Part shown: positions 1-64,000 of the stretch, in pieces | How the letters are laid out: every line of letters begins with the position of its first letter | How positions within the stretch are numbered: position 1 is the first letter of the stretch | NCBI RefSeq assembly: GCF_949628265.1 | Contig: NC_088788.1 | Coordinates: 36,318,335-36,382,334, forward strand | Reading direction: 5' to 3' | Length of the DNA stretch: 64,000 nt | Origin: Cloeon dipterum | Lineage: Eukaryota > Arthropoda > Insecta > Ephemeroptera > Baetidae | Notes under the pieces: model-generated | What the model was told of the DNA's origin: nothing | Databases searched by the model: none | Seen by the model: the letters and a program-made list of their open reading frames with translations, nothing else | Program-made: the position numbers and the translations under genes

Positions 1-248
1 TATTCGTCCTAACGTATTACCACTAAACTCAAGCCATGTAAAGTTTTCTGTATTGCCGATAGAGTGAGCAACCCGGCACCGTCACAAAGGAAAAAAAATA
101 TACGAGTGGGACCTCTTTCCAAACGCCAGCTTTGCTCAATTTAGTCGCCAGCTGATGTCTGGTTTGGAGCAGGAGAACACTATTAAGCTTAAAAAACTTC
201 ATTTTTTGAGTTACAACTTAACTGACAGCAGTTGTAGTGAGTTCTATA

Positions 249-470
249 TTATTAAGGCTGTGAAATTTAGACGATCGACTGTTTTTTCTGAGCTTCCGAT
301 TGTTGCGGGACCATCCAATGGGCACGAATCATTCAATTTTTAGCCATTTGAACCAGACTTAAAATCATCTAAATCTGGGAAAACCGTCGAGAGCCTTTAA
401 ATACGCTAAAAACAGTCTACAACCGTCTAAATTGACTCAAAATCTGTTGATAAGTGCATGATTTTGCATC
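249..470 (+). repeat. Partial copy of a hAT-like dispersed repeat
   Basis: The stretch from the aggctgtgaaatttagacga motif onward is similar to the left end of the hAT-like element at 49096-50257, including the downstream part with cacgaatcat and repeated gtctaaa words. Only one end is recognisable, so this is a truncated or decayed copy. The short open frame at 155-343 falls inside it and is not a gene. The rest of 1-1070 is AT-rich with no coding signal that I see; it should hold the promoter of the gene starting at 1071. Confidence 0.5.
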
Positions 471-1070
471 ACCAGTAGAAATTTTCGCCAGCTTTAATTT
501 TTTTCATGCAGAGAATAAAATGATGCTTCCTTTGTCATTGGGTTGGGTGGGTCCCAATTCAGACGTCCCTTCTACCCTCCCCCAAACCACCCCTTCAAAA
601 CTTTACCCAACTTTAACGGAAAAATGTTAAACTATTTAATATTCGCTAGTATCATTAATTTTTTTTTGCAATCTTCGTCTGCACTTTGATTTTTTATTGA
701 TAGGATAATTGAAGGGTTGAGGGAATAATTTGAATAATTTTTGACTAGAGTAACCCCTCCCAGTAGAGGAAAAGATATAATTCAACAATGCAGTCTATTT
801 AAAATCGTGAGGGTTTTTTTAATTTTTTTTTCGTTCTTTTAGAACGTTGCGCTGCATTTTTTGGTCGGAAAAAATATCCACTTTACCTAATTCGACCCTC
901 AAGAATCGATTGGTGTATGCTCACGATTAGAAACTTCGTCAAAGACGGTCTTTAAATTTGTTAAATGTCCAAGTATCTCAATGTGATAAGGATTAAGCTA
1001 CAAAGAGAACGTCAGACTGTAATGATTGACATAATACATGTTCACTTATGTTTAATCAATCTTCAGTTGA

Positions 1071-4000
1071 ATGGACCTTACACTAGAAGAATTTGTGCTG
1101 AACAGCAAAGCCAGAATTCAAAATGAATCTTCCGCAAATTTTGGCTACTTCCGCACTGGACAACGAGCTGAAAAGTTTGAGTCATTTCAATAACCCAACA
1201 GAAATTATTTATCATGTTTTCCAAAATTTTAGCGTCTGCGTTTTCGTGGCTCATTATTCGTTTGCAAAATACAAAGAAAATGCTAGACTTGGAAACGAGA
1301 GAGATGTGGCAAACTTAAGAACCACGTTTGAAACTAACAGACAGTGTCGATTCCGCGAATGGCCATCTCCGCGAAAAAAGGACTTGTTGCATTTGCTGTC
1401 GGACGAGAAGAAGATGTTGCAATCTTTCAACACAAATGGTATCGCAACTTATTATCACGCCTTAAGATGATATTCTATTAAATAAATGTGCTTACAGACG
1501 CCCCTGCAGTGTTTGTAATTTTCATTCTGTCCCACGGATCGCGAGATGGCCTAATTTACACAGACCACAAGACAGAAGGAACCGACTATGACAATTTTAC
1601 TACGACTGAGGTGATTGAGGCTGTGAAGAAAAATAGTGGGCTGGAAAATAGCCTTAAACTTATATTTTTCGCGGTAAATAAAACTAGTTTAAAAACTAAT
1701 TAAATTACCCTATTAATTACTTCAGTCTCTATTCATTATGTTTGTATTTCAGCCCTGTCGCGGTGAAATAACGGACGTTATTCATTCTGAAAATCAAAGC
1801 AACGACTTCAGAAACAATCAAAACTCGTGCAGAATTATCAATTTCCCAGATCGCGAAAATTTCGTGGTGATCTATTCTACAGTAGAAAGTAAATTGTTAA
1901 CTCTTATCGATCAATTCCCTTATTAATACGTGCATGAATTTCAGCTACAAGGGCAGTGCGAGATGAAAAACAAGGCTCTATGATTGTGCAAAATGCGTGC
2001 GCCGCATTTAATAGCTTGATAAAAGACTGTCCTTTAGAGGTGGTGCTGAACAAAATCCAAAACAAAGTTCATTTAGCAATAAACTGCGCGGGGCAATCGC
2101 CGGAGGTCAAATTTGTTGCACACAAGTCATTCACCGTGAGCAAGTAGCAAAAATGTCGCGTTTTTAATTTAAAAAATTAACCAATTTCCTAGGAGTGAAA
2201 CTATGGTGGTTGCGAGGGATGAAATCAGCACCGATGCCAGGGCAAATACTTTAAAAGTAGTGAAAGAGGACCGGTCTCAGTTCTTCTCTTGGCTTTCGCA
2301 CATTCACGCAGAGCCCGTGCGATCGCGCTGGGCTGCTGTTATCAGCGACTCGAGAGACCAGAACGTGGATCGATTGGAAAACGTGTTGAAGCACACTCTC
2401 GATTTTGACACTCTAGTTCTGGACAATACAGTTTCTAATCTTGAATGGATTTACAAAAAAGGTTCCGTATTTAATTTAACCGTTCCAAATTTGAAGTGAA
2501 TTTCTAGCTTTTGGAGAACAAAGTGACGTTGGTTGCATTCTTCTGTGTTTGTTTGCGAAAATTGACGTTGATGAGAGCAATGAAATTGTTATTTCGATTG
2601 GAGGTCAGAGGGTGACTGCAGGAAAAATAGTGCACCATTTCATCGGCCCTGATAATGAAAAATGGATTGGCAGGCCGAAACTATTTTTCTTCATAAACAC
2701 AACTATTAGTTCAGACGTTTTAGCCAAGGTTAGTGCTTACATTTTATATTTGTATATCAGCTGAATACTCGTCATAATCTCAGGATGAAACACTGCAAAT
2801 GCGGGCCACAAACCACAGCGGCTGGTTTGTGGCAATTTTGCCTAACAAAGGTAATTTTAGCTGACCACTTTTTCCCCCGGAAATAATTTTTAACTTAAAT
2901 CTATAGACTGCATTGAGGTCCTATTGGAAATTTTACAAAACAAGGAACTGAAAAATGGATCCAGTTTGCAAGAGTTAGCGATGAAGCTACTTTCAGACGA
3001 CTCGTCAGCACAAAAGAAACTACCAAAATCTCAAATCGCATCGACGCTTTCGCATTTGCTCGACTTTCCGGACTGGCCAATGCGCTACATACAGCCAAAA
3101 TTGAACGTAACAGTCAGGAATGTTCCAACAAACGGATCAGATGTTGGGAAACCGAACTTTTGGGAAGATTTTGTACCTGAGTTTACAAGTGCTCACAGAC
3201 GTACGTTGGGCATTAAATCGGTGGAAGTTGTCAAAAAAGAAATCAATTTCGAAGATCTCAAAGCCGATTTAAATGGTAATAGCGACTCGTATAGCGTTTA
3301 CGTTGTGGCATCGCCTCCAGGAAGCGGAAAGTCAACTTTGGTTCGTGAGCTTGCTTATTGGGCCAACAAAAGCGCCATCAATCGCAGTGTAGCCAAAATC
3401 AATCTTCTGGACCAAATCGAGTATTTTGAAGAGAATGAAGACGACGTTGACTTGCTTTCCTTTCTCAAGTTCGCCCTTGAGTCAACTTGGATCAAAAATA
3501 TTTCGCCTCACGTATTGAAGGAGAAGCAAATTGTGATTTTCCTGGACGGTTTTGACGAAATCTGCCCATTCTACAGACGCGAGGGTTTGAGCCTCATCAA
3601 GGAAATAGCCAAATCTAAAATTCCGCTCTTGATTACAACAAGACCGCAGGAAGAGGTAAATTTATTTTCTGCCCTGGAACACGTCTCCACGACCAAAGTT
3701 GAAATAAAGCCACTTGAGAGAAACGAGCAAGTGGCACTGCTCAAAATGCTACTACGCAAAAGTGAGGATGAATGTACGAAGATCCTAGATGATTTCGAAA
3801 CTCACGGCGTCCAAGATATTCTGAAAAATCCATTTCACCTTTCACTGATAGCAGAAAACATCGTCCCATCGAATATCAATCTTTTTGCTGTGTATGGACA
3901 AGTTGTAGAGAAGAAAGTACGGCAAGCAATGGTGCAAAAAGAGTCGTATGACGAAAAAAGTAAAATTTTCAACGCAAAGGTAAAGCGCCGAATGAAGTTG

Positions 4001-7000
4001 CTGCAAAATGTTGCAGTGGATTTCTTGAAATCGCTTAAAATCCGCAAAATGAGCGAAGACGAGGTCAATGAAGTCAACAATACGGGATTGCTCACTATAC
4101 TTCCCAACAAAAATGTGCGTTTTGTGCACCAAACCTTTGCTGAATTCTTAGCGGCACAGCATTACGCGGCAGAAATTGAAACTGGCAAATTGGAGGAAAG
4201 TTCCTTCTTCAGCCACGAATCGTTTAAGCAAAGCAGGGCGTTTATCGACCTCCGACTGGGAGTTGCAGACGCTGCTTTGAACGAAGGGTTAACAGCTTTT
4301 TTAAGGAGACATTTAAATGCACCCTTACTTTCAACGATTGTGTCTGAAAATTTGGAGAAAATGTTCAAGATTGTGTGCCCTTTCTTCACGTTTTCTCCAA
4401 ATGAAAAGGAGAAGATTTTGATTGAAGATGGATTCGCTGCTCTTCAAGCAGCGTGCAAAACCAATGAAGAGATTGGCCTGGTGTTGTTAGAGATGTGTTC
4501 TTCAATCGAAAGTGAAAGCAAATTTTCCACGCTTATCGAAGATATTGCCAAAAACAATTTTCTTCGTCTCTGTAAAGCACTGCGAGAAAAATGCGCGGAG
4601 AGCTGGACTTCTCAAGAATCTAGGAAAATTATTGCGGCGAATTTGGCATCCGAGAATGGCCACACGGAGATGCTCAAAATGTTGGTTGAAATTGGAATGA
4701 GCGTCAATCTAAAAGACAGGTGCGCATCTTTTTTTGTTGCGAATGAAAAATATAAAAATTATGTGAACTTTGCAGATCCTATCGCAATGCCTTGCACTAC
4801 GCGTGCGAAGAAGGACACGTGCAATGCGTCCATCTGCTCGTGGAAAACGGAGCCCGCTTAGAGGAGAGAGACGCCGATGGCAACACTGCCCTCTTGTTAG
4901 CTGTGAAATCCAGCCATGCAAGTGAAAGCATTGTGCAGTTTTTGTTAGAGAAGGGAGCTGATCCGACCTCTGCGAATAATAAGAAAGAAACAGCCCTTCA
5001 TTTGGCTACAAAGAAAGGGAATGTCGCAATAATAAATTTGTTACTGAAAAAAGCGCCTGCGATCGTTGATGTGAAAAATGAAAGAGACCAAACAGCGTTG
5101 CTCCTCGCGTCAAATGTTGGAATTTCCCGCATTCTGATAGAAAACGGCGCAAACGTCCAGTCTTGTGATTACGAATTGCACAACCCTCTTCACACAGCGT
5201 CAAAGTCAGGAAATAATGAAGTTGTTCGGTATTTACTTGGATTGGGACGCTTAAATGTTGATGCACACAACATCAATGGAAGCAGCGCTCTTCATTTGGC
5301 TGCCAAAAACGGACATTTAAAGGTGAGATAATTTTTATTACCTGTGCTCAGCACATACCGTGAGGGGAGTGGGTAACGTGAGGCCCGAGTGGCCGCAGAG
5401 GAGCTTGGGCTCATTGTGGCCATCTTTTCGCCTCCTTGCACCGAGGTCTTTCATTGGAACGCCAGACATATGTCCCTAATGCTAAAGGGGCGAAATCCAG
5501 CGCCTCCTACCCGCACGTTGAGCTATTTGAGAATTTCATCGTGTCACTTTATTAACCACTTCGTGCCATCTCTGACACTGGGCAGCCAGTATTAGATCCT
5601 TGAGAACTACTCAAATATCTCCCATGCTTTGAGAATTACGGAAATAATTTTTGTTAAGTGCAGTTCATCCAGAAAGCATGAAATTCGACTTTTGGCAATG
5701 TTGATAGTTGACTTGTAATTGGGTAATCTTCATAATTGCAGATTTGTGAAATGCTGCTTGAAAGTGGTGCAGAAATCGCGTTTAAGGATGCAAACTATTG
5801 GAACGCCTTGCACTGGGCCGCGGTGCACAGTAATCTGCAAACGATTCGCTTTTTCTACCAAAGAGACGCGGCTCTGGCTAGGCAGAAAACGCGTCAGAGC
5901 GCTTCCGTTCTACATCTCGCGGCAGTTAACAGACATCCCGAAGTGCTGCGATTTTTCCTGGAAAGTGGCGAGAGCTTTTTATCAGACCTTAACGAACAAA
6001 CAGTGGAAGGGTTGACGGTCTTGATGTACGCCACCGCTCGAGGCCACGTGCCTGTGGTTCAGTTTCTGTGCAGAAACGGCGCCGATGTCTGTCTTAAAGA
6101 CGAGAACGGCTCAACAGCTTTGCACTGGGCCGTCAAGATGGGAAACCCAGATGCTGCCCGGTTTTTGCTGAGCGTAGAGCCAAAACTCGTGCTGGACACA
6201 AAATTTCACGGGGAAAACGTCTACCAATGCCTGAGGTCGGACGCCAATTTCGCCGAAGAGTGGAAGTTCTTGTTCGATGCGAGCTTGGACAATATCATCA
6301 CTTCAGTGGACAAGGCCGGCTGGAGTGTCCTGCACGAGACAGCCAGCGCTGGATCGATTTCAAACCTCGAGTTTTTACTTCAACTTGGCTGCTTCTCCGT
6401 GGACGACAGGACAACAGACGAAAGAACACCTCTGCACCTCGCCGCTTCGAGAGAAGACGCTCAAGCCTGCAAACTGCTCCTCCAGAACGGTGCAGACGCA
6501 ACATTAGTCAACAATGAAGGAAGCAACGCCCTCCACTTTGCCTGCGAAGGCGGCAATCTGGATGTGCTGGAACTCTTGCTGAGCCTTGGCACCATCGACC
6601 TGAACGCGAAAAACAAAGATGGAAACACAGTTCTGCATCTTGCCGCAGAGAAAAGTAATTTGCAGGTAAATAGTATACAAATTTCTCAAGTATTTTTTCC
6701 CAAGGCATGCGCACGCGAGCAATAGATTTGTTTTCGTGTGCGCATCCGCATACTAGGCCCTTTGTTTAAGCAGAATGGGCCAATCAGTGGCGTCCGGAAA
6801 TTTGTCCCTTTAGCCGGCTGGGGTAGCGAGAAAAGCGGAGAATGAGCGCTGTTCGACTGTGTCGCCTACTGCTCTTAGCCAATGAGATGGCGGGATCGAG
6901 TCACGTGATTGCTCGAACTGCTTCTCGCTGGGTATGAGCACATGTCTCTACTGTCGCCTGCATAAGCTGTAGCTCTTTTCCCCGACAAAAAGGGGCACTT

Positions 7001-7798
7001 TACGAATGCGAATTTCTCGGTTGTTTTAGTTCCCGCGGTCATGGTTTCGACTTATGTTGTAGATCAACTCGTGCGCTTTCGTTTGACACCAATTGAGACA
7101 CGGATGGCTGCATTAATTTTGACACAGAGCCGCTAACGAAAACTCATTTAACATGGGGAAAGATAGGGAAAGTGGATCTGCGCAGGGCGAACGCACGCCG
7201 GCCCGCTGATTTGCGCGACTCTCAATTTCAATTAGTTTCCAATGCGTCAAAGAACTTACAAAATTTAATGTTTAAGCAAATGATTTCAAGCAAAATATAT
7301 ATTAATTTACAGATTACCCAGTATTTGCTTGGGTCTGGACAAGTTTCTGTTGACGAACGCGACAAGCGTGGATCAACAGCTTTCCATCTCGCAGCCAAAT
7401 TCGCGAGGGTAGAAATGTGCAAACTGCTTTTGACTGGCGGCGCTGATCTCTACACGGAGAGTGACAACGAAGTAAATGCGTTGATGATGGCGTGCAACGG
7501 AAAAAATTGGGAGGTGCTCGATTTTCTACTGCAGAGAGGAAATTTTGATCTGGAAAAGAGTAGCTTTGATGGACGAACCGCGCTGCACTTTGCTGCGGCA
7601 TCTGGAGACCTGAGATGTACGCAAATTCTGCTCGCAGCCGGAGCAGATATTAACGCCAAGGATTTATGGAATCGCACACCAATCCAGTTGGCCGAGTTTT
7701 ATGATAGCACCAAAGTGGTCAATTTTTTAGCAGAGAATGGCGCCCTTATTGAAAATGAAGAATCAGAATCAGAGGGCGAAACAGATGAGACTGCATAA
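1071..7798 (+). CDS. Caspase - pseudocaspase - NACHT - ankyrin repeat protein (NLR-like)
   Basis: Proposed exons: 1071-1174, 1233-1438, 1498-1673, 1753-1888, 1945-2143, 2193-2461, 2508-2728, 2784-2850, 2907-4719, 4776-5322, 5742-6665, 7313-7798. They sum to 5148 nt, 1715 codons plus stop, and every junction keeps frame at GT-AG. Residues ~35-270 are caspase-like (peptidase C14): His116 in LSHG, Cys164 in PCRGE after KLIFFA, and a p10-like GSMIVQNAC. Residues ~290-510 repeat the fold (GRPKLFFF) but have LFAK and INTT at the catalytic positions. NACHT ATPase: Walker A PPGSGKST (~598-603), Walker B FLDGFDE (~671-677), sensor ITTRP (~704). About 20 ankyrin repeats (~1040-1705) follow, then an acidic tail. 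By family knowledge STAND ATPases oligomerise on ligand binding, so this is inferred to be an intracellular sensor that activates its own protease by proximity. No signal peptide. The first exon is the weakest part; ATG 1123 without the first intron is the alternative. Confidence 0.82.
6716..7230. other. GC-rich, CCAAT-bearing island inside the last intron of the NACHT gene
   Basis: The 647-bp intron 6666-7312 contains a block much richer in GC and CpG than the surrounding introns. It has two CCAAT-type boxes (ggccaatcag near 6778, agccaatgag near 6878) and a cacgtg E-box-like word near 6902. No reading frame is convincing. It may be an internal promoter, an unannotated noncoding RNA gene or inserted DNA; the sequence does not decide. 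Confidence 0.3.
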
Positions 7799-8962
7799 AT
7801 TAGTTTCTTCTTAAAACATTAAATTTCATATATTTTAAAAAATAAGCCACTTCGTCAATTATTTCAATCTACATCTTGATACCAAGAAAAAGGAAATTAT
7901 TTTCATCATTGGAATGGAATTAGTGGGCAACAAATTAATTCGAGCAATACTAATAATTGTACTAGAAATATTGCATTTAATTTTGCAACAAATTTTTTCG
8001 CAACTGCTTCCTGTGCAATTAAATTTTAAATAAAACTATTTAATTTCAAAATTATTACAAAAAATATTAATTATGTACTTTTTATTTCAGCTTATTTTTC
8101 AAAAAATTTGCAGGATTTGTTCCAAGAAGTGAAGTGTATTGCAGCAATGATTTAAAGCAGATTAATTACATGCAATCACGTAATTCACCTATATAGCAGC
8201 ACACAAAAATATATTGGGGCTTTGATAGTAACGCGCATTTACCTAAATTTAGATTTCTCCGGATTTCTCACTAATTTACTGATTTCGGTACGGCATGCAA
8301 CCCGCACAATACGCAGAAGTGGAAAATGCGCGAGAATTGACAGTAGCGCGTGCCTCCTGTTGACCGTTCAAAATACTATTATTTTCAAACAAATGAACGC
8401 TGTCCCATTCCTCATGCCAAGCTGGCCCGGCCCCGCATTAATAAAATCTAGCGCATTTTCTGGATGAGACTCGTCCTTATGATTGAATTGATAATAAATA
8501 AAAAAAAAATAAGCAAAACGGGGAAGCACAATTTGACGTTGTTGACCTCAGCGTACTACATAAACCGCATAAACCTGTCTTTTTGCTACACTGTACGGAC
8601 TTGCGCGCTGCTGATGCTGAACCCCGAAATTTTTCTGCTACAGAAATGATTCCGGGAATACGTATGCATGCTGAGAAGAACCTCCTTAATTTACTTACAT
8701 TGATGGGCTGAAATTTCGGGAGTGTCTCGCCTTCGTTTCATCGTAAATCACAAAAATGCTGAAGGAAACAGTGCACACTGGGAAGTTTAAAATTTTCGCG
8801 GGAAGCAGCATGGCCGACAGCGGCCGCATTTAGTTGTGATGCCGGTCGTTTGTCGCTGCAGTGCTGCAGGAGGACCACATTGCCAAAGGTGCACACGCGG
8901 ATAGAATCAAAAGAAAACCGCGTTTAAAACGGGATTTTCTCGACCTGCGGCTTGTCTAAACG
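7799..8962. other. Intergenic: 3' UTR of the NACHT gene and 5' region of eRF3
   Basis: AT-rich sequence follows the NACHT-gene stop, with an attaaa signal-like word near 7819 that could serve polyadenylation. From about 8780 the sequence becomes more GC-rich (gcggccgc near 8820, GC-rich exon-like text to 8962), consistent with the eRF3 promoter and 5' UTR. No protein gene is seen between. Confidence 0.5.
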
Positions 8963-11900
8963 ATGAGCAGCGGCACTGAGCAAAACGCAACGACTTCCGA
9001 GGCTGTGCCTACGCCCGAGAGCTGGGAGAAGGCCGATTCCACAGGCGCTACGATCGCCGCCACGACACAGCCCCTAGACGAACAATCTATCAGATACAGT
9101 CTTAACGTGAATGCGGCAGAATTTGTTCCCTCCTGGATGCCTTCCTCCGCTCCCGCAGATACCTCCGCAGGCACCCCGGACAGCCCTGCGAAAACACCGA
9201 GTGGTGAGTGCCCGAATGGCCCACTTTCGGCCGCCGGACCGCGGTCCATATGGCCGCGAGTGTGTCCGTGTTGCGGCCACACCTCCCGCTTTTGCCCAAT
9301 TCCTCGCTCACCCCGGCCGGCCGACTTACTCTAATGCAATTTGCTGACTCGACAACAATTTTAAATTTGATTCGTGCCCGTCCGGCACTCAAATTAGCCC
9401 AAGCCGACGTGCAATTTCCGCTTTCACGACTCGCGATTCGTCGCGTGTTTTTCCCAGACAAAAGCAGCCCTGACGGAGTCGCGCTCGCCCTAGGAATGGA
9501 GGAGCCACCTGGATCAGCATCCCCTAAGAAACAACCCCCTGACGGTTCGTCCAAGGCTTCCACCCCCGAAGAAGGACAATCCATTACCGCGGCCATGTCG
9601 GCTCTGCAGGTTAACGAGGTTTGACTCATCCCCCGGACATGTGACCGGCTTTGATTAACTTTTGCTCTCGATCCGAGTAGCCGGCCGCGGTAGACAGTTG
9701 GGAAGAAGCCGCCGATGGAGACGAATTGGCGGACGAGGACGTCGAGGAGGAGGAAGAGGAGCTTGTTGTCAAGCCCAAGAAGAGAGCGGCAAAGGCCGAG
9801 GAAACCAGAAGCAAAAAGGAGCACATCAACGTCGTATTTATTGGCCACGTTGGTATGTGTTTCATTACGAAATCCTGTTTTTCTTTAAGTTAACGCGTAA
9901 ATAAAAAAAAAACAGATGCCGGCAAGAGCACGATTGGTGGACAAATCATGTACCTGACTGGCATGGTTGAAAAGAGGACTCTTGAGAAGTATGAGAGGGA
10001 GGCCAAGGAAAAGAACAGAGAAACATGGTACCTCTCGTGGGCGCTCGACACAAATCTTGAAGGTCAGTGCTGTGACAAACCTTTCATTCCAGGATAGCAC
10101 TGTATCAGGAAATTGCTTATTAAGAATTAATTGAAACCGATGTTAAGATAGAAGTCGTGTTTACGTGTCAGATTTCAAGAGAAAACTATTGGATCAAAAA
10201 TAAAAATTCTCTTGACGGCCGCAGGGTTGCATTTTGCTTACCCTCTGGGATTTTTTCACCACTTATTTTTTTACCAATTTCTTGCACAAGAATTGATTTT
10301 TTCTGTGTTTTAATTCAAGGCCATGAGCTAATAATTATTAAAAAATTATTGAAAACAGGTGCAAAAATTGGTTGCAAGATACTGGTAAAAAATATTAATA
10401 AACCGGTTTTAACCTCTGCATTTTTTTAATGCGAGTGTTGTGCAACCATGTGACAAAGACACTTTTAGACCAGAGTCAATGTTTCAATTTTTGACCTAAT
10501 TAAATAAGCTTTTCCTGACGTATTAGTTTTTTTATGCAAATTTTCAAGGGTCTAACAAATTCTGGTTCACGTTTGTATTTTTTTAAACCCTTTGTTTCAT
10601 TTGAAAGCCTGAAGTCCCTGTACCCCCTGCCCCAAATAAAAAATTTTTAAACCAAGTTTTCCGCTGCAGTCCAGTTTTGAGGCTTAAATTATACGGTGAC
10701 ATTTCAGAGCGCGAGAAAGGCAAGACCGTGGAAGTGGGACGCGCCTTCTTCGAAACTGAGGGCAAACATTTCACCATCCTCGATGCACCTGGACACAAGA
10801 GTTTTGTTCCGAACATGATTGGTGGCGCTGCGCAAGCCGACCTTGCCGTCCTCGTAATTTCCGCGAGAAAGGGAGAGTTCGAAACCGGATTCGACCGAGG
10901 CGGACAAACAAGAGAGCACGCGATGCTGGCCAAAACTGCAGGAGTGCGGCACCTGGTTGTCCTTATCAATAAAATGGACGATCCCACCGTGGAGTGGTCG
11001 GAAGAGAGGTAATCGTCAACGCATTACCTTGATTACCAGGAAGTTTACACTCTTCTCTTTGCAGATATAATGAATGTAGAGACAAGTTAATGCCCTACCT
11101 TAAGAAACTTGGTTTTAACCCTCAGAAGGACCTCACATTCATGCCTTGCTCTGGACTCACTGGTCTGGGCCTTAAAGAGAAAATAGATGAAAATCTGTGT
11201 CCGTGGTACAGGTGAGTGTCAAGCTGAATTTTGACTAGCAGGCACACAATTTGAATATAATTAAAGAGGTTTTTACTGCAGAAACACTTAAATTGTAATA
11301 AATTATTTTTAAATTGAAGAAGTTCAAGATGGAGATGTTTCTTATATTTGAATTTTTTGTTTTGTTACTTTGCTTAAATTGGCTTAGGCGAAATTATTCG
11401 TAAAAAGCCAGCAATTTTGGAACACTGGCATAACTAACAATGCTTTCATCTGCAGAGGGGAAGCCTTCATTCCATACATCGACCAGCTGCCGTCATTAGG
11501 TCGAACTAACGAGGGGCCTTTTATGATGCCAGTAGTGGACAAATACAAGGACATGGGTACTGTAGTAATGGGAAAGGTGGAGTCTGGAGAAGCCAGAAAA
11601 GGTCAAAGTCTTCTTCTAATGCCTAATAGGGTGAGTCGACTTAATCTTCGCCACCGTACTTGTACTTAAACGCTGTCAAATAAATTGCAGACGCCAGTGA
11701 TAGTGGACCAGTTGTGGTCTGATGACGAAGAAGTTACTTCTGTGAGCTCAGGAGAGAACGTCAAGATCAAACTGAAAGGAATTGAAGAAGAGGATGTGTC
11801 CCCAGGATTTGTGCTCTGTGATGCCAACAATCCGACTAAAACTGGCCGCATTTTTGATGCTCAAGTACGCTATCCTCTTAAATACATGATTTTAACATTC

Positions 11901-13063
11901 ATTTTCTTTTTGTGTGCCGTAGGTAGTTATTTTGGAGCACAAGAGCATTATTTGTGCAGGCTATTCAGCAGTCATGCACATCCACTGTGTAGCCGAGGAG
12001 GTTACAGTCAAGGTAATAATCTTTGCAATTCTGAAGGAATTGACGTGTTTTAGTCTCTGGCGACTTTTTTAAACGATTGAGTTTGTTGTGGAATTTCAAA
12101 TGGGGAAAATTGCTTTAAAAGCTAATTGTGATGCCTGTTTTCACTCAATCGCGATGATGTTATTTATCAGTTCTGTTAGACCCTGCCTGAAAAGACAAAA
12201 AATAACTCATCTTTGGATTTTAATTGGCAAAAAAATATTCTTTTATATGATTAAGACAAGTAGCTTCCACTCCTTGGGCCCTTCAGGCCTCCAGAAGGGC
12301 GCTTCGCGTGACCTGAGGACGGTCGATTACAGGCAAGCGTAAGAAATCTTCACAGAGTATCCCCAAATGTACTCAAAATATGTGAAAAAACCTTGGGAGT
12401 GGATCTCAAGTCTAAATTTTAAACTCTTGCCAGTAAATCAATATAAAATTTCTGAGCTTACTGTCAGGTCGTGTAGCTCCATTTTTGTCATAAAAAAATT
12501 AAAATACACACTTAGGGTTTATGCAACTGGCCAATTTTGTCGAAATATAAAAATTCTGCGGGAATGTTTTTATCAATTATAAACTAGGAAATTTCATCAG
12601 CTCTCAGAATGTGCTCACAATGAACAATTTAAACTTTTAAATACCCTTGTGGGAATTGTTACAAAAATTAATTACCCATATATTCTCATCAGGAATTTGA
12701 AAATTTCGCCAAAATCGAATGTTTTGAATCCTTAGAGTTGGCTTGTATGGTATGACGGGAAATAGAGTACTGAGTGTGTGATGCGTCGGATTGCAGGCTC
12801 TGATTTGCTTGGTTGACAAGAAGACTGGTGACAAGTCCAAGACGCGGCCGCGCTTTGTCAAGCAGGATCAAGTGGTGATCATGAGGCTTGAGTGTGCTGG
12901 CGTCATTTGCCTGGAGCCCTTCAAACTCTTCCCGCAAATGGGAAGATTCACTCTCCGAGACGAAGGCGAGTATTCGTTTTCTTTCGCTCCACTTGGACTG
13001 ATTTTTATTTATTTTTCAGGCAAAACCATTGCAATCGGCAAGGTGCTCAAGGTGATAGAGTAA
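8963..13063 (+). CDS. GSPT1: Eukaryotic peptide chain release factor GTP-binding subunit eRF3
   Basis: Exons: 8963-9203, 9458-9618, 9681-9852, 9916-10062, 10708-11008, 11065-11211, 11456-11630, 11691-11864, 11923-12012, 12797-12965, 13020-13063; 1821 nt, 606 aa, frame kept throughout, near the usual length (human ~637). eRF3 is the translational GTPase that partners eRF1 at stop codons. The N-terminus has a PAM2-like [12 protein letters not shown] (PABP binding), then a disordered acidic region (VEEEEEEL). GTPase motifs are complete: GHVDAGKST (split across exons 3-4), switch I around [17 protein letters not shown] and PCSGLTG. Two EF-Tu-like beta-barrels follow, ending KVLKVIE. The junction at 12965/12966 uses a GC donor (gaag|gcgagt) with a normal AG acceptor. 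The end of exon 2 could instead be 9609; both options are in frame. Confidence 0.95.
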
Positions 13064-13808
13064 ATAAGTGTCAATGATTGCAGCAGCAGAGTGCCTCTCT
13101 TTCTGTCATGCCCAAAGGACTCGTTTAAAAGAATACTAAAATGCAAAACAAGTGTGGTGGCGGCCATGTAGCAAACCTGCTTTCTCAGTGAATTCTCACA
13201 TTGGCTGGCCAAGCACCGTTGACATGGCAATTACAGTTGATTTTGCAAATGACAAAGGTGTCAATATTTTCAATTGGTACAGACGTAGCTTCTCTTTCTG
13301 TTCAACCATCCGTCGAGCAGTCAGTCTTTAGTTTCAAATTATTTTTAAGCCCAGAATCAAAAGAAAGGGCTCCCAACTCCTGAGGCTGGCAATGTATCGC
13401 AGCTTCCGGGAAATACTGTAAACAAGTGGACAAATAATCGGCGTGAGTGCTTTGCTTACAAGCTAAAGCACAGCTTCCTGGGACTGTTTTGTTTATTATT
13501 AACAGGCAGATTGATTTTCCAAATAAAACCACCAAACGTTTCTTTCTGCCCAGCGCCCACGCAACTTTGATTCTTTTTGCCTCGTCATGTGCAAGATTTG
13601 TCCTTGGATCTGAACTTCTCATTTGAAAATCAACCAACGCCTTTTACACACGTTGCCCTACTTCTAACTTTGTTCCAATTACCGAACTTTTAAGCTGCCC
13701 ACTTATCACTTTTTGAATACTGCTATCAGCATCTTTGTAATTAGTTTTCCTTTTTATTCGGTCATTGAATTATGATTATACAAATGGAGAGGTATTGTTA
13801 TTGATAAT

Positions 13809-13814
13809 AATAAA
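13809..13814 (+). terminator. Candidate poly(A) signal of eRF3
   Basis: An aataaa hexamer about 745 bp after the eRF3 stop codon is followed by T-rich sequence. It is the best candidate for the 3' end of that transcript. The 3' UTR between has no other gene. Confidence 0.45.
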
Positions 13815-15589
13815 GCTAAACAGCATAAACTTGATGACATCCCTTCCTTGATTTTATTTTTTTCATTTTTTTACTTCATCTTTTTCGTCTTATTCACACC
13901 AACTAATCTAGAATGGATGGATAGAGTATCCGAATTTTTTTAGCGCGAAAAGGGGTTTATAATCCTAAAAATGCGTGGGAAAAACCAAACTGGAAAAATT
14001 ATTGCTAAGAGATAAAACACTCATATATGTTTTAGCGAAAAAATATACCACATTTTACGGATCAATCGATTATAGTTGCACCCAAAACATTTTGTCGTTC
14101 GGATGTTCGACGTAAATTCGCGCGTGCTGCATGTTTGAAAAAAGCGCGCCATTTTTACCGCTTCGCAGCTGCATCTGGTGAACTGGCTGCAGCAAAGCAA
14201 CAGACCAACAGAGCCGGGCCGAGCCGGGCATTGAGCAAACCAAACATAAACAAAACTGCAACAACAACCAGACAACAACACAGCCTAACCTTTTACGCTC
14301 ACTCTGAATCAACCCAGAAACATCCCCAGCGTTGAAAGCTGAACTTTCCAAATAACAGGTAGATACATAATTTGTGACGCGTTGGTTGTTACGTTGGAAC
14401 TTACTTGTTATTCATATGCACGTAATACATAATTCTTACATAAATATGTATAATTATGTATGATACATATGTATATATTTTAAAATTCCAAAGGAGAAAT
14501 TTATAATTTCCAGGCCAATAGTTTGCTGAAAAAGCCGAAAATTCATACGAAACAAATCGGTGCTGGATCAATTTTGATGACAGTTTATCTCGTCATTTTA
14601 TTGTTTTTAAATACATACACACATAATACATTTGTATTTATGATATGTTACGAAAAAATTGGGAGCACTGCAGGCAACGTCAAAAATTGAGTTCCTCGGG
14701 GTGAAAAACATTGAACTGACACCAAAGAACGCTCATTGTCATGCAGTTCTGTTAAAGTCTCAATAATTCCGACATTCCGCCCCTGACCTGGCAAATTCGA
14801 AATTAATTGTTAGCAAATAATCAAATTTGAGTCAAATCCGTTAGAAATCTGCACTTTTTTTCCCGTTTTACCATATTATATCGATTTATAAAAAGTGCAA
14901 AAAATTGTTTTTAAATTTTGCTTTGATTTTCTCAAAAAATAAAGAGCAAAAATATTAATAAATTTTTATTTTAGTTGTTTCCCAGTATTTGGGCCACATT
15001 TTAACTATGTCAGATTTTTTTGAACCTGATTTTTGCGACCTTCGAAGTTTGTCACTGAGGGCAATTTTGTTTGGCGTGAAATTTAGAACATTTCAGGCTA
15101 AATCTATTATTCTCTGAAAAAAGGATTCATTATACCAATAAAAAAATAATATGCCACAGCTTGAGTTTATAGTGAAATGGCAATAGGTTTCCTGTCAAGT
15201 CTAGGGGAATGAATTTTAGCTTGCCACTAGAAGTTAATTATTGTAAACAGGTTTTTTTTTTCAATTAACAAAACCCTGTAAATAGCGGACAGAGAGTCTC
15301 CTCTAAACTAATTTGCAAGCTAGTGGGTAGGAAAGCAAACACTCAACGGAATTCGTTATCTGCGACTGAAGCCAAGAGGTCATTGACTCTCTTCCACAAC
15401 TGGTTATTACTTAACGAGCACAAAATTAAATCGTTGGTTTTTTTAAAATTATCTATCACATTCTGTTGTAATTATAAATTGAGAGAACCAAATCGATTAA
15501 AAGTAAATTTATTGAATTTATTGTTATTATTCACAGACAGAGGTAGGAGCCAAAAAACGACATAAAAACGTCACCAGCCCGAATCTACG
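13815..15589. other. Intergenic with possible noncoding first exon of MZT2
   Basis: Mostly AT-rich sequence without a gene. A GC- and CA-richer block at ~14100-14357 ends in a donor-like aacag|gtagat (14358), and an acceptor-like ttcacagacag lies at ~15536-15540, 50 bp before the MZT2 ATG. A noncoding first exon at about 14200-14357 spliced across a ~1.2-kb intron is therefore possible. This is inferred from splice-like words only. Confidence 0.3.
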
Positions 15590-16307
15590 ATGGCAAATCG
15601 GAGAAGGGGAAGCAGCGACTCAAACTCGGAGGAAGTTTCGAAGCTGCATTCGCTCGCCCAACTTGCTGGAATTTCCATCTCGACAAGAACTCACAGGTTA
15701 ATGATTTTGATAATTACTCTGCAGATGATATTTATTCGTATTTACCTCTATTCTAGTAAAAATGACTCTTACAAAAAAAACCTTCAAGGCCAATGTTCGA
15801 CGTCGAACAAATTTATAAATTTGATTTATTAATTTCAATAAATGTTAATATTCCAATTTTAACGATAAACCAAACAAACTAGTGCTTTAATTATTTCTGT
15901 GACGGTTCTTGTATTTCTCAATTTTTTAACGCAAACGGGAAATTTCTAGTTCCGTCTTTTTAAATTTTAAAATCTTTGTCACTTCATAATCCTCGTCGTT
16001 GCTAAAAAATCTCACTTCTTGTATTTCCCCGACAAGTTTTGTTGTCGTGATATCAATTTTAATTGTGAAATCGGCTGAATATCGTGCTGATGGCGGAGAT
16101 AAGAGTTATTCGCAGTTAAAAAGAACTTAAGTCCGTCATTATTTTCTAACTCTGTGTTTTTTCAGCGCGATTATTGAACTTCTGAGGTCAGGGGTTCCTC
16201 CACTCACTGTGTACTCTCTTCTAAAAATATTCGCAGCCACGTCGTCTGCGCAAAGCAAATCTGCAGCTTCGTCCAAAACCTTTGAGTCAAACTCCTCGAA
16301 TCAATAA
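15590..16307 (+). CDS. MZT2: Mitotic-spindle organizing protein 2 (MOZART2)-like
   Basis: Two exons, 15590-15696 and 16166-16307, join in frame (AG|C) to give 82 aa. The core has the MZT2 pattern: LHSLAQLAG in exon 1, then IIELLRSGVPPLTVYSLLK in exon 2, matching the family's ELAQLAG and LL-x-L-x-VAPLAVFQMLK. The N-terminus is short and basic, and the tail is Ser-rich and disordered. MOZART2 is a small helical subunit of gamma-tubulin ring complexes at centrosomes and spindle poles. The intron in between is 469 bp and AT-rich. The stop codon is followed by a donor-like caatcag|gtttgt at 16315/16316, whose acceptor would sit directly before the next gene's ATG. The open frame running into the intron (to 15832) is read-through, not coding. 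Confidence 0.85.
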
Positions 16308-16374
16308 GCAATCAGGTTTGTTCTACTCGTAAATTTTGATGCATTTCTAAATTTAAATTTTCTAACCTTACAGG

Positions 16375-17672
16375 ATGGGCGACACAAGTAATGTTTGGTT
16401 GACAACTGACAAAGGACTAAAAATCGTAAATTTAACCGAAGCCGACTTGAAAGAAGCCCTTGTTTTGATGAGAAACTCCTACTACCCTGATGAATCTGTG
16501 GCCAAAGCTGTGCGCCTACACGTCTGTTGGATAATTCAATTAATTCCATCCGATATCAATTTTCATTTTTCTCAGGACTGCCCTGAAGCTGTAGATGAGT
16601 TGGAAAAACTGACGATCGAGACATTTGAGGATGGATCATCCCTAATCGCAATTTTGGATGGGAAAATTGTCGGCGCCGCTTTCAACAAAGTGCAATTTAA
16701 ACCAAAACCTGGTGACCAAAGCTACTTTGAAGACTTCAGAGATTTCAAATGCAAAACCGACACTGCCAAGGAGTACATGGATCTTATGATAAGGGTAAAC
16801 TAATTTTCTGGGCTATGTACTGACAATGAGAGATTTGATGTAGTCAGCAATTTTTAAATATTTTTGGAGTCTAAATAACGGTAATTTTATCTTATTCTTT
16901 TGGAAATCTGGATATATGGGCCTCTCGGTAGTGATATAATTGAAATTTAGATCTTGTTAGAAAATTTCCAGAATATTTTTTTAATTATTGTTTGAGAAAG
17001 AAAAAAACAGAAAACCCTTTTGGAACATTAAAAATCCTGTCGTCCTGTTCAGGCTAAAAATCAAATTAATAAGGAGACTGTCAGGCGTTGTTAAAGAGAC
17101 TGCTACTGGTAAAAAAAAATAATTATTAATGGTCCCGTTTAAGAGGCCTGTTTCTCCATATTTCCCTCCGATCGCCCAGAAATACAGCACTAGGTTGTAG
17201 ATCAAATCAAACAGCCTAGTGCAATATGCTTTTATCTTACGTGCTTGGAAATATAGTGTTATGGAGAAATAAACAGAATTGAATTGAATTGAATTGGAAA
17301 ATTTGCGTTCAAATCAAAACATGGTCACTAACCGTCTTTCCTAATCAGGTTGATGCGAGAAACGACGCTTTCGAGTATTACGGAGTGCAGAAATCATTGG
17401 AGCTCATGTTCCTCGGCGTATCCCGTGATCATCGAGGCTTAAGAATCGGAAAGTCACTCGCAGAAGCAACGTGCAAACTCGCGAAATCAAGAGACATTCC
17501 TCTTGTCAACGTCATCTTCAGTTCCAACTTCTCTCAGGCGATCGGACGGGCCTTGCAGTGGGATGAATTATGCACCATTCAAATGAACGAATTCAGTTTC
17601 AAGGGAAGGCCATACGGTGATTTCACTGGCGAACACCAAACTCTGGTTGCGATGGGCAAGAAAATTGATTAA
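16375..17672 (+). CDS. GNAT-family arylalkylamine (dopamine) N-acetyltransferase-like protein 1
   Basis: Exons 16375-16521, 16576-16794 and 17349-17672, all phase-0 junctions, give 229 aa, the usual size for insect aaNATs. The protein contains the GNAT acetyl-CoA motif A: LMFLGVSRDHRGLRIGKSL, with the R-x-x-G-x-x-G/A loop as RGLRIGKS, followed by an Ala/Lys helix and the C-terminal FSSNFSQAIGR segment. Family members acetylate dopamine, octopamine, serotonin or related amines in cuticle sclerotisation and amine inactivation; the exact substrate cannot be read from sequence. The ATG lies one base after a clean acceptor (accttacag|g), so the real 5' UTR is upstream, possibly within the MZT2 transcript. 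The second intron holds the tail of a retroelement. A paralogue with the same exon plan follows at 18647. Confidence 0.88.
17090..17297 (+). repeat. Probable LINE 3' tail in intron 2 of the acetyltransferase gene
   Basis: A stretch reading ...tgttatggagaaataaac ends in a tandem (gaatt)n run at 17276-17295. An aataaa-bearing 3' end followed by a short tandem repeat is typical of 3'-anchored non-LTR retroelement insertions. There is no coding remnant to name the clade. Confidence 0.35.
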
Positions 17673-17689
17673 TTAATTCATAGAGGTCT

Positions 17690-17775
17690 CATTGTCAGCC
17701 GCGAGATTTAAGGTGGCGCCTGCCAGGACCAGCTTAGCCGAGGTTTATGCCTGGCAGTGGCTGACAGTATTTTAT
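17690..17775 (+). other. Nested inverted repeats able to form an RNA/DNA hairpin
   Basis: Just after the acetyltransferase stop, tgtcagcc pairs with ggctgaca and, inside it, ctgccagg pairs with cctggcag. The inner loop is about 22 nt, and the two stems are offset by 19 nt on the left and 1 nt on the right. It could be a 3' UTR structure or a repeat fragment. It does not match a tRNA. Confidence 0.35.
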
Positions 17776-18646
17776 ACGTGAAGTTTGATAGTGCTCAATG
17801 GTCCCGAAATGCCGGAAGATTTTTTTTTTTAATTTTTGGCCCTATTTCATGTGGCGCAAGGCGGCTGGCTCGCTGAGACCTCTACATATTAATTCACAAT
17901 AGTAGACTCAGAAGTGGTAAATTAGGTGGACGGTGATTCTCTTCAGAGAAAAAATATTTTGTGTGAATTTGCAGGATGATATTTAAGTCCCTGCACTCTT
18001 TGTCAAATATGCTATTTGAAAGAGATTAAAACTTGGTGATATTTTGTGCAATGTGACACATTTTATTTTAATCCATGTTAATTCTAGTATTGTATGGATT
18101 TTTAAGGAGTTGTAAAAGGTTTATAGAATTTTTGTGACCTTTTCGGGAAAACAAAGCTAAAAAATTAATTATTGTTTAAATTTGTGAGAAAGATGGCTCA
18201 AAAGTTAACTTGCTAATCAACAATTGTCTCCCTAGTTTAAAATCACGATTTATTTCATAATATAGGGAATTTGTCCTCAAAATTCGCACATAGTTGTTGA
18301 CGAGAGTGTGAATTGAAGCTGAAAATTGTTTAATTATTTGAGGAATTTGGCAAAATATGAAATTTAACTTCCTCAGTGTTTCTTTTTGAGAAAACTGCTA
18401 AATTAAATGAATAAACTCAATGAACTACTTGCTATGGCCAACAAAATAGAATCTTAAATCAACTCAGCGTGTAGGCCAAGTTGGCGAAGGTCAAATCCAT
18501 TTAAGTGTTTTGGAGATAGGACAAATTGATAAAACCATACAGAAGTAGCCTCTATCAAATTGGTGGCATTGAATTGCAGCAGTCTGCCACAGTGACAGAC
18601 AGAAACGAAACCGTCTCCGTCGAATATTTTGTAATTCCTCGATACA
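17776..18646. other. Intergenic between the two acetyltransferase paralogues
   Basis: AT-rich, with no coding region or repeat that I recognise. The last ~200 bases (from ~18450) are less AT-rich and probably hold the promoter and 5' UTR of the second paralogue. Confidence 0.4.
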
Positions 18647-21600
18647 ATGAGTGAAGACCGCGTTTGGCTTACTAATGAAAAAGGTGTGCTAATCTTAAAA
18701 CTCACTCAACATCACCTCAAAGACGCTTTAGCTATGATGAGAGATTCGTATTACACAGACGAACCAGTTAGCAAAGGTTTGCGGTTACAAGTAAGTATAA
18801 TATTATGTTGAGCGAATATTAATCGAAGGTTGATGATTTTTATATTTTTAGGAATGCCCAGGGGCAATTGATGATCTCGAGCAACTGACCATTGAAACTT
18901 TTGAAGATGGCTCATCTTTAGTGGCTTTATATGATGGAAAGGTTGTGGGCGCATCGTTCAACAAAGTTCAAACCCGGTCGAAGCCTGGCGAAGGAACATA
19001 TTTTGAACACTTTCGCGATTTCAAATGCAAAACGGACACTGCTAAGGAGAATATGAACGTCATGATTCAAGTGAGTCTTTTTTAAATTTATTTATTTAGA
19101 CTAAACCACATTAAAAAAACTCGTAGATTGATGCACAAATCAACACGTTCGCACATTACCAACCCAGCGAGCAGAGGGGTAACCGCGGTCACTTTTCGGT
19201 CACCTGACAAAAGTTGAGCAAAGTGTGGTTTTGTGTTTCAGGCATGATCCTGATTCATGTTTCATTGGAATTTTTTTGAAATTTGGCTTGGATCATGCAA
19301 ATTTTGAGTGCCCAGTCTTGGGCACCCGATGGGCACCTTTTGGTTACCCAGAGCGGGCAGGGGGTCACTGGCGGTCACGTAACAAAATTAAAATTAAGGG
19401 TGGTTTTGCATTTCAGGCATGACCTTCAATCATTTTTCTCTGGATTTTTTTGAAATTTGGCTTGGTTCATGTCAAAATGCCAGTGCCCGGTCTTGGGCAC
19501 CGAACGGGCACCTTTCGGATAGCCGGAGCGGGCAGGGTGGTAACCGTGGTCCCTTGCGGTCACCTAAAAAAATTAAACTAATGGCGGTTTTGCAATTCAG
19601 GCATGATTCTGAATCATGTTTTATTGGAATTTTTTGAAATTTGGCTTGGATTTTCCAGTGCCCAGTCTTGGGCACCCAAAGGGCACTTTTCGGGCAACTC
19701 GTATGGGATAACTGCGGTGTGACCGGTTCATGAACTGTTTGGGTTAATTTTTGGGCACAGAAAAAATTATATTTTATTAGTGAAAATTCGCATTTTTTAT
19801 GCATTTTAAAAAGATTGCTAAAACGGGTCAACTTTTGGTTACCCAATGGTTAACCCATGCGTGGGCACAATTTTCCTTTACTCGTTTTTACCCACATATT
19901 TTGTCTGATTTTTGTTATTAAAGGTTTTAAAACTTATTTATAGTAAAAGTGCACAAAAATAAATAAAAAACTTTGATAACCAAGAGTGGCTACCCAACGG
20001 TTAACCAATGGGCAACCTCAGAACCAACGTAAATTCTTGAGATCGTGTTTCATAAAAAATTAATTATTATAAATTTGTTTGGTTAAAACACCAATTAGCA
20101 TTTTAAACTCGATAAATTAAATCGCTTTGAGCACTTCTTACTTTTACTCAGCATTATCGCGCGCGTTTCTTTGTTACACTCGTAGGCCGCGCGTGTGGCG
20201 CCACTGTCGGCAGCAGCACCAGCTGCTGCCGGCTGCCTCTGGCTCAGTCGCTCAGCGATTGAAAACAAGCATGACGGCTGAGACGCGCTGATTGCATCAT
20301 CATATTTAGTCAAGAATTTCGCCGTGTTTTCGGTTGCTATTCGACAAATCGACAACATAAACGGATTCTTGGATGGATTGTGGATGTTCCTGATGTTCCA
20401 AAAGGTAAGGGTATCATTGAATTTACATAGATTGGGGGCTACAAAAATACGCGCGCGGACACTGACATCAATATATTCATTTTAAATTGCTTTTAATCAA
20501 TCCTGTGTGTCAGCAGGCTTGCACCGCGTCCCAGCCTGATCAGGATTTTGATGTCCTCTGGTTGGGAATAGCTGCCTTTACGCGATATGGACATCCGAAT
20601 CAAGAGGGCCTGGACAACTAAACAAAACTTCTCCCGGTAAATTCAGGTATGAAGTTGAATGCATGGCGATATTAATGAGTAGAAAATTAATACATTGTAT
20701 TTTATTTTGCAGGGTAGTCTGCAGTTGTGTCCATTTTCTGCTGTAATGGAATTGATGCGACCATGGACTATGCTCCTGCTGAGATGAAAAGCAACGTTCG
20801 TGTTTTGACAGAAAGTGCTGAACGACATGAGTAGGGAATCTAAGTGGTAATCTTTTGTATGTTTAATGGCAAGTTTCATGTTTGACTCTTGAAAATTAAT
20901 TTTAACAAGGCTTCATTTTTCTGGTCAAATACTTTAGTTCTCATTACTGATATTTTGTAACAACTTCATTAAATTCCTATAATTAGTTTTGTGATTTAGT
21001 TTTGTTTGCGGCATATTTTTTGATTAAGTTGGCTTCCTCTTTATGAAGATAAGTATTTGCTAGACAGTATATTGTGGCAACAAAAATTTTGAGTTTATTA
21101 CTCGAATAACCATCATAGGCTTAAAATTAACAATTGCAAAAGCCTTTAATGTTTGAATTTAAAAAAACAGTAGATATGCCGCCGTATACTTTTGAATTTA
21201 ATTCCCTTCGTCACTTTTTTTCATTAAATACTGCTGCAGTGCCTTCTGGACTAAAAATAATTCATTTTAATGTGCTGTAATCCAAAATCAGTTCAACCAT
21301 TCACCCTAGAAACATCAGCAAATTGAAAACAAATATAATTACTCTTCGACGATGATTGGCTTTACTGTTTTTTGGTTTCCAGCACATCAATTAGAATTAT
21401 ATTGGTTAAGGGTTGAATGTTGAATGCACAGCAGGACCATGTCCTCTATCTCATTGGAATCTTATTAAATCAAAAGTAGCAGCTGATGTTGCCAATTAAT
21501 GACAGCCAAAGGGGTATTCCAAACTGCTGGTGAACTCGTAAAATTTTTATAATCATCCAACATTATTTGTTTTATTGCTGCATCACCTCAAAAATAATGT

Positions 21601-23799
21601 TTTATTATAGTTTTAAGTATAAAATCTTATTAATTTGTAAGTGTGCAGTTCTTCAAAGTCTATTGTACGCGATTTTACTGTGTTGAAAAATTGTTTACAT
21701 TTATTAATTTATTTTTTTAATTGTAATTGCTTATTCTGTTATTGAAAGGTGGAATGTAACTTAACTGCATTAGGTATGACCTTCGAATTTTCACTGCCAA
21801 ACCTAGTTTTTAATTGTGAACGACTTTTAATTCGCAGGTCAAAGGTCATGGTCACATTTATTTTTTGAAAATTCAATATTTAAGTATGATAGCCTTCAGA
21901 TTTTTTTGGGTTCATGGCAGAAATGTAGCCCGTGAAAATCTGCACAAGCACACCAAATTTAAGAGGCACAAAAATAGCGTTTTTTGTAATTTGAAAATTC
22001 AAGTTCAAATTCGGCTCGATGCCACTTGATCGTGCATGGCCTTCGGTCAGCGAGTTGCCTATCATTCGGCGATGATGTTTTAATCCATTCCATTTTATTA
22101 GGCACGTCAAGAGGACCAAGGATAGACATAGTTAGATCATAATCAACCTTCAGGGTCTGAACCTGACGAGACCCTGAGATAATAATTTAGAAAATGTCCA
22201 ATTTCATCAATCATAGTGTCTTTTTATAGGTTTTCGCTGCTTTACAGCTCAATAATACTGCCGAATGACAATCCTGAAACCGGTTCTTGAAATATTTGTG
22301 AAAGCCATTAATCCTGACGTGATGTTTAAAAGTGTTAAAATTTGAAATCAGCAGTTTTGACTTTATATTTGATCTGTAGACCGGTGATAACCTACGGAAA
22401 GACACCAAGTTTGATGAAATTTGATATTTTAAAAAAAATTATCTCAGGGTCACGTCAGGTAAAGACCCTGAAGGTCGGTATCGACCTCAGTATGTCTACC
22501 CTGGGCCCTCTTGATGTGTCTAACCAAATGGAATGGGTAAAAATATTCTCGACGAATGATGGGCGAACTCGCCGACTAAAGGCCGTGCTCGATCGAGCGG
22601 CATCGAGCCGGATTTTAATTTTCAAATTCAAATTACAGCAAAACTACTGTTGCACCTTTGAAACTTGGTAGGCTTGTGCAGAATTTCAAGGGCTACAATT
22701 CAGCCCTGAACCCCAAAAAGATCTAAGGGTGTTATCATCCCTTGATTTTTAATTTTTGAGTAAAGGTCGCAAAAGGTGACCTTGACCTTTGCCCTGCGAA
22801 TTTTTTGTAGGTTGATAAGTTGTTCATGGTGGAAAACTAGGATAGACAATGAAAATTTCAAGGTGATAACTTAACCCAGTAAAGAGTTACAGTCCACCCT
22901 TCATTCACATTATTTTATTTTCGGGGATTTTTAAAAATCAAAAATCTTCAAATTTGATGTATAAAATGTATTATTTAATTGTACGTTAATTGTTGTATGA
23001 ATATCATCCAATAAAAGTGCTGCCCATCTAGCCGCCCACTGAAGGTAACCGCAGGCGGGCACCAAATGGTTACCTTTTGGCTACCTCTTACCTAGGGCTG
23101 TCATTTTGCGCTACAAATTTATCTTTTTTAACGAACAGAGTCAATCGACCTGCCACCTGACAGCCCTAGATAAAAGGTAGCCAAAAGGTAACCATTGGCT
23201 GCCCACTGGTGGTAACCTCAGCCGGGCACCCGATGGTTAGCTTTTGGTCAACGAATATTCTCGGCCTCTCATTTATTACGCTCCCTGAATTAAGCTATAC
23301 TTTTTATGTACAAATTAAGAGATTCTAAGAACGGTTATTTAAAGGGTGCCCAATTGGTGCCCGAATTCTGGGCATGACCACTCGCGGGTGCCCGAAGGGT
23401 TGGACATGCGGTATAACCAATGGGTGCCCATCTGGGTGCCCACGGGGGGTAGCCGGGTGACCGAACGCGGGCACCCAATGGGCACCTTTTGGTTGACTTT
23501 TTTCTCGGTGGGAAGTGGATGTATTACTGGAGCTAATGTTTCTTGGTGTTTCGCGGCATTTCCGGGGCCTTGGAGTTGGTCGATTGCTTACCGAAGCAAC
23601 CTGCCTGCTGGCTAAATCGCAACAAATCCCTTTGGTGACAGCAATTTTCAGCTCAAACTTTTCTCAAGCCATCGGAAAACGTCTTCTATGGAGCGAACTT
23701 TGCACTATTCCATTAAGCGGGTTTGTTTACAAAGGCAAAGCATTCAGTGAGTTCACAGAGCAACACAAATATATGATTGCAATGGCGAAAAAAATATAA
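18647..23799 (+). CDS. GNAT-family N-acetyltransferase-like protein 2, interrupted by a 4.35-kb insertion
   Basis: Coding pieces 18647-18790, 18852-19070, 19127-19162 and 23515-23799 total 684 nt, 227 aa, if the insertion 19163-23512 and its AA duplicate are removed. Introns lie at the same positions as in paralogue 1. The start MSEDRVWLTNEKG parallels MGDTSNVWLTTDKG, and the acetyl-CoA motif is LGVSRHFRGLGVGRLL. The third exon begins IDAQINTFAHYQ, which aligns with VDARNDAFEYYG, and resumes VDVLLELMF after the insert. So the insertion hit coding sequence, not an ancient intron. Splicing could still rescue it: a donor at 19179 (aggg|gtaacc) and an acceptor at 23515 (gggaag|tgg) keep frame and add five residues (PSEQR). 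Either a recently disrupted gene or a gene with a transposon-derived intron. Substrate unknown. Confidence 0.75.
19163..19690 (+). repeat. Tandem repeat, three units of ~175-180 bp
   Basis: Units start near 19165, 19347 and 19523. Each has a terminus-like gagcgggcaggg word, then ggtcac, tttcaggcatga, ttgaaatttggcttgg and gtcttgggcacc. The unit starts resemble the terminal inverted repeat of the surrounding element, so these are subterminal repeats built from the element end. A fourth decayed unit may extend to ~19860. Confidence 0.65.
21770..22850. repeat. Long imperfect fold-back (inverted repeat)
   Basis: Sequence at ~21780-22200 is repeated inverted at ~22430-22800. Matching words include tcgatgcc / ggcatcga, caaaggtca / tgacctttg, cagggtct / agaccctg and attcggcgatga / tcgacgaatgat. 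The arms are about 350-400 bp with a ~230-bp centre. It lies wholly inside the 19163-23512 insertion and could form a large hairpin in DNA or RNA. Confidence 0.55.
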
Positions 23800-24348
23800 A
23801 GGCTCCTAACTCCTAAATCTCTTCTGGTAATAAATCAGTTAATATATTTTAAAATTCATAAAAATTATAAATCAAACAAAATGAACATTATTTAGCGAGA
23901 TCGTTGACATTCCATCTCGCGCAGTCGCAGTCTTATGCTCTTACGTCTGGTAGTAGTGGTTGCCATTCGCCATTGCAAGCGCCGGTGACGGTTTTCCTTC
24001 TATCCAATTTAATCTGTTTCTAGAGGAGGGGGAGGGCGCGAAAACATTATGTTAACTGACTGTCATACGCTGAAGCTCTCTCATTCTCATGCTATGATAC
24101 TGCTGAAACGATTGCACTAAATTGTGACATCACGAGCTCAAGAGTAAAAAAGCGCTTCTGGATCCTTTTTTGCACTAATTGGTACACGTTTCTCTCGATT
24201 TCTGAAATTTAAATGTAAGAGTCTAGGGATGACCGCTCCGGGAGGATAGAAATAACCTCAGCTGTCTCATATAAGGCAGATAGAAGACTCGTTTTTTTAT
24301 TCTTTCCTCACTTTAGGCACTCTCTGCGCTCACACATAATTATTTTAT
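23800..24348. other. 3' flank of acetyltransferase 2
   Basis: A taataaat poly(A)-like word lies ~30 bp after the stop (23827-23834). No gene is seen in the rest; a purine-rich run occurs at ~24025. Confidence 0.4.
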
Positions 24349-25215
24349 TTCAGGGCCGGACTGGTATCGAAAAATTCACCGGGGCATTCTTAATTTTGGC
24401 GGCCCACGAGACCGCAGCGGCCCACCCCCCCCTCCACCCGGGGTTCGCAAAATCCAAAAACCCGGATTTTTCCGGAAAAAACCGAATACATTGCAAAAAC
24501 TGTTTTTTTTTCTGAAAATTTGCGCATTTTTCCAAAACATGCATTTTTATAATAAAAGAATGGGGATCTTTACAAATCAGTAAAAATATGACACTGGTGT
24601 CCCCAAACACTGAAAATTCGGAAAATTCTAACACTAGTCGAATTTTTCCAAATTTTCGGGCGCTTTTTGCGTGAAATGTGACCTTTTTGGGGTTAAATTG
24701 TGAAAAAAACCAAAACTGGTGTTATTTTCAGCTGTTTTTTTTTTGTGCAAAAAAACAGTGGTGCATTTTTGGGCATTGCAACCCTGGAGACGAGTCCAAT
24801 TATGGGAAGTTTATGCAATTCTGATGGTTAAAAAGAACTCAAAATTTGGGGTTGCAAAGATAATGATGCGAAATTTGAAAAATTGCAACCCCTAATTTTT
24901 AGGTTTTTTGATGTGGAAAAAATTATCACCAAGAAATAATTTGCATAGATCGCCTTAGTCATGGGACATCTTTTGAAAAATTTTTCTAAATTTCGAAATC
25001 GTATATAAAAAACGATTTTTTTTAAATAAACGTAAAAATATTCATATTTCGAAAAAAAACATTAAATTTATGAATTTCCGGAAAAAAACCGAAAAATGCA
25101 AAACCTAGTGGGGGTTTCTCAGGGTCGCAAAAACTGCAACTTTCCATAAAAACAAACAGCAGTGCAAACAACTTTTATTATAGTGTTTTTCCGAAATTTT
25201 GAGCATTTTTTTCTA
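24349..25215 (+). repeat. Dispersed repeat starting cagggccggactgg, copy 1
   Basis: About 860 bp shared with 56302-57130 in the same orientation, beginning exactly at cagggccggactgg and continuing through ggcggcccacgaga and many gaaaaa/ttttcc tracts. The start resembles hAT transposon termini (CAGGGCCGG...). I see no clear opposite inverted end and no transposase. Classification as a hAT-derived non-autonomous repeat is inferred from the terminus only. Confidence 0.55.
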
Positions 25216-25616
25216 AATTTGAATATTTTTGAAGGATATTTAAGTTTGTAGATGTGTATCTTTTTCCGTTTGGTACATATAAAGGGAATATAATAAATTA
25301 GGAAATATATATCAACAGATATATAGATAAAAAATCTGTAGATTATGTCAAAAGGGAAAGGTTGAAATAATTATCATTCAAAATTTTAAGGTGTTTTGAA
25401 TATGATTTCGAAATATAGAAAATGTGTTTAAAAGTTGTTTCGTGACAAATGTGAACTTTGGAGAAAATTTCGTAGCGATGATTTTGTTTTTTTGAAATTC
25501 CACTTCGAAACTCGTACAAATTGGAATTTTTCACAATTTTGTAACATTTGTAACACCAAAACTCTTGTTTTAACCATCAGAATTGTAGAAATTGTACACT
25601 GTTGGACTCGTCTCGA

Positions 25617-25863
25617 CATTTACCTGATAATATATTGAAAACTTTTTCAAATGAATCATGACCTTTTGAAAGAAAACGTTTTCTATGTTGAGGATTTCTA
25701 CCGCCGCAATGAACGAACTAAATATTTTTAAAATTGGTGTATAAACAGACAACATCACGATAAAATTTTATCCATAAATTATTTACAATAGAATTAAAAG
25801 GCTCACCTGATACCCCACAATTATTAGCACTGATACTATCGATAAAAGCACCAAAATCCTCAT
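25617..25863 (-). pseudogene. Truncated lectin gene copy C: leader exon and part of intron 1
   Basis: On the minus strand the ATG at 25863 starts a 19-codon signal peptide exon (MRILVLLSIVSVLIIVGYQ), ending at 25807 with donor gtgagcc. It is nearly the same as the leader exons at 29081 and 50376. Intron-1 sequence follows to about 25617, where similarity stops and no later lectin exon is found on this side. The promoter-side sequence is also duplicated (to ~26500). It is a 5' fragment of a lectin gene with no body. Confidence 0.7.
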
Positions 25864-25978
25864 TTTGGCTTCTATGTTGTATAACAGCTTCCGTTAGAGC
25901 AGAGCGATAGGTTTTAGTGTGAAGTGTGAAACAGAAATGTTCAACCTACACGTTTGTGATGCATCATGGTCAGTAATG

Positions 25979-26009
25979 CCCCCCCCCCACACACACACAC
26001 ACACACACA
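25979..26009. repeat. Poly-C plus (AC)n microsatellite
   Basis: A run of C followed by about ten AC units in the upstream region of lectin copy C. The homologous sites upstream of copies A (28935-28960) and B (50510-50527) have G/C runs of other lengths, so the site varies between copies. Confidence 0.9.
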
Positions 26010-26499
26010 GAATGTCCAATTTTTCACACAATAAGCACCTGACTTAAAGCTGTGGCAGCAATTTTAATGCGATGCTCTTCGTATATATTGTTAATATTGA
26101 TTCCAAATCGTATTCTATCCCACGAAGTAAAGGATTTATAAATTTCTGATCATCGCGCTGCATTGACTTTATCTTTATGGAATACCGCGCGTCAATCTTT
26201 ATATTTGAAATGAATTTTAATTATTGGGAGAATGAAAGTCCAGGACCTAAACAGGAATTGTCAAATGCTTCCAAATTAGAGCAGTATAATATGCCTCAGT
26301 CAGGGAACGTGGAGCACATTGAAAGAAAATTTCTAATTAAATTAAATGTTGTGTTGGTTTGGAATGTTTGAATGTGAAGCAAAATCAGCGGCGGTCAAAA
26401 AATATGAAATCCATATCTGGATGAAACGTTGCGTCGTGAGAGCAATTAATTTATATTTCATGTAACCTGCGATGCTCAAAATAAACAAAGATAAACGAT

Positions 26500-26960
26500 A
26501 AAACGATGCTATTAGCTGAAAACGTAGAAGCGGCCATATTTGCTGTACCAATTTCCGTGTTTCGCTGGATTTGAAATTTATATCTTGGCGCAGTGCAAAA
26601 GGGAAATTAACAACAGGTACTGGCCGACTTTTCCGTTTTTCGCCACACTGTTGAACAGCGCATACTGCAAAAAATATGGCACGGACGATGTACCATTCGT
26701 GAAACAAAGTGATTTCGCAAGCGACGTTTGGACAGGATGGAGACGAACATGGCGGAGCTGCTTTTGGCGCTCCCTGCATCATTATTTTTTAAAAAATATA
26801 TATCATCGAAGTTACTGGCACGAGGCACGTGAAAACGTATATTTTGCTGCACGTACCGTTTTGTCAGTGGTAACGACGCTTGCGTGCACGATGTTTCTCC
26901 CAGGTCGCGGCCGGCAAGCTCTACACCTTCGCGTCGTCTAATTTTTGGTTGCACCATGAA
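26500..26960 (-). pseudogene. Decayed lectin-domain exon upstream of copy C
   Basis: On the minus strand, sequence at ~26960-26780 is homologous to the orphan lectin exon at 54477-54626 on the plus strand. The conserved end (gaaaacgtata and the cysteine-rich tail) is out of frame and no intact domain remains. The adjoining non-coding sequence at 26480-26780 matches 54640-54960 inverted. It is the inverted, more decayed partner of the 54.4-55.4 kb block. Confidence 0.5.
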
Positions 26961-27418
26961 AAAACTTCAACGCTGGTCGATTCGCTGGCTTTCATTCCTT
27001 TTATTGTTAATTGCCTCTGGGAGTAGCTATTGTAAATTCAATTAAAAATAAATTCTTCACGGATTGATTTTTTTAGGATAGAATGAGAGAATAAAATAAC
27101 TAGATTGTAGGCTACTCTTTTAGGCAGAGTGCCAAGTAGGCTTTCTCTTTATTAAATTTTTTTATAAAACACGCACTAACTCAAAAACATTTTTTCTTTC
27201 AGAAGCATAAAAATTTAAAATATTTTCAAAATGAGTCCTACTCCTCCTACAATCAGCTTATAAAGATTTTTTTTAATTATTTCTGTTTAGTAACTATAGT
27301 GAATTGATTCTATTATTAGTATCTCTCTGCACAATTTATTCCAAATTTCAATTTGAAATTCCACTGTAATATTTTTGATGTTATTTCGGCAATCTATAAA
27401 GACAAATCAATAGCAAAT

Positions 27419-27645
27419 ATGGGCGACGCCGCCTCTATTACTGGACATCGGGCACGGACACCGGCTGCGAATCTAACTTTGGCTACGACGAAGAAGTCGT
27501 TTGGCAGCCCGGACAGCCGGACAACGCCAACGGCCAAGAAAACTACGTGGCTGTCTACACCAACAGCTCGTCGGCAATGCTGGCAGACTTCAGCAGAGAG
27601 ACAAAATTCCGCTTTATTTACGAAGAATTTTTTTTTCTAAAATCA
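27419..27645 (+). pseudogene. Orphan C-type lectin domain fragment
   Basis: One plus-strand frame reads a carbohydrate-recognition-domain half: YYWTSGTDTGC, then VVWQPGQPDNANGQENYVAV, then FRFIYEEF, open from ~27419 to ~27643. WTSGT, W-x-x-GQPDN and ENYV are hallmark CTLD positions. No upstream half, leader or final cysteine exon is recognised nearby. It may be a lone exon left by rearrangement, or part of a gene whose other exons I cannot see. Confidence 0.65.
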
Positions 27646-28900
27646 ATTCCAAGATATTAAAATTTATTAAATTCAGGGCAGGGACAATTCAAAGGCCGAG
27701 TCTGGCGGCAATGAGTGCGCGGCAATTTACAACATTAGTTTTGGCGAGTTTAATAATTAACCTTTGGAACTTTTTCATGATTAGACCTGTGGGCGAGTTG
27801 GACACGCTGATGGGCAGGACAGATAGATTATGATTTGAGGACAAAGGTTTCCTATTCTCAAGTGAATTTTATCATTTAAAACTCATCAAGGTGCTGTTAG
27901 TGGGTTCTGAGCAGATTCACTCCCGCATGCGTCTTGACTGAATTAGTAAAGTTAAAATTAAAGATAATGAAATACAAATTAGCGACGAGATTGAGCTGAG
28001 AGAGGTCGAATTCGAGTTTAGCGAAAATTTGAAAAACCTAGGCAGCGCGGCAAAAAAAGGTTAGTTTAGTGACTCGAAATGCTCAAATTGCTCAACGGGC
28101 TGGGAGGCGCACCGGCGCCGACTCGCTACTTGCTGGTTTGCACCTTTCCAGCATGCGTGATCTGGCTTCACGGGACGAATGTCTAGCGTTTCAATGCAGT
28201 CCTCGGTGCGGAGGGCCTTTGAGTGGGCTGGGTCCCTGTACGGCCTGGTGCGCCCATTCAATCCGTTCGCGGTGTTATTGGCACTCGGAATTCAGCATTC
28301 GTGCTAGTGCAGTGCGTGCCCTTCCCGGTCCGAGAGGACAGGGATAAAATGAGCAAAAAAAAAACTTATTTAAAAATACAGTGTTTCCTTAAATGCGCGG
28401 GAGAAAACAGTGGATTGGTATTAAAATCATTTTAAGTGAAATATTAATAATAAAAATTTCCGATTAATGAAAAGTTTAATAGTGGAAAAAGAGGTTTTCC
28501 CGGTTTTGGAAAAAAATAGTGAAGGGGAATTTGGATGATTTGAGGAAAACCTTGATGGTCATTGACGATTGTGGAAATGGAACAGTTGGATTTTCATCGT
28601 GAATGAATTGATTTGCATTTCAAATTTTTTGATCACCGCTGATTTTGCATCACATTTAAACATTCCAAACAATCACAATCAGAAATGTTCTTCTTATGTG
28701 CTCCAGGTCCCATGAGGCATATTATACTGCTCTAATTTGGAAGCATTTCACTATTGCTGGTAAGATCCCCGGCTTTCATTCTGCCAATAATTAAAATTCA
28801 TTTAAATTATAAAGTTTGACGCGCACTATTCCACTATTCCATTAAGATAAATTCTATGCAGCGCGATGATCAGAAAAGCGCCTCAATAAAATTCCTGCTA
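27646..28900. other. Unassigned stretch before lectin copy A
   Basis: A GC-richer block at 28060-28350 has short open frames with no recognised domain. From ~28600 the sequence is the upstream region shared, inverted, with 26130-26470 and, in the same orientation, with 55130-55370. That region probably carries the lectin promoter. Confidence 0.4.
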
Positions 28901-29080
28901 CAGCTTTGAGCCAGGTGCTTATTGTGTGAAAAATTGGGCATTCTGTGTGTGGGGGGGGGGGACGCTACTGAAAATGATGCATCACAAACGTGTAGGTGGA
29001 ACATTTCTGTTTCACACTTCACACTGAAACCTCGTATCGCTCTGTTCTAACGGAAGCTGCTATAAAACATAGAAGCCAAA

Positions 29081-32000
29081 ATGAGAATTTTGGTGCTTTT
29101 ATCGATAGTATTAGTGCTAATAATTGTGAAGCATCAGGTGAGCCTTTTAAATCTATTGCAAATAATTTATGGATTAAATGTTATCGATATATATGTCGTG
29201 ATGTTGTCTGTTAATATGCCAATTTAAAAAATATTTAGTTCGTTCTTTGCGGCGAAAAAGATTCTCAATTAAGGAAACGTATATTTTTATTTTGAAGAAA
29301 AAGGTTTTAGTAAACAAAATATAAAAACGTTTAGGAAACCTGAAGCACTCGAGACGACCATATATAATCAAGTGTTGTGGAGGTTCAAAATGCTCGGCAT
29401 CTTTCATGCGTAAACCAAAACAACGTTCGAGTGATTTCAAAACGAACACCACCCAGCACCTTAAAACATCCAGCACTAAGTATGAATTACGTGTGAATAA
29501 GCAGCACGAAGCAAACTATTTCATTATTTATATTTTAGAGGAAATTTTCAAACACCTGTAAATAAAAATGACAGCAGGGATTATGAAAATAAGGCCATCC
29601 CTGAGTCTGATCCAACTCCCTCTGAACCAAACCAAAATCCCATTGTCACAGGAACATTTTCCTCTCCTCAAGGCATCACGTCACCTGAGCTAACCAAATC
29701 GGAATTGACAACCACCACGATTTCGCAAAGTGACACTATGCAGGTCACTTCCACCACCATCACAACAGCTAAACCAATAAATGTAGGCACAAATCTATTA
29801 GTAGACATGTTTCTTAAATAATAATTGTTTTTAGGAAGCCTGCGAACAGTCTCGGTGCGCAACCTTCACTTTCATGGCAAACCAGGTTTCAATTAATCCT
29901 TTTTAAGAATATAAAAACGAGATCAACTCTTAAATTTTTATTTTTATTTAATTTCGAATGAGTGTTTAATTGAAATAGCACTCCACAATAATTCACGCTA
30001 TATATCGACACAATTAACACGTTGGCATTAAATTTATTCAGGGTGCATCATCAGTGATCAGCGCAAGCACAAGTAAGAGATAATTATGCCGTTGAAGAGA
30101 TGCCTAAACTTTTGCTTTTGAATTCAGGCAATCTGATTATTAGAAACGGAATGACGTTTCTGTTTTCGTCAGCAGCAGCGACCCAAATTGACGCGGCCAA
30201 GAACTGCTTTTCGCGCAATTTGAATTTAATTTCTGTGCAGAACGCCTTGAAAATGAACCTTGTTCAAAAATTGCTTCAGGGTGTGTTTTTTTTATTTATT
30301 TTTCATTTCCATTTCCATTTTATTTTTTAATGATTTAAAGATGTTGGCACTAACTCTTCCGTCTGGACGATTGGCTCGAACGACGGCAACATATCGTGCC
30401 AAAATTACAATTTGAGTTTCGCCTGGTGCAACCCGAAAAGAGAAATCGTCCTTCCAGCGATCATGCAGAAAATAAACAGTTTGGAAATTGTTCAAAAAGG
30501 ACTCACGATGTCCATGCTTAACGGTGCTGCCGTCTTGAAAACGTCAGATTCTAATTCACTATTTCCTTTTTTGTGCGAGGTAAACACTCGATTAATTGCT
30601 AAAAATCTAATTAATATTTTGATATTTAGCCAAAAGATGATTTTCAAGACTCTTGCCTCGCTCTTAATTGCAACAAAGACGTATGTTTCGTAGTAATTAT
30701 GACGTGTATCCATTAATTTCTTTTCGAATTTATAGAGCAAATTATTTGACGCAAACGGGAATATTAAGGGTAAAGCGTGAATCCTAGATAAAATCTTATT
30801 TTAACTGGAAAATAAAGTAAAAAATTAAATGTACAAATCATGATTATATATTTTACAATGGCTACTCCAATAAATATGCAATTAATATTATGGATCTAAA
30901 CCGAATTACTTTTTACTTTTGGCAGCTATTGTAAAATAAATTAAGGCACAATACTTTTTTAGCTAATTTTATTCCCCAAAACTATTTATACATATATATT
31001 CAGATGGAGAAAAGTATGGCAAATGGACACGTACCTGCAACAAATTGTACCTTTTCTCTGGCAAGCTTGTTAGTGTTAAAAATTTGATTATTTATGCAGA
31101 AATAATAAAAAATTCCTTATAAATCCTTAAAGGGCACTTGGCAGCAGAACTGGGACTTTTGTTGCAATTTAGGAATGCACCCGATTTGGTTTAGCTCGGC
31201 GTCAGACTTTAAGTGTTTGAGCAACTCGACTAAAGCGAACTGGACGCTAAACTATAATTATTGGACGGCGGGACGCGCAATGGGCACCTGGGGAAGGTGG
31301 GCCTGGTGCCCAGGGGCCGTCAACCTTCCCGACTCGCTTTCCTGGGCTCCGGGGCAACCGGACAGTAATCAGACCAACGAGAACTGCCTGCACTTGCAAG
31401 TGACGAAAAATTCGAGCGGTGTACTTTTGTCAGACCGGAACTGCAGCCACAAATACGTCATGGCTTGCCAGGTGAGATGAATGTTTTCTGTATTTGAATT
31501 TGTTGAGAGCTTGGATGTTTTAAGGGCGACGCGTTGATGGCGTCAAACTGCAATAAGCCAAATTGTCCGAAGGAATGTTTAAAAAATGCAAGTTGTATTT
31601 TTTCTTTTAAGGGCTAATTTTTTAACAATATTTTTCAAACGTCATAGGAATCATTTTTCGAAAATGGCACATTAAAGGGTTAGTGATTTAGGCCTAAAAT
31701 TAGTTAAAATTGTTTGATTTTCTTTTTCAGATCTGTTTGTACACGGCCAGTGGAATGCCGGTTGTGGCAAGGATTATCTGTTTTCGGCTGCTACTGTGAA
31801 TTTTAATTTTAAAATTTATATTTTCTGTTTTAAAAATTATAACGATTAGTTGGATTGGTTGGGCGCGTGGAATTATTGTTGCTCCATTGGAATGAAACTG
31901 GCCTCGATTGAGGCTCTTGAGGAATTGAGTTGTCTTACGAATATGGTTGCGAAATATCCCAGAGCAGGTAGAATAATGATATTTCCAATTTAGATAAAAT

Positions 32001-34447
32001 TGGCTCTCTTATAAACTCTTATCAGTGTACCCTGATCAATGTGGAAGGGATTTCTGGACATCTGGCACAAACCGCGGATGTCCAGGTGCTCACTTCTGGT
32101 GTTCAGACGACGAAAAATTGAACAAGGAGGAAATAGCCAACTGGAAAAACGGGAAAATGCCCTCGGAGAGTGCTGATCAGTGCATTTTCATTAATTTGTC
32201 AAATTCGACTTTGAGTGTGACTTATTTGGGCGCTGACTCTTGTTCCAAGCAAAAACCGTTTCTTTGTGAAGTGATATTTTACATTTTTTTTTTAATTTCA
32301 CATTTTAATGTTTGTCGTTTTTGTGTCTTTCAGGCTTTGCAACTGGGAAATAAATCGTTGCAAATTGCGCGCTCTTGCTCGGAAATTTGGAATGTGACAG
32401 ACGATGAAGTGAATGATATAATTATGAATCCGAGCGGCGACGTCGTTAACCAAAGACGCAATCTCAAAGTGCGGCTACGCAAATTAATTTGATTTATTTT
32501 AAAGATCGTGTATATTTTTGCTTCGCAGTGTTATCTAAGGTGCTGCGGAAAAAAAGGACACGTTGTAAATATATTTCTTGAGTTCCCTTTTTATTATTCA
32601 TTTTATTGGACACCATCGGTGTACAACTACAGTCAAATACAATTTTATTTATTATAACGGATTGCTTATTGAGATAATGTTAAAGGTTTTTTGACATAGT
32701 CTTGTAAAAAAATTATACATACTAGTAAGCAAAGAATCGCAATAAATACATTTACAATTAGCGGTGACATCGAGATGAAAACATTTATGTGAACAGACGA
32801 GGAAATGATAGCCATGAAAGAATATCTAGTTAAAATTGCCCAATCTTTAAAATTTGTATTTGTTCAATCCAATTAACACATAGCAGGGGTTTCAAAAAAG
32901 TTTGGGTCAATATATTGTTGTTTAACATTCATATTGTTTAAAAACTTCTTATAGGCAGTTGTAGAGGGAAGAGCGTATTTGGATTTAAGGTCATTAACAA
33001 AATATTCAGTCTGAACCAATTCATACACAAATCTGGACTTCATTCTCTTGTCTACACTAAGGTCTTTTTTAAAGAATCTAGACTTAGCACATTCCAACTT
33101 AATTGTTAAGATTATTCAGAGATCAATGAGACCAAATTGCTTTTATACCATAGGAAGCTACAGGAGAAATTGCCAGGTTAAATAGCTTTTTAGCAATGCT
33201 AAATAGACGATTTTGAAAGGTTTTTAATTATATATATTCCAAAAATTGAAGCTTTAACTCTCTTATCCAGATGATTTGAAAAGCAAGTTCCAGTCGTTTG
33301 AAATGTCACTCCAAGATAGTTGACAGAAGAGGAAAATTGTAGGCAATTTGTTAGCTCCCATTGTTTCTCGATTTTGCTATATCTGCCAACACCCTTATAT
33401 TTAAATTTAATGATTTGACATTTTTTCCAATTTAGAGACAGTGACATAGTAGCTAAATAAATCTTGATATTATTAATGAGATCATTTAAAATTGATAGCT
33501 TTTCACTTGAAATAACAATAGCATCTGCGTAAAGAATGCATTTAACACCTGGATAATTCAGTAATAGATTATTGAAATCACAATTAATATAAATAAATAG
33601 AAACGGTGACATGCAACCGCCTTGTATAACTCCATTACTTTGCACAATTTTTCAGTTCACTTTTAAAAATCAAATTAAATCTTAACATGCGAATAGTTAA
33701 AAAGCGGGTCACTGGTGACGGATGAAATTTTGCGCAACGTAGAGGACTTGACGGCCGACGACCCGCAAGCAATGCAGGATGGCTTTCAAAACTTTGATTC
33801 CTGTACTTCCATTCGTAAGCTTATTATGTGTGTAAATACAATTGCAAATCATTTTTTTGCAGAGTCCACTGATGAGTGCCACCTGATGGCCCAGATGTTC
33901 CAGTGTGCAAAGAAAAATGCACCTGACCTGACTTAAGGACTCGTCACTGCCATCAAAGGAGACGCCACTGTGACTTTTTGAATTCTATTCATACAGAATA
34001 ATAGCTTTTACTTTGCATTCGCCAGGTTTCAGTTACTGCTACAGGGGGAATTAAAACCGCCGGGAGAGTATGTCCTCTGTATCCAGCAGCAAGTTGTGTA
34101 CCAAATGTAATGATACCAAATTTAGACTAATTTACAGTAAGATTTAATAATGTTGTTCTTTTAGCAAACGTATATTGATGAACAAACGGGATCATGTAAT
34201 CAATTTTTCTTTCATCAGATGCTTAATTTTAAGTTTGAATAATGTAATAATGGAAAATTTATGTTTTTATCATAATTAAATATACATATTTTAGTTGTAC
34301 ATTATATTAAAAGGTTGATTCCACGTCTTTTTAATAATCTCAATGGGTCCATATACATATATTTTCTTTACATTAGAACGTTGTTTATGTACATATATTA
34401 TTATTATTATTATTTTATATTATAATATTTAATTATATTTATTAAAT

Positions 34448-34506
<59 letters not shown>

Positions 34507-35110
34507 GATTTATCTTGATTGTATTAAAAAATATTTTTCCCGCTCACGGCAAAATTTTAATGAAAATAAGACTTACTTTTATTTCAGCATTGGGGGGAGA
34601 TGTCTTTACAACATCGAAGGGCAAAAAATACTTTGTAAAATTTATCGAAGGAATTGTAAGTAATTCAAACAGTAAATAAATGCATCAAAATAACATTTTT
34701 CTAATTTTAGACGGACGCTCAAGCAGAAGCAGACTACTGCTGTGTCCTCGGTAGCCACCTTGCCATCTTCGAAAGCTTAGCGGATTTCAACGATTTTATG
34801 AAAAGCTGGATATGTAAAAAATTCTCTTGACATTTTTTTTCTATTGCTGGGAGCTGGAACGAATATCACAGATGATTCAAACTTCTGGAATTTCATTGGA
34901 CCGACTTTCGACAATGGTGATGGCACCGACAGCTGGTGCTTGAACTTCAAGAAGCTACCAGCAGGAATGATCACAGATATCGACAAATTTTATCGTAACC
35001 AGCAGTGGAACTCGACACAAATATTCTTTTGGCATGATCGCGCTGGATTACTCATATTACCAAAAGGAAATAAGGCTCACCGAGTTTTATGTGGCCCACT
35101 TCCCTACTAA
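29081..35110 (+). CDS. Secreted multi-C-type-lectin / OBP-like fusion protein, copy A (premature stop)
   Basis: Leader exon 29081-29137 is hydrophobic (signal peptide). A Thr/Ser-rich exon (~29541-29780) follows, then small exons at 29835-29885 and 30042-30071. Lectin module 1 is in 30128-30280 and 30341-30579. Module 2 is 31133-31471 (GQPDSNQTNENC). Module 3 is in 31850-31967 and 32026-32270 (FWTSGTN, FLCE). An OBP-like module is in 32334-32468, 32529-32564, 33697-33814 and 33863 onward (CYLRC, then C-x8-C). A last lectin module lies in ~34590-35110 (WNFIGP, HRVLCGPLPY). Linker exons fall at 30630-30680, 30736-30769, 31004-31068, 31525-31587 and 31648-31795. A TAA at 33934-33936 replaces TTA of copy B, so the last module is cut off. 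The exon-1 to exon-2 phase is unresolved. Secreted glycan or small-ligand binding is inferred. Confidence 0.72.
32586..33653 (-). mobile_element. Degenerate non-LTR retrotransposon fragment inserted in lectin A intron
   Basis: The element is flanked by a 5-bp duplication AGTTC (32581-32585 and 33654-33658). Copy B has a single AGTTC at the same intron position, giving a clean empty site. On the minus strand, 33645-33199 encodes reverse transcriptase palm motifs (GVIQGGCMSPFLF, ILYADA) and the thumb-side NYLGVTF; a second open piece lies at 33097-32873. The catalytic YADD is YADA, and frames are broken between the pieces. It is 5'-truncated and dead. The clade is uncertain. Confidence 0.75.
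34451..34501. repeat. (TA)n microsatellite
   Basis: About 25 TA units in an intron of lectin copy A. The corresponding place in copy B (~44980) has only atatatat-length tracts. Confidence 0.95.
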
Positions 35111-35289
35111 TCTATCTGAATTGTGATGAAATTATTCCAATCGTAGAAAACTTTTTCGATAATAATTGGATTCTAGACATTTTTCTATTAAGTGTGAGAT
35201 TGATTTTGTGTTTGGTAAAATATAGTGTGTTTTTGCTTGTCAACAAAATAATAAAAAATAGCTTTTTCTTATAATTTACAGCTGGTAGT

Positions 35290-35685
35290 TGTTTGCAAGA
35301 CACAGATCATGTTTCAAAATAATTATAATTATGTTTTGATGTAGTGCGAACTATGATTTTATGTCCTACTATTATTATTATTTGTTTATTCCTACTGTCA
35401 TAGTTACAAAATTTAAATACATAAAATTAAGACATGGTAAGAATGGGCAAACAAATGCTAGCAGAAAACTGCAAAAACGCTTGAAAAGAAAAGTTATCTC
35501 ACGCCGCACTGAGCCGCAAATCACATTATTAATCACCCGCTAATCATTATCACAATGCACTCGCCACAAGTAGCCTTTGCAGAGCTTTGGGAATTCCTCC
35601 ACCGTGCAGTCCTTTAATTCGGGCGGCAAGTCGTTCCACGGCGTTACCACCCTAAATGAAAACGCTCGCTGACCAAATTCAATTA
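35290..35685 (-). mobile_element. LINE 3' end fragment (minus strand)
   Basis: Minus-strand 35677-35540 encodes a LINE C-terminus: FGQRAFSFRVV, WNDLPPELKDCTV, then a stop. It is closely related to 40107-40400 and more distantly to the end of the LINE at 36165-37668. The low-coordinate side has an (att)n-like tail (35369-35381), as expected for a 3' end. It is absent from the corresponding part of arm B (~44160-44200), so it inserted after the duplication, or was lost from B. Confidence 0.7.
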
Positions 35686-36164
35686 CTCTAATTCAAGTTT
35701 GAATAAATAAATATAGAACAAAATATTTTAGTCTGATTGCAAAAATTGGTCAATTATTGTGAGTAAAAACTCGATATGAAACTAAATTACCACAATTGGC
35801 ATAGAATTTATTAGTTTACATTAATGGCGTTAACACAAAGACTCCTGAACCACGGTGGAGTAAAAAAGGCGAATTACAATAATAATAATTATGCTTACAT
35901 CCTGGAAATCCAGTTTTCCTTCATGCAAACATTAGAATATACCGAGGACCGGATAATAGCAGCTTATCCACGTTTGCTCTTAACCGTGATTGATCGTGTC
36001 TACAGAACTACAGAAGAAGTTTCCGAAAAACACACATCATGGAAGAATCCTCTCACATTTCACCGGTTTTTAAACTGGACAAATGCCGATAATGTTACTT
36101 GTTGTCCCGAACAGGACTGCTCATCTCACTCAGTTTGGATCATAAATCACTCTAAACTGAGCTA

Positions 36165-37858
36165 GTGGCACATCTCCGCGGGCGCCGTGGAAAATCTACT
36201 GAAGACCCTCGACAACAAGAGTGCGACCGGACCTGATGGCATCCCAGCGGTCCTGCTGAAGAACTGCGCCGTCGCCCTGTGCCCCAGCCTTTCTCACATT
36301 TTCCAGCTTTCAATCTCAGTGAGCGACCTGCCGATGGACTGGAAAAATGCAGCAGTCACCCCAGTACCAAAAGATGGCGAGAAAACAAATTTCAAAAATT
36401 ATCGGCCTATTAGCGTCACCTCACTTGTTGGAAAATTGCTGGAAAAACATGTGCGCAACCAGCTGGCTGCATATCTGGAGCAAAAAGCGGCTCTCCCTGA
36501 CGGCCATCACGGTTTTCGCCGATCGTGCACCACGATGCTGCTGCGGGCGCTCGACTCCTGGACGGCGGCCCTAGATAGCCAGAGCGGCACCCGAATCCAC
36601 GCCGTGACCCTTGACTGGAGCAAGGCATTCGACAAAGTGCCGCACCGCCGCCTGTTGAATAAACTCCAGTTTCACGGCGTGGACGGCGCCGCTCTCAAGT
36701 GGCTAAAAAATTTCCTCGTCGGCCGCAGCCAATTCGTGCGCTTCAACGGGGCGCTGAGCGAACCGTGCGAAGTGACGAGCGGCGTCATTCAAGGTTCATG
36801 TCTTGGCCCGCTCCTGTTCAACCTTTTTGTCGCCGACCTCCCTGCAGCTGTGAATACGAACTTAGTCCAATACGCAGACGACTGTATGGTCTACAACAGC
36901 ATCAATTCTGACGACTACATTGACGCCCTACAGGATGACCTCGCCCGAATAGACATTTGGTGTTTGAATAACGGCATGCAGCTGAACGCAAAAAAGTGTG
37001 TGGTCATGGATGTCACCCGAGCGCGCTTGCCCTGCAACCCGCGTTACATCATTGGTGGCGTGTCGCTTCAGTACGTGGCCACGCAGCGGTTTCTTGGCGT
37101 GCACCTCTCGAGGGACCTCCGCTGGAACTACCACGTTGATGTCCAGCGGAAGAAAGCGGTGCAGACCCTTGGCTTTGCTGCCCGCCACCTGCGAGGATGC
37201 ACGCTGAGAGTAAAAAGAATCGCATACCTCCCCCTCGTCAAGCCGAAATTATTCTACGGGATTCTTGCGTGGCACCCTTCGACTAAAACAAACACGGAGA
37301 AGATGATAAAAGTGCAGAACAGGGCACTGCACTTTATTCACGGCCGCCGCATCCCGCCTCCACTCCAACAGAATCTCCTCTCAGTGCCGGCTCAGCTCGT
37401 GTACACCGATCTCCTGTTTTTCAAAAAGTGCCTAGCAGGAGTGACGGACTACGACGCGATGGCACGAATCACACTAGGGCGCGTGCACCGCGGCGACGAC
37501 CCGCTGCATCCTCGGCTGCAGCAGCCGCCAGCCCGCACCGACCTTGGCAAAAATGTGTTTGAATTTCGTGTCGTGAAAGAGTGGAATGGTATGCCACCCG
37601 CATTAAAGGACTGCTCGGCGGCACAGTTTCCTTCTACCTGCAAGGCGTATGTGATATCAAGATTTTAAAGTGTGATTTTTGTCGTGACTTGTTTTATGAT
37701 TTTCACTAGTCTGGGCCCACTTCGGCTTTGTCCTCCAGGGCAAGGTCTTAGTCACTTGTTTTCCTGAAGTGTCGCCCTTTCTCACATGATTTCCAATTGT
37801 AATTGACTGTGATACATTAATGTATTTATGACATAGTGTGAGAATAAACATCCAATAA
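36165..37858 (+). mobile_element. 5'-truncated LINE with open reverse transcriptase (CR1/L2/Jockey-like)
   Basis: An open frame from ~36166 to 37668 (about 500 aa) starts inside the RT domain: KSATGPDGIPAVLLK, NYRPISVTSLVGKLLE, ALDSWSKAFD-type palm sequence, GVIQGSCLGPLLFN, QYADDCMVY with intact catalytic YADD, then RFLGVHLSRDLRW. The C-terminal domain common to CR1/L2/Jockey groups ends in WNGMPPALKDC. The endonuclease domain and ORF1 are missing, so it cannot move by itself. A ~190-bp 3' UTR ends near aataaacatccaataataaa. The frame is unbroken and rich in GC relative to its surroundings, which suggests a fairly recent insertion in the palindrome spacer. Confidence 0.85.
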
Positions 37859-39244
37859 TAAATCCGCAGCTACAGCACAGCACGCTAGCTTGACTCCCTT
37901 TTCCGAACAATAAAAAACTAGAGAATAATAGGATCCACTCATTTTCGACCATTTAGGAACGCATTGTGTTCTTAAAATAGTTTTGCGCGGGATGCGGTGT
38001 CAAAAAATAACGCAATACACAGCATCGGCTCCTTCTCCTTGACTCCACTTATCGTCCGTCTTGACTTTTGCTACTATAACGTTGTTTAGTTTATTGGCTT
38101 AAGATTAAATCAGACACGTAATTATTCGAAAAGAGAATAATTTATTTTAAATTTTTTATTACTCTATTCCTTCTACTATCTCCCCTACACACAAGCGCTA
38201 TCAAAATTTGAATTGTATAAGTTTCGCGCGAACCAATGTATTGTGAATTTTCGCTGTGAGAGTGCACCTTCGCCTATATTTAAAATAGACGAACCTATTC
38301 CCTGAGCAGGCACTAAGTGGGGGCGAGTGCATATGTATTCGCCTGCAAGTAAATTTGTCAGAAGCCCAAACACCTTGACTGGCGAAGCACACATCGTGTA
38401 GATGGTGTGCATTCGGCCAACTTGCGACTTCCATTCTGAGTCGGATCCGATTTCATTTCTAAGCTGTACTACAACGTAAGTTACAGTTTTAATTGTTGGG
38501 CTTCCTATTTTCCCAAGTGACTTCTGAGCACTTGATTTAATTTTGGCTGCTTTCTGACAAATTGCTTGTAACCCCAGGTGCCCTGCGGGGCCGTTCTGTA
38601 CTGTTTGAATCGACGGCCTGCGAAGCCTTCCCGGGCGTCGTACGGGCGGCGGGTTTGGACCCTCGACACCCTGAGTCCACCCAAGACCATCTACCCGGTC
38701 CTCGCCGTGCAGCCACAGCGACCACCATACTTTTTGAGCAACAGGAGAACATCGCCTGCAGTTATTTTGTGATTGGAACTCGACCTTTGTTTCCAGTGAT
38801 GAGTACAAAATTAATTGTTTGATAGCGCTAGTTCACACACCACGATTGTCAACCCCTACTAACCTCTTCCTTTTTTTTATATACTTGCCAAGACAAAAGA
38901 TGACACGTCACAATACAATATTTAATCTTTTGTAATAAACTGGCAGCAATATTTTTTTCATTTTCTTGAATTGTCGCTAGTCTCATTTTCTTTATTTCAC
39001 CCAGAAATCTGAATTTCGTGTCAATTAGATTTACGAATCGGATGGCCGCAGCGAACCCTTGAAATTAATTTGATTTAAATCCTGGATGAGAACTCAGTTG
39101 CGTACCTTTTGCTTATTTAAGGTTAAAATTTAAATAAATAAGCTGGCATTCCTTACTTTTCAACTAAAATTTAGATTAATGGCATTTGGCCATTAGACTA
39201 CTATAATTGTTGAGAATAAATTATTTATAATGTTCACCTTTCCT
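37859..39244. other. Spacer without a recognised gene
   Basis: A minus-strand open frame of 207 codons at 38808-38185 overlaps a GC-rich patch (38540-38760). It has no domain I recognise and no clear splice context. The composition of the patch suggests an exon or transposon fragment, but function cannot be assigned. Confidence 0.3.
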
Positions 39245-39664
39245 TAATAAACTATAAAAAAAATTGAATTTTGTCGATTTTTTCATCAGAACCAAATGGC
39301 ATTACAGTGTATTAATTCAAATTTTCTAGCGCTTGATGATTACATTTATTTCGATTCCTCTCGTCGTGATTATCTTTTCATTAGCGTATTAGGGAAACAT
39401 TTTGTTGTGAAATAAATTAGGGTTTCAAGTAAGGAGACACACCTCACCATTTGAAAAGCATGCTAATTTCGCAGCCACTTTTCTCCCAGAGACAATTGTG
39501 GCTTCAACTGAATCCTAAGGGATTGAGTTCATGCATTGGCAGCAAGCGTCATGCACCCGAATAGTCTGGACATGGAAAAGGTCGCATGTAAAACCGTCTC
39601 AAATAAATTCAATGATTTTTAATTATTATTCTTGTTTATTTTCAACCAAGTCAAAAATACATAT
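39245..39664 (+). repeat. 420-bp dispersed repeat, copy 1
   Basis: Nearly identical (about five or six differences by eye) and in the same orientation as 57260-57679. It begins ttaataaactataaaaa and ends gtcaaaaatacat. No coding content. The termini are not typical LTR or TIR ends, so the class is unknown. Confidence 0.8.
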
Positions 39665-40106
39665 CGTTCGTGCCGCGGAAAAAAGTCCGATCTCCAACTT
39701 TCCACTTTGTAGCAAAAATCTAATAGACTTTTTCGCCAACGGTAAAATTGTCCGATCAAACGTATCCCACATTTTACAAGAGTTAATAAAAACTTAATAG
39801 CCAAGTTAAATTTTGTTTATCCATGGCATTCCTTCAAGATTTTGTTATTTTAGACCTTCATTTTCACAATGTGACTTTCATGTATTTACTATCAAATCTT
39901 CCATTTACTAATAAATCAGAGGTTTTTGTGTCAAGTGTATACGCTATTACATTTATATCACTTATAATGTTGGATTTTTTCATAGAAAATATGCTCCTCG
40001 TGCATTTTTATATTGATAATATCACTTATTGTGCTTATTGTTAATAGTTTATTGGGAAAAAATAATACTGCGAAGGATTTTGATATTCTGAACATGCACT
40101 TGGCCT

Positions 40107-40400
40107 TTGGCCTACACAGACCTAAATTTTTTCAAAAGGTGCGAGGGAGGGGCCATTGGCTTCAACAACCGTGCACGCATCTCCGTGAGGCGGCAGCTGC
40201 GAGGCGACGTGAACGACCGGCACCAGCGTCTGCAGCCGCCACCAGTGCGCAGTGTTTTCGGTCAACGTGCGTTTTCCTTCAGAGTGGTGCAGACGTGGAA
40301 CGATATGCCACCTGAGCTCAAGGACTGCACCGTAGCTGAATTTCCCTCCCTGTGTAAAAAGTACTTGTGGCAAGTGCACAATGATCGTGATTATTGTTAA
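40107..40400 (+). pseudogene. LINE C-terminal fragment
   Basis: An open frame of about 97 codons reads YTDLNFFKRC, then FGQRAFSFRVVQTWNDMPPE and LCKKYLWQVH. This is the last part of the same LINE family as 35540-35677, about 65% like the end of the LINE at 37668. There is no RT domain upstream, so it is a severely 5'-truncated copy. Confidence 0.75.
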
Positions 40401-40489
40401 AAATATGTGATTTGCGGCATAGTGCGGCGTGATATTACCCTGTGATTGATCGTTATAGCATTTTTTCGCTAGTGCTGTTCGCCCTTTCT

Positions 40490-42499
40490 TACCCGCATAA
40501 AAAAATATAACCCAGGAATATCCTGATTAATCCTAGATTAATCTAAATTTATCTGAAAAAATTAATCCAAAAAAATGTTCCAGGATTAATCCTGGATTAA
40601 TCAAGATTAACCTAAGATAGTTTAAGATCAATCTAGAGATCAATCTACAGGAAATATCCTCTGATTATTCTTTGGATCTATCTAAGATTAATCCAAAAAA
40701 TTAATTTCTGGAATGTTCCTGGAATGAATCCTGATTAACCTTAAAATGTTCTAAAGTCAATCTAGAGATTAATCTACAAGAATATCCCTAGAATAATCCC
40801 AAAGGGGAAATTTGAATAAAGTTAAATAGAATATCCCCAGATTATTCCATGGATCATTCTGAGATTAATTCAAAATATTTTTTTAATGTTCCTAGAATAT
40901 TCTTTAAAAAACCCTAAAAGAGAAGAACTTAGATATTTTTCTTACAGTTTAAAACACAAAATTAAATATGAAACATAATTCAATCAAGAAAATTAACTGC
41001 CATACTGTTAAATATTTTGAAATCGTTATCACAAAAAATTTTTCTCGCAAATATTTTTTTAATTAATGCGATGGATTAAATTTTCATATGAAAACCTAAC
41101 AAATTTTTTATGATCTTAAAAAAATTATGATGCCTTTATTTTTCAAAGAATCTGCCCAGATTAAAAAGGGTAAAAATCATAAATTCGATTAAATAAATTA
41201 ATTTCTTAACACAAAGAGTCTTAAATTAATGCTACCGACAAACGGGCAAATTTGAAAATAAAGGTCAGAAGGACAAAAAAGGGTTAAAAGGGCGATTTTA
41301 GTGTGCGCGTGGTAGCGGCGGCTGCACATGCATGCACGCTCTTGCATGGAATGCCTGCTGCCTGCCACTGTTGTGGAGCGGGGGAGGGGCGACGGGCGCT
41401 GGCAGCAGGACTGGCGAGCACTGCGAGCAGCAGCAGCAAGAGACTTACAAAATCCTGCTTCGCTCTCTTTGTCTAACGCGTCAACGGTCAACCGCCGTGG
41501 TTCAAAGTTAAAGTTATTAACGGACGCAGGACGCCGCCAGTATGGGACAACACGGACGTCCCGCGGACTCGGACGGATGGCCTGGATCCAGCGGTTAACA
41601 GGGTAAGTCTCATTTTATAGATTAGCGTCCAAAGAAATTAGAATATTAGATCGCGCAACTTTGAAATCCAACGGTTTTATGGTAAAATTACACTTTTCGC
41701 CGCTACTTATGCAGTTTTCGCCACCAATATTTTGATATGGGATTCTCGCAAGTCCTTAAGTTATTAACTAGAACCCCATAAATAAGTTTGGGTGGCGGAA
41801 ACTGTAAATCGGTGATGAAAAATGTGTAATTTTTCTATGTAAATCGCGGTGGCATTTCTGGATCTGTTCTTGTCATGCTGCCTTTGCCTGAACCAAATCA
41901 TTTTGTTGCACAGCCTGTCCTTCATTCTTTTTCTTATTGACATGAACTGTATGATTAATTTGTCAAAAGCAGTATTTTGATTTGTGTTTAATCTTAAATA
42001 CTGATATTTGTGTAGTGCCCAAAATGTTTGGATGTATTATGCACTCTGTCATTGTGAAACCATATTGTTATGCTCTACTGCCTGTATGTGAAATTAAAAA
42101 TAAAATAATTATTGTTGGAATAAATATATATGTTTAATTATTGTGTAAATCCCAATTAAAATTTAAGACAATAATAAATTAAATTTTATTAAAATAAATA
42201 GCCAAGGACTAATTTTTTTCACGTTTGAAATTGATCCTGGATTAATTTGAGGAAGTTCCTAAGAAAGACCGAAGAATGTTCCAGGAATATTCTTAGGAGG
42301 AACGCAAGAGTTTTCTGACATCCCCCTAAGAACATCCCTGGGACATTCTAGGATTATCTTTTTGGGATAATCCTCGGATTAATCTAAAAACACGAAAAAG
42401 CGTCACCAATATCAGCCCATAATTGTTCCTGAGGATTGATCCTCGAACAAAGAGGTATATTCCTAGAACAATCCTGGACTAAATTTTTCTACGCGGGTA
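40490..42499. mobile_element. 2-kb non-autonomous DNA element with terminal inverted repeats
   Basis: Ends are tacccgcataaaaaaat (40490 on) and its inverted partner ending ttctacgcgggta at 42499. Both subterminal zones (40510-40920 and 42230-42480) are packed with palindromic words built on aatcctggattaatc / ttccaggaat. The core contains a GC-rich block (41300-41605) ending in a donor-like aacagg|gtaagt. No transposase. Target duplication is unclear (CT on both sides at most). Confidence 0.6.
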
Positions 42500-43049
42500 C
42501 TTAATTTGATATTTGATATATTTGTATTTTATGTATATGACATGGCAAGAATAAACAAGAATAATCTATTTGAGCAAAAATCTCTGAAAGCAACAAATTG
42601 TTGTCAAAGTCGATGGATTTGGACGAAAGTTTTTTTCCTAAACTTTGCTCTAATTGACCGAAAAAACAGTAGAGAAAACTCCGACTTTCCAATTTTTGCG
42701 GATTTTGCGGGCGTTCAAATGCCAAAATCTGGGAACTTTGAGTACTTCGCAACTTTGCTCAGGATATGGTCTTAGAACAAAAATTAAAAAACTGTTTAAT
42801 TCATCTCAACAAGCCAAACAACTTGTATGCTGGCCTCAATGTTGTAGGTCAAAGGTCAAGGTCATAAAAATTGGTTTTTGGATTTTAAACTCGAATTTGA
42901 AAATGAAGATGTTGAATTTTTTAATTTTTTTTTCATAGCCAAATTGTAGAGCACAAAAAATAGAGTTAGAAACGTTAAAATTAGGAATGGCGTTTTTCCT
43001 AATTTTTTAATAAAAAATGAAAAATTCGAAAATCCTTGTTTTTCTATGC

Positions 43050-43640
43050 TGGTAAATAACGATGATCGACTAAATCTCGACTTCTAATCATCCGATTTTA
43101 AAAAACCGCATAATGTCAGACTCGTCTCGACGTCCCCAAGTGCATTAAAGGGGTATGAAACACACCAACCCCCAACCCCCTTTTAACCCCGTCAATAACC
43201 TGACATTTAGCATTTTTCGTACGTTTCAGCACCTTAGCATGACGTTGACGATTAATTGTCTTCTTCAAACCAATTCAGTTACTTAGTTCACTTCAAAACG
43301 AGTCAAACGGTTTATTATTTTTGTTAATAGGACCACCAAAACCCGAGATTCGGATGCACAAAGTTTTTTTAATCGAGACGCCATGCATTAAATTCTTGAT
43401 GATCGACGAAATCTCGAATTCTAATCATCTGAATTTGAAAAACTGCATACACTTTTAGACTCGTATTGACGTCCCCACTAAAGAGACGTCACTAAAGTGC
43501 ACTAAAGGGGTAAGAGACCACCCAATCCCCCTCAGAAGTCGAGGGGAAAGGTCGCGCATCAGTCCTACGTTGCCACCGCCCTCTGAAAAACAAAATTTCC
43601 CCAAAAAATCGTTTAATGCACATTACAGATAAGGTGCTGA
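43050..43640. repeat. Two-unit tandem-like repeat (~340-350 bp unit)
   Basis: A unit beginning gatgatcgactaaatctcga and containing cagactcgt, gacgtcccc and attaaaggggta occurs near 43060-43180 and again near 43400-43520. The sequence around is AT-rich and non-coding. It lies between the TIR element and lectin arm B. Confidence 0.5.
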
Positions 43641-44416
43641 GGATTATAGTGTTAAAAAAATAAATTTTCGAGAAAATCGGCCTCAAAGTTAGCATTGTTT
43701 TAAATGGAGAAATCTCAAAGGAGTTTTTCTATCGCGATTTTCACCGAATTTCCGCATTTCCCCAAAGAAAAACTCGTACTGTCAGACAGATATCGATCAG
43801 AGGATTCCAAATCATCTGAGAAAACACGGTCGAGGATGTTAGTACAATTATTATTATTGTAATTCACCATTTTTACTCCAAAAATGGTTCAGGATGGTCT
43901 TTGTGTTAACGCCATTAATGTAAACTACAAAATTCTATGCTAATTGGGGTATTCTAAAATATTTTAGTTCCATATCACACTTCAATCTGCGTGATTTCAT
44001 AATTCATAATGAGCCATGCCACTGGTTGCGCCTTACACGCAGATAATAGCCGTGAATAATGCTAAATTCATGAGCTAGATTATTTTATCCTGACATTTGT
44101 GTTTTAATAATTGACCAATTTTTGCAATCAAACAAAAATATTTTGTTCGAGTTTTATTTATTCAAACTTGAATTAGAGTATATAACATTTCTTGGTAGGA
44201 CTTTACATAATAGATCACACTATGTCATACAAACGACAACCAGTTGTAATTAATTATAAGGAACACAGCTTTTTTTATTATATTGTTGCCAAGCAAAAAA
44301 TCATATTATAACAAATACAAAATCAACCACACATATAATAGAAAAATGTCTAGAATCCAAGTATTTTCGCAAAATGTTTTCTACGATTGGAATAATTTCA
44401 GCAAAATTCAGATAAT

Positions 44417-47400
44417 TTAGTAGGGAAGTGGGCCACACAAAACATGGCTGGCTATGCTACCTTTTGGAAATATTTCTAATCCATCGCCTTGCCTCAACAA
44501 TATTTGAGTCGATATCGTCTGCTGGTATCGATAAAATGTGTTGATATCTGTGATCATTTCTGCTGGCAGCTTCTTAAAGTTGGAGCACCAGCTGTCGGTG
44601 CCATCTCCGTTGTCGAACGTCGGTCCAATGTAAGCCAAGTGACCTGCTTCATCTGTGTAACCTTGCCAGAGTGTCCTAAAAACGTTGAAATCCTCTAAGC
44701 TTTCGAAAATGGCAAGGTGGCTGCCGAGAACACAGCAGTAGTCTGCTTCTGCTTGAGCGTAAGTCTAAATTTAGAAAAATGTTATTTTGATGCATTTATT
44801 TACTGTTTGAATTACATACAGTTCCTAAAAAAAAGACATATTTATTGAAATATTTTTTGCCATTCGATGCTGTCATGACAACTCCCTCCAATGCTGAAAT
44901 AAAAAATAGACATTTCATTTAAATTTTGCCGTGAGCTGGAAACATATTTTTTTAATAAAATCTCGATAAACCAATTTATAATATATATAAAATTCTGATA
45001 AAAAGTAAATGTATGTATACGGACAAATTTGAGATTATTAAAATGACAGGGAATCCACCTTTTAATATAATTTACAGTTAAAAATATGTTTAATTATGAT
45101 AAATACTTTGATTGTCCATTATCTCAATATTTAAAATTAAAATAATAATGCGTCTATGATGAAAGAAAAGTAAATTGATTACATTTTCCAGTGTTTTTCA
45201 GTTCATCGATATATGTTTGCTGCAAGAACAACATTAGTATATCTTACTGTAAATTAGTCTAAATTTGGTAAGATTACATTTGGTACACAACTTGCTGCTG
45301 GATACACAGGACATACTCTCTCGGGGGTTTTAATTCCTCCTGTAGCAGTTACTGAAACCTGGCGAATACAAATTAAAAGATATTATTCTGTATGAATAGA
45401 GTTCTAAAAGTCACAGTGGCGTCTCCTTTGATGGCAGTTACGAGACCTAAAGTCAGGTCTGGATCATTTTTCTTTCCACACTGGAACATCTGGGCCATCG
45501 TGTCACACTCGTCAGTGGATTCTGCATAAAAATAATGATTTGCAATTCTGTTTTGCACTTATAAAAAGCTTACGAATGGAAGTACAGGAATCAAAGTTTT
45601 CAAAACCATTCTGCATGGCTTGCGAGTCGTCGGCGGTCAAGTCCTCTAAGTTTCGCAAAATTTCATCCGTCACCAGTGACCCGCTTTTTATCTTTTCCAT
45701 AATCAGATTTTATTTGATTTTTAAAAAGTGAACTAAAGAAATATATTTACAACATGTCCTTTTTTCCCGCAGCACCTAAGATAACACTGCGAAGCAAAAA
45801 TGTACACGATTTTTTAAATGACTCCAATTAATTTGCGTCGCCGCACTTTTAGATTGCGTCTTTGGTTGACGACGTCGCCGCTTGGATTCATGATTATATC
45901 ATTCACTTCATCGTCTGTCACATTCCAAATTTCCGAGCAAGAGCGCGAAATTTGCAACGATTTATTGCCCGGTTGCAAAGCCTGAGAGACACAAAAACGA
46001 CAAACATTAAAATGTGAAATTAAAAAAAAAAATGTAAAATATCACTTCACAAAGAAACGGTTTTTGCTTGGAACAAGAGTCAGCGCCCAAATAAGTCTCA
46101 CTCAAAGTCGAATTTGTCAAATTAATGAAAATGCACTGATCAGCACTCTCCGAGGGCATTTTCCCGTTTTTCCAGTTGGCTAGTTCTTCCTTGTTCAATT
46201 TTTCATTCTCTGAACACCAGAAGTGAGCACCTGGACATCCGCGGTTTGTGCCAGATGTCCAAAATTCCCTTCCACATTGATCAGGGTAGACTGATAAGAG
46301 TTTATAAAAGAGTCAAATTTAAATTAATTGGAAATATCATAATTCTACCTGCTCTGGGATATTTCGCAACCATTTTCGTGAGACAACTCAATTCCTCAAG
46401 AGCCTCAATCGAGGCCAATTTCATTCCCACGGAACAACAATAATTCCACGCGTCCAACCAATCCAACTAATAATTTATAATTTTTAAAAGAGAAAACATA
46501 AATTTTAAAATTCAAATTTACAGTCGCAGCCGAAAAAAGATAATCCCTGCCACAACCGGCATTCCACTGGCCGTGAACAAACAGATCTGAAATAGAAGTT
46601 CAAATAATTTTGAATAAATTTTGGCTCAAGTCACTAACCCTGTAATATGCCATTTTCGAAAAACGATTCCTACAATATATGAAATATATTGTTAAAAATA
46701 ATCTCTAACGACAAGAAAAATCTTGCTTTTTGAGAACACTCCATCGGACAGTTTGGTTTGTTGCAGTTAGACGCCATCATCGTGCCACCCTTAAAACATC
46801 CAAGCTCTCAACAACAACAAATACTAAAATTATTCATCTCACCTGGCAAGCCATGACGTATTTGTGGCTGCAATTCCGGTCTGATAAAAGTACACCGCTC
46901 GAATTTTTCGTCACTTGCAAGTGTAGGCAGTTCTCGTTGGTCTGATTATTGTCCGGTTGCCCCGGAGCCCAGGAAAGCGAGTCGGGAAGGTTGACGGCCC
47001 CTGGGCACCAGGCCCACCTTCCCCAGGTGCCCATTGCGCATCCCGCCGTCCAATAATTATAGTTTAGCGTCCAGTTCGCTTTAGTCGAGTTGCTTAAACA
47101 CTCAAAGTCAGACGCCGAGCTAAACCATATCGGGTGCATTCCTAATCTGCAACAAAAGTCCCAATTCTGCTGCCAAGTGCCCTTTGAGGATTAATAATAA
47201 ATTAATTAGTTTTTTTGCTAAAAATTGTAAAATTTAACACTAACAAGATTGCCAGAGAAAATGTATGATTTCTTGCAGGTACTTATCCATTTCCCATACT
47301 TTTCTTTATCTGAATTTATAAATTTTAATGAATAAATTAGCTAAAAAGGATTGTGCATTTAATTATTTAACAATCGCTGCCAAAAGTGTTTCGATTTAGC

Positions 47401-50376
47401 TGATTATTATTGATCGGCTGTTCATGGGAGTAGCCAATGTGGAATAAATTCGCGATTTGTATGGATATTATTTTTTATTATTAGTTAAAATGGGATTTTT
47501 TCTAGGATTCTCGATTTACCCTTAATATTCCCGTTTGCGTCAAATAATGTGCTCTATACATTCGAAAAAAATAATTAATATACGTCAGAATTAATACGAA
47601 ACATACGTCTTTGTTGCAATTAAGAGCGAGGCAAGAGTCTTGATAATCACCTTTTGGCTAATTTATCAGTTTTTAAATATGTTAATTTAAAAAATACATG
47701 TAATATCTATTTACATATACCTCACACAAAAACGGAAACAGTGAATTAGAATCTGACGTTTGCAAGACGGCAGCACCGTTAAGCATGGACGTTGTGAGTC
47801 CTTTTTGAACAATTTCCAAACTGTTCATTTCTTGCATGATCGCTGGAAGGATGATTTCTCTTTTCTCGTTGCACCAGGCGAAACTCAAATTGTAATTTTG
47901 GCACGACACGTTTCCTTCGTTGGAGCCAATGGTCCAGACGGTAGAATCGGTGCCAACATCTTTAAAGCGTTAAGACAAAATTAAAATGAATAAAATTAAA
48001 ACACGAACCTTGAAGCAATTTTTGAACAAGATTCATTTTAAAGGCGTCCTGCACGGAAATTAAATTCAAATTGCGCGAAAAGCAGTTCTTGGCCGCGTCA
48101 ACTTGAGTCGCTACTGCTGACGAAAACAGAAACGTCATTCCGTTTCTAATAATTTGCTTGCCTGATTTAAAAAAGCATAAATTTAGGTATCTCTTCAACG
48201 TCATAATTTTCCTCTTACTCGTACTTGCGCTGATCACTGATGATGCACCCTGAATTAATTTAATGCCAACGTGTTAATTGTGTCGATATATAGCGTGAAC
48301 TATTGTGTAATGCTACTTTATTAAAACACTTATTTGAAATTTTTCATTAAAATAAGGATTGAAGAGTTGATCTCATGTTTCTATATTCTTAAAAAGGATT
48401 AATTGAAACCTGGTTTGCGATGAAAGAGAAGTTTGCGCATCGAGACTGTTCGCAAGCAAACTAAAAACAATTATTATTTAGAAATGAAAGATCTCTACTA
48501 ATAGATTTGAGCCTACATTTATTGGTTTAGCTGTTGTGATGGTGGTGGAAGTGACCTGCATATTGGCACTTTGCGAAATCGTGACGGTTGTCAGTTCCAA
48601 ATTGGTTGGCTCAGAGGACGCGATGCCTTGATCAGAGGAAGAAGTTTCTGTGTCAATGGGATTTTGGTTTGGTTCAGAGGGGGTTGGATCAGACTCAGAG
48701 ATAGCCTTATTTTCATAATCCCTGCTGTCATTTTTGGTTACAGCTGTTTGAAAATTTCCTCTAAAATGAAAATAATGAAATAGTTTGCTTCGTGCTGTTT
48801 ATTCACAATTAATTCATACTGAGTTGTGTTCGTTTTGAAATCACTCGTACGTCGTTTTGGTTTACGCATAAAAGATGACGAACATTTCGAACCTCCACAA
48901 CACTTGATTATTTGAATTCTTCTCGAGTGCTTCAGTTTTACTAAACATTGACCTGATTATTTATTGAAAACTTATTCAAAAAAATGCTGACCTTTTGAAA
49001 GAAAACGTTTTCTATGTTGATTATTTCTACCGCCGCAATGAACGAACTAAATATTTTTAAAATTGGTTCATTGACAAATAACATCACGACATCTATAGGG
49101 CTGTGAATTTTAGACGATTGACTTTCTTTTCTAAGCTTCAGTTCATTGTGGGACTATAAATAAACACGAATCATGCAATTTTAAGCTTCTTAAACCACAC
49201 TTAATTTTTTCAAAACTTAAAATCGTCTAAAATTGTCTAAATAGTAAATATTGGCATGCAAAACTTTCCAAAAACATTGTTTAAATGTTGTGAAAATTAT
49301 TCGTAACAAAATTTGAACTCAGGTGGGTCAAAACCCAGTGAAACGACTCCAAACTTGAAAATTTTGGGTATTTTTCGCTAACAGGGTCATGTCAGGGTTG
49401 GAACGTGAGGGTCGGGATCAACCGATAATAGTTCCATTTCAATCCCCAAAGTGCGTTGAAGTAAACAGGACATGGAAAATCGATTTTTTTATTGACGGGC
49501 ACATTTTCATATTAAAGGTCATGCTTGGGAGAACGGATTCGAGCCGCGATTTCAAAACTTCGTACTTTGATTGCCGCGAAAATGCCATTCTGAAAATTCG
49601 TTTGCACACAATTTCACTAGCTTCAATTTGACTGTGTAGCTAAGAAAATGAAATTAAAAATCGATTCTCGGAAAAGGTCTCAAACTGTGATCTTCACTTT
49701 TGACCCACAACCTTTTCAGGGTATGGAAAGTTGTTTAGGGAGAAAGACTAGGTCATTTAGGGTAATTTTTAGGATGATATCTCATCGCAATCCAAAGTTG
49801 CAGTCCGACTTTGATTCTAAGAATTAAAATTTTCTAAATGTTTGGAATTATGAAAAAATATGGAATGCACTCACTCCCGGGCCTCAAAAATTGGAAAGTT
49901 CTCCCTTTCATAATTCATAACAAGGACTTGAATGAAATCTATCAAATAAAATCACTGCATATTTTCAGTCTTAAAATCCCGTCCAAATGGACCATTATTT
50001 TCTAATGAAACTATTCGATTTAACTTAATAAAAGTACCAGTTATTTTCTTTTATAATTAATTGTCAAAATAAATTTAATATAAATTGGCTCTGAAAAATA
50101 GAATTATAATACATATAAGTTACACATAAATTTCTATGAAATATATAAAAATACGCGAAGGTTGCAATGCAATATAAAACCATCAAAATCCAACTAATTT
50201 GCTCTTAGAAACAGTCTAAAAATAGTCGACTATTTTGTGCTTAAATTCACAGCCCTAAACATATATGTCGATAACATTTTGACCATAAATTAATTGCAAT
50301 AGAATTAATAAAGGCTCACCTGATACATCACAGTTATTAGCACTAATACTATCGATAAATGCACCAAAATCCTCAT
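44417..50376 (-). CDS. Secreted multi-C-type-lectin / OBP-like fusion protein, copy B
   Basis: The leader exon is 50376-50320 (MRILVHLSIVLVLITVMYQ, a signal peptide). A Ser/Thr-rich exon lies near 48770-48530. Lectin module 1 is in ~48170-48010 and ~47960-47724 (SCQNYNLSFAWCN ... PFLCE). Module 2 is ~47177-46843 (GQPDNNQTNENC). Module 3 is in ~46470-46370 and 46290-46050. The OBP-like exons are near 45990-45835, 45787-45752, 45695-45575 and 45525-45415 (CYLRC, C-x8-C spacing, six conserved Cys plus one extra). The last lectin module runs ~44940-44417, ending HVLCGPLPY. The reading frame continues where copy A has its stop. A GC donor (aaa|gcaaga, ~46720) is used at the same place as in copy A. 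Intron 1 is enlarged by a hAT-like element. Probably the functional copy; its ligand is unknown. Exon limits are approximate. Confidence 0.75.
49096..50257. mobile_element. 1162-bp hAT-like non-autonomous element in lectin B intron 1
   Basis: Terminal inverted repeats are tagggctgtgaattt (49096) and aaattcacagcccta (to 50257). The flanks gacatcta and aacatata look like an imperfect 8-bp duplication. The sites in copies A (29190) and C (25745) lack the element and read straight through. The terminus TAGGGCTGTG and 8-bp target site fit the hAT superfamily. No transposase frame. Related ends occur at 249-470. Confidence 0.75.
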
Positions 50377-50530
50377 TTTGGCTTTTATCTTGTATAACAG
50401 CTTCCGTTAGAACAGATTGATACGAGGTTCCAGTGTGAAGTGTGAAGCAGTAATGATCCACGTGATCCACCTATACACGATTGTGATGCATTATAGTCAG
50501 CAGTGTCCCCTCCCTCCCCCCCCCCCACAC

Positions 50531-52030
50531 TCTGGAGACTTGCGCGGTTGTGGTTTTGGAAAAATTACCGCAAACAATTTCTTTTTCAGTTGCGGTGCGG
50601 TAGAAGTGAAGTGGCGGTAGCACTTTTTGCGAATTTAGTCATCCAAAAATAGCCGCAATACCTCTACGAGAAGACCCTTCCCTGGCTGACTGATAATAAT
50701 TAAGTCATATCACTAGTTCAGGCTCACGCGAGAACTATACTAGTAACACCATTTGAAAAGTTTGGAATTTTCCGTAAAATTCTTCAATGTTTGAAAATTC
50801 CACAACGTTTTGAAACATGTTCCGATTTTAGAAAAACAAGTATTTTTGAATTCTGTACTTCATGAAGAGTTTAGAATTGTGCAAATGTTTTGTTTTCGGA
50901 CACAATCATTCGATTTTATCAGATATTTCTGGCGGACACTTTGAATATTGCACGGAATACAATTACGGCATACACGAATCATTTTAATTTTCATGACATG
51001 TTTATGATGATCCCATGCAGCTAAATTTTAGTCATCTTGGGCAATTTTCCCGAATTTTTCCTATTCTCATTAAGTTAAGTAAACTTTAGCAATATTGTTT
51101 TGGAAAATTCGATGGTGCTGGAAAAGATATTTCATCTTATATAACATTGTAAATTTTATCTGCTTTTAGAATCTGTTCTTATTTTTTCTTTAGACCCATA
51201 GGTGCCGACCTGCAAGGCCAAACTCTGACCCCTTATAAAATGGTCAGTTTTGGTCTGATTTTCGAAACCAAAAATGTTCCGGATTGACATTTTCTAACCA
51301 AAAACCAATTTTCGACTTTATTCGACAAGATTTGCACCCTCAGTCTCCCTTCGAGCTGAGCTTCTCGTCACGGTTGTCGGACTTAAAAATTTTCACCGAT
51401 TTTCAGGAAAAAACATAATTTTTTAATTGTTTCATAGAACCATTGGACCGTGGAAAATTTCACCCTGAATATCTGTGTTTTGTGGTGCATTGCATCGCTT
51501 TTCCCAGAAAACTAAAAATGCCGAAATTTTGGCTGATCTTAAATTAAAAATTAATTGATTTTTACTCTCACTTACAAATACACACACAATTAAATATCAC
51601 ATAATTTGACTTGTCAAAGGTAATAAAAAAGAAAGGGTACATGCAACATGTTAGGACGTTAATTCATTAGGAGAGTAAAGCCGAAAGAGGCCCGTTTCGC
51701 TACCCTGAAAATTTAAATTTTTAAACTTGAAAAAATAATGCCCAATTTGGATTCCCCGTGATTACGTAATAGACAACCTGCATGTTTGCGCGATTGAAAA
51801 TTGTCTTGGAATAATTTAACTTGAGTTTAAACATAAGAAACCTTTTTCGCCTGAGCTTTTTTAATTGTAGCGGTGCAACATTCAACCGGGAACGGAAATT
51901 TCCAATTACCAATTAGGGTTCTCCCCCCCCCCCCCCACTGCTAAAGTAAATGCCACCGTTGGAATTTTTCGGATCGGGCTCCGGGGCCCCTAGTTAGAGC
52001 CCCGTAAACAGTGAATTGATGCAATTTGCA
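50531..52030. other. No gene recognised
   Basis: AT-rich sequence with homopolymer runs (poly-C near 51925) and no convincing reading frame or repeat match inside the window. Confidence 0.4.
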
Positions 52031-52035
52031 ACAAA

Positions 52036-52917
52036 ATGCTTAAGCTAACAATCGATGTTATTCTTCCGTCTTTAACCCACATTATTAATACCGCGCTACA
52101 GGTGGGTCACTTCCCGACAGAATAGAAAAAGGTGATTTTGAAGCATTCGCCAAAAGCGAGCGACTTTCGGCCAGTTAATATACTTTGCACCGCGTCAAAA
52201 ATCCTCGGAACAGTCGTCCACGACCAAGTGATAAAGTATTTGAGTAGATTTAACGTGATAGATTCATTCCAGTCTGGTTTTCAGAGCAAACACAGTACCA
52301 CAACAGCGCTTTTGAAAATATCTGAAAACCTCCTGGTCTCGATTTTCAAAGGCGAGCTGACACTGATGATATTTTTAGATTACTCCAAGGCCTTTGACCT
52401 CTAGTCGATCATTCACTTCTTTTGATTAAATTGCAGCAGTTAAATTTTTCGCAATCGGAAATAAATTATTTTTTATTTTCTCAGCGGGAGAACTAACGCG
52501 ATCAGGGGTGAAGGCGGAGAATTCTCAAAGTGGGTTGAATTCGAGGCAGGTTTTCCACAGGGCTCGGTACTCGGCCCGTTATTGTTTTCCGTTTTCACGC
52601 ATGACGTTGTGCATCTCTTTAAAGGGCGCTGCAATTATCACCTTTACGCTGACGACAAACAGCTATACTTAAACTGCAGGCCGGATGAGATTGAAAATTC
52701 TGTCGCAGTAATGAATGCTATCTTATATGACGTTGTCGTATGGTCTGAGCGACACGGGCTTAAGCTGAACCCGCGAAAAACGCAAGTTCTGCGCTGGTCG
52801 GGCCTGAGCGAGTTCACTCCAGGGCACGTTACTGATTGTGAAGTTAAGTTAACGCGGCGAGACTTTGAAAATAAAAGACAAATTCTTACTGTGACTGGCA
52901 AGGCAAAAGAGAGGTAA
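52036..52917 (+). pseudogene. Degenerate LINE reverse transcriptase fragment (Jockey/CR1-like)
   Basis: The first piece, 52036-52404, has an RT start (ILPSLTHIINTAL, then an in-frame TAG where a Trp is usual, then SDFRPVNILCTASKILG, MIFLDYSKAFD). After stops and frame changes, 52525-52917 continues with GFPQGSVLGPLLFSVF, HLYADDKQLY with intact YADD, and LKLNPRKTQVL. At least one nonsense codon and a frameshift make it dead. It belongs to a different family from the LINE at 36165. Confidence 0.8.
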
Positions 52918-54379
52918 CTAGTAGGCAGAGGCGCAGGAGAGATGCTGCTCGGCAGAGGACAGGAAACCGTCTGCGGTCCGAGCCGGCGAAAGCCGCCTCG
53001 AAGCTCGGGGGGTGGTGTGACAACGCTTGGGGTGTCACGTGCATGCCAGAGATGGGAAAATTACAGTTTGGGGCGCCAAAGTTACTATAAGTTAGACAGT
53101 GCTCGCTTGTCGTTTAAGGAAAAATAAAGAAAGACCAATTTTATACATAAAACGGTTTGGTTCTTGGGTAGCGGCCGGAGAGTCCGGCGCGGCCGCGCGC
53201 CGCGCTTTAGGTTTGCAGGCGCAAATCAGGCCGAGTCACGTCACGACAGTGGCATATACACCGTTGGACAGATCTCGACGAGAGGAATCGGAATATGCCA
53301 AGAAAATATGGTCAAGCAATGCAAATTTACGAGCAAATTGGCTAAATTTGAATTTTTATTGTAGGAAGGTCCTTTTTTACTATTGCAAATTATTTATCGA
53401 TTTATTATTTATGGCATCCAGCAATTCAAATAATTTTCGACTTTGTCGCCCTGTATCATTCCACTTTAATTTGTAGCCTAGGGTGAACTGTAATTTAATG
53501 CAAAATAATTTTATGATGAAAAATAGTGACAAAAATGAACAGAACGTCCCCATAAATACCTTTATGGTTTTAGTGGTTTTCAAGAGCTCTCGCTTAATAA
53601 AATTATGTAAATTATCTTGAAACAGCAGAGCCAGATAAAGACACGACTTCAAGTCTTCCCGTCAATCCATTATTCTAAAAATCTGTCAAACTTGCTGAAA
53701 GTTCAATTTTAAATTTGGTCTGCTCATTGCAAGTGGCACTCTTGAATACTTTTCCAAATACTTGCCAAGGACAAATTTTTAGATTGAACTTTGTATATGT
53801 GAATGGCTGATTTTTCGAATTAATTTGGCGCGAACATTTCCTGAAACGTACTTATTTTAATAGCAAGAAAGGCAATGGTCAAGTGTTTACTGTCAAGAGT
53901 TAACGTAAATGGATATAACAATTAAAAATATTTACAGAAATTAACTTTCACCGTTCGGTTAAAAAAAATTGAATGTCTGTGGTGTAGACAAATATTTTTT
54001 CGTCAATCAAATAACTATGTTCTGTTCATATTAAGAACAAATATAGAAGAAATAATGGTGAAATACAAATATTTACTGAACAACCAGTTCGTCAACCGGT
54101 GAAATAATTAAATATTTGCAGCGTAATTAAACAGACCGTAATCAATCCGTCAAGATGTCCGAATAGCACAAAAATCTATAATGATAACGTTTAATTTTTT
54201 AATTTTTATATCTATTTTACTTCCATGGATTTTTGCAGTATATTTTGCTGTTAAATTATACTTGCCGCACTACACATAGTGTTTATATATATATTTTTTA
54301 ACACGTTTGTCACTCAAATGGGTGAAATCTATATTTCAACCATAATATCGTGCAAGAAAAATAATTTCATTTAAAATTT
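52918..54379. other. No gene recognised; one GC-rich island
   Basis: A GC-rich patch with several cggccg/gcgc words lies at 53160-53240, within an otherwise AT-rich region. Short open frames there match nothing that I know. The rest is low-complexity AT-rich DNA. Confidence 0.35.
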
Positions 54380-55370
54380 CTCGCATTTGTAGCGTCCTCG
54401 TGGAAATACGGATCCAACTAGTGGACCGGCGTTGACGGTTTTTCTTGGTGCAACCAAAAACTAGACGACGCGAAGGGTGAGCTTGCCGGCCGCGACCTGG
54501 GAGCAAGGTCAGCCAGACAACCTGAACAAGTTTGAAAATTGCATGCACCTCAACGTCACGCGAGCTAAAGCAAGCGTCGTTGCCACTGACAAAACGTGCA
54601 GCAAAATATACGTTTTCGCGTGCCAGGTGCGCCAGCAAACTTTCCATTCGATAATATATTTTTCAAAAAGTAATGATGCAGGGAAAGCCAACTCCAGCTC
54701 CATCCTGTTCGAACGTCGCTTGCGAAATCACTTAGTTTCACGAATGGTGCATCATTCGTGCCATATTTTTGCAGTCTGCGCTGTTCACCAGTGTGACAAA
54801 AAACGGAAAAGTCGGCCAGTTCCTGTCGAGTACCTCTCGTTTATTACCATTTTTCACTGCGTCGCAATATAAATTTCAGATCCAGTGATATACGGAAATT
54901 GCGGTACAGCAAAAATGGCCGCTTCTATACGTTTTCATCTAGCATCGTTTTATCGTTTATTTAGCATTAAATTGAGCATCGCAGGTTACATGAAATAGAA
55001 ATTAATAGCTAACGACTCAACGTTTCATCCAGATATGGTTCAATTGTGTAGCTCTTGTTAAATTTGGCGGCGCGGTACCTCTATCCGATTTTTGATTTGC
55101 ATTTCATAGTTTTTTACCGCCTCTAATTTTGCTTCACAATCAAACATTAAAAACCAACACAACATTTAATTTAATTAGAAATGTTCTTCTTATGTGCTCC
55201 AGGTACCATGAGGCATATTATACTGCTCTAATTTTGAACCATTTAAGTATTGATGTTTAGATCCTGGGCTTTCATTCTGGGAATAATTAAAATTCATTTA
55301 AATTATAAAGTTTGACGCGCACTTTTCCATTAAGATAAATTCAATGCAGCGCGATGATCAGAATAAATTT
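54380..55370 (+). pseudogene. Lectin copy D: orphan lectin exon plus duplicated upstream block
   Basis: 54480-54626 encodes the second half of a lectin domain (WEQGQPDNLNKFENCMHL, then IYVFACQ) ending at a donor gtgcgcc, much like the end of module 2 in lectins A and B. Downstream non-coding sequence to 54960 matches 26780-26480 inverted, and 55130-55370 matches the region upstream of leader exons A and C, but similarity stops before any leader exon. It is an outer fragment of the palindrome. Confidence 0.65.
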
Positions 55371-55589
55371 AAAAACCCTTTACCTCGTGGAACAGAAGAA
55401 TTGGAATCAAAATTACCGCCAAATACGAAGAGCACCTTATGAAATATTTTTTTTTTGTTTATTCAGATTCAGAAATTACTTATTGCAGATCAGCAGGGCC
55501 ACTATTCCCCATACATCCACATCCAGAACACAACGAAAATATATAACAAAGCATTTTTTGTTTTGATATCAGAGGGAAAGTAAATTCTT

Positions 55590-56180
55590 TTTTTCTTTCT
55601 AACTTTTTGTTTGAATGCACTACTCGAGTTCTCGTTCATACACAGATTCGGCTACAGGGTGTTCCACAGACGATAGCAAATGACTTGAAAGCACTGCTCA
55701 TTCACCGTTACACTTGTTACAAACGGAGCCCGGAGTCGCATTCGATGCACCCGCGACCTGCCCCAAAAATCGACATCGTGCATTGTTGTTTTACAAGACC
55801 AAGCAAAAATTCAGGACTGTTATTATATGAGTCTGGACTAGCACATGTAGTTTACGTCTATCAGTAACATTTAGTATTTTTTTGGCATTTTTTATACAAT
55901 GTGGAAAGTCGCTGCCCACGTTTCACTCCGAAAATACACCTTATGAGATGATTTTGCAATACTTGCAGCCTATATTGATCTGCGCCGCGCTCAAGTTACA
56001 AAACACAACATCAGAGTAGTCGAAATGGGGCAGTATCAATGCTTTAACTATAGTCTAATTCTGATCTTTTCAGGAGTCACATTTCTAAATCTCTCCAAAG
56101 TTTGTAACGCACCATAGACTTTTCGAAAAATTCGCGAGACTTGCCCTTCTCATGACAGGTATCGGTCGTACACAATGGCT
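55590..56180 (-). pseudogene. Decayed LINE C-terminal region (minus strand)
   Basis: Minus-strand frames read LINE thumb/C-terminal sequence: LERFRNVTPEKIRIRL near 56110-56060, then after a frame change LVKALILPHFDYSDVVF near 56050-56000 and further decayed text to ~55600. The order and spacing fit a CR1/Jockey-type ORF2 end. Several stops and frameshifts. The open frame on the plus strand at 55607-55867 is the shadow of this. Confidence 0.55.
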
Positions 56181-56301
56181 TAATTATTGACTCGGTCGCT
56201 GAAATAAAACTCGACGTAATCTACATGCACCTCGTCGCGATACGGCAATTCCATTTCCATTATGCGCACATTACTCAAGTTCTTTAAGTCGAGCCTGGAG
56301 C

Positions 56302-57130
56302 AGGGCCGGACTGGTATCGAAAAATTCACCGGGGCATTCTTAAATTTCGCGGCCCACGAGACCGTAGCGGCCCACCCCCCCTCCACCCAGGGTCCGCAAA
56401 AGCCAATAACCCGGATTTTTCCGGAAAAAATCCAATACATTGCAAAAGCTGTTTTTTCTGAAAATTTGCGCATTTTTCCAAAATAAATGAATTTTGATTA
56501 TAAATAAAAAAATGGGGTTCTTAACAAATCAGTAAAAATATGCCACTGGTTTCACCAAAGACTGAAAATTCTAACACTAGTAGAATTTTTCCAAATTTTC
56601 GGGTGCTTTTTGCGTGAAATGTAACCTTTTTGGGTTAAATTTAGAAAAATTAATGCGAAAAAACCCCAAAACTGGTGTTTTTTCAGTTCGTTTTATGCGC
56701 AAAATACCAGTGGTGCTTTTTTCGCATTGCACACCTGCAGGTGACTCCAATTATTTGATGTTTTTGCAATTCTGATGATTAAAAAGAACCCAAAATTTGG
56801 GGTTGCAAATATAATGAAATTTGAAAATGCAATTTTTACGAGTTTTGAAGTGGAAAAAAAATATCACCAAGAAATTATTTGCATAGATCGCCTTTGTCAT
56901 GGGACATCTTTTAAACGCATTTTCTAAATTTCAAAATCGTATCTAAAAAAACAATATTTTTTTAAGTTAAATTAACGTAAAAATATTCCTATTTCGGAAT
57001 AACATTAAATGCGTGAATCGGCGGAGAAAACAGAAAACTGCAAAACATAGTGTGGTTTTCTCGTGGTCGCAAAAACGGCAATTTTCCAAAAAAACAAACA
57101 GCTTTGCTAAAAACTTTATTATTAGGTTTA
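56302..57130 (+). repeat. Dispersed repeat starting cagggccggactgg, copy 2
   Basis: Second copy of the 24349-25215 repeat, same orientation, about 90% similar by eye with small indels. The downstream end is near ttattaggtttaggaaactc, and the common start is again exactly cagggccggactgg. Confidence 0.6.
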
Positions 57131-57259
57131 GGAAACTCAGAATGTTTTTTTTTTCAATATAGTCGTCTATTTTTAGACGCTTTTTTCCCTCAAAAATACT
57201 TTTTTAGACTGTTTCTGGTGATTTAGACTGTTTTAAGATTATTTTGAGGAGGCGGATTT

Positions 57260-57679
57260 CTTAATAAACTATAAAAAAATTGAATTTTGTCGATTTTTTC
57301 ATCAGAACCAAATGGCATTACAGTGTATTAATTCAAATTTTCTAGCGCTTGATGATTACATTTATTTCGATTCCTCTCGTCGTGATTATCTTTTCATTAG
57401 CGTATTAGGGAAACTTTTTGTTGTGAAATAAATTAGGGTTTCAAGTAAGGAGACACACCTCACCATTTGAAAAGCATGCTAATTTCGCAGCCACTTTTCT
57501 CCCAGAGACAATTGTGGCTTCAACTGAATCCTAAGGGATTGAGTTCATGCATTGGCAGCAAGCGTCATGCACCCGAATAGTCTGGACATGGAAAAGGTCG
57601 CATGTAAAACCGTTTCAAATAAATTCAATGATTTTTAATTAATATTCTTGTTTATTTTCATCCAAGTCAAAAATACATA
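57260..57679 (+). repeat. 420-bp dispersed repeat, copy 2
   Basis: Same orientation as 39245-39664 and nearly identical to it. The sequences outside the block differ on both sides, so the shared unit runs from ttaataaactata to tcaaaaatacat. No coding content. Confidence 0.8.
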
Positions 57680-57747
57680 GAATATATAATGTACAGGTCA
57701 GGTATTCTAATGTTATCCGGAATTGCCAGAGCAAAATAGTAAGAATT

Positions 57748-57882
57748 AATCATTTGAGAGACGATTGATCTTGAGAGACGATTGATCGTGAGAGACAGCC
57801 GCCGCGACGATGAGTTTGAGGAATGGCTCGGCGGCAGCGAGAAGGCCCGGCGAGGCCAGGAGGCCGCTCCAGTTCTGCGGGC
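57748..57882 (-). other. Possible terminal coding exon of an unseen minus-strand gene
   Basis: On the minus strand a good acceptor (ccctttgcttacag, ending at 57883) is followed by a GC-rich open stretch. One frame reads PQNWSGLLASPGLLAAAEPF and ends at a stop near 57750 after a short tandem repeat (gatcaatcgtctctcaa twice). No partner exon is seen, because the LTR element at 58081-63486 may separate it from the rest of its gene. The protein is not recognised. Confidence 0.3.
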
Positions 57883-58080
57883 TGTAAGCAAAGGGGTGTG
57901 AGGGCACTAATCATGTATTTTGGTATAGCTGTGTTGCAGATATTTGCAACACCCCCGGACTAAAACTTAGCGGTACAACAGCGCGGTCCTGCTTTTTGTT
58001 GGAAGCCAATAATTGTCGGTGGTTTGAATAATTGCAATTGCGCATTATTGTTTAACAGCAGAAAGATGATTTTAAAATAC

Positions 58081-58586
58081 TTTGGGGTGTCGTGAAGCCA
58101 AATTAAACACTCGTCTCTTGTTGAATTGGAGATTTATTCACTCCGCACTTGAACTGGAAAATTACAATAAAATCAGTCTTAGGAATCACAATAATAAATT
58201 AAATACAAGTTATTTGACTGTCGGAATTTACAAATGAGCTCAAGAATTAATTATACATTTTGAATTATTATTATTACATACTGAATTTAATTTGGCGCCG
58301 AATTACATAAATCTAATATCGCGAATTAATAGCATTTTATGACTGAAAACGGTATTTAATTGACTTTGATTTGATCACTGAATGTTTGATTTAACACTAT
58401 ATTAAGTCTTTGATTAACTTACCCCTTGGGAGGGTTCAAATTATTGAGAAAACTGTCGGAGACGAGTATCACACGCTTGGTGGAATAGTTTCTCACGTCG
58501 AATGCACACGGCACGAATTGTCTTAATTTTTCACTGCACTAGCGGCTGCAGCTGGACGGTGGCGCCACGCTGTGGTAGCCCCTACA
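58081..58586 (-). repeat. 3' LTR
   Basis: 506 bp, 505 of 506 identical to 62981-63486. On the minus strand it begins TGTAGGGGCT and ends ACACCCCAAA. The last ~20 codons of pol and its stop codon (58523) lie inside it. Confidence 0.95.
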
Positions 58587-61500
58587 GGAGTCCCCTCCGA
58601 CAAACTGGAAGTTTGGTAGGACACAAATCTGGCAGGGAAGCGCACTTGACGACCTGATCTTGTCGTTCGGACCGGCTGCTGTGGCGCCTGGTCGGTCGAC
58701 CGGCTCGTCGGTGCGGTTGCTGTCGGCTGCTGCTCGACTAGTGCTGGTTGTGGGTCAGGTTGGTCTGCTGGTTGCTCAGGTGGCATCTCAGGTTGTTCAG
58801 GTTGCTCAGGTGGCATCTCAGGTTGCTCAGGTGGCATCTCAGGTTGATCATCTGGCTCGGCTGCTGGCTCGGCGAGAGGTCGTCGTGGGGCCAAACGGAT
58901 GAGTCGAGGTGCTGCTGGAGCTGGCTCGGGAAGCTGGGCAGCGAGGACGAATGCCGGCTTGAGCCTGTCAATTGACACCGACTTCTGCTTGCCATTCACC
59001 TCCAAAATGAACGTCTTAGGGCCTCTCTCCAATACTTTGTGTGGTCCAGAGTAGGGCTGGGTGAGTGCAGGTCGCGCCGCGTCTACTCGAAGGAAACAAT
59101 GCGTGCAATTGGCCAACTCCGGGTGAACAAAACAGGAAGGAACACCGTGGTGGGACGCTGGCATGGGGCAAATTTTCTTGGTGTGGGCCTGCAACTTGGA
59201 AAGCAATTCTGAAGGTGAAAGTTCATTTTTGGGGGGAACAAAAAATTCGCCTGGCAGCCGAATAGCTTCACCGAAGACGAACTGGGCTGGGGATCCGCCT
59301 AGGTCTTCTTTCAACACTGAGCGCAGTCCAAGTAGAACTGGTGTTAAGGCCATGGACCAGGGAGTCTTGTGACAAGTCAGGGCTGCCTTCAGGGTCCTGT
59401 GGAACCTTTCCACCATTCCATTCGCTTGGGGGTGATAACTGTTAGTGTAGTGGACGTCAATTCCTGCGAGCTCTGCGAACTGCTGGAATTTTTGGGAAGT
59501 AAACTGCCGGCCTTGATCGCACACCACCGTCTTCGGCACTCCGAAACGACTGATCCAAGAGTCTTTAAACGCGCGAATGACGTCTTCGGCGGTGATGGAC
59601 TTCAGAGGGGTGACTTCAGGCCAGCGAGTTAGACGATCCACCATGGTCAGGCAATATTTAAAGTCTTCAGACGGCGGAAGGGGGCCAATGAGGTCGATGT
59701 GCACCACGGAAAAACGTTCTGTCGTGGGCGGAAACTGATGCAATGGCGCCTTGGTATGGCGCGTGACCTTTGCTTTCTGGCAAGAGAGACAAGAGCGGGC
59801 CCATTGGCGGCACTCTTTCTGCATGCTAGGCCACACAAACCGGTCTGAAACGAGTCTGACTGTGGATTTAATACCTGGATGAGCGAGGTCGTGAAGGGAG
59901 TCGAACGCTTGTCGTCGCAGCTGCTCAGGCACAAATGGGCGAGCTTGGTGAGTCGTGACGTCGCACCAAATGGTCAGGTCAGGTGAACCTTCCACAGGGT
60001 AGAGGCGCAGGGTGAGAGGGCTGGTTGGCTCCTTGTACTTCTCGAGTTCTGCGTCGTCCAGCTGGGCACGAGCGATGGCTGCAAAGGTGAAGGGCTGCGC
60101 TGTCACCTCTTCGATGCGCGACAAAGCGTCCGCCACGACGTTGGCGCTGCCAGGAACGTATTGGATGTCAGTGGAGAATTCGCTCACAAATTGAATGTGC
60201 CTCTCCTGGCGAGGATGGCGGTCTGTCTTGTTGGCTGTGAACATCTCCACGAGCGGCTTCTGGTCCGTAAAGATGGAAAAATTTCTTCCTTCGACCAAAT
60301 ATTTAAATTTCTTGATGGCGCAGACGATGGCAAGCAACTCGCGGTCGTACGTTGAGTACTTCCGCTCAGCAGGGCTCAGTTTGCGGCTGAAGAAAGAGAG
60401 TGGCTGCCAGATGTCGTCAACCAACTGCTGCACCACGCCACCGATAGCTACGCCACTAGCGTCGGTGACGAGGGCAAGTGGTGCGTCAAGTTTGGGATGC
60501 GCCAGACAGACTGCGTTGGCCATAGCTTGCTTCACTTCCTGGAAGGACTTGTCGGCCTCTTTGCACCATTGGATGGGGGTTTTCTTTGGCTTGCGTGGAC
60601 CAGCGAGGAAGACATGGAGAGCAGCAAGGTGGGCAGCGATGCTGGGCAAAAAGCGATGATAAAAGTTCACCATTCCGAGGAATCTCGACAGATCTTCTCG
60701 CGTTTTAGGGACGGGGTAATCTGCAATGGCTTGAATGCGGTCAGGCAATGGCCGCAAACCAAGTGCAGACACCTCGTAGCCAAGGAAATGGACGGTGGGC
60801 GCGCCAAGGATGCACTTTTCAGCGTTAACCACCAGACCATGTTTGGATAACTGTTCCAACACTTGCTGCAAATGAGTCTTGTGCGTTTCTTCGTCCGGGG
60901 ACGCGACCAGCACGTCGTCAACGAACACGAAGGCAAAAGGCATGTTCTGAAGCACTTGATCCATGAACCGCTGAAACGTGGCACCGGCGTTCTTCAACCC
61001 AAACGGCATCATCGGGAAAAGGAACAGACCGAATGGTGTCGTCACCGCGGTTTTATGGACGTCTTTTGGGTCCACTGGAATTTGCATATAAGCCTTCGAC
61101 AGATCAATGATGGAGAAGACACGACATCCAAAAAGGGAGGCGCTGCAGTCATGAAGATGACGCATAGGGTATTTATCTGGGACGGTGCGAGCATTGAGCT
61201 TGCGGTAGTCCCCGACTGGCCGCAGAGTACCGTCCTTCTTGGCAACCATATGAAGGGGGGAAGCCCAGGAACTCTGGCCTCGCACCGCAATACCATGATC
61301 TTCCATCTCTTGGAAAAGTTTCTTGGCTGCGGCGAGTTTGTCGGGCGCCAATCGGCGAAATCGGTCATTTTCAGGAGGTCCGTCCGTAGTCGTAATTGTA
61401 TGCACAGTATCGTGTTTCACAGCAATTCGGTGTGTAGTAGATTTAAACAGCTCAGGGTACTGTTGCAGCAAGAGGAAAAATTTATTTGTTGAATCCACCA

Positions 61501-61900
61501 CTTTCACAACAGGCAATTCACGGTCACTAATAACTCCAGGAGTTTTTAGTCCGGTCACCTTGTCTTCGAGCACCATATCGTCTAAATGCACTGCTAACTT
61601 GTGATGGGCAAGAAAGTCTGCTCCAAGAATGGCGCTGGTCACATCCGCAACAACAAACACCCACTCAAAGTCACGGCGCAGGCCAAGGGAAAGGGTGAGA
61701 GTGTGATAACCATAGGTACGGATGGGCTCGTCGTTGGCAGCAGCGAGCTTGAAGCTAGACTCAGTCACAAACTGGGGAAGCAGGCTGCGTGGCAGAACAC
61801 TCAGGTCGGCGCCCGTATCAACCAATAGCTTGTAGCTGGTGGCTGGGTCAACAATGAACAAACGGCGAGGCTTGGTTGGTTTGGGGGGCTGGGCAATCGC
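58523..61900 (-). CDS. pol: Pol polyprotein (protease, RT, RNase H, integrase)
   Basis: Open from the end of gag (minus-strand frame -1 to gag, no ATG needed) to the stop at 58523; about 1112 aa from 61861. Aspartic protease LLVDTGADLS (residues ~12-21). RT has YMQIPVDPKD, FPMMPFGLKNAGATFQRF and FVFVDDVLVAS, with the catalytic VDD. RNase H starts ALVTDASG. Integrase has the HHCC zinc motif (H-x4-H ... CLSC), then the D,D,E core (HIDLIGP, VCDQGRQFTS, NGMVERFHR). The tail is Pro/Glu/Gln-rich with tandem units and ends in the 3' LTR. No stop or frameshift interrupts it. Expression presumably uses a -1 shift near the gag stop; I see no perfect slippery heptamer. Confidence 0.93.
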   Translation of the reverse strand, partial: AIAQPPKPTKPRRLFIVDPATSYKLLVDTGADLSVLPRSLLPQFVTESSFKLAAANDEPIRTYGYHTLTLSLGLRRDFEWVFVVADVTSAILGADFLAHHKLAVHLDDMVLEDKVTGLKTPGVISDRELPVVKVVDSTNKFFLLLQQYPELFKSTTHRIAVKHDTVHTITTTDGPPENDRFRRLAPDKLAAAKKLFQEMEDHGIAVRGQSSWASPLHMVAKKDGTLRPVGDYRKLNARTVPDKYPMRHLHDCSASLFGCRVFSIIDLSKAYMQIPVDPKDVHKTAVTTPFGLFLFPMMPFGLKNAGATFQRFMDQVLQNMPFAFVFVDDVLVASPDEETHKTHLQQVLEQLSKHGLVVNAEKCILGAPTVHFLGYEVSALGLRPLPDRIQAIADYPVPKTREDLSRFLGMVNFYHRFLPSIAAHLAALHVFLAGPRKPKKTPIQWCKEADKSFQEVKQAMANAVCLAHPKLDAPLALVTDASGVAIGGVVQQLVDDIWQPLSFFSRKLSPAERKYSTYDRELLAIVCAIKKFKYLVEGRNFSIFTDQKPLVEMFTANKTDRHPRQERHIQFVSEFSTDIQYVPGSANVVADALSRIEEVTAQPFTFAAIARAQLDDAELEKYKEPTSPLTLRLYPVEGSPDLTIWCDVTTHQARPFVPEQLRRQAFDSLHDLAHPGIKSTVRLVSDRFVWPSMQKECRQWARSCLSCQKAKVTRHTKAPLHQFPPTTERFSVVHIDLIGPLPPSEDFKYCLTMVDRLTRWPEVTPLKSITAEDVIRAFKDSWISRFGVPKTVVCDQGRQFTSQKFQQFAELAGIDVHYTNSYHPQANGMVERFHRTLKAALTCHKTPWSMALTPVLLGLRSVLKEDLGGSPAQFVFGEAIRLPGEFFVPPKNELSPSELLSKLQAHTKKICPMPASHHGVPSCFVHPELANCTHCFLRVDAARPALTQPYSGPHKVLERGPKTFILEVNGKQKSVSIDRLKPAFVLAAQLPEPAPAAPRLIRLAPRRPLAEPAAEPDDQPEMPPEQPEMPPEQPEQPEMPPEQPADQPDPQPALVEQQPTATAPTSRSTDQAPQQPVRTTRSGRQVRFPARFVSYQTSSLSEGTPVGATTAWRHRPAAAASAVKN
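58587..58600 (-). promoter_or_regulatory. Polypurine tract
   Basis: Minus-strand GGAGGGGACTCC lies immediately before the 3' LTR, the expected place for plus-strand priming. Only the first eight bases are all purine, so the exact limits are uncertain. It lies within the pol reading frame. Confidence 0.5.
58780..58862 (-). repeat. Short tandem repeat in the pol C-terminus
   Basis: Units of about 21 bp (ggtggcatctcaggttgctca on the plus strand) encode repeated QPEMPPE in the minus-strand frame, with one shorter unit. Repeats keep the frame open. Confidence 0.85.
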
Positions 61901-61902
61901 CT

Positions 61903-62955
61903 CTACTTGCCCTCCCCGGGGGCGTTTTCCGGCTTGCCTTCTTCCTCCGCCATCTTCTGCACGGCCAAAAACTGTTTATGGTACTTACAGGCAGGAACAC
62001 AGCGGCGGGCTTCCATGGTGTATTTATGATGGTAGATGCAGAGGTCAGGCTCATGCATCAGCTCGGCTGGTGATCGGCTGCGTGGTCGGCCTCGGCCACG
62101 ACCGTATCCACGTCCTCGGCTATTTCCTCTGAATTGTTGCCTGCCTTGATGGTCTGAGTCGAGTCTTGCCATCAGCTTGTTGACGACCTCGATGAGCGCG
62201 GCAACAGATGGGTCAATTTTTCCAGCATTGTTACTGACAGCAGAGACTTCAGGTATGTTGGGCTGGGCGGCGGTAGCGAAAATGCCTGGTGGTTGGGAGC
62301 CAGGAGACTTAGCAGCATCCATACTTGAAAAGCGATGAATATTATCTGCAGTCTTAGCGGCTACGTCAATATCGCCAGCCGCCACACTAGCCAGGCTCGG
62401 CTGCCAGGCTTTGGGTAGCGCACAAAGCCACACATTGGCGAGGTCAGCCAGGTAGATACTGCTCTTAGCCGTCTCCTCGTCGGCATGAGTACGGAGACGC
62501 TGTAAGAACTCGGATGGGAGCATGTTGGTGTCCCAGACCTCGGTCAGCATCTTAGCCTTGATGACTGTGTAGTTGGAGGGCTTCAGCGACTCCATGATGG
62601 ACTGTTTGAGAGTTGTGTATGGTGCATTGGTTGGCTGCGTGATAATCCATTTGTTGACTGACTCAGGTAGCTTGTCGTAATTGAATACGGCATCACAAAG
62701 TACCATGTACTTGGTGTCCTCGTCCTGGATCCCGAAGCTGGCGAAGCGTCGCTCGAGCATGGCGAAGTATGTGTCCAGGCGGGTTCCGTTGAAGGGTGGC
62801 ACAGGAAAGTCCCAGGAGCGACGAGAGGAACTAGCAGCGCTAGTCCCCTGGTTGTTGACCAGGTTTGCAGCTGACTGGACCATTCGAATTAGTTGTTCGG
62901 CCGCAGCGAGCTCGTCCTCCGTCTTGTCTTGCCCCAAGTCAATGTTGTTCTGCAT
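61903..62955 (-). CDS. gag: Gag polyprotein with CHCC zinc motif
   Basis: 350 aa from an ATG at 62955, 25 bp after the primer site. The helical capsid-like region (residues ~50-220) includes FNGTRLDTYFAMLERRF near the start. An Arg/Gly-rich patch (RGRGYGRGRGRPRSRSP) follows. Near the end is C-x2-H-x9-C-x3-C (CIYHHKYTMEARRCVPAC), the CHCC form known from CsRn1-clade elements rather than the usual CCHC knuckle. It forms the particle and binds RNA. The stop TAG at 61903-61905 overlaps the open pol frame by a few codons. Confidence 0.9.
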   Translation of the reverse strand: MQNNIDLGQDKTEDELAAAEQLIRMVQSAANLVNNQGTSAASSSRRSWDFPVPPFNGTRLDTYFAMLERRFASFGIQDEDTKYMVLCDAVFNYDKLPESVNKWIITQPTNAPYTTLKQSIMESLKPSNYTVIKAKMLTEVWDTNMLPSEFLQRLRTHADEETAKSSIYLADLANVWLCALPKAWQPSLASVAAGDIDVAAKTADNIHRFSSMDAAKSPGSQPPGIFATAAQPNIPEVSAVSNNAGKIDPSVAALIEVVNKLMARLDSDHQGRQQFRGNSRGRGYGRGRGRPRSRSPAELMHEPDLCIYHHKYTMEARRCVPACKYHKQFLAVQKMAEEEGKPENAPGEGK

Positions 62956-62961
62956 GTTGAG

Positions 62962-62979
62962 AACGTCGGGTGGTCACCA
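62962..62979 (-). promoter_or_regulatory. Primer binding site, tRNA-Trp-like
   Basis: One base after the 5' LTR the minus strand reads TGGTGACCACCCGACGT. This fits the complement of the animal tRNA-Trp 3' end (TGGTGACCCCGACGT) apart from two extra bases after TGGTGACC. tRNA-Trp priming is known for CsRn1-clade elements. Confidence 0.6.
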
Positions 62980-62980
62980 C

Positions 62981-63486
62981 TTTGGGGTGTCGTGAAGCCA
63001 AATTAAACACTCGTCTCTTGTTGAATTGGAGATTTATTCACTCCGCACTTGAACTGGAAAATTACAATAAAATCAGTCTTAGGAATCACAATAATAAATT
63101 AAATACAAGTTATTTGACTGTCGGAATTTACAAATGAGCTCAAGAATTAATTATACATTTTGAATTATTATTATTACATACTGAATTTAATATGGCGCCG
63201 AATTACATAAATCTAATATCGCGAATTAATAGCATTTTATGACTGAAAACGGTATTTAATTGACTTTGATTTGATCACTGAATGTTTGATTTAACACTAT
63301 ATTAAGTCTTTGATTAACTTACCCCTTGGGAGGGTTCAAATTATTGAGAAAACTGTCGGAGACGAGTATCACACGCTTGGTGGAATAGTTTCTCACGTCG
63401 AATGCACACGGCACGAATTGTCTTAATTTTTCACTGCACTAGCGGCTGCAGCTGGACGGTGGCGCCACGCTGTGGTAGCCCCTACA
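62981..63486 (-). repeat. 5' LTR
   Basis: 506 bp; partner of 58081-58586 with a single difference (A at 63192). It should carry the element's promoter and polyadenylation signals; I cannot place the start site. Confidence 0.95.
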
Positions 63487-64000
63487 ATACGAATATAGTT
63501 TTCGCACTCGGTGCTGACGTGAGCCGTTTAATAATAGAGCAGAAACCGCGATTCAAAGGGTTCTGCAGGCATTTGATTAATGTCCGATCGCGATCGGATG
63601 GCACCTGTAAGACCAATCCACCAACAAAATTCTTTATCTGAATCAACGGGGGCCTGGTTGCGATCTGAGTTGGTTCTCGCCGGTCAGAAGTCAATATGGC
63701 GTCGAAATTAATAATCAGGAGGCAGACCAGCGGCCATTGAGAAGCGTCGAAAAAGAGCCGTGCCGACCTAATGATTTCGTTCCCGCGGATTTTGTTTCAT
63801 TTCCAATTGCCTGATGTGCCATCCTTCGTCAATTACCGAGCTAATCAGCTGTTAGTACAGAAATAACAGACATCGCTTCTAATTCTTTCCTATACAACAA
63901 GTGCGTGTCCCTTGAGCGTAAATAATTTCCTTTGCTGACTGAGAAAGAGGAATTCGCACTTCATTTCTTTCATTTTTGGCGCGTGTTGCCTGTTGACAAG
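63487..64000. other. Right flank of the LTR element, no gene recognised
   Basis: Begins with the target duplication atac and is then moderately GC-rich. Without the element it would be continuous with the sequence ending at 58080. Short open frames lack ATG starts or domains. It may be an intron or promoter of the gene suggested at 57748-57882. Confidence 0.4.

Follow-up and report, generated by a model that had tools for sequence, protein, structure and literature searches.

In the CED-4/Dark/Apaf-1 apoptosome, a STAND oligomer activates the CED-3/Dronc caspase by proximity, and the two proteins are joined via CARDs. In the excerpted text of PMC8195603, bacterial caspase effectors are linked to AP-ATPase STAND switches, and in that of PMC2575513, the amphioxus hybrid genes LRR-caspase, TNFR-caspase, and DED-NACHT are proposed short cuts. 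NACHT-Ank genes of early animals are named in the available part of PMC12909245, where the Figure 2 legend includes CASc (caspase) among the domains of Dysidea avara NACHT-LRR proteins (NLRX group), so that a caspase-NACHT combination may already have been seen in an animal, a sponge. The caspase-8:c-FLIP(L) heterodimer, as presented in excerpts of PMC7586951, consists of an active caspase and an inactive pseudocaspase. Arthropods are described as apparently devoid of NLRs in the corresponding portion of PMC4986451. Here, a mayfly gene is described in which a caspase, a pseudocaspase, a NACHT domain, and ankyrin repeats are joined in one frame.

Gene structure

The window, a 64,000-nt stretch of the Cloeon dipterum genome, contains the gene at positions 1071 to 7798 of its plus strand, on which all of the features given below are located. 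Twelve exons, separated by 11 introns that all have gt...ag ends, were joined into 1715 codons without interruption, and this 1715-aa spliced translation matched isoform X1 of LOC135938275 letter for letter. The public protein (P0001) was used as the reference for the spliced translation, and the intron phases showed an exact fit across the annotated exon joins. An initial annotation of the locus had proposed a single spliced frame and had named transcripts ending before exon 9 as grounds for refutation; the annotated gene model (a gene model, not reads) spans all exons. The fusion of caspase, NACHT, and ankyrin repeats in one gene model is therefore confirmed, and its architecture includes a kept caspase dyad, kept Walker motifs, and a second caspase-type domain without the dyad.

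Exon 1 (1071..1174) contains the start codon and a short N-terminal leader (residues 1 to 34). A start codon at 1123 was rejected, as the annotated protein starts at 1071, the start given in the initial annotation, and has an extra intron at 1175-1232, and a donor, gtgagc at 2136, was rejected on reading because it would bring a stop into frame. Rfam and tRNA searches of the whole window gave no match, and no tandem repeats were found in window positions 1-9000.

A caspase domain with a conserved dyad

Caspase domain 1 (residues 35-273; 1233..2143) is encoded by exons 2 to 5 (1233-1438, 1498-1673, 1753-1888, and 1945-2143). It was matched by Pfam Peptidase_C14 with an E value of 1.3e-18 (68.0 bits versus a cut-off of 21.4) in a query protein that had a provisional exon 1 from 1123 in place of the final 1071-1174 plus 1233-1438; the precomputed domain list of the correct protein, P0001, contained the same families. 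Comparison with caspase-3 gave 5.5e-9 for the window domain and 1.9e-16 for the family profile, and domain 1 has the caspase fold of C14A. Codons for the catalytic His (1533..1535; residue 116, within LSHG) and the catalytic Cys (1756..1758; residue 164) are both in place. The catalytic caspase domain claimed initially was thus recovered, and the absence of a significant caspase profile for exons 2 to 5, named at the time as a reason to abandon it, did not occur.

The QACxG motif of C14A is not found: the Cys lies in APCRG (APCRGE), replacing QACRG, in the window protein and mostly in GPCRG across the family, the Gln place being G or A in 65 of 69 domains and Q in 1. Given these replacements, the S1 pocket may be altered. 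In an unselected set of 66 proteins with 69 caspase domains, the catalytic His was present in 66 domains (the three misses being gaps) and the Cys in 65 (three gaps and one Ser). A 48-row alignment was picked by LSHG and Walker A at a set distance, making its 48/48 values for the His and the Walker A Lys circular; in these motif-selected rows, Asp170 (Cys+6) was conserved in 40 of 48. Caspase-3 has an Asp at Cys+6 as well, and Asp170 is for that reason not claimed as a processing site.

The altered motif, together with Thr at the caspase-3 R207 equivalent in 18 of the 69 domains (Arg in the window protein), would suit a caspase part that is non-working or shifted in specificity and used as a scaffold. 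This reading is considered unlikely, since the dyad is nearly invariant although the listed relatives, not counting the record of the window protein itself, are 28 to 51% identical to that protein, the R64 equivalent is present in 61 of 69 domains, and Drosophila Dronc is active with a PFCRG site.

A pseudocaspase between the caspase and NACHT domains

A second caspase-type domain, absent from the initial annotation, is located between the caspase and the NACHT domain (approximately residues 275-530; 2193..3118) and is encoded by exons 6 to 8 (2193-2461, 2508-2728, and 2784-2850) and the start of exon 9. At the positions aligned with the catalytic dyad, the window copy of domain 2 has neither His nor Cys, and no Pfam caspase match was obtained for it or for 12 of 14 members. 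In addition, hhalign detected no profile similarity between domains 1 and 2 (E = 0.26 and E = 0.35), indicating that domain 2 is no recent copy of domain 1. These two null results would fit an unrelated spacer, but several comparisons make a spacer highly improbable. When a domain 2 family profile (14 rows) was compared with the whole PDB, caspases and c-FLIP alone made up the best 60 of 62 matches, the best at 2.8e-7; Peptidase_C14 matched 2 of the 14 single members (best, 9.6e-6); and hhalign aligned domain 2 with a fish caspase-8-like protein on the GKPKLFF strand (E, 0.00013; probability, 53.8). Both predicted models, which are of proteins other than the full window protein and in which domain placement was judged by pTM alone, show a caspase-like order of strands and helices in domain 2. 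The matches listed by the VIA-align structure search cover domain 1 alone, and the Foldseek matches come without residue ranges. Alignments A2 and A4 each held 14 of 22 listed rows and A3 held 8 of 12, with some ends trimmed and the last A3 row incomplete.

By its profile matches and its residues, domain 2 is classed as a pseudocaspase, with caspase homology and no catalytic dyad. The tandem DEDs that are a trait of c-FLIP(L) had no Pfam match in the window protein at E<=1.

The NACHT domain and the ankyrin arm

Exon 9 (2907..4719) is a single open frame containing the end of the pseudocaspase, the NACHT domain, a winged-helix region, and the first ankyrin repeat. The NACHT ATPase core (residues 593-740; 3305..3748) was matched by Pfam NACHT with an E value of 1.5e-7 (31.9 bits versus a cut-off of 26.7) and contains both Walker A (SPPGSGKS, 3311..3334) and Walker B (FLDGFDE, 3539..3559), the combination required of animal NLRs and the one that had been read in the sequence before. 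Across the unselected set, a Walker A-like pattern was found in 61 of 66 members and a Walker B-like pattern, strictly defined, in 52 of 66. From the end of exon 9, approximately 20 ankyrin repeats (4622..7798) extend through exons 10 to 12 (4776-5322, 5742-6665, and 7313-7798), which also encode an acidic tail and the stop. Pfam placed Ank_2 in 12 stretches, and the figure of approximately 20 repeats, counted by eye, agrees with the number first proposed.

Ankyrin families cover the C-terminal part of the window protein, and no LRR family was matched at E<=1. Neither Pfam at E<=1 nor the domain list precomputed for P0001 contained a CARD, Pyrin, DED, or Death domain, and a genome-wide search at E<=0.1 turned up a single CARD match. 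The protein thus has neither the C-terminal LRR nor the N-terminal death-fold domain of animal NLRs in the strict sense, and the lack of CARD, DED, Death, and Pyrin matches supports the earlier idea that such a design could bypass a death-fold adaptor.

Continuity across the caspase/pseudocaspase junction

Intron 5 (2144..2192; 49 nt) separates the caspase from the pseudocaspase and has an in-frame TAG within its donor, so that intron retention would truncate the protein after caspase domain 1. Across the family, the junction never lay within one open frame (0 of 20 loci). The caspase frame reached a stop ahead of domain 2 at each of 19 loci, and at 14 of the 19 an AATAAA or ATTAAA was located between the two domains; none of the fetched loci contained a single open frame covering domain 2 completely. 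(Among 28 junction loci, L004 overlaps L024 and L008 overlaps L026, so that the 19 loci represent 17 places.) The junction stops and AATAAA/ATTAAA motifs imply that caspase-only transcripts are possible. In the extreme case, there would be two main products, a caspase ending at the intron 5 TAG and a separate pseudocaspase-NACHT-ankyrin protein, with the fusion being either a minor isoform or a product of the annotation; annotated members such as P0065 and P0066, for which Pfam gave no NACHT match, also fit this. Such a division appears quite unlikely, however. The genomic distance across the join had a median of 188 nt (range, 147 to 608; 19 loci) versus a median coding length of 135 nt in 42 proteins, a difference of about one 50-nt intron that leaves little space for an intergenic region. 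Of the 66 deposited members in the two genera, 65 contained both domains, although these members were found with the joined query, and the fit of the intron phases in the window argues in the same direction.

A large gene family in two mayfly genera

The gene belongs to a genome-wide family that was absent from the initial annotation: at least 90 of the 101 NACHT matches in the genome had at least one of the two caspase-type domains in the 6.5 kb 5' of them, counts that are lower bounds because the census drew on 150 matches listed out of 237 and on 150 out of 213. Most of these loci lie close to the ends of two contigs, with the window gene outside the clusters, and many members are already in public records as uncharacterized proteins. 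In a tree of 48 of the 66 family members, the window gene paired with a Neocloeon ortholog that is 51% identical to it (support, 100/100), and large genus-specific expansions separated Cloeon from Neocloeon. In a divergence test, the C-terminal arm was less conserved than the upstream parts. The pairs compared were those exceeding 50% identity in each of the three upstream parts (two ortholog pairs were preadmitted), a choice that itself favors a lower C-terminal value; the pairs are also interdependent, and there may be errors in the gene models.

Pairing with one Neocloeon protein and a location outside the clusters could be expected of an ordinary regulator of apoptosis or development rather than an immune sensor. 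That role is considered unlikely, in view of the genus-specific expansions, the clustering near contig ends, and the less conserved C-terminal arm, features that, as a general expectation, are typical of conflict genes.

Three protein searches, which require shared 5-residue words, scored 7381, 6742, and 7991 candidates, the last set being those with the most words shared. Two listings, of 61 and 20 proteins, were all from Cloeon or Neocloeon, and 4 of the 24 proteins in another were from elsewhere (E, 1.5e-11 to 3.3e-5): two caspase-like proteins, one fish caspase-8-like protein, and one prawn NACHT protein. Within the limited reach of these searches, the four-domain architecture was found in Cloeon and Neocloeon and not outside the two mayfly genera, and with the 5-residue-word limit, its absence from other arthropods or mayflies is not proven.

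Proposed mechanism

The reading that we favor, and hold to be rather probable, is a single-chain NLR-like (NACHT-type STAND) sensor-protease composed of a caspase, a pseudocaspase, a NACHT domain plus winged helix, and an ankyrin arm, with NACHT-driven caspase activation. From the architecture we infer a ligand, oligomerization, caspase activation, and a substrate. In the resting state, the NACHT domain would be ADP bound, and the caspase zymogen would either pair with the pseudocaspase in cis or be restrained by it. Sensing of a ligand or disturbance by the ankyrin arm would open the NACHT domain, which would then oligomerize and bring caspase units together; the pseudocaspase would be an allosteric dimer partner, the role that c-FLIP(L) has for caspase-8. 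The active protease would cleave downstream targets, most likely other caspases, and no adaptor would be needed for the outcome, death of the infected cell or an immune signal. The original picture of one caspase placed on a NACHT protein holds for the fusion, the dyad, the NACHT domain, and the ankyrins; its linear layout does not, as it misses the pseudocaspase, and the likely mechanism changes with that domain. A gasdermin search of the genome gave no match, leaving a pyroptosis-type output unsupported.

On a broader view, baetid mayflies could possess approximately 90 or more one-piece inflammasomes, an independently evolved insect NLR-type system in which the pseudocaspase acts as a c-FLIP(L)-like coactivator or lock; we regard the case for this as evenly balanced. 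If it is true, then oligomerization alone would convert sensing into proteolysis, with no adaptor. A mayfly genome with approximately 100 NACHT matches, most with a caspase and pseudocaspase 5', contrasts with the view of arthropods as apparently lacking NLRs, and it provides a setting free of adaptors in which to examine the activation of caspases by STAND switches, the action of a pseudocaspase in cis, and intracellular danger sensing in insects beyond the standard models.

Comparison with known systems

The four-part architecture is undescribed in the available portions of PMC2575513, PMC8195603, PMC12909245, PMC8260672, PMC4986451, and PMC7586951, and caspase-NACHT and similar phrases had no match among open-licence papers. 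The bacterial caspase-STAND systems belong to another lineage and, in the excerpts of PMC8195603, are mostly separate genes in an operon or neighborhood. The sponge NLRs have LRR rather than ankyrin repeats and are not from an arthropod; in the partial text of PMC12909245, no pseudocaspase is named and the caspase case is undescribed. The amphioxus hybrids resemble the mayfly gene in joining a receptor straight to a caspase, or a NACHT domain to a death-fold domain, but their caspases keep QACxG, and the sections of PMC2575513 at hand name no caspase-NACHT fusion or pseudocaspase. As in caspase-8:c-FLIP(L), a presumably active caspase would be paired with a dyad-less pseudocaspase, whereas the mayfly pair is in cis, has NACHT in the chain and no DEDs, and includes a domain 2 that is no detectable duplicate. 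Unlike the apoptosome, the mayfly protein has NACHT and ankyrins in the caspase's own chain, with no CARD link. The best Foldseek matches were animal NLRs (NLRC4, NLRP3, and NOD2), which share with it a NACHT domain plus winged helix, a C-terminal repeat arm, and an N-terminal effector; the mayfly protein differs in having ankyrins in place of LRR and, at its N terminus, a protease plus pseudocaspase in place of CARD, Pyrin, or Death.

Gene structure and domain composition

In the 190-Mb Cloeon dipterum assembly (G000; 10 contigs, five of them long), the window corresponds to C3:36318335-36382334. Searching protein sequences with the spliced window gene product retrieved P0001, "uncharacterized protein LOC135938275 isoform X1 [Cloeon dipterum]"; the gene is thus already deposited, as uncharacterized. 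Twelve exons at 1071-7798, with gt...ag introns and consistent phases, reproduced P0001 exactly. The protein had Pfam matches to Peptidase_C14 (1.3e-18), NACHT (1.5e-7), and many ankyrin repeats; at E<=1, no match to the CARD, DED, Death, or Pyrin families was listed. A single 1813-nt exon (2907-4719) contained the end of domain 2, which follows the N-terminal caspase (caspase 1), together with the entire NACHT domain and the first ankyrin repeat, and the fusion of these three parts is therefore independent of splicing. At 19 of the 28 other loci examined, representing 17 places, the domain 2 end pattern and both Walker motifs lay in one open frame.

Elsewhere in the window, the first exon of the next downstream gene (8960-9334, plus strand) had a PAM2 motif (4.7e-5) and by eye resembled the eRF3/GSPT1 N terminus. 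A 500-codon frame at 36166-37668 (plus strand) matched reverse transcriptase (RVT_1, 4.4e-33) and is probably another retroelement, in addition to the gag-pol type LTR retroelement reading frames at 58500-63000 (minus strand), where two open frames, 1150 and 356 codons long, were present and RT, RNase H, and integrase-like stretches were recognized by eye. A weak C-type lectin match at 31998-32492 (plus strand; E 0.003) was under the cut-off.

Caspase and pseudocaspase domains

The caspase 1 family profile (14 rows) matched caspase-3 in the PDB at 1.9e-16. Domain 2 of the window protein (about residues 275-530) had no Pfam caspase match, and among 14 single members only 2 matched Peptidase_C14 (best, 9.6e-6). 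When the domain 2 profile (14 rows) was searched against all PDB sequences, the best 60 of 62 matches were caspases and c-FLIP only, including an ancestral effector caspase (2.8e-7), caspase-8 (4.8e-5), and, weakly, c-FLIP (0.35). In the alignment, the family consensus of the SHG segment lacked His, and the residues after GKPKxFF were usually N or D with Q next, instead of QAC; a His anywhere in the SHG-equivalent stretch, and a Cys within a few residues past PKxF, each occurred in 2 of 48 rows. Given these caspase-type matches and the missing His and Cys, domain 2 is classified by sequence as a pseudocaspase. Its origin as a recent duplicate of caspase 1 was rejected because a profile comparison found no similarity between the two.

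Caspase 1 was found in 65 of 66 family proteins (69 domains) and domain 2 in all 66. Of the 69 domains, 66 carried the catalytic His (the other 3 were gaps) and 65 carried the Cys (3 gaps, 1 Ser). At the positions placed by alignment and labeled in caspase-3 numbering, the R64 equivalent was Arg in 61/69 domains (6 gaps, 2 Lys), and the R207 equivalent was Arg in 46/69 and Thr in 18/69; the Gln place of QACxG held Gly or Ala in 65/69 and Gln in 1/69. On this pattern, caspase 1 is probably an active protease with an altered S1 pocket. Such a change at QACxG can be tolerated, as in Drosophila Dronc (PFCRG). The first Asp of Walker B was present in 48/48 rows of a selected alignment, and among the unselected family proteins 61/66 had a Walker A-like pattern and 52/66 had Walker B under a strict pattern.

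The catalytic caspase was joined to the rest of the window protein across one 49-nt intron, and caspase 1 and domain 2 shared a frame at 0 of 20 loci. The genomic distance across this join had a median of 188 nt (range, 147-608; 19 loci at 17 places, window included) versus a median coding length of 135 nt (42 proteins), leaving little room for a gene boundary. The caspase frame met a stop within the join stretch at 19/19 loci, AATAAA or ATTAAA lay between the domains at 14/19, and intron 5 of the window gene (2144-2192) carried an in-frame TAG inside the donor itself (AA|GTAG), so a caspase-only isoform is possible; retention of this intron would give a stand-alone caspase.

Genome-wide family

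The genome contained 101 NACHT matches at E<=0.001. When same-strand caspase-type matches up to 6.5 kb 5' were counted, which gives lower bounds, caspase 1 preceded at least 87, domain 2 at least 82, both at least 79, and one or the other at least 90. Among the matches listed, 11 of the 101 (e.g., C1:9155645, C5:24463252, and C3:8385734) had no caspase-type match 5'; these are either NACHT genes of another kind or family members with caspase matches ranked outside the best 150. Pfam caspase matches lay 5' of NACHT in 31 of 66 cases, far above the mean of 0.135 and the maximum of 3 obtained across 1000 random placements. NACHT matches on C2 and C4 were mostly near contig ends: 30 of the 34 on C2 lay at 0.8-4.7 Mb, and 45 of the 46 on C4, a contig of 36.40 Mb, lay at 29.3-36.04 Mb.

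In a tree of 48 members, the window gene paired with its Neocloeon ortholog P0002 (support 100/100), and Cloeon and Neocloeon showed separate expansions. Among 69 pairs, 59 had a C-terminal remainder (mostly ankyrins) with lower conservation than each of the three upstream parts (mean identity, 0.61 versus 0.74, 0.75, and 0.71); the pairs were preselected for upstream identity >50% and were not independent, so the support is weak. Six Cloeon paralogs (P0029, P0039, P0040, P0043, P0045, and P0053) had an extra N-terminal region (YFAYCLDxKTK...; about residues 1-200) before the caspase, which in P0043 had no Pfam match. Two annotated members, P0065 (528 aa) and P0066 (465 aa), had caspase and pseudocaspase domains and no NACHT Pfam match, and may be truncated genes or diffusible partners. 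Word-based protein searches, of limited reach, found the architecture in Cloeon and Neocloeon only. A weak relative (3.5e-6) from the prawn Macrobrachium nipponense, P0069, had Pfam matches to NACHT and PF18738, a HEPN-type domain, showing that a crustacean also encodes a NACHT protein.

Proposed mechanism and comparison with published systems

By analogy with NLRs and caspase-8/c-FLIP(L), we infer that ligand would release the ankyrin arm, allowing NACHT to oligomerize and activate the cis-paired caspase, which would then probably cleave downstream caspases and bring about cell death. The caspase-8/c-FLIP(L) heterodimer is described as energetically favored and active (PMC7586951). Genome searches, in which genes split by introns were read one exon at a time and divergent domains may be missed, gave one CARD match and no gasdermin match; these results lend no support to a pathway that depends on an adaptor or is of the gasdermin type.

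Neither the four-part design of caspase, pseudocaspase, NACHT, and ankyrin nor a NACHT expansion in mayflies was found described in the portions of the literature searched. Related combinations have been described: bacterial operons link caspases with STAND genes (PMC8195603), and hybrids of the LRR-caspase, TNFR-caspase, and DED-NACHT types occur in amphioxus (PMC2575513). A sponge NLR study mentions NACHT-Ank genes and includes CASc among the domains drawn for NACHT-LRR proteins (PMC12909245), and the combination of caspase and NACHT in an animal may therefore have a precedent.
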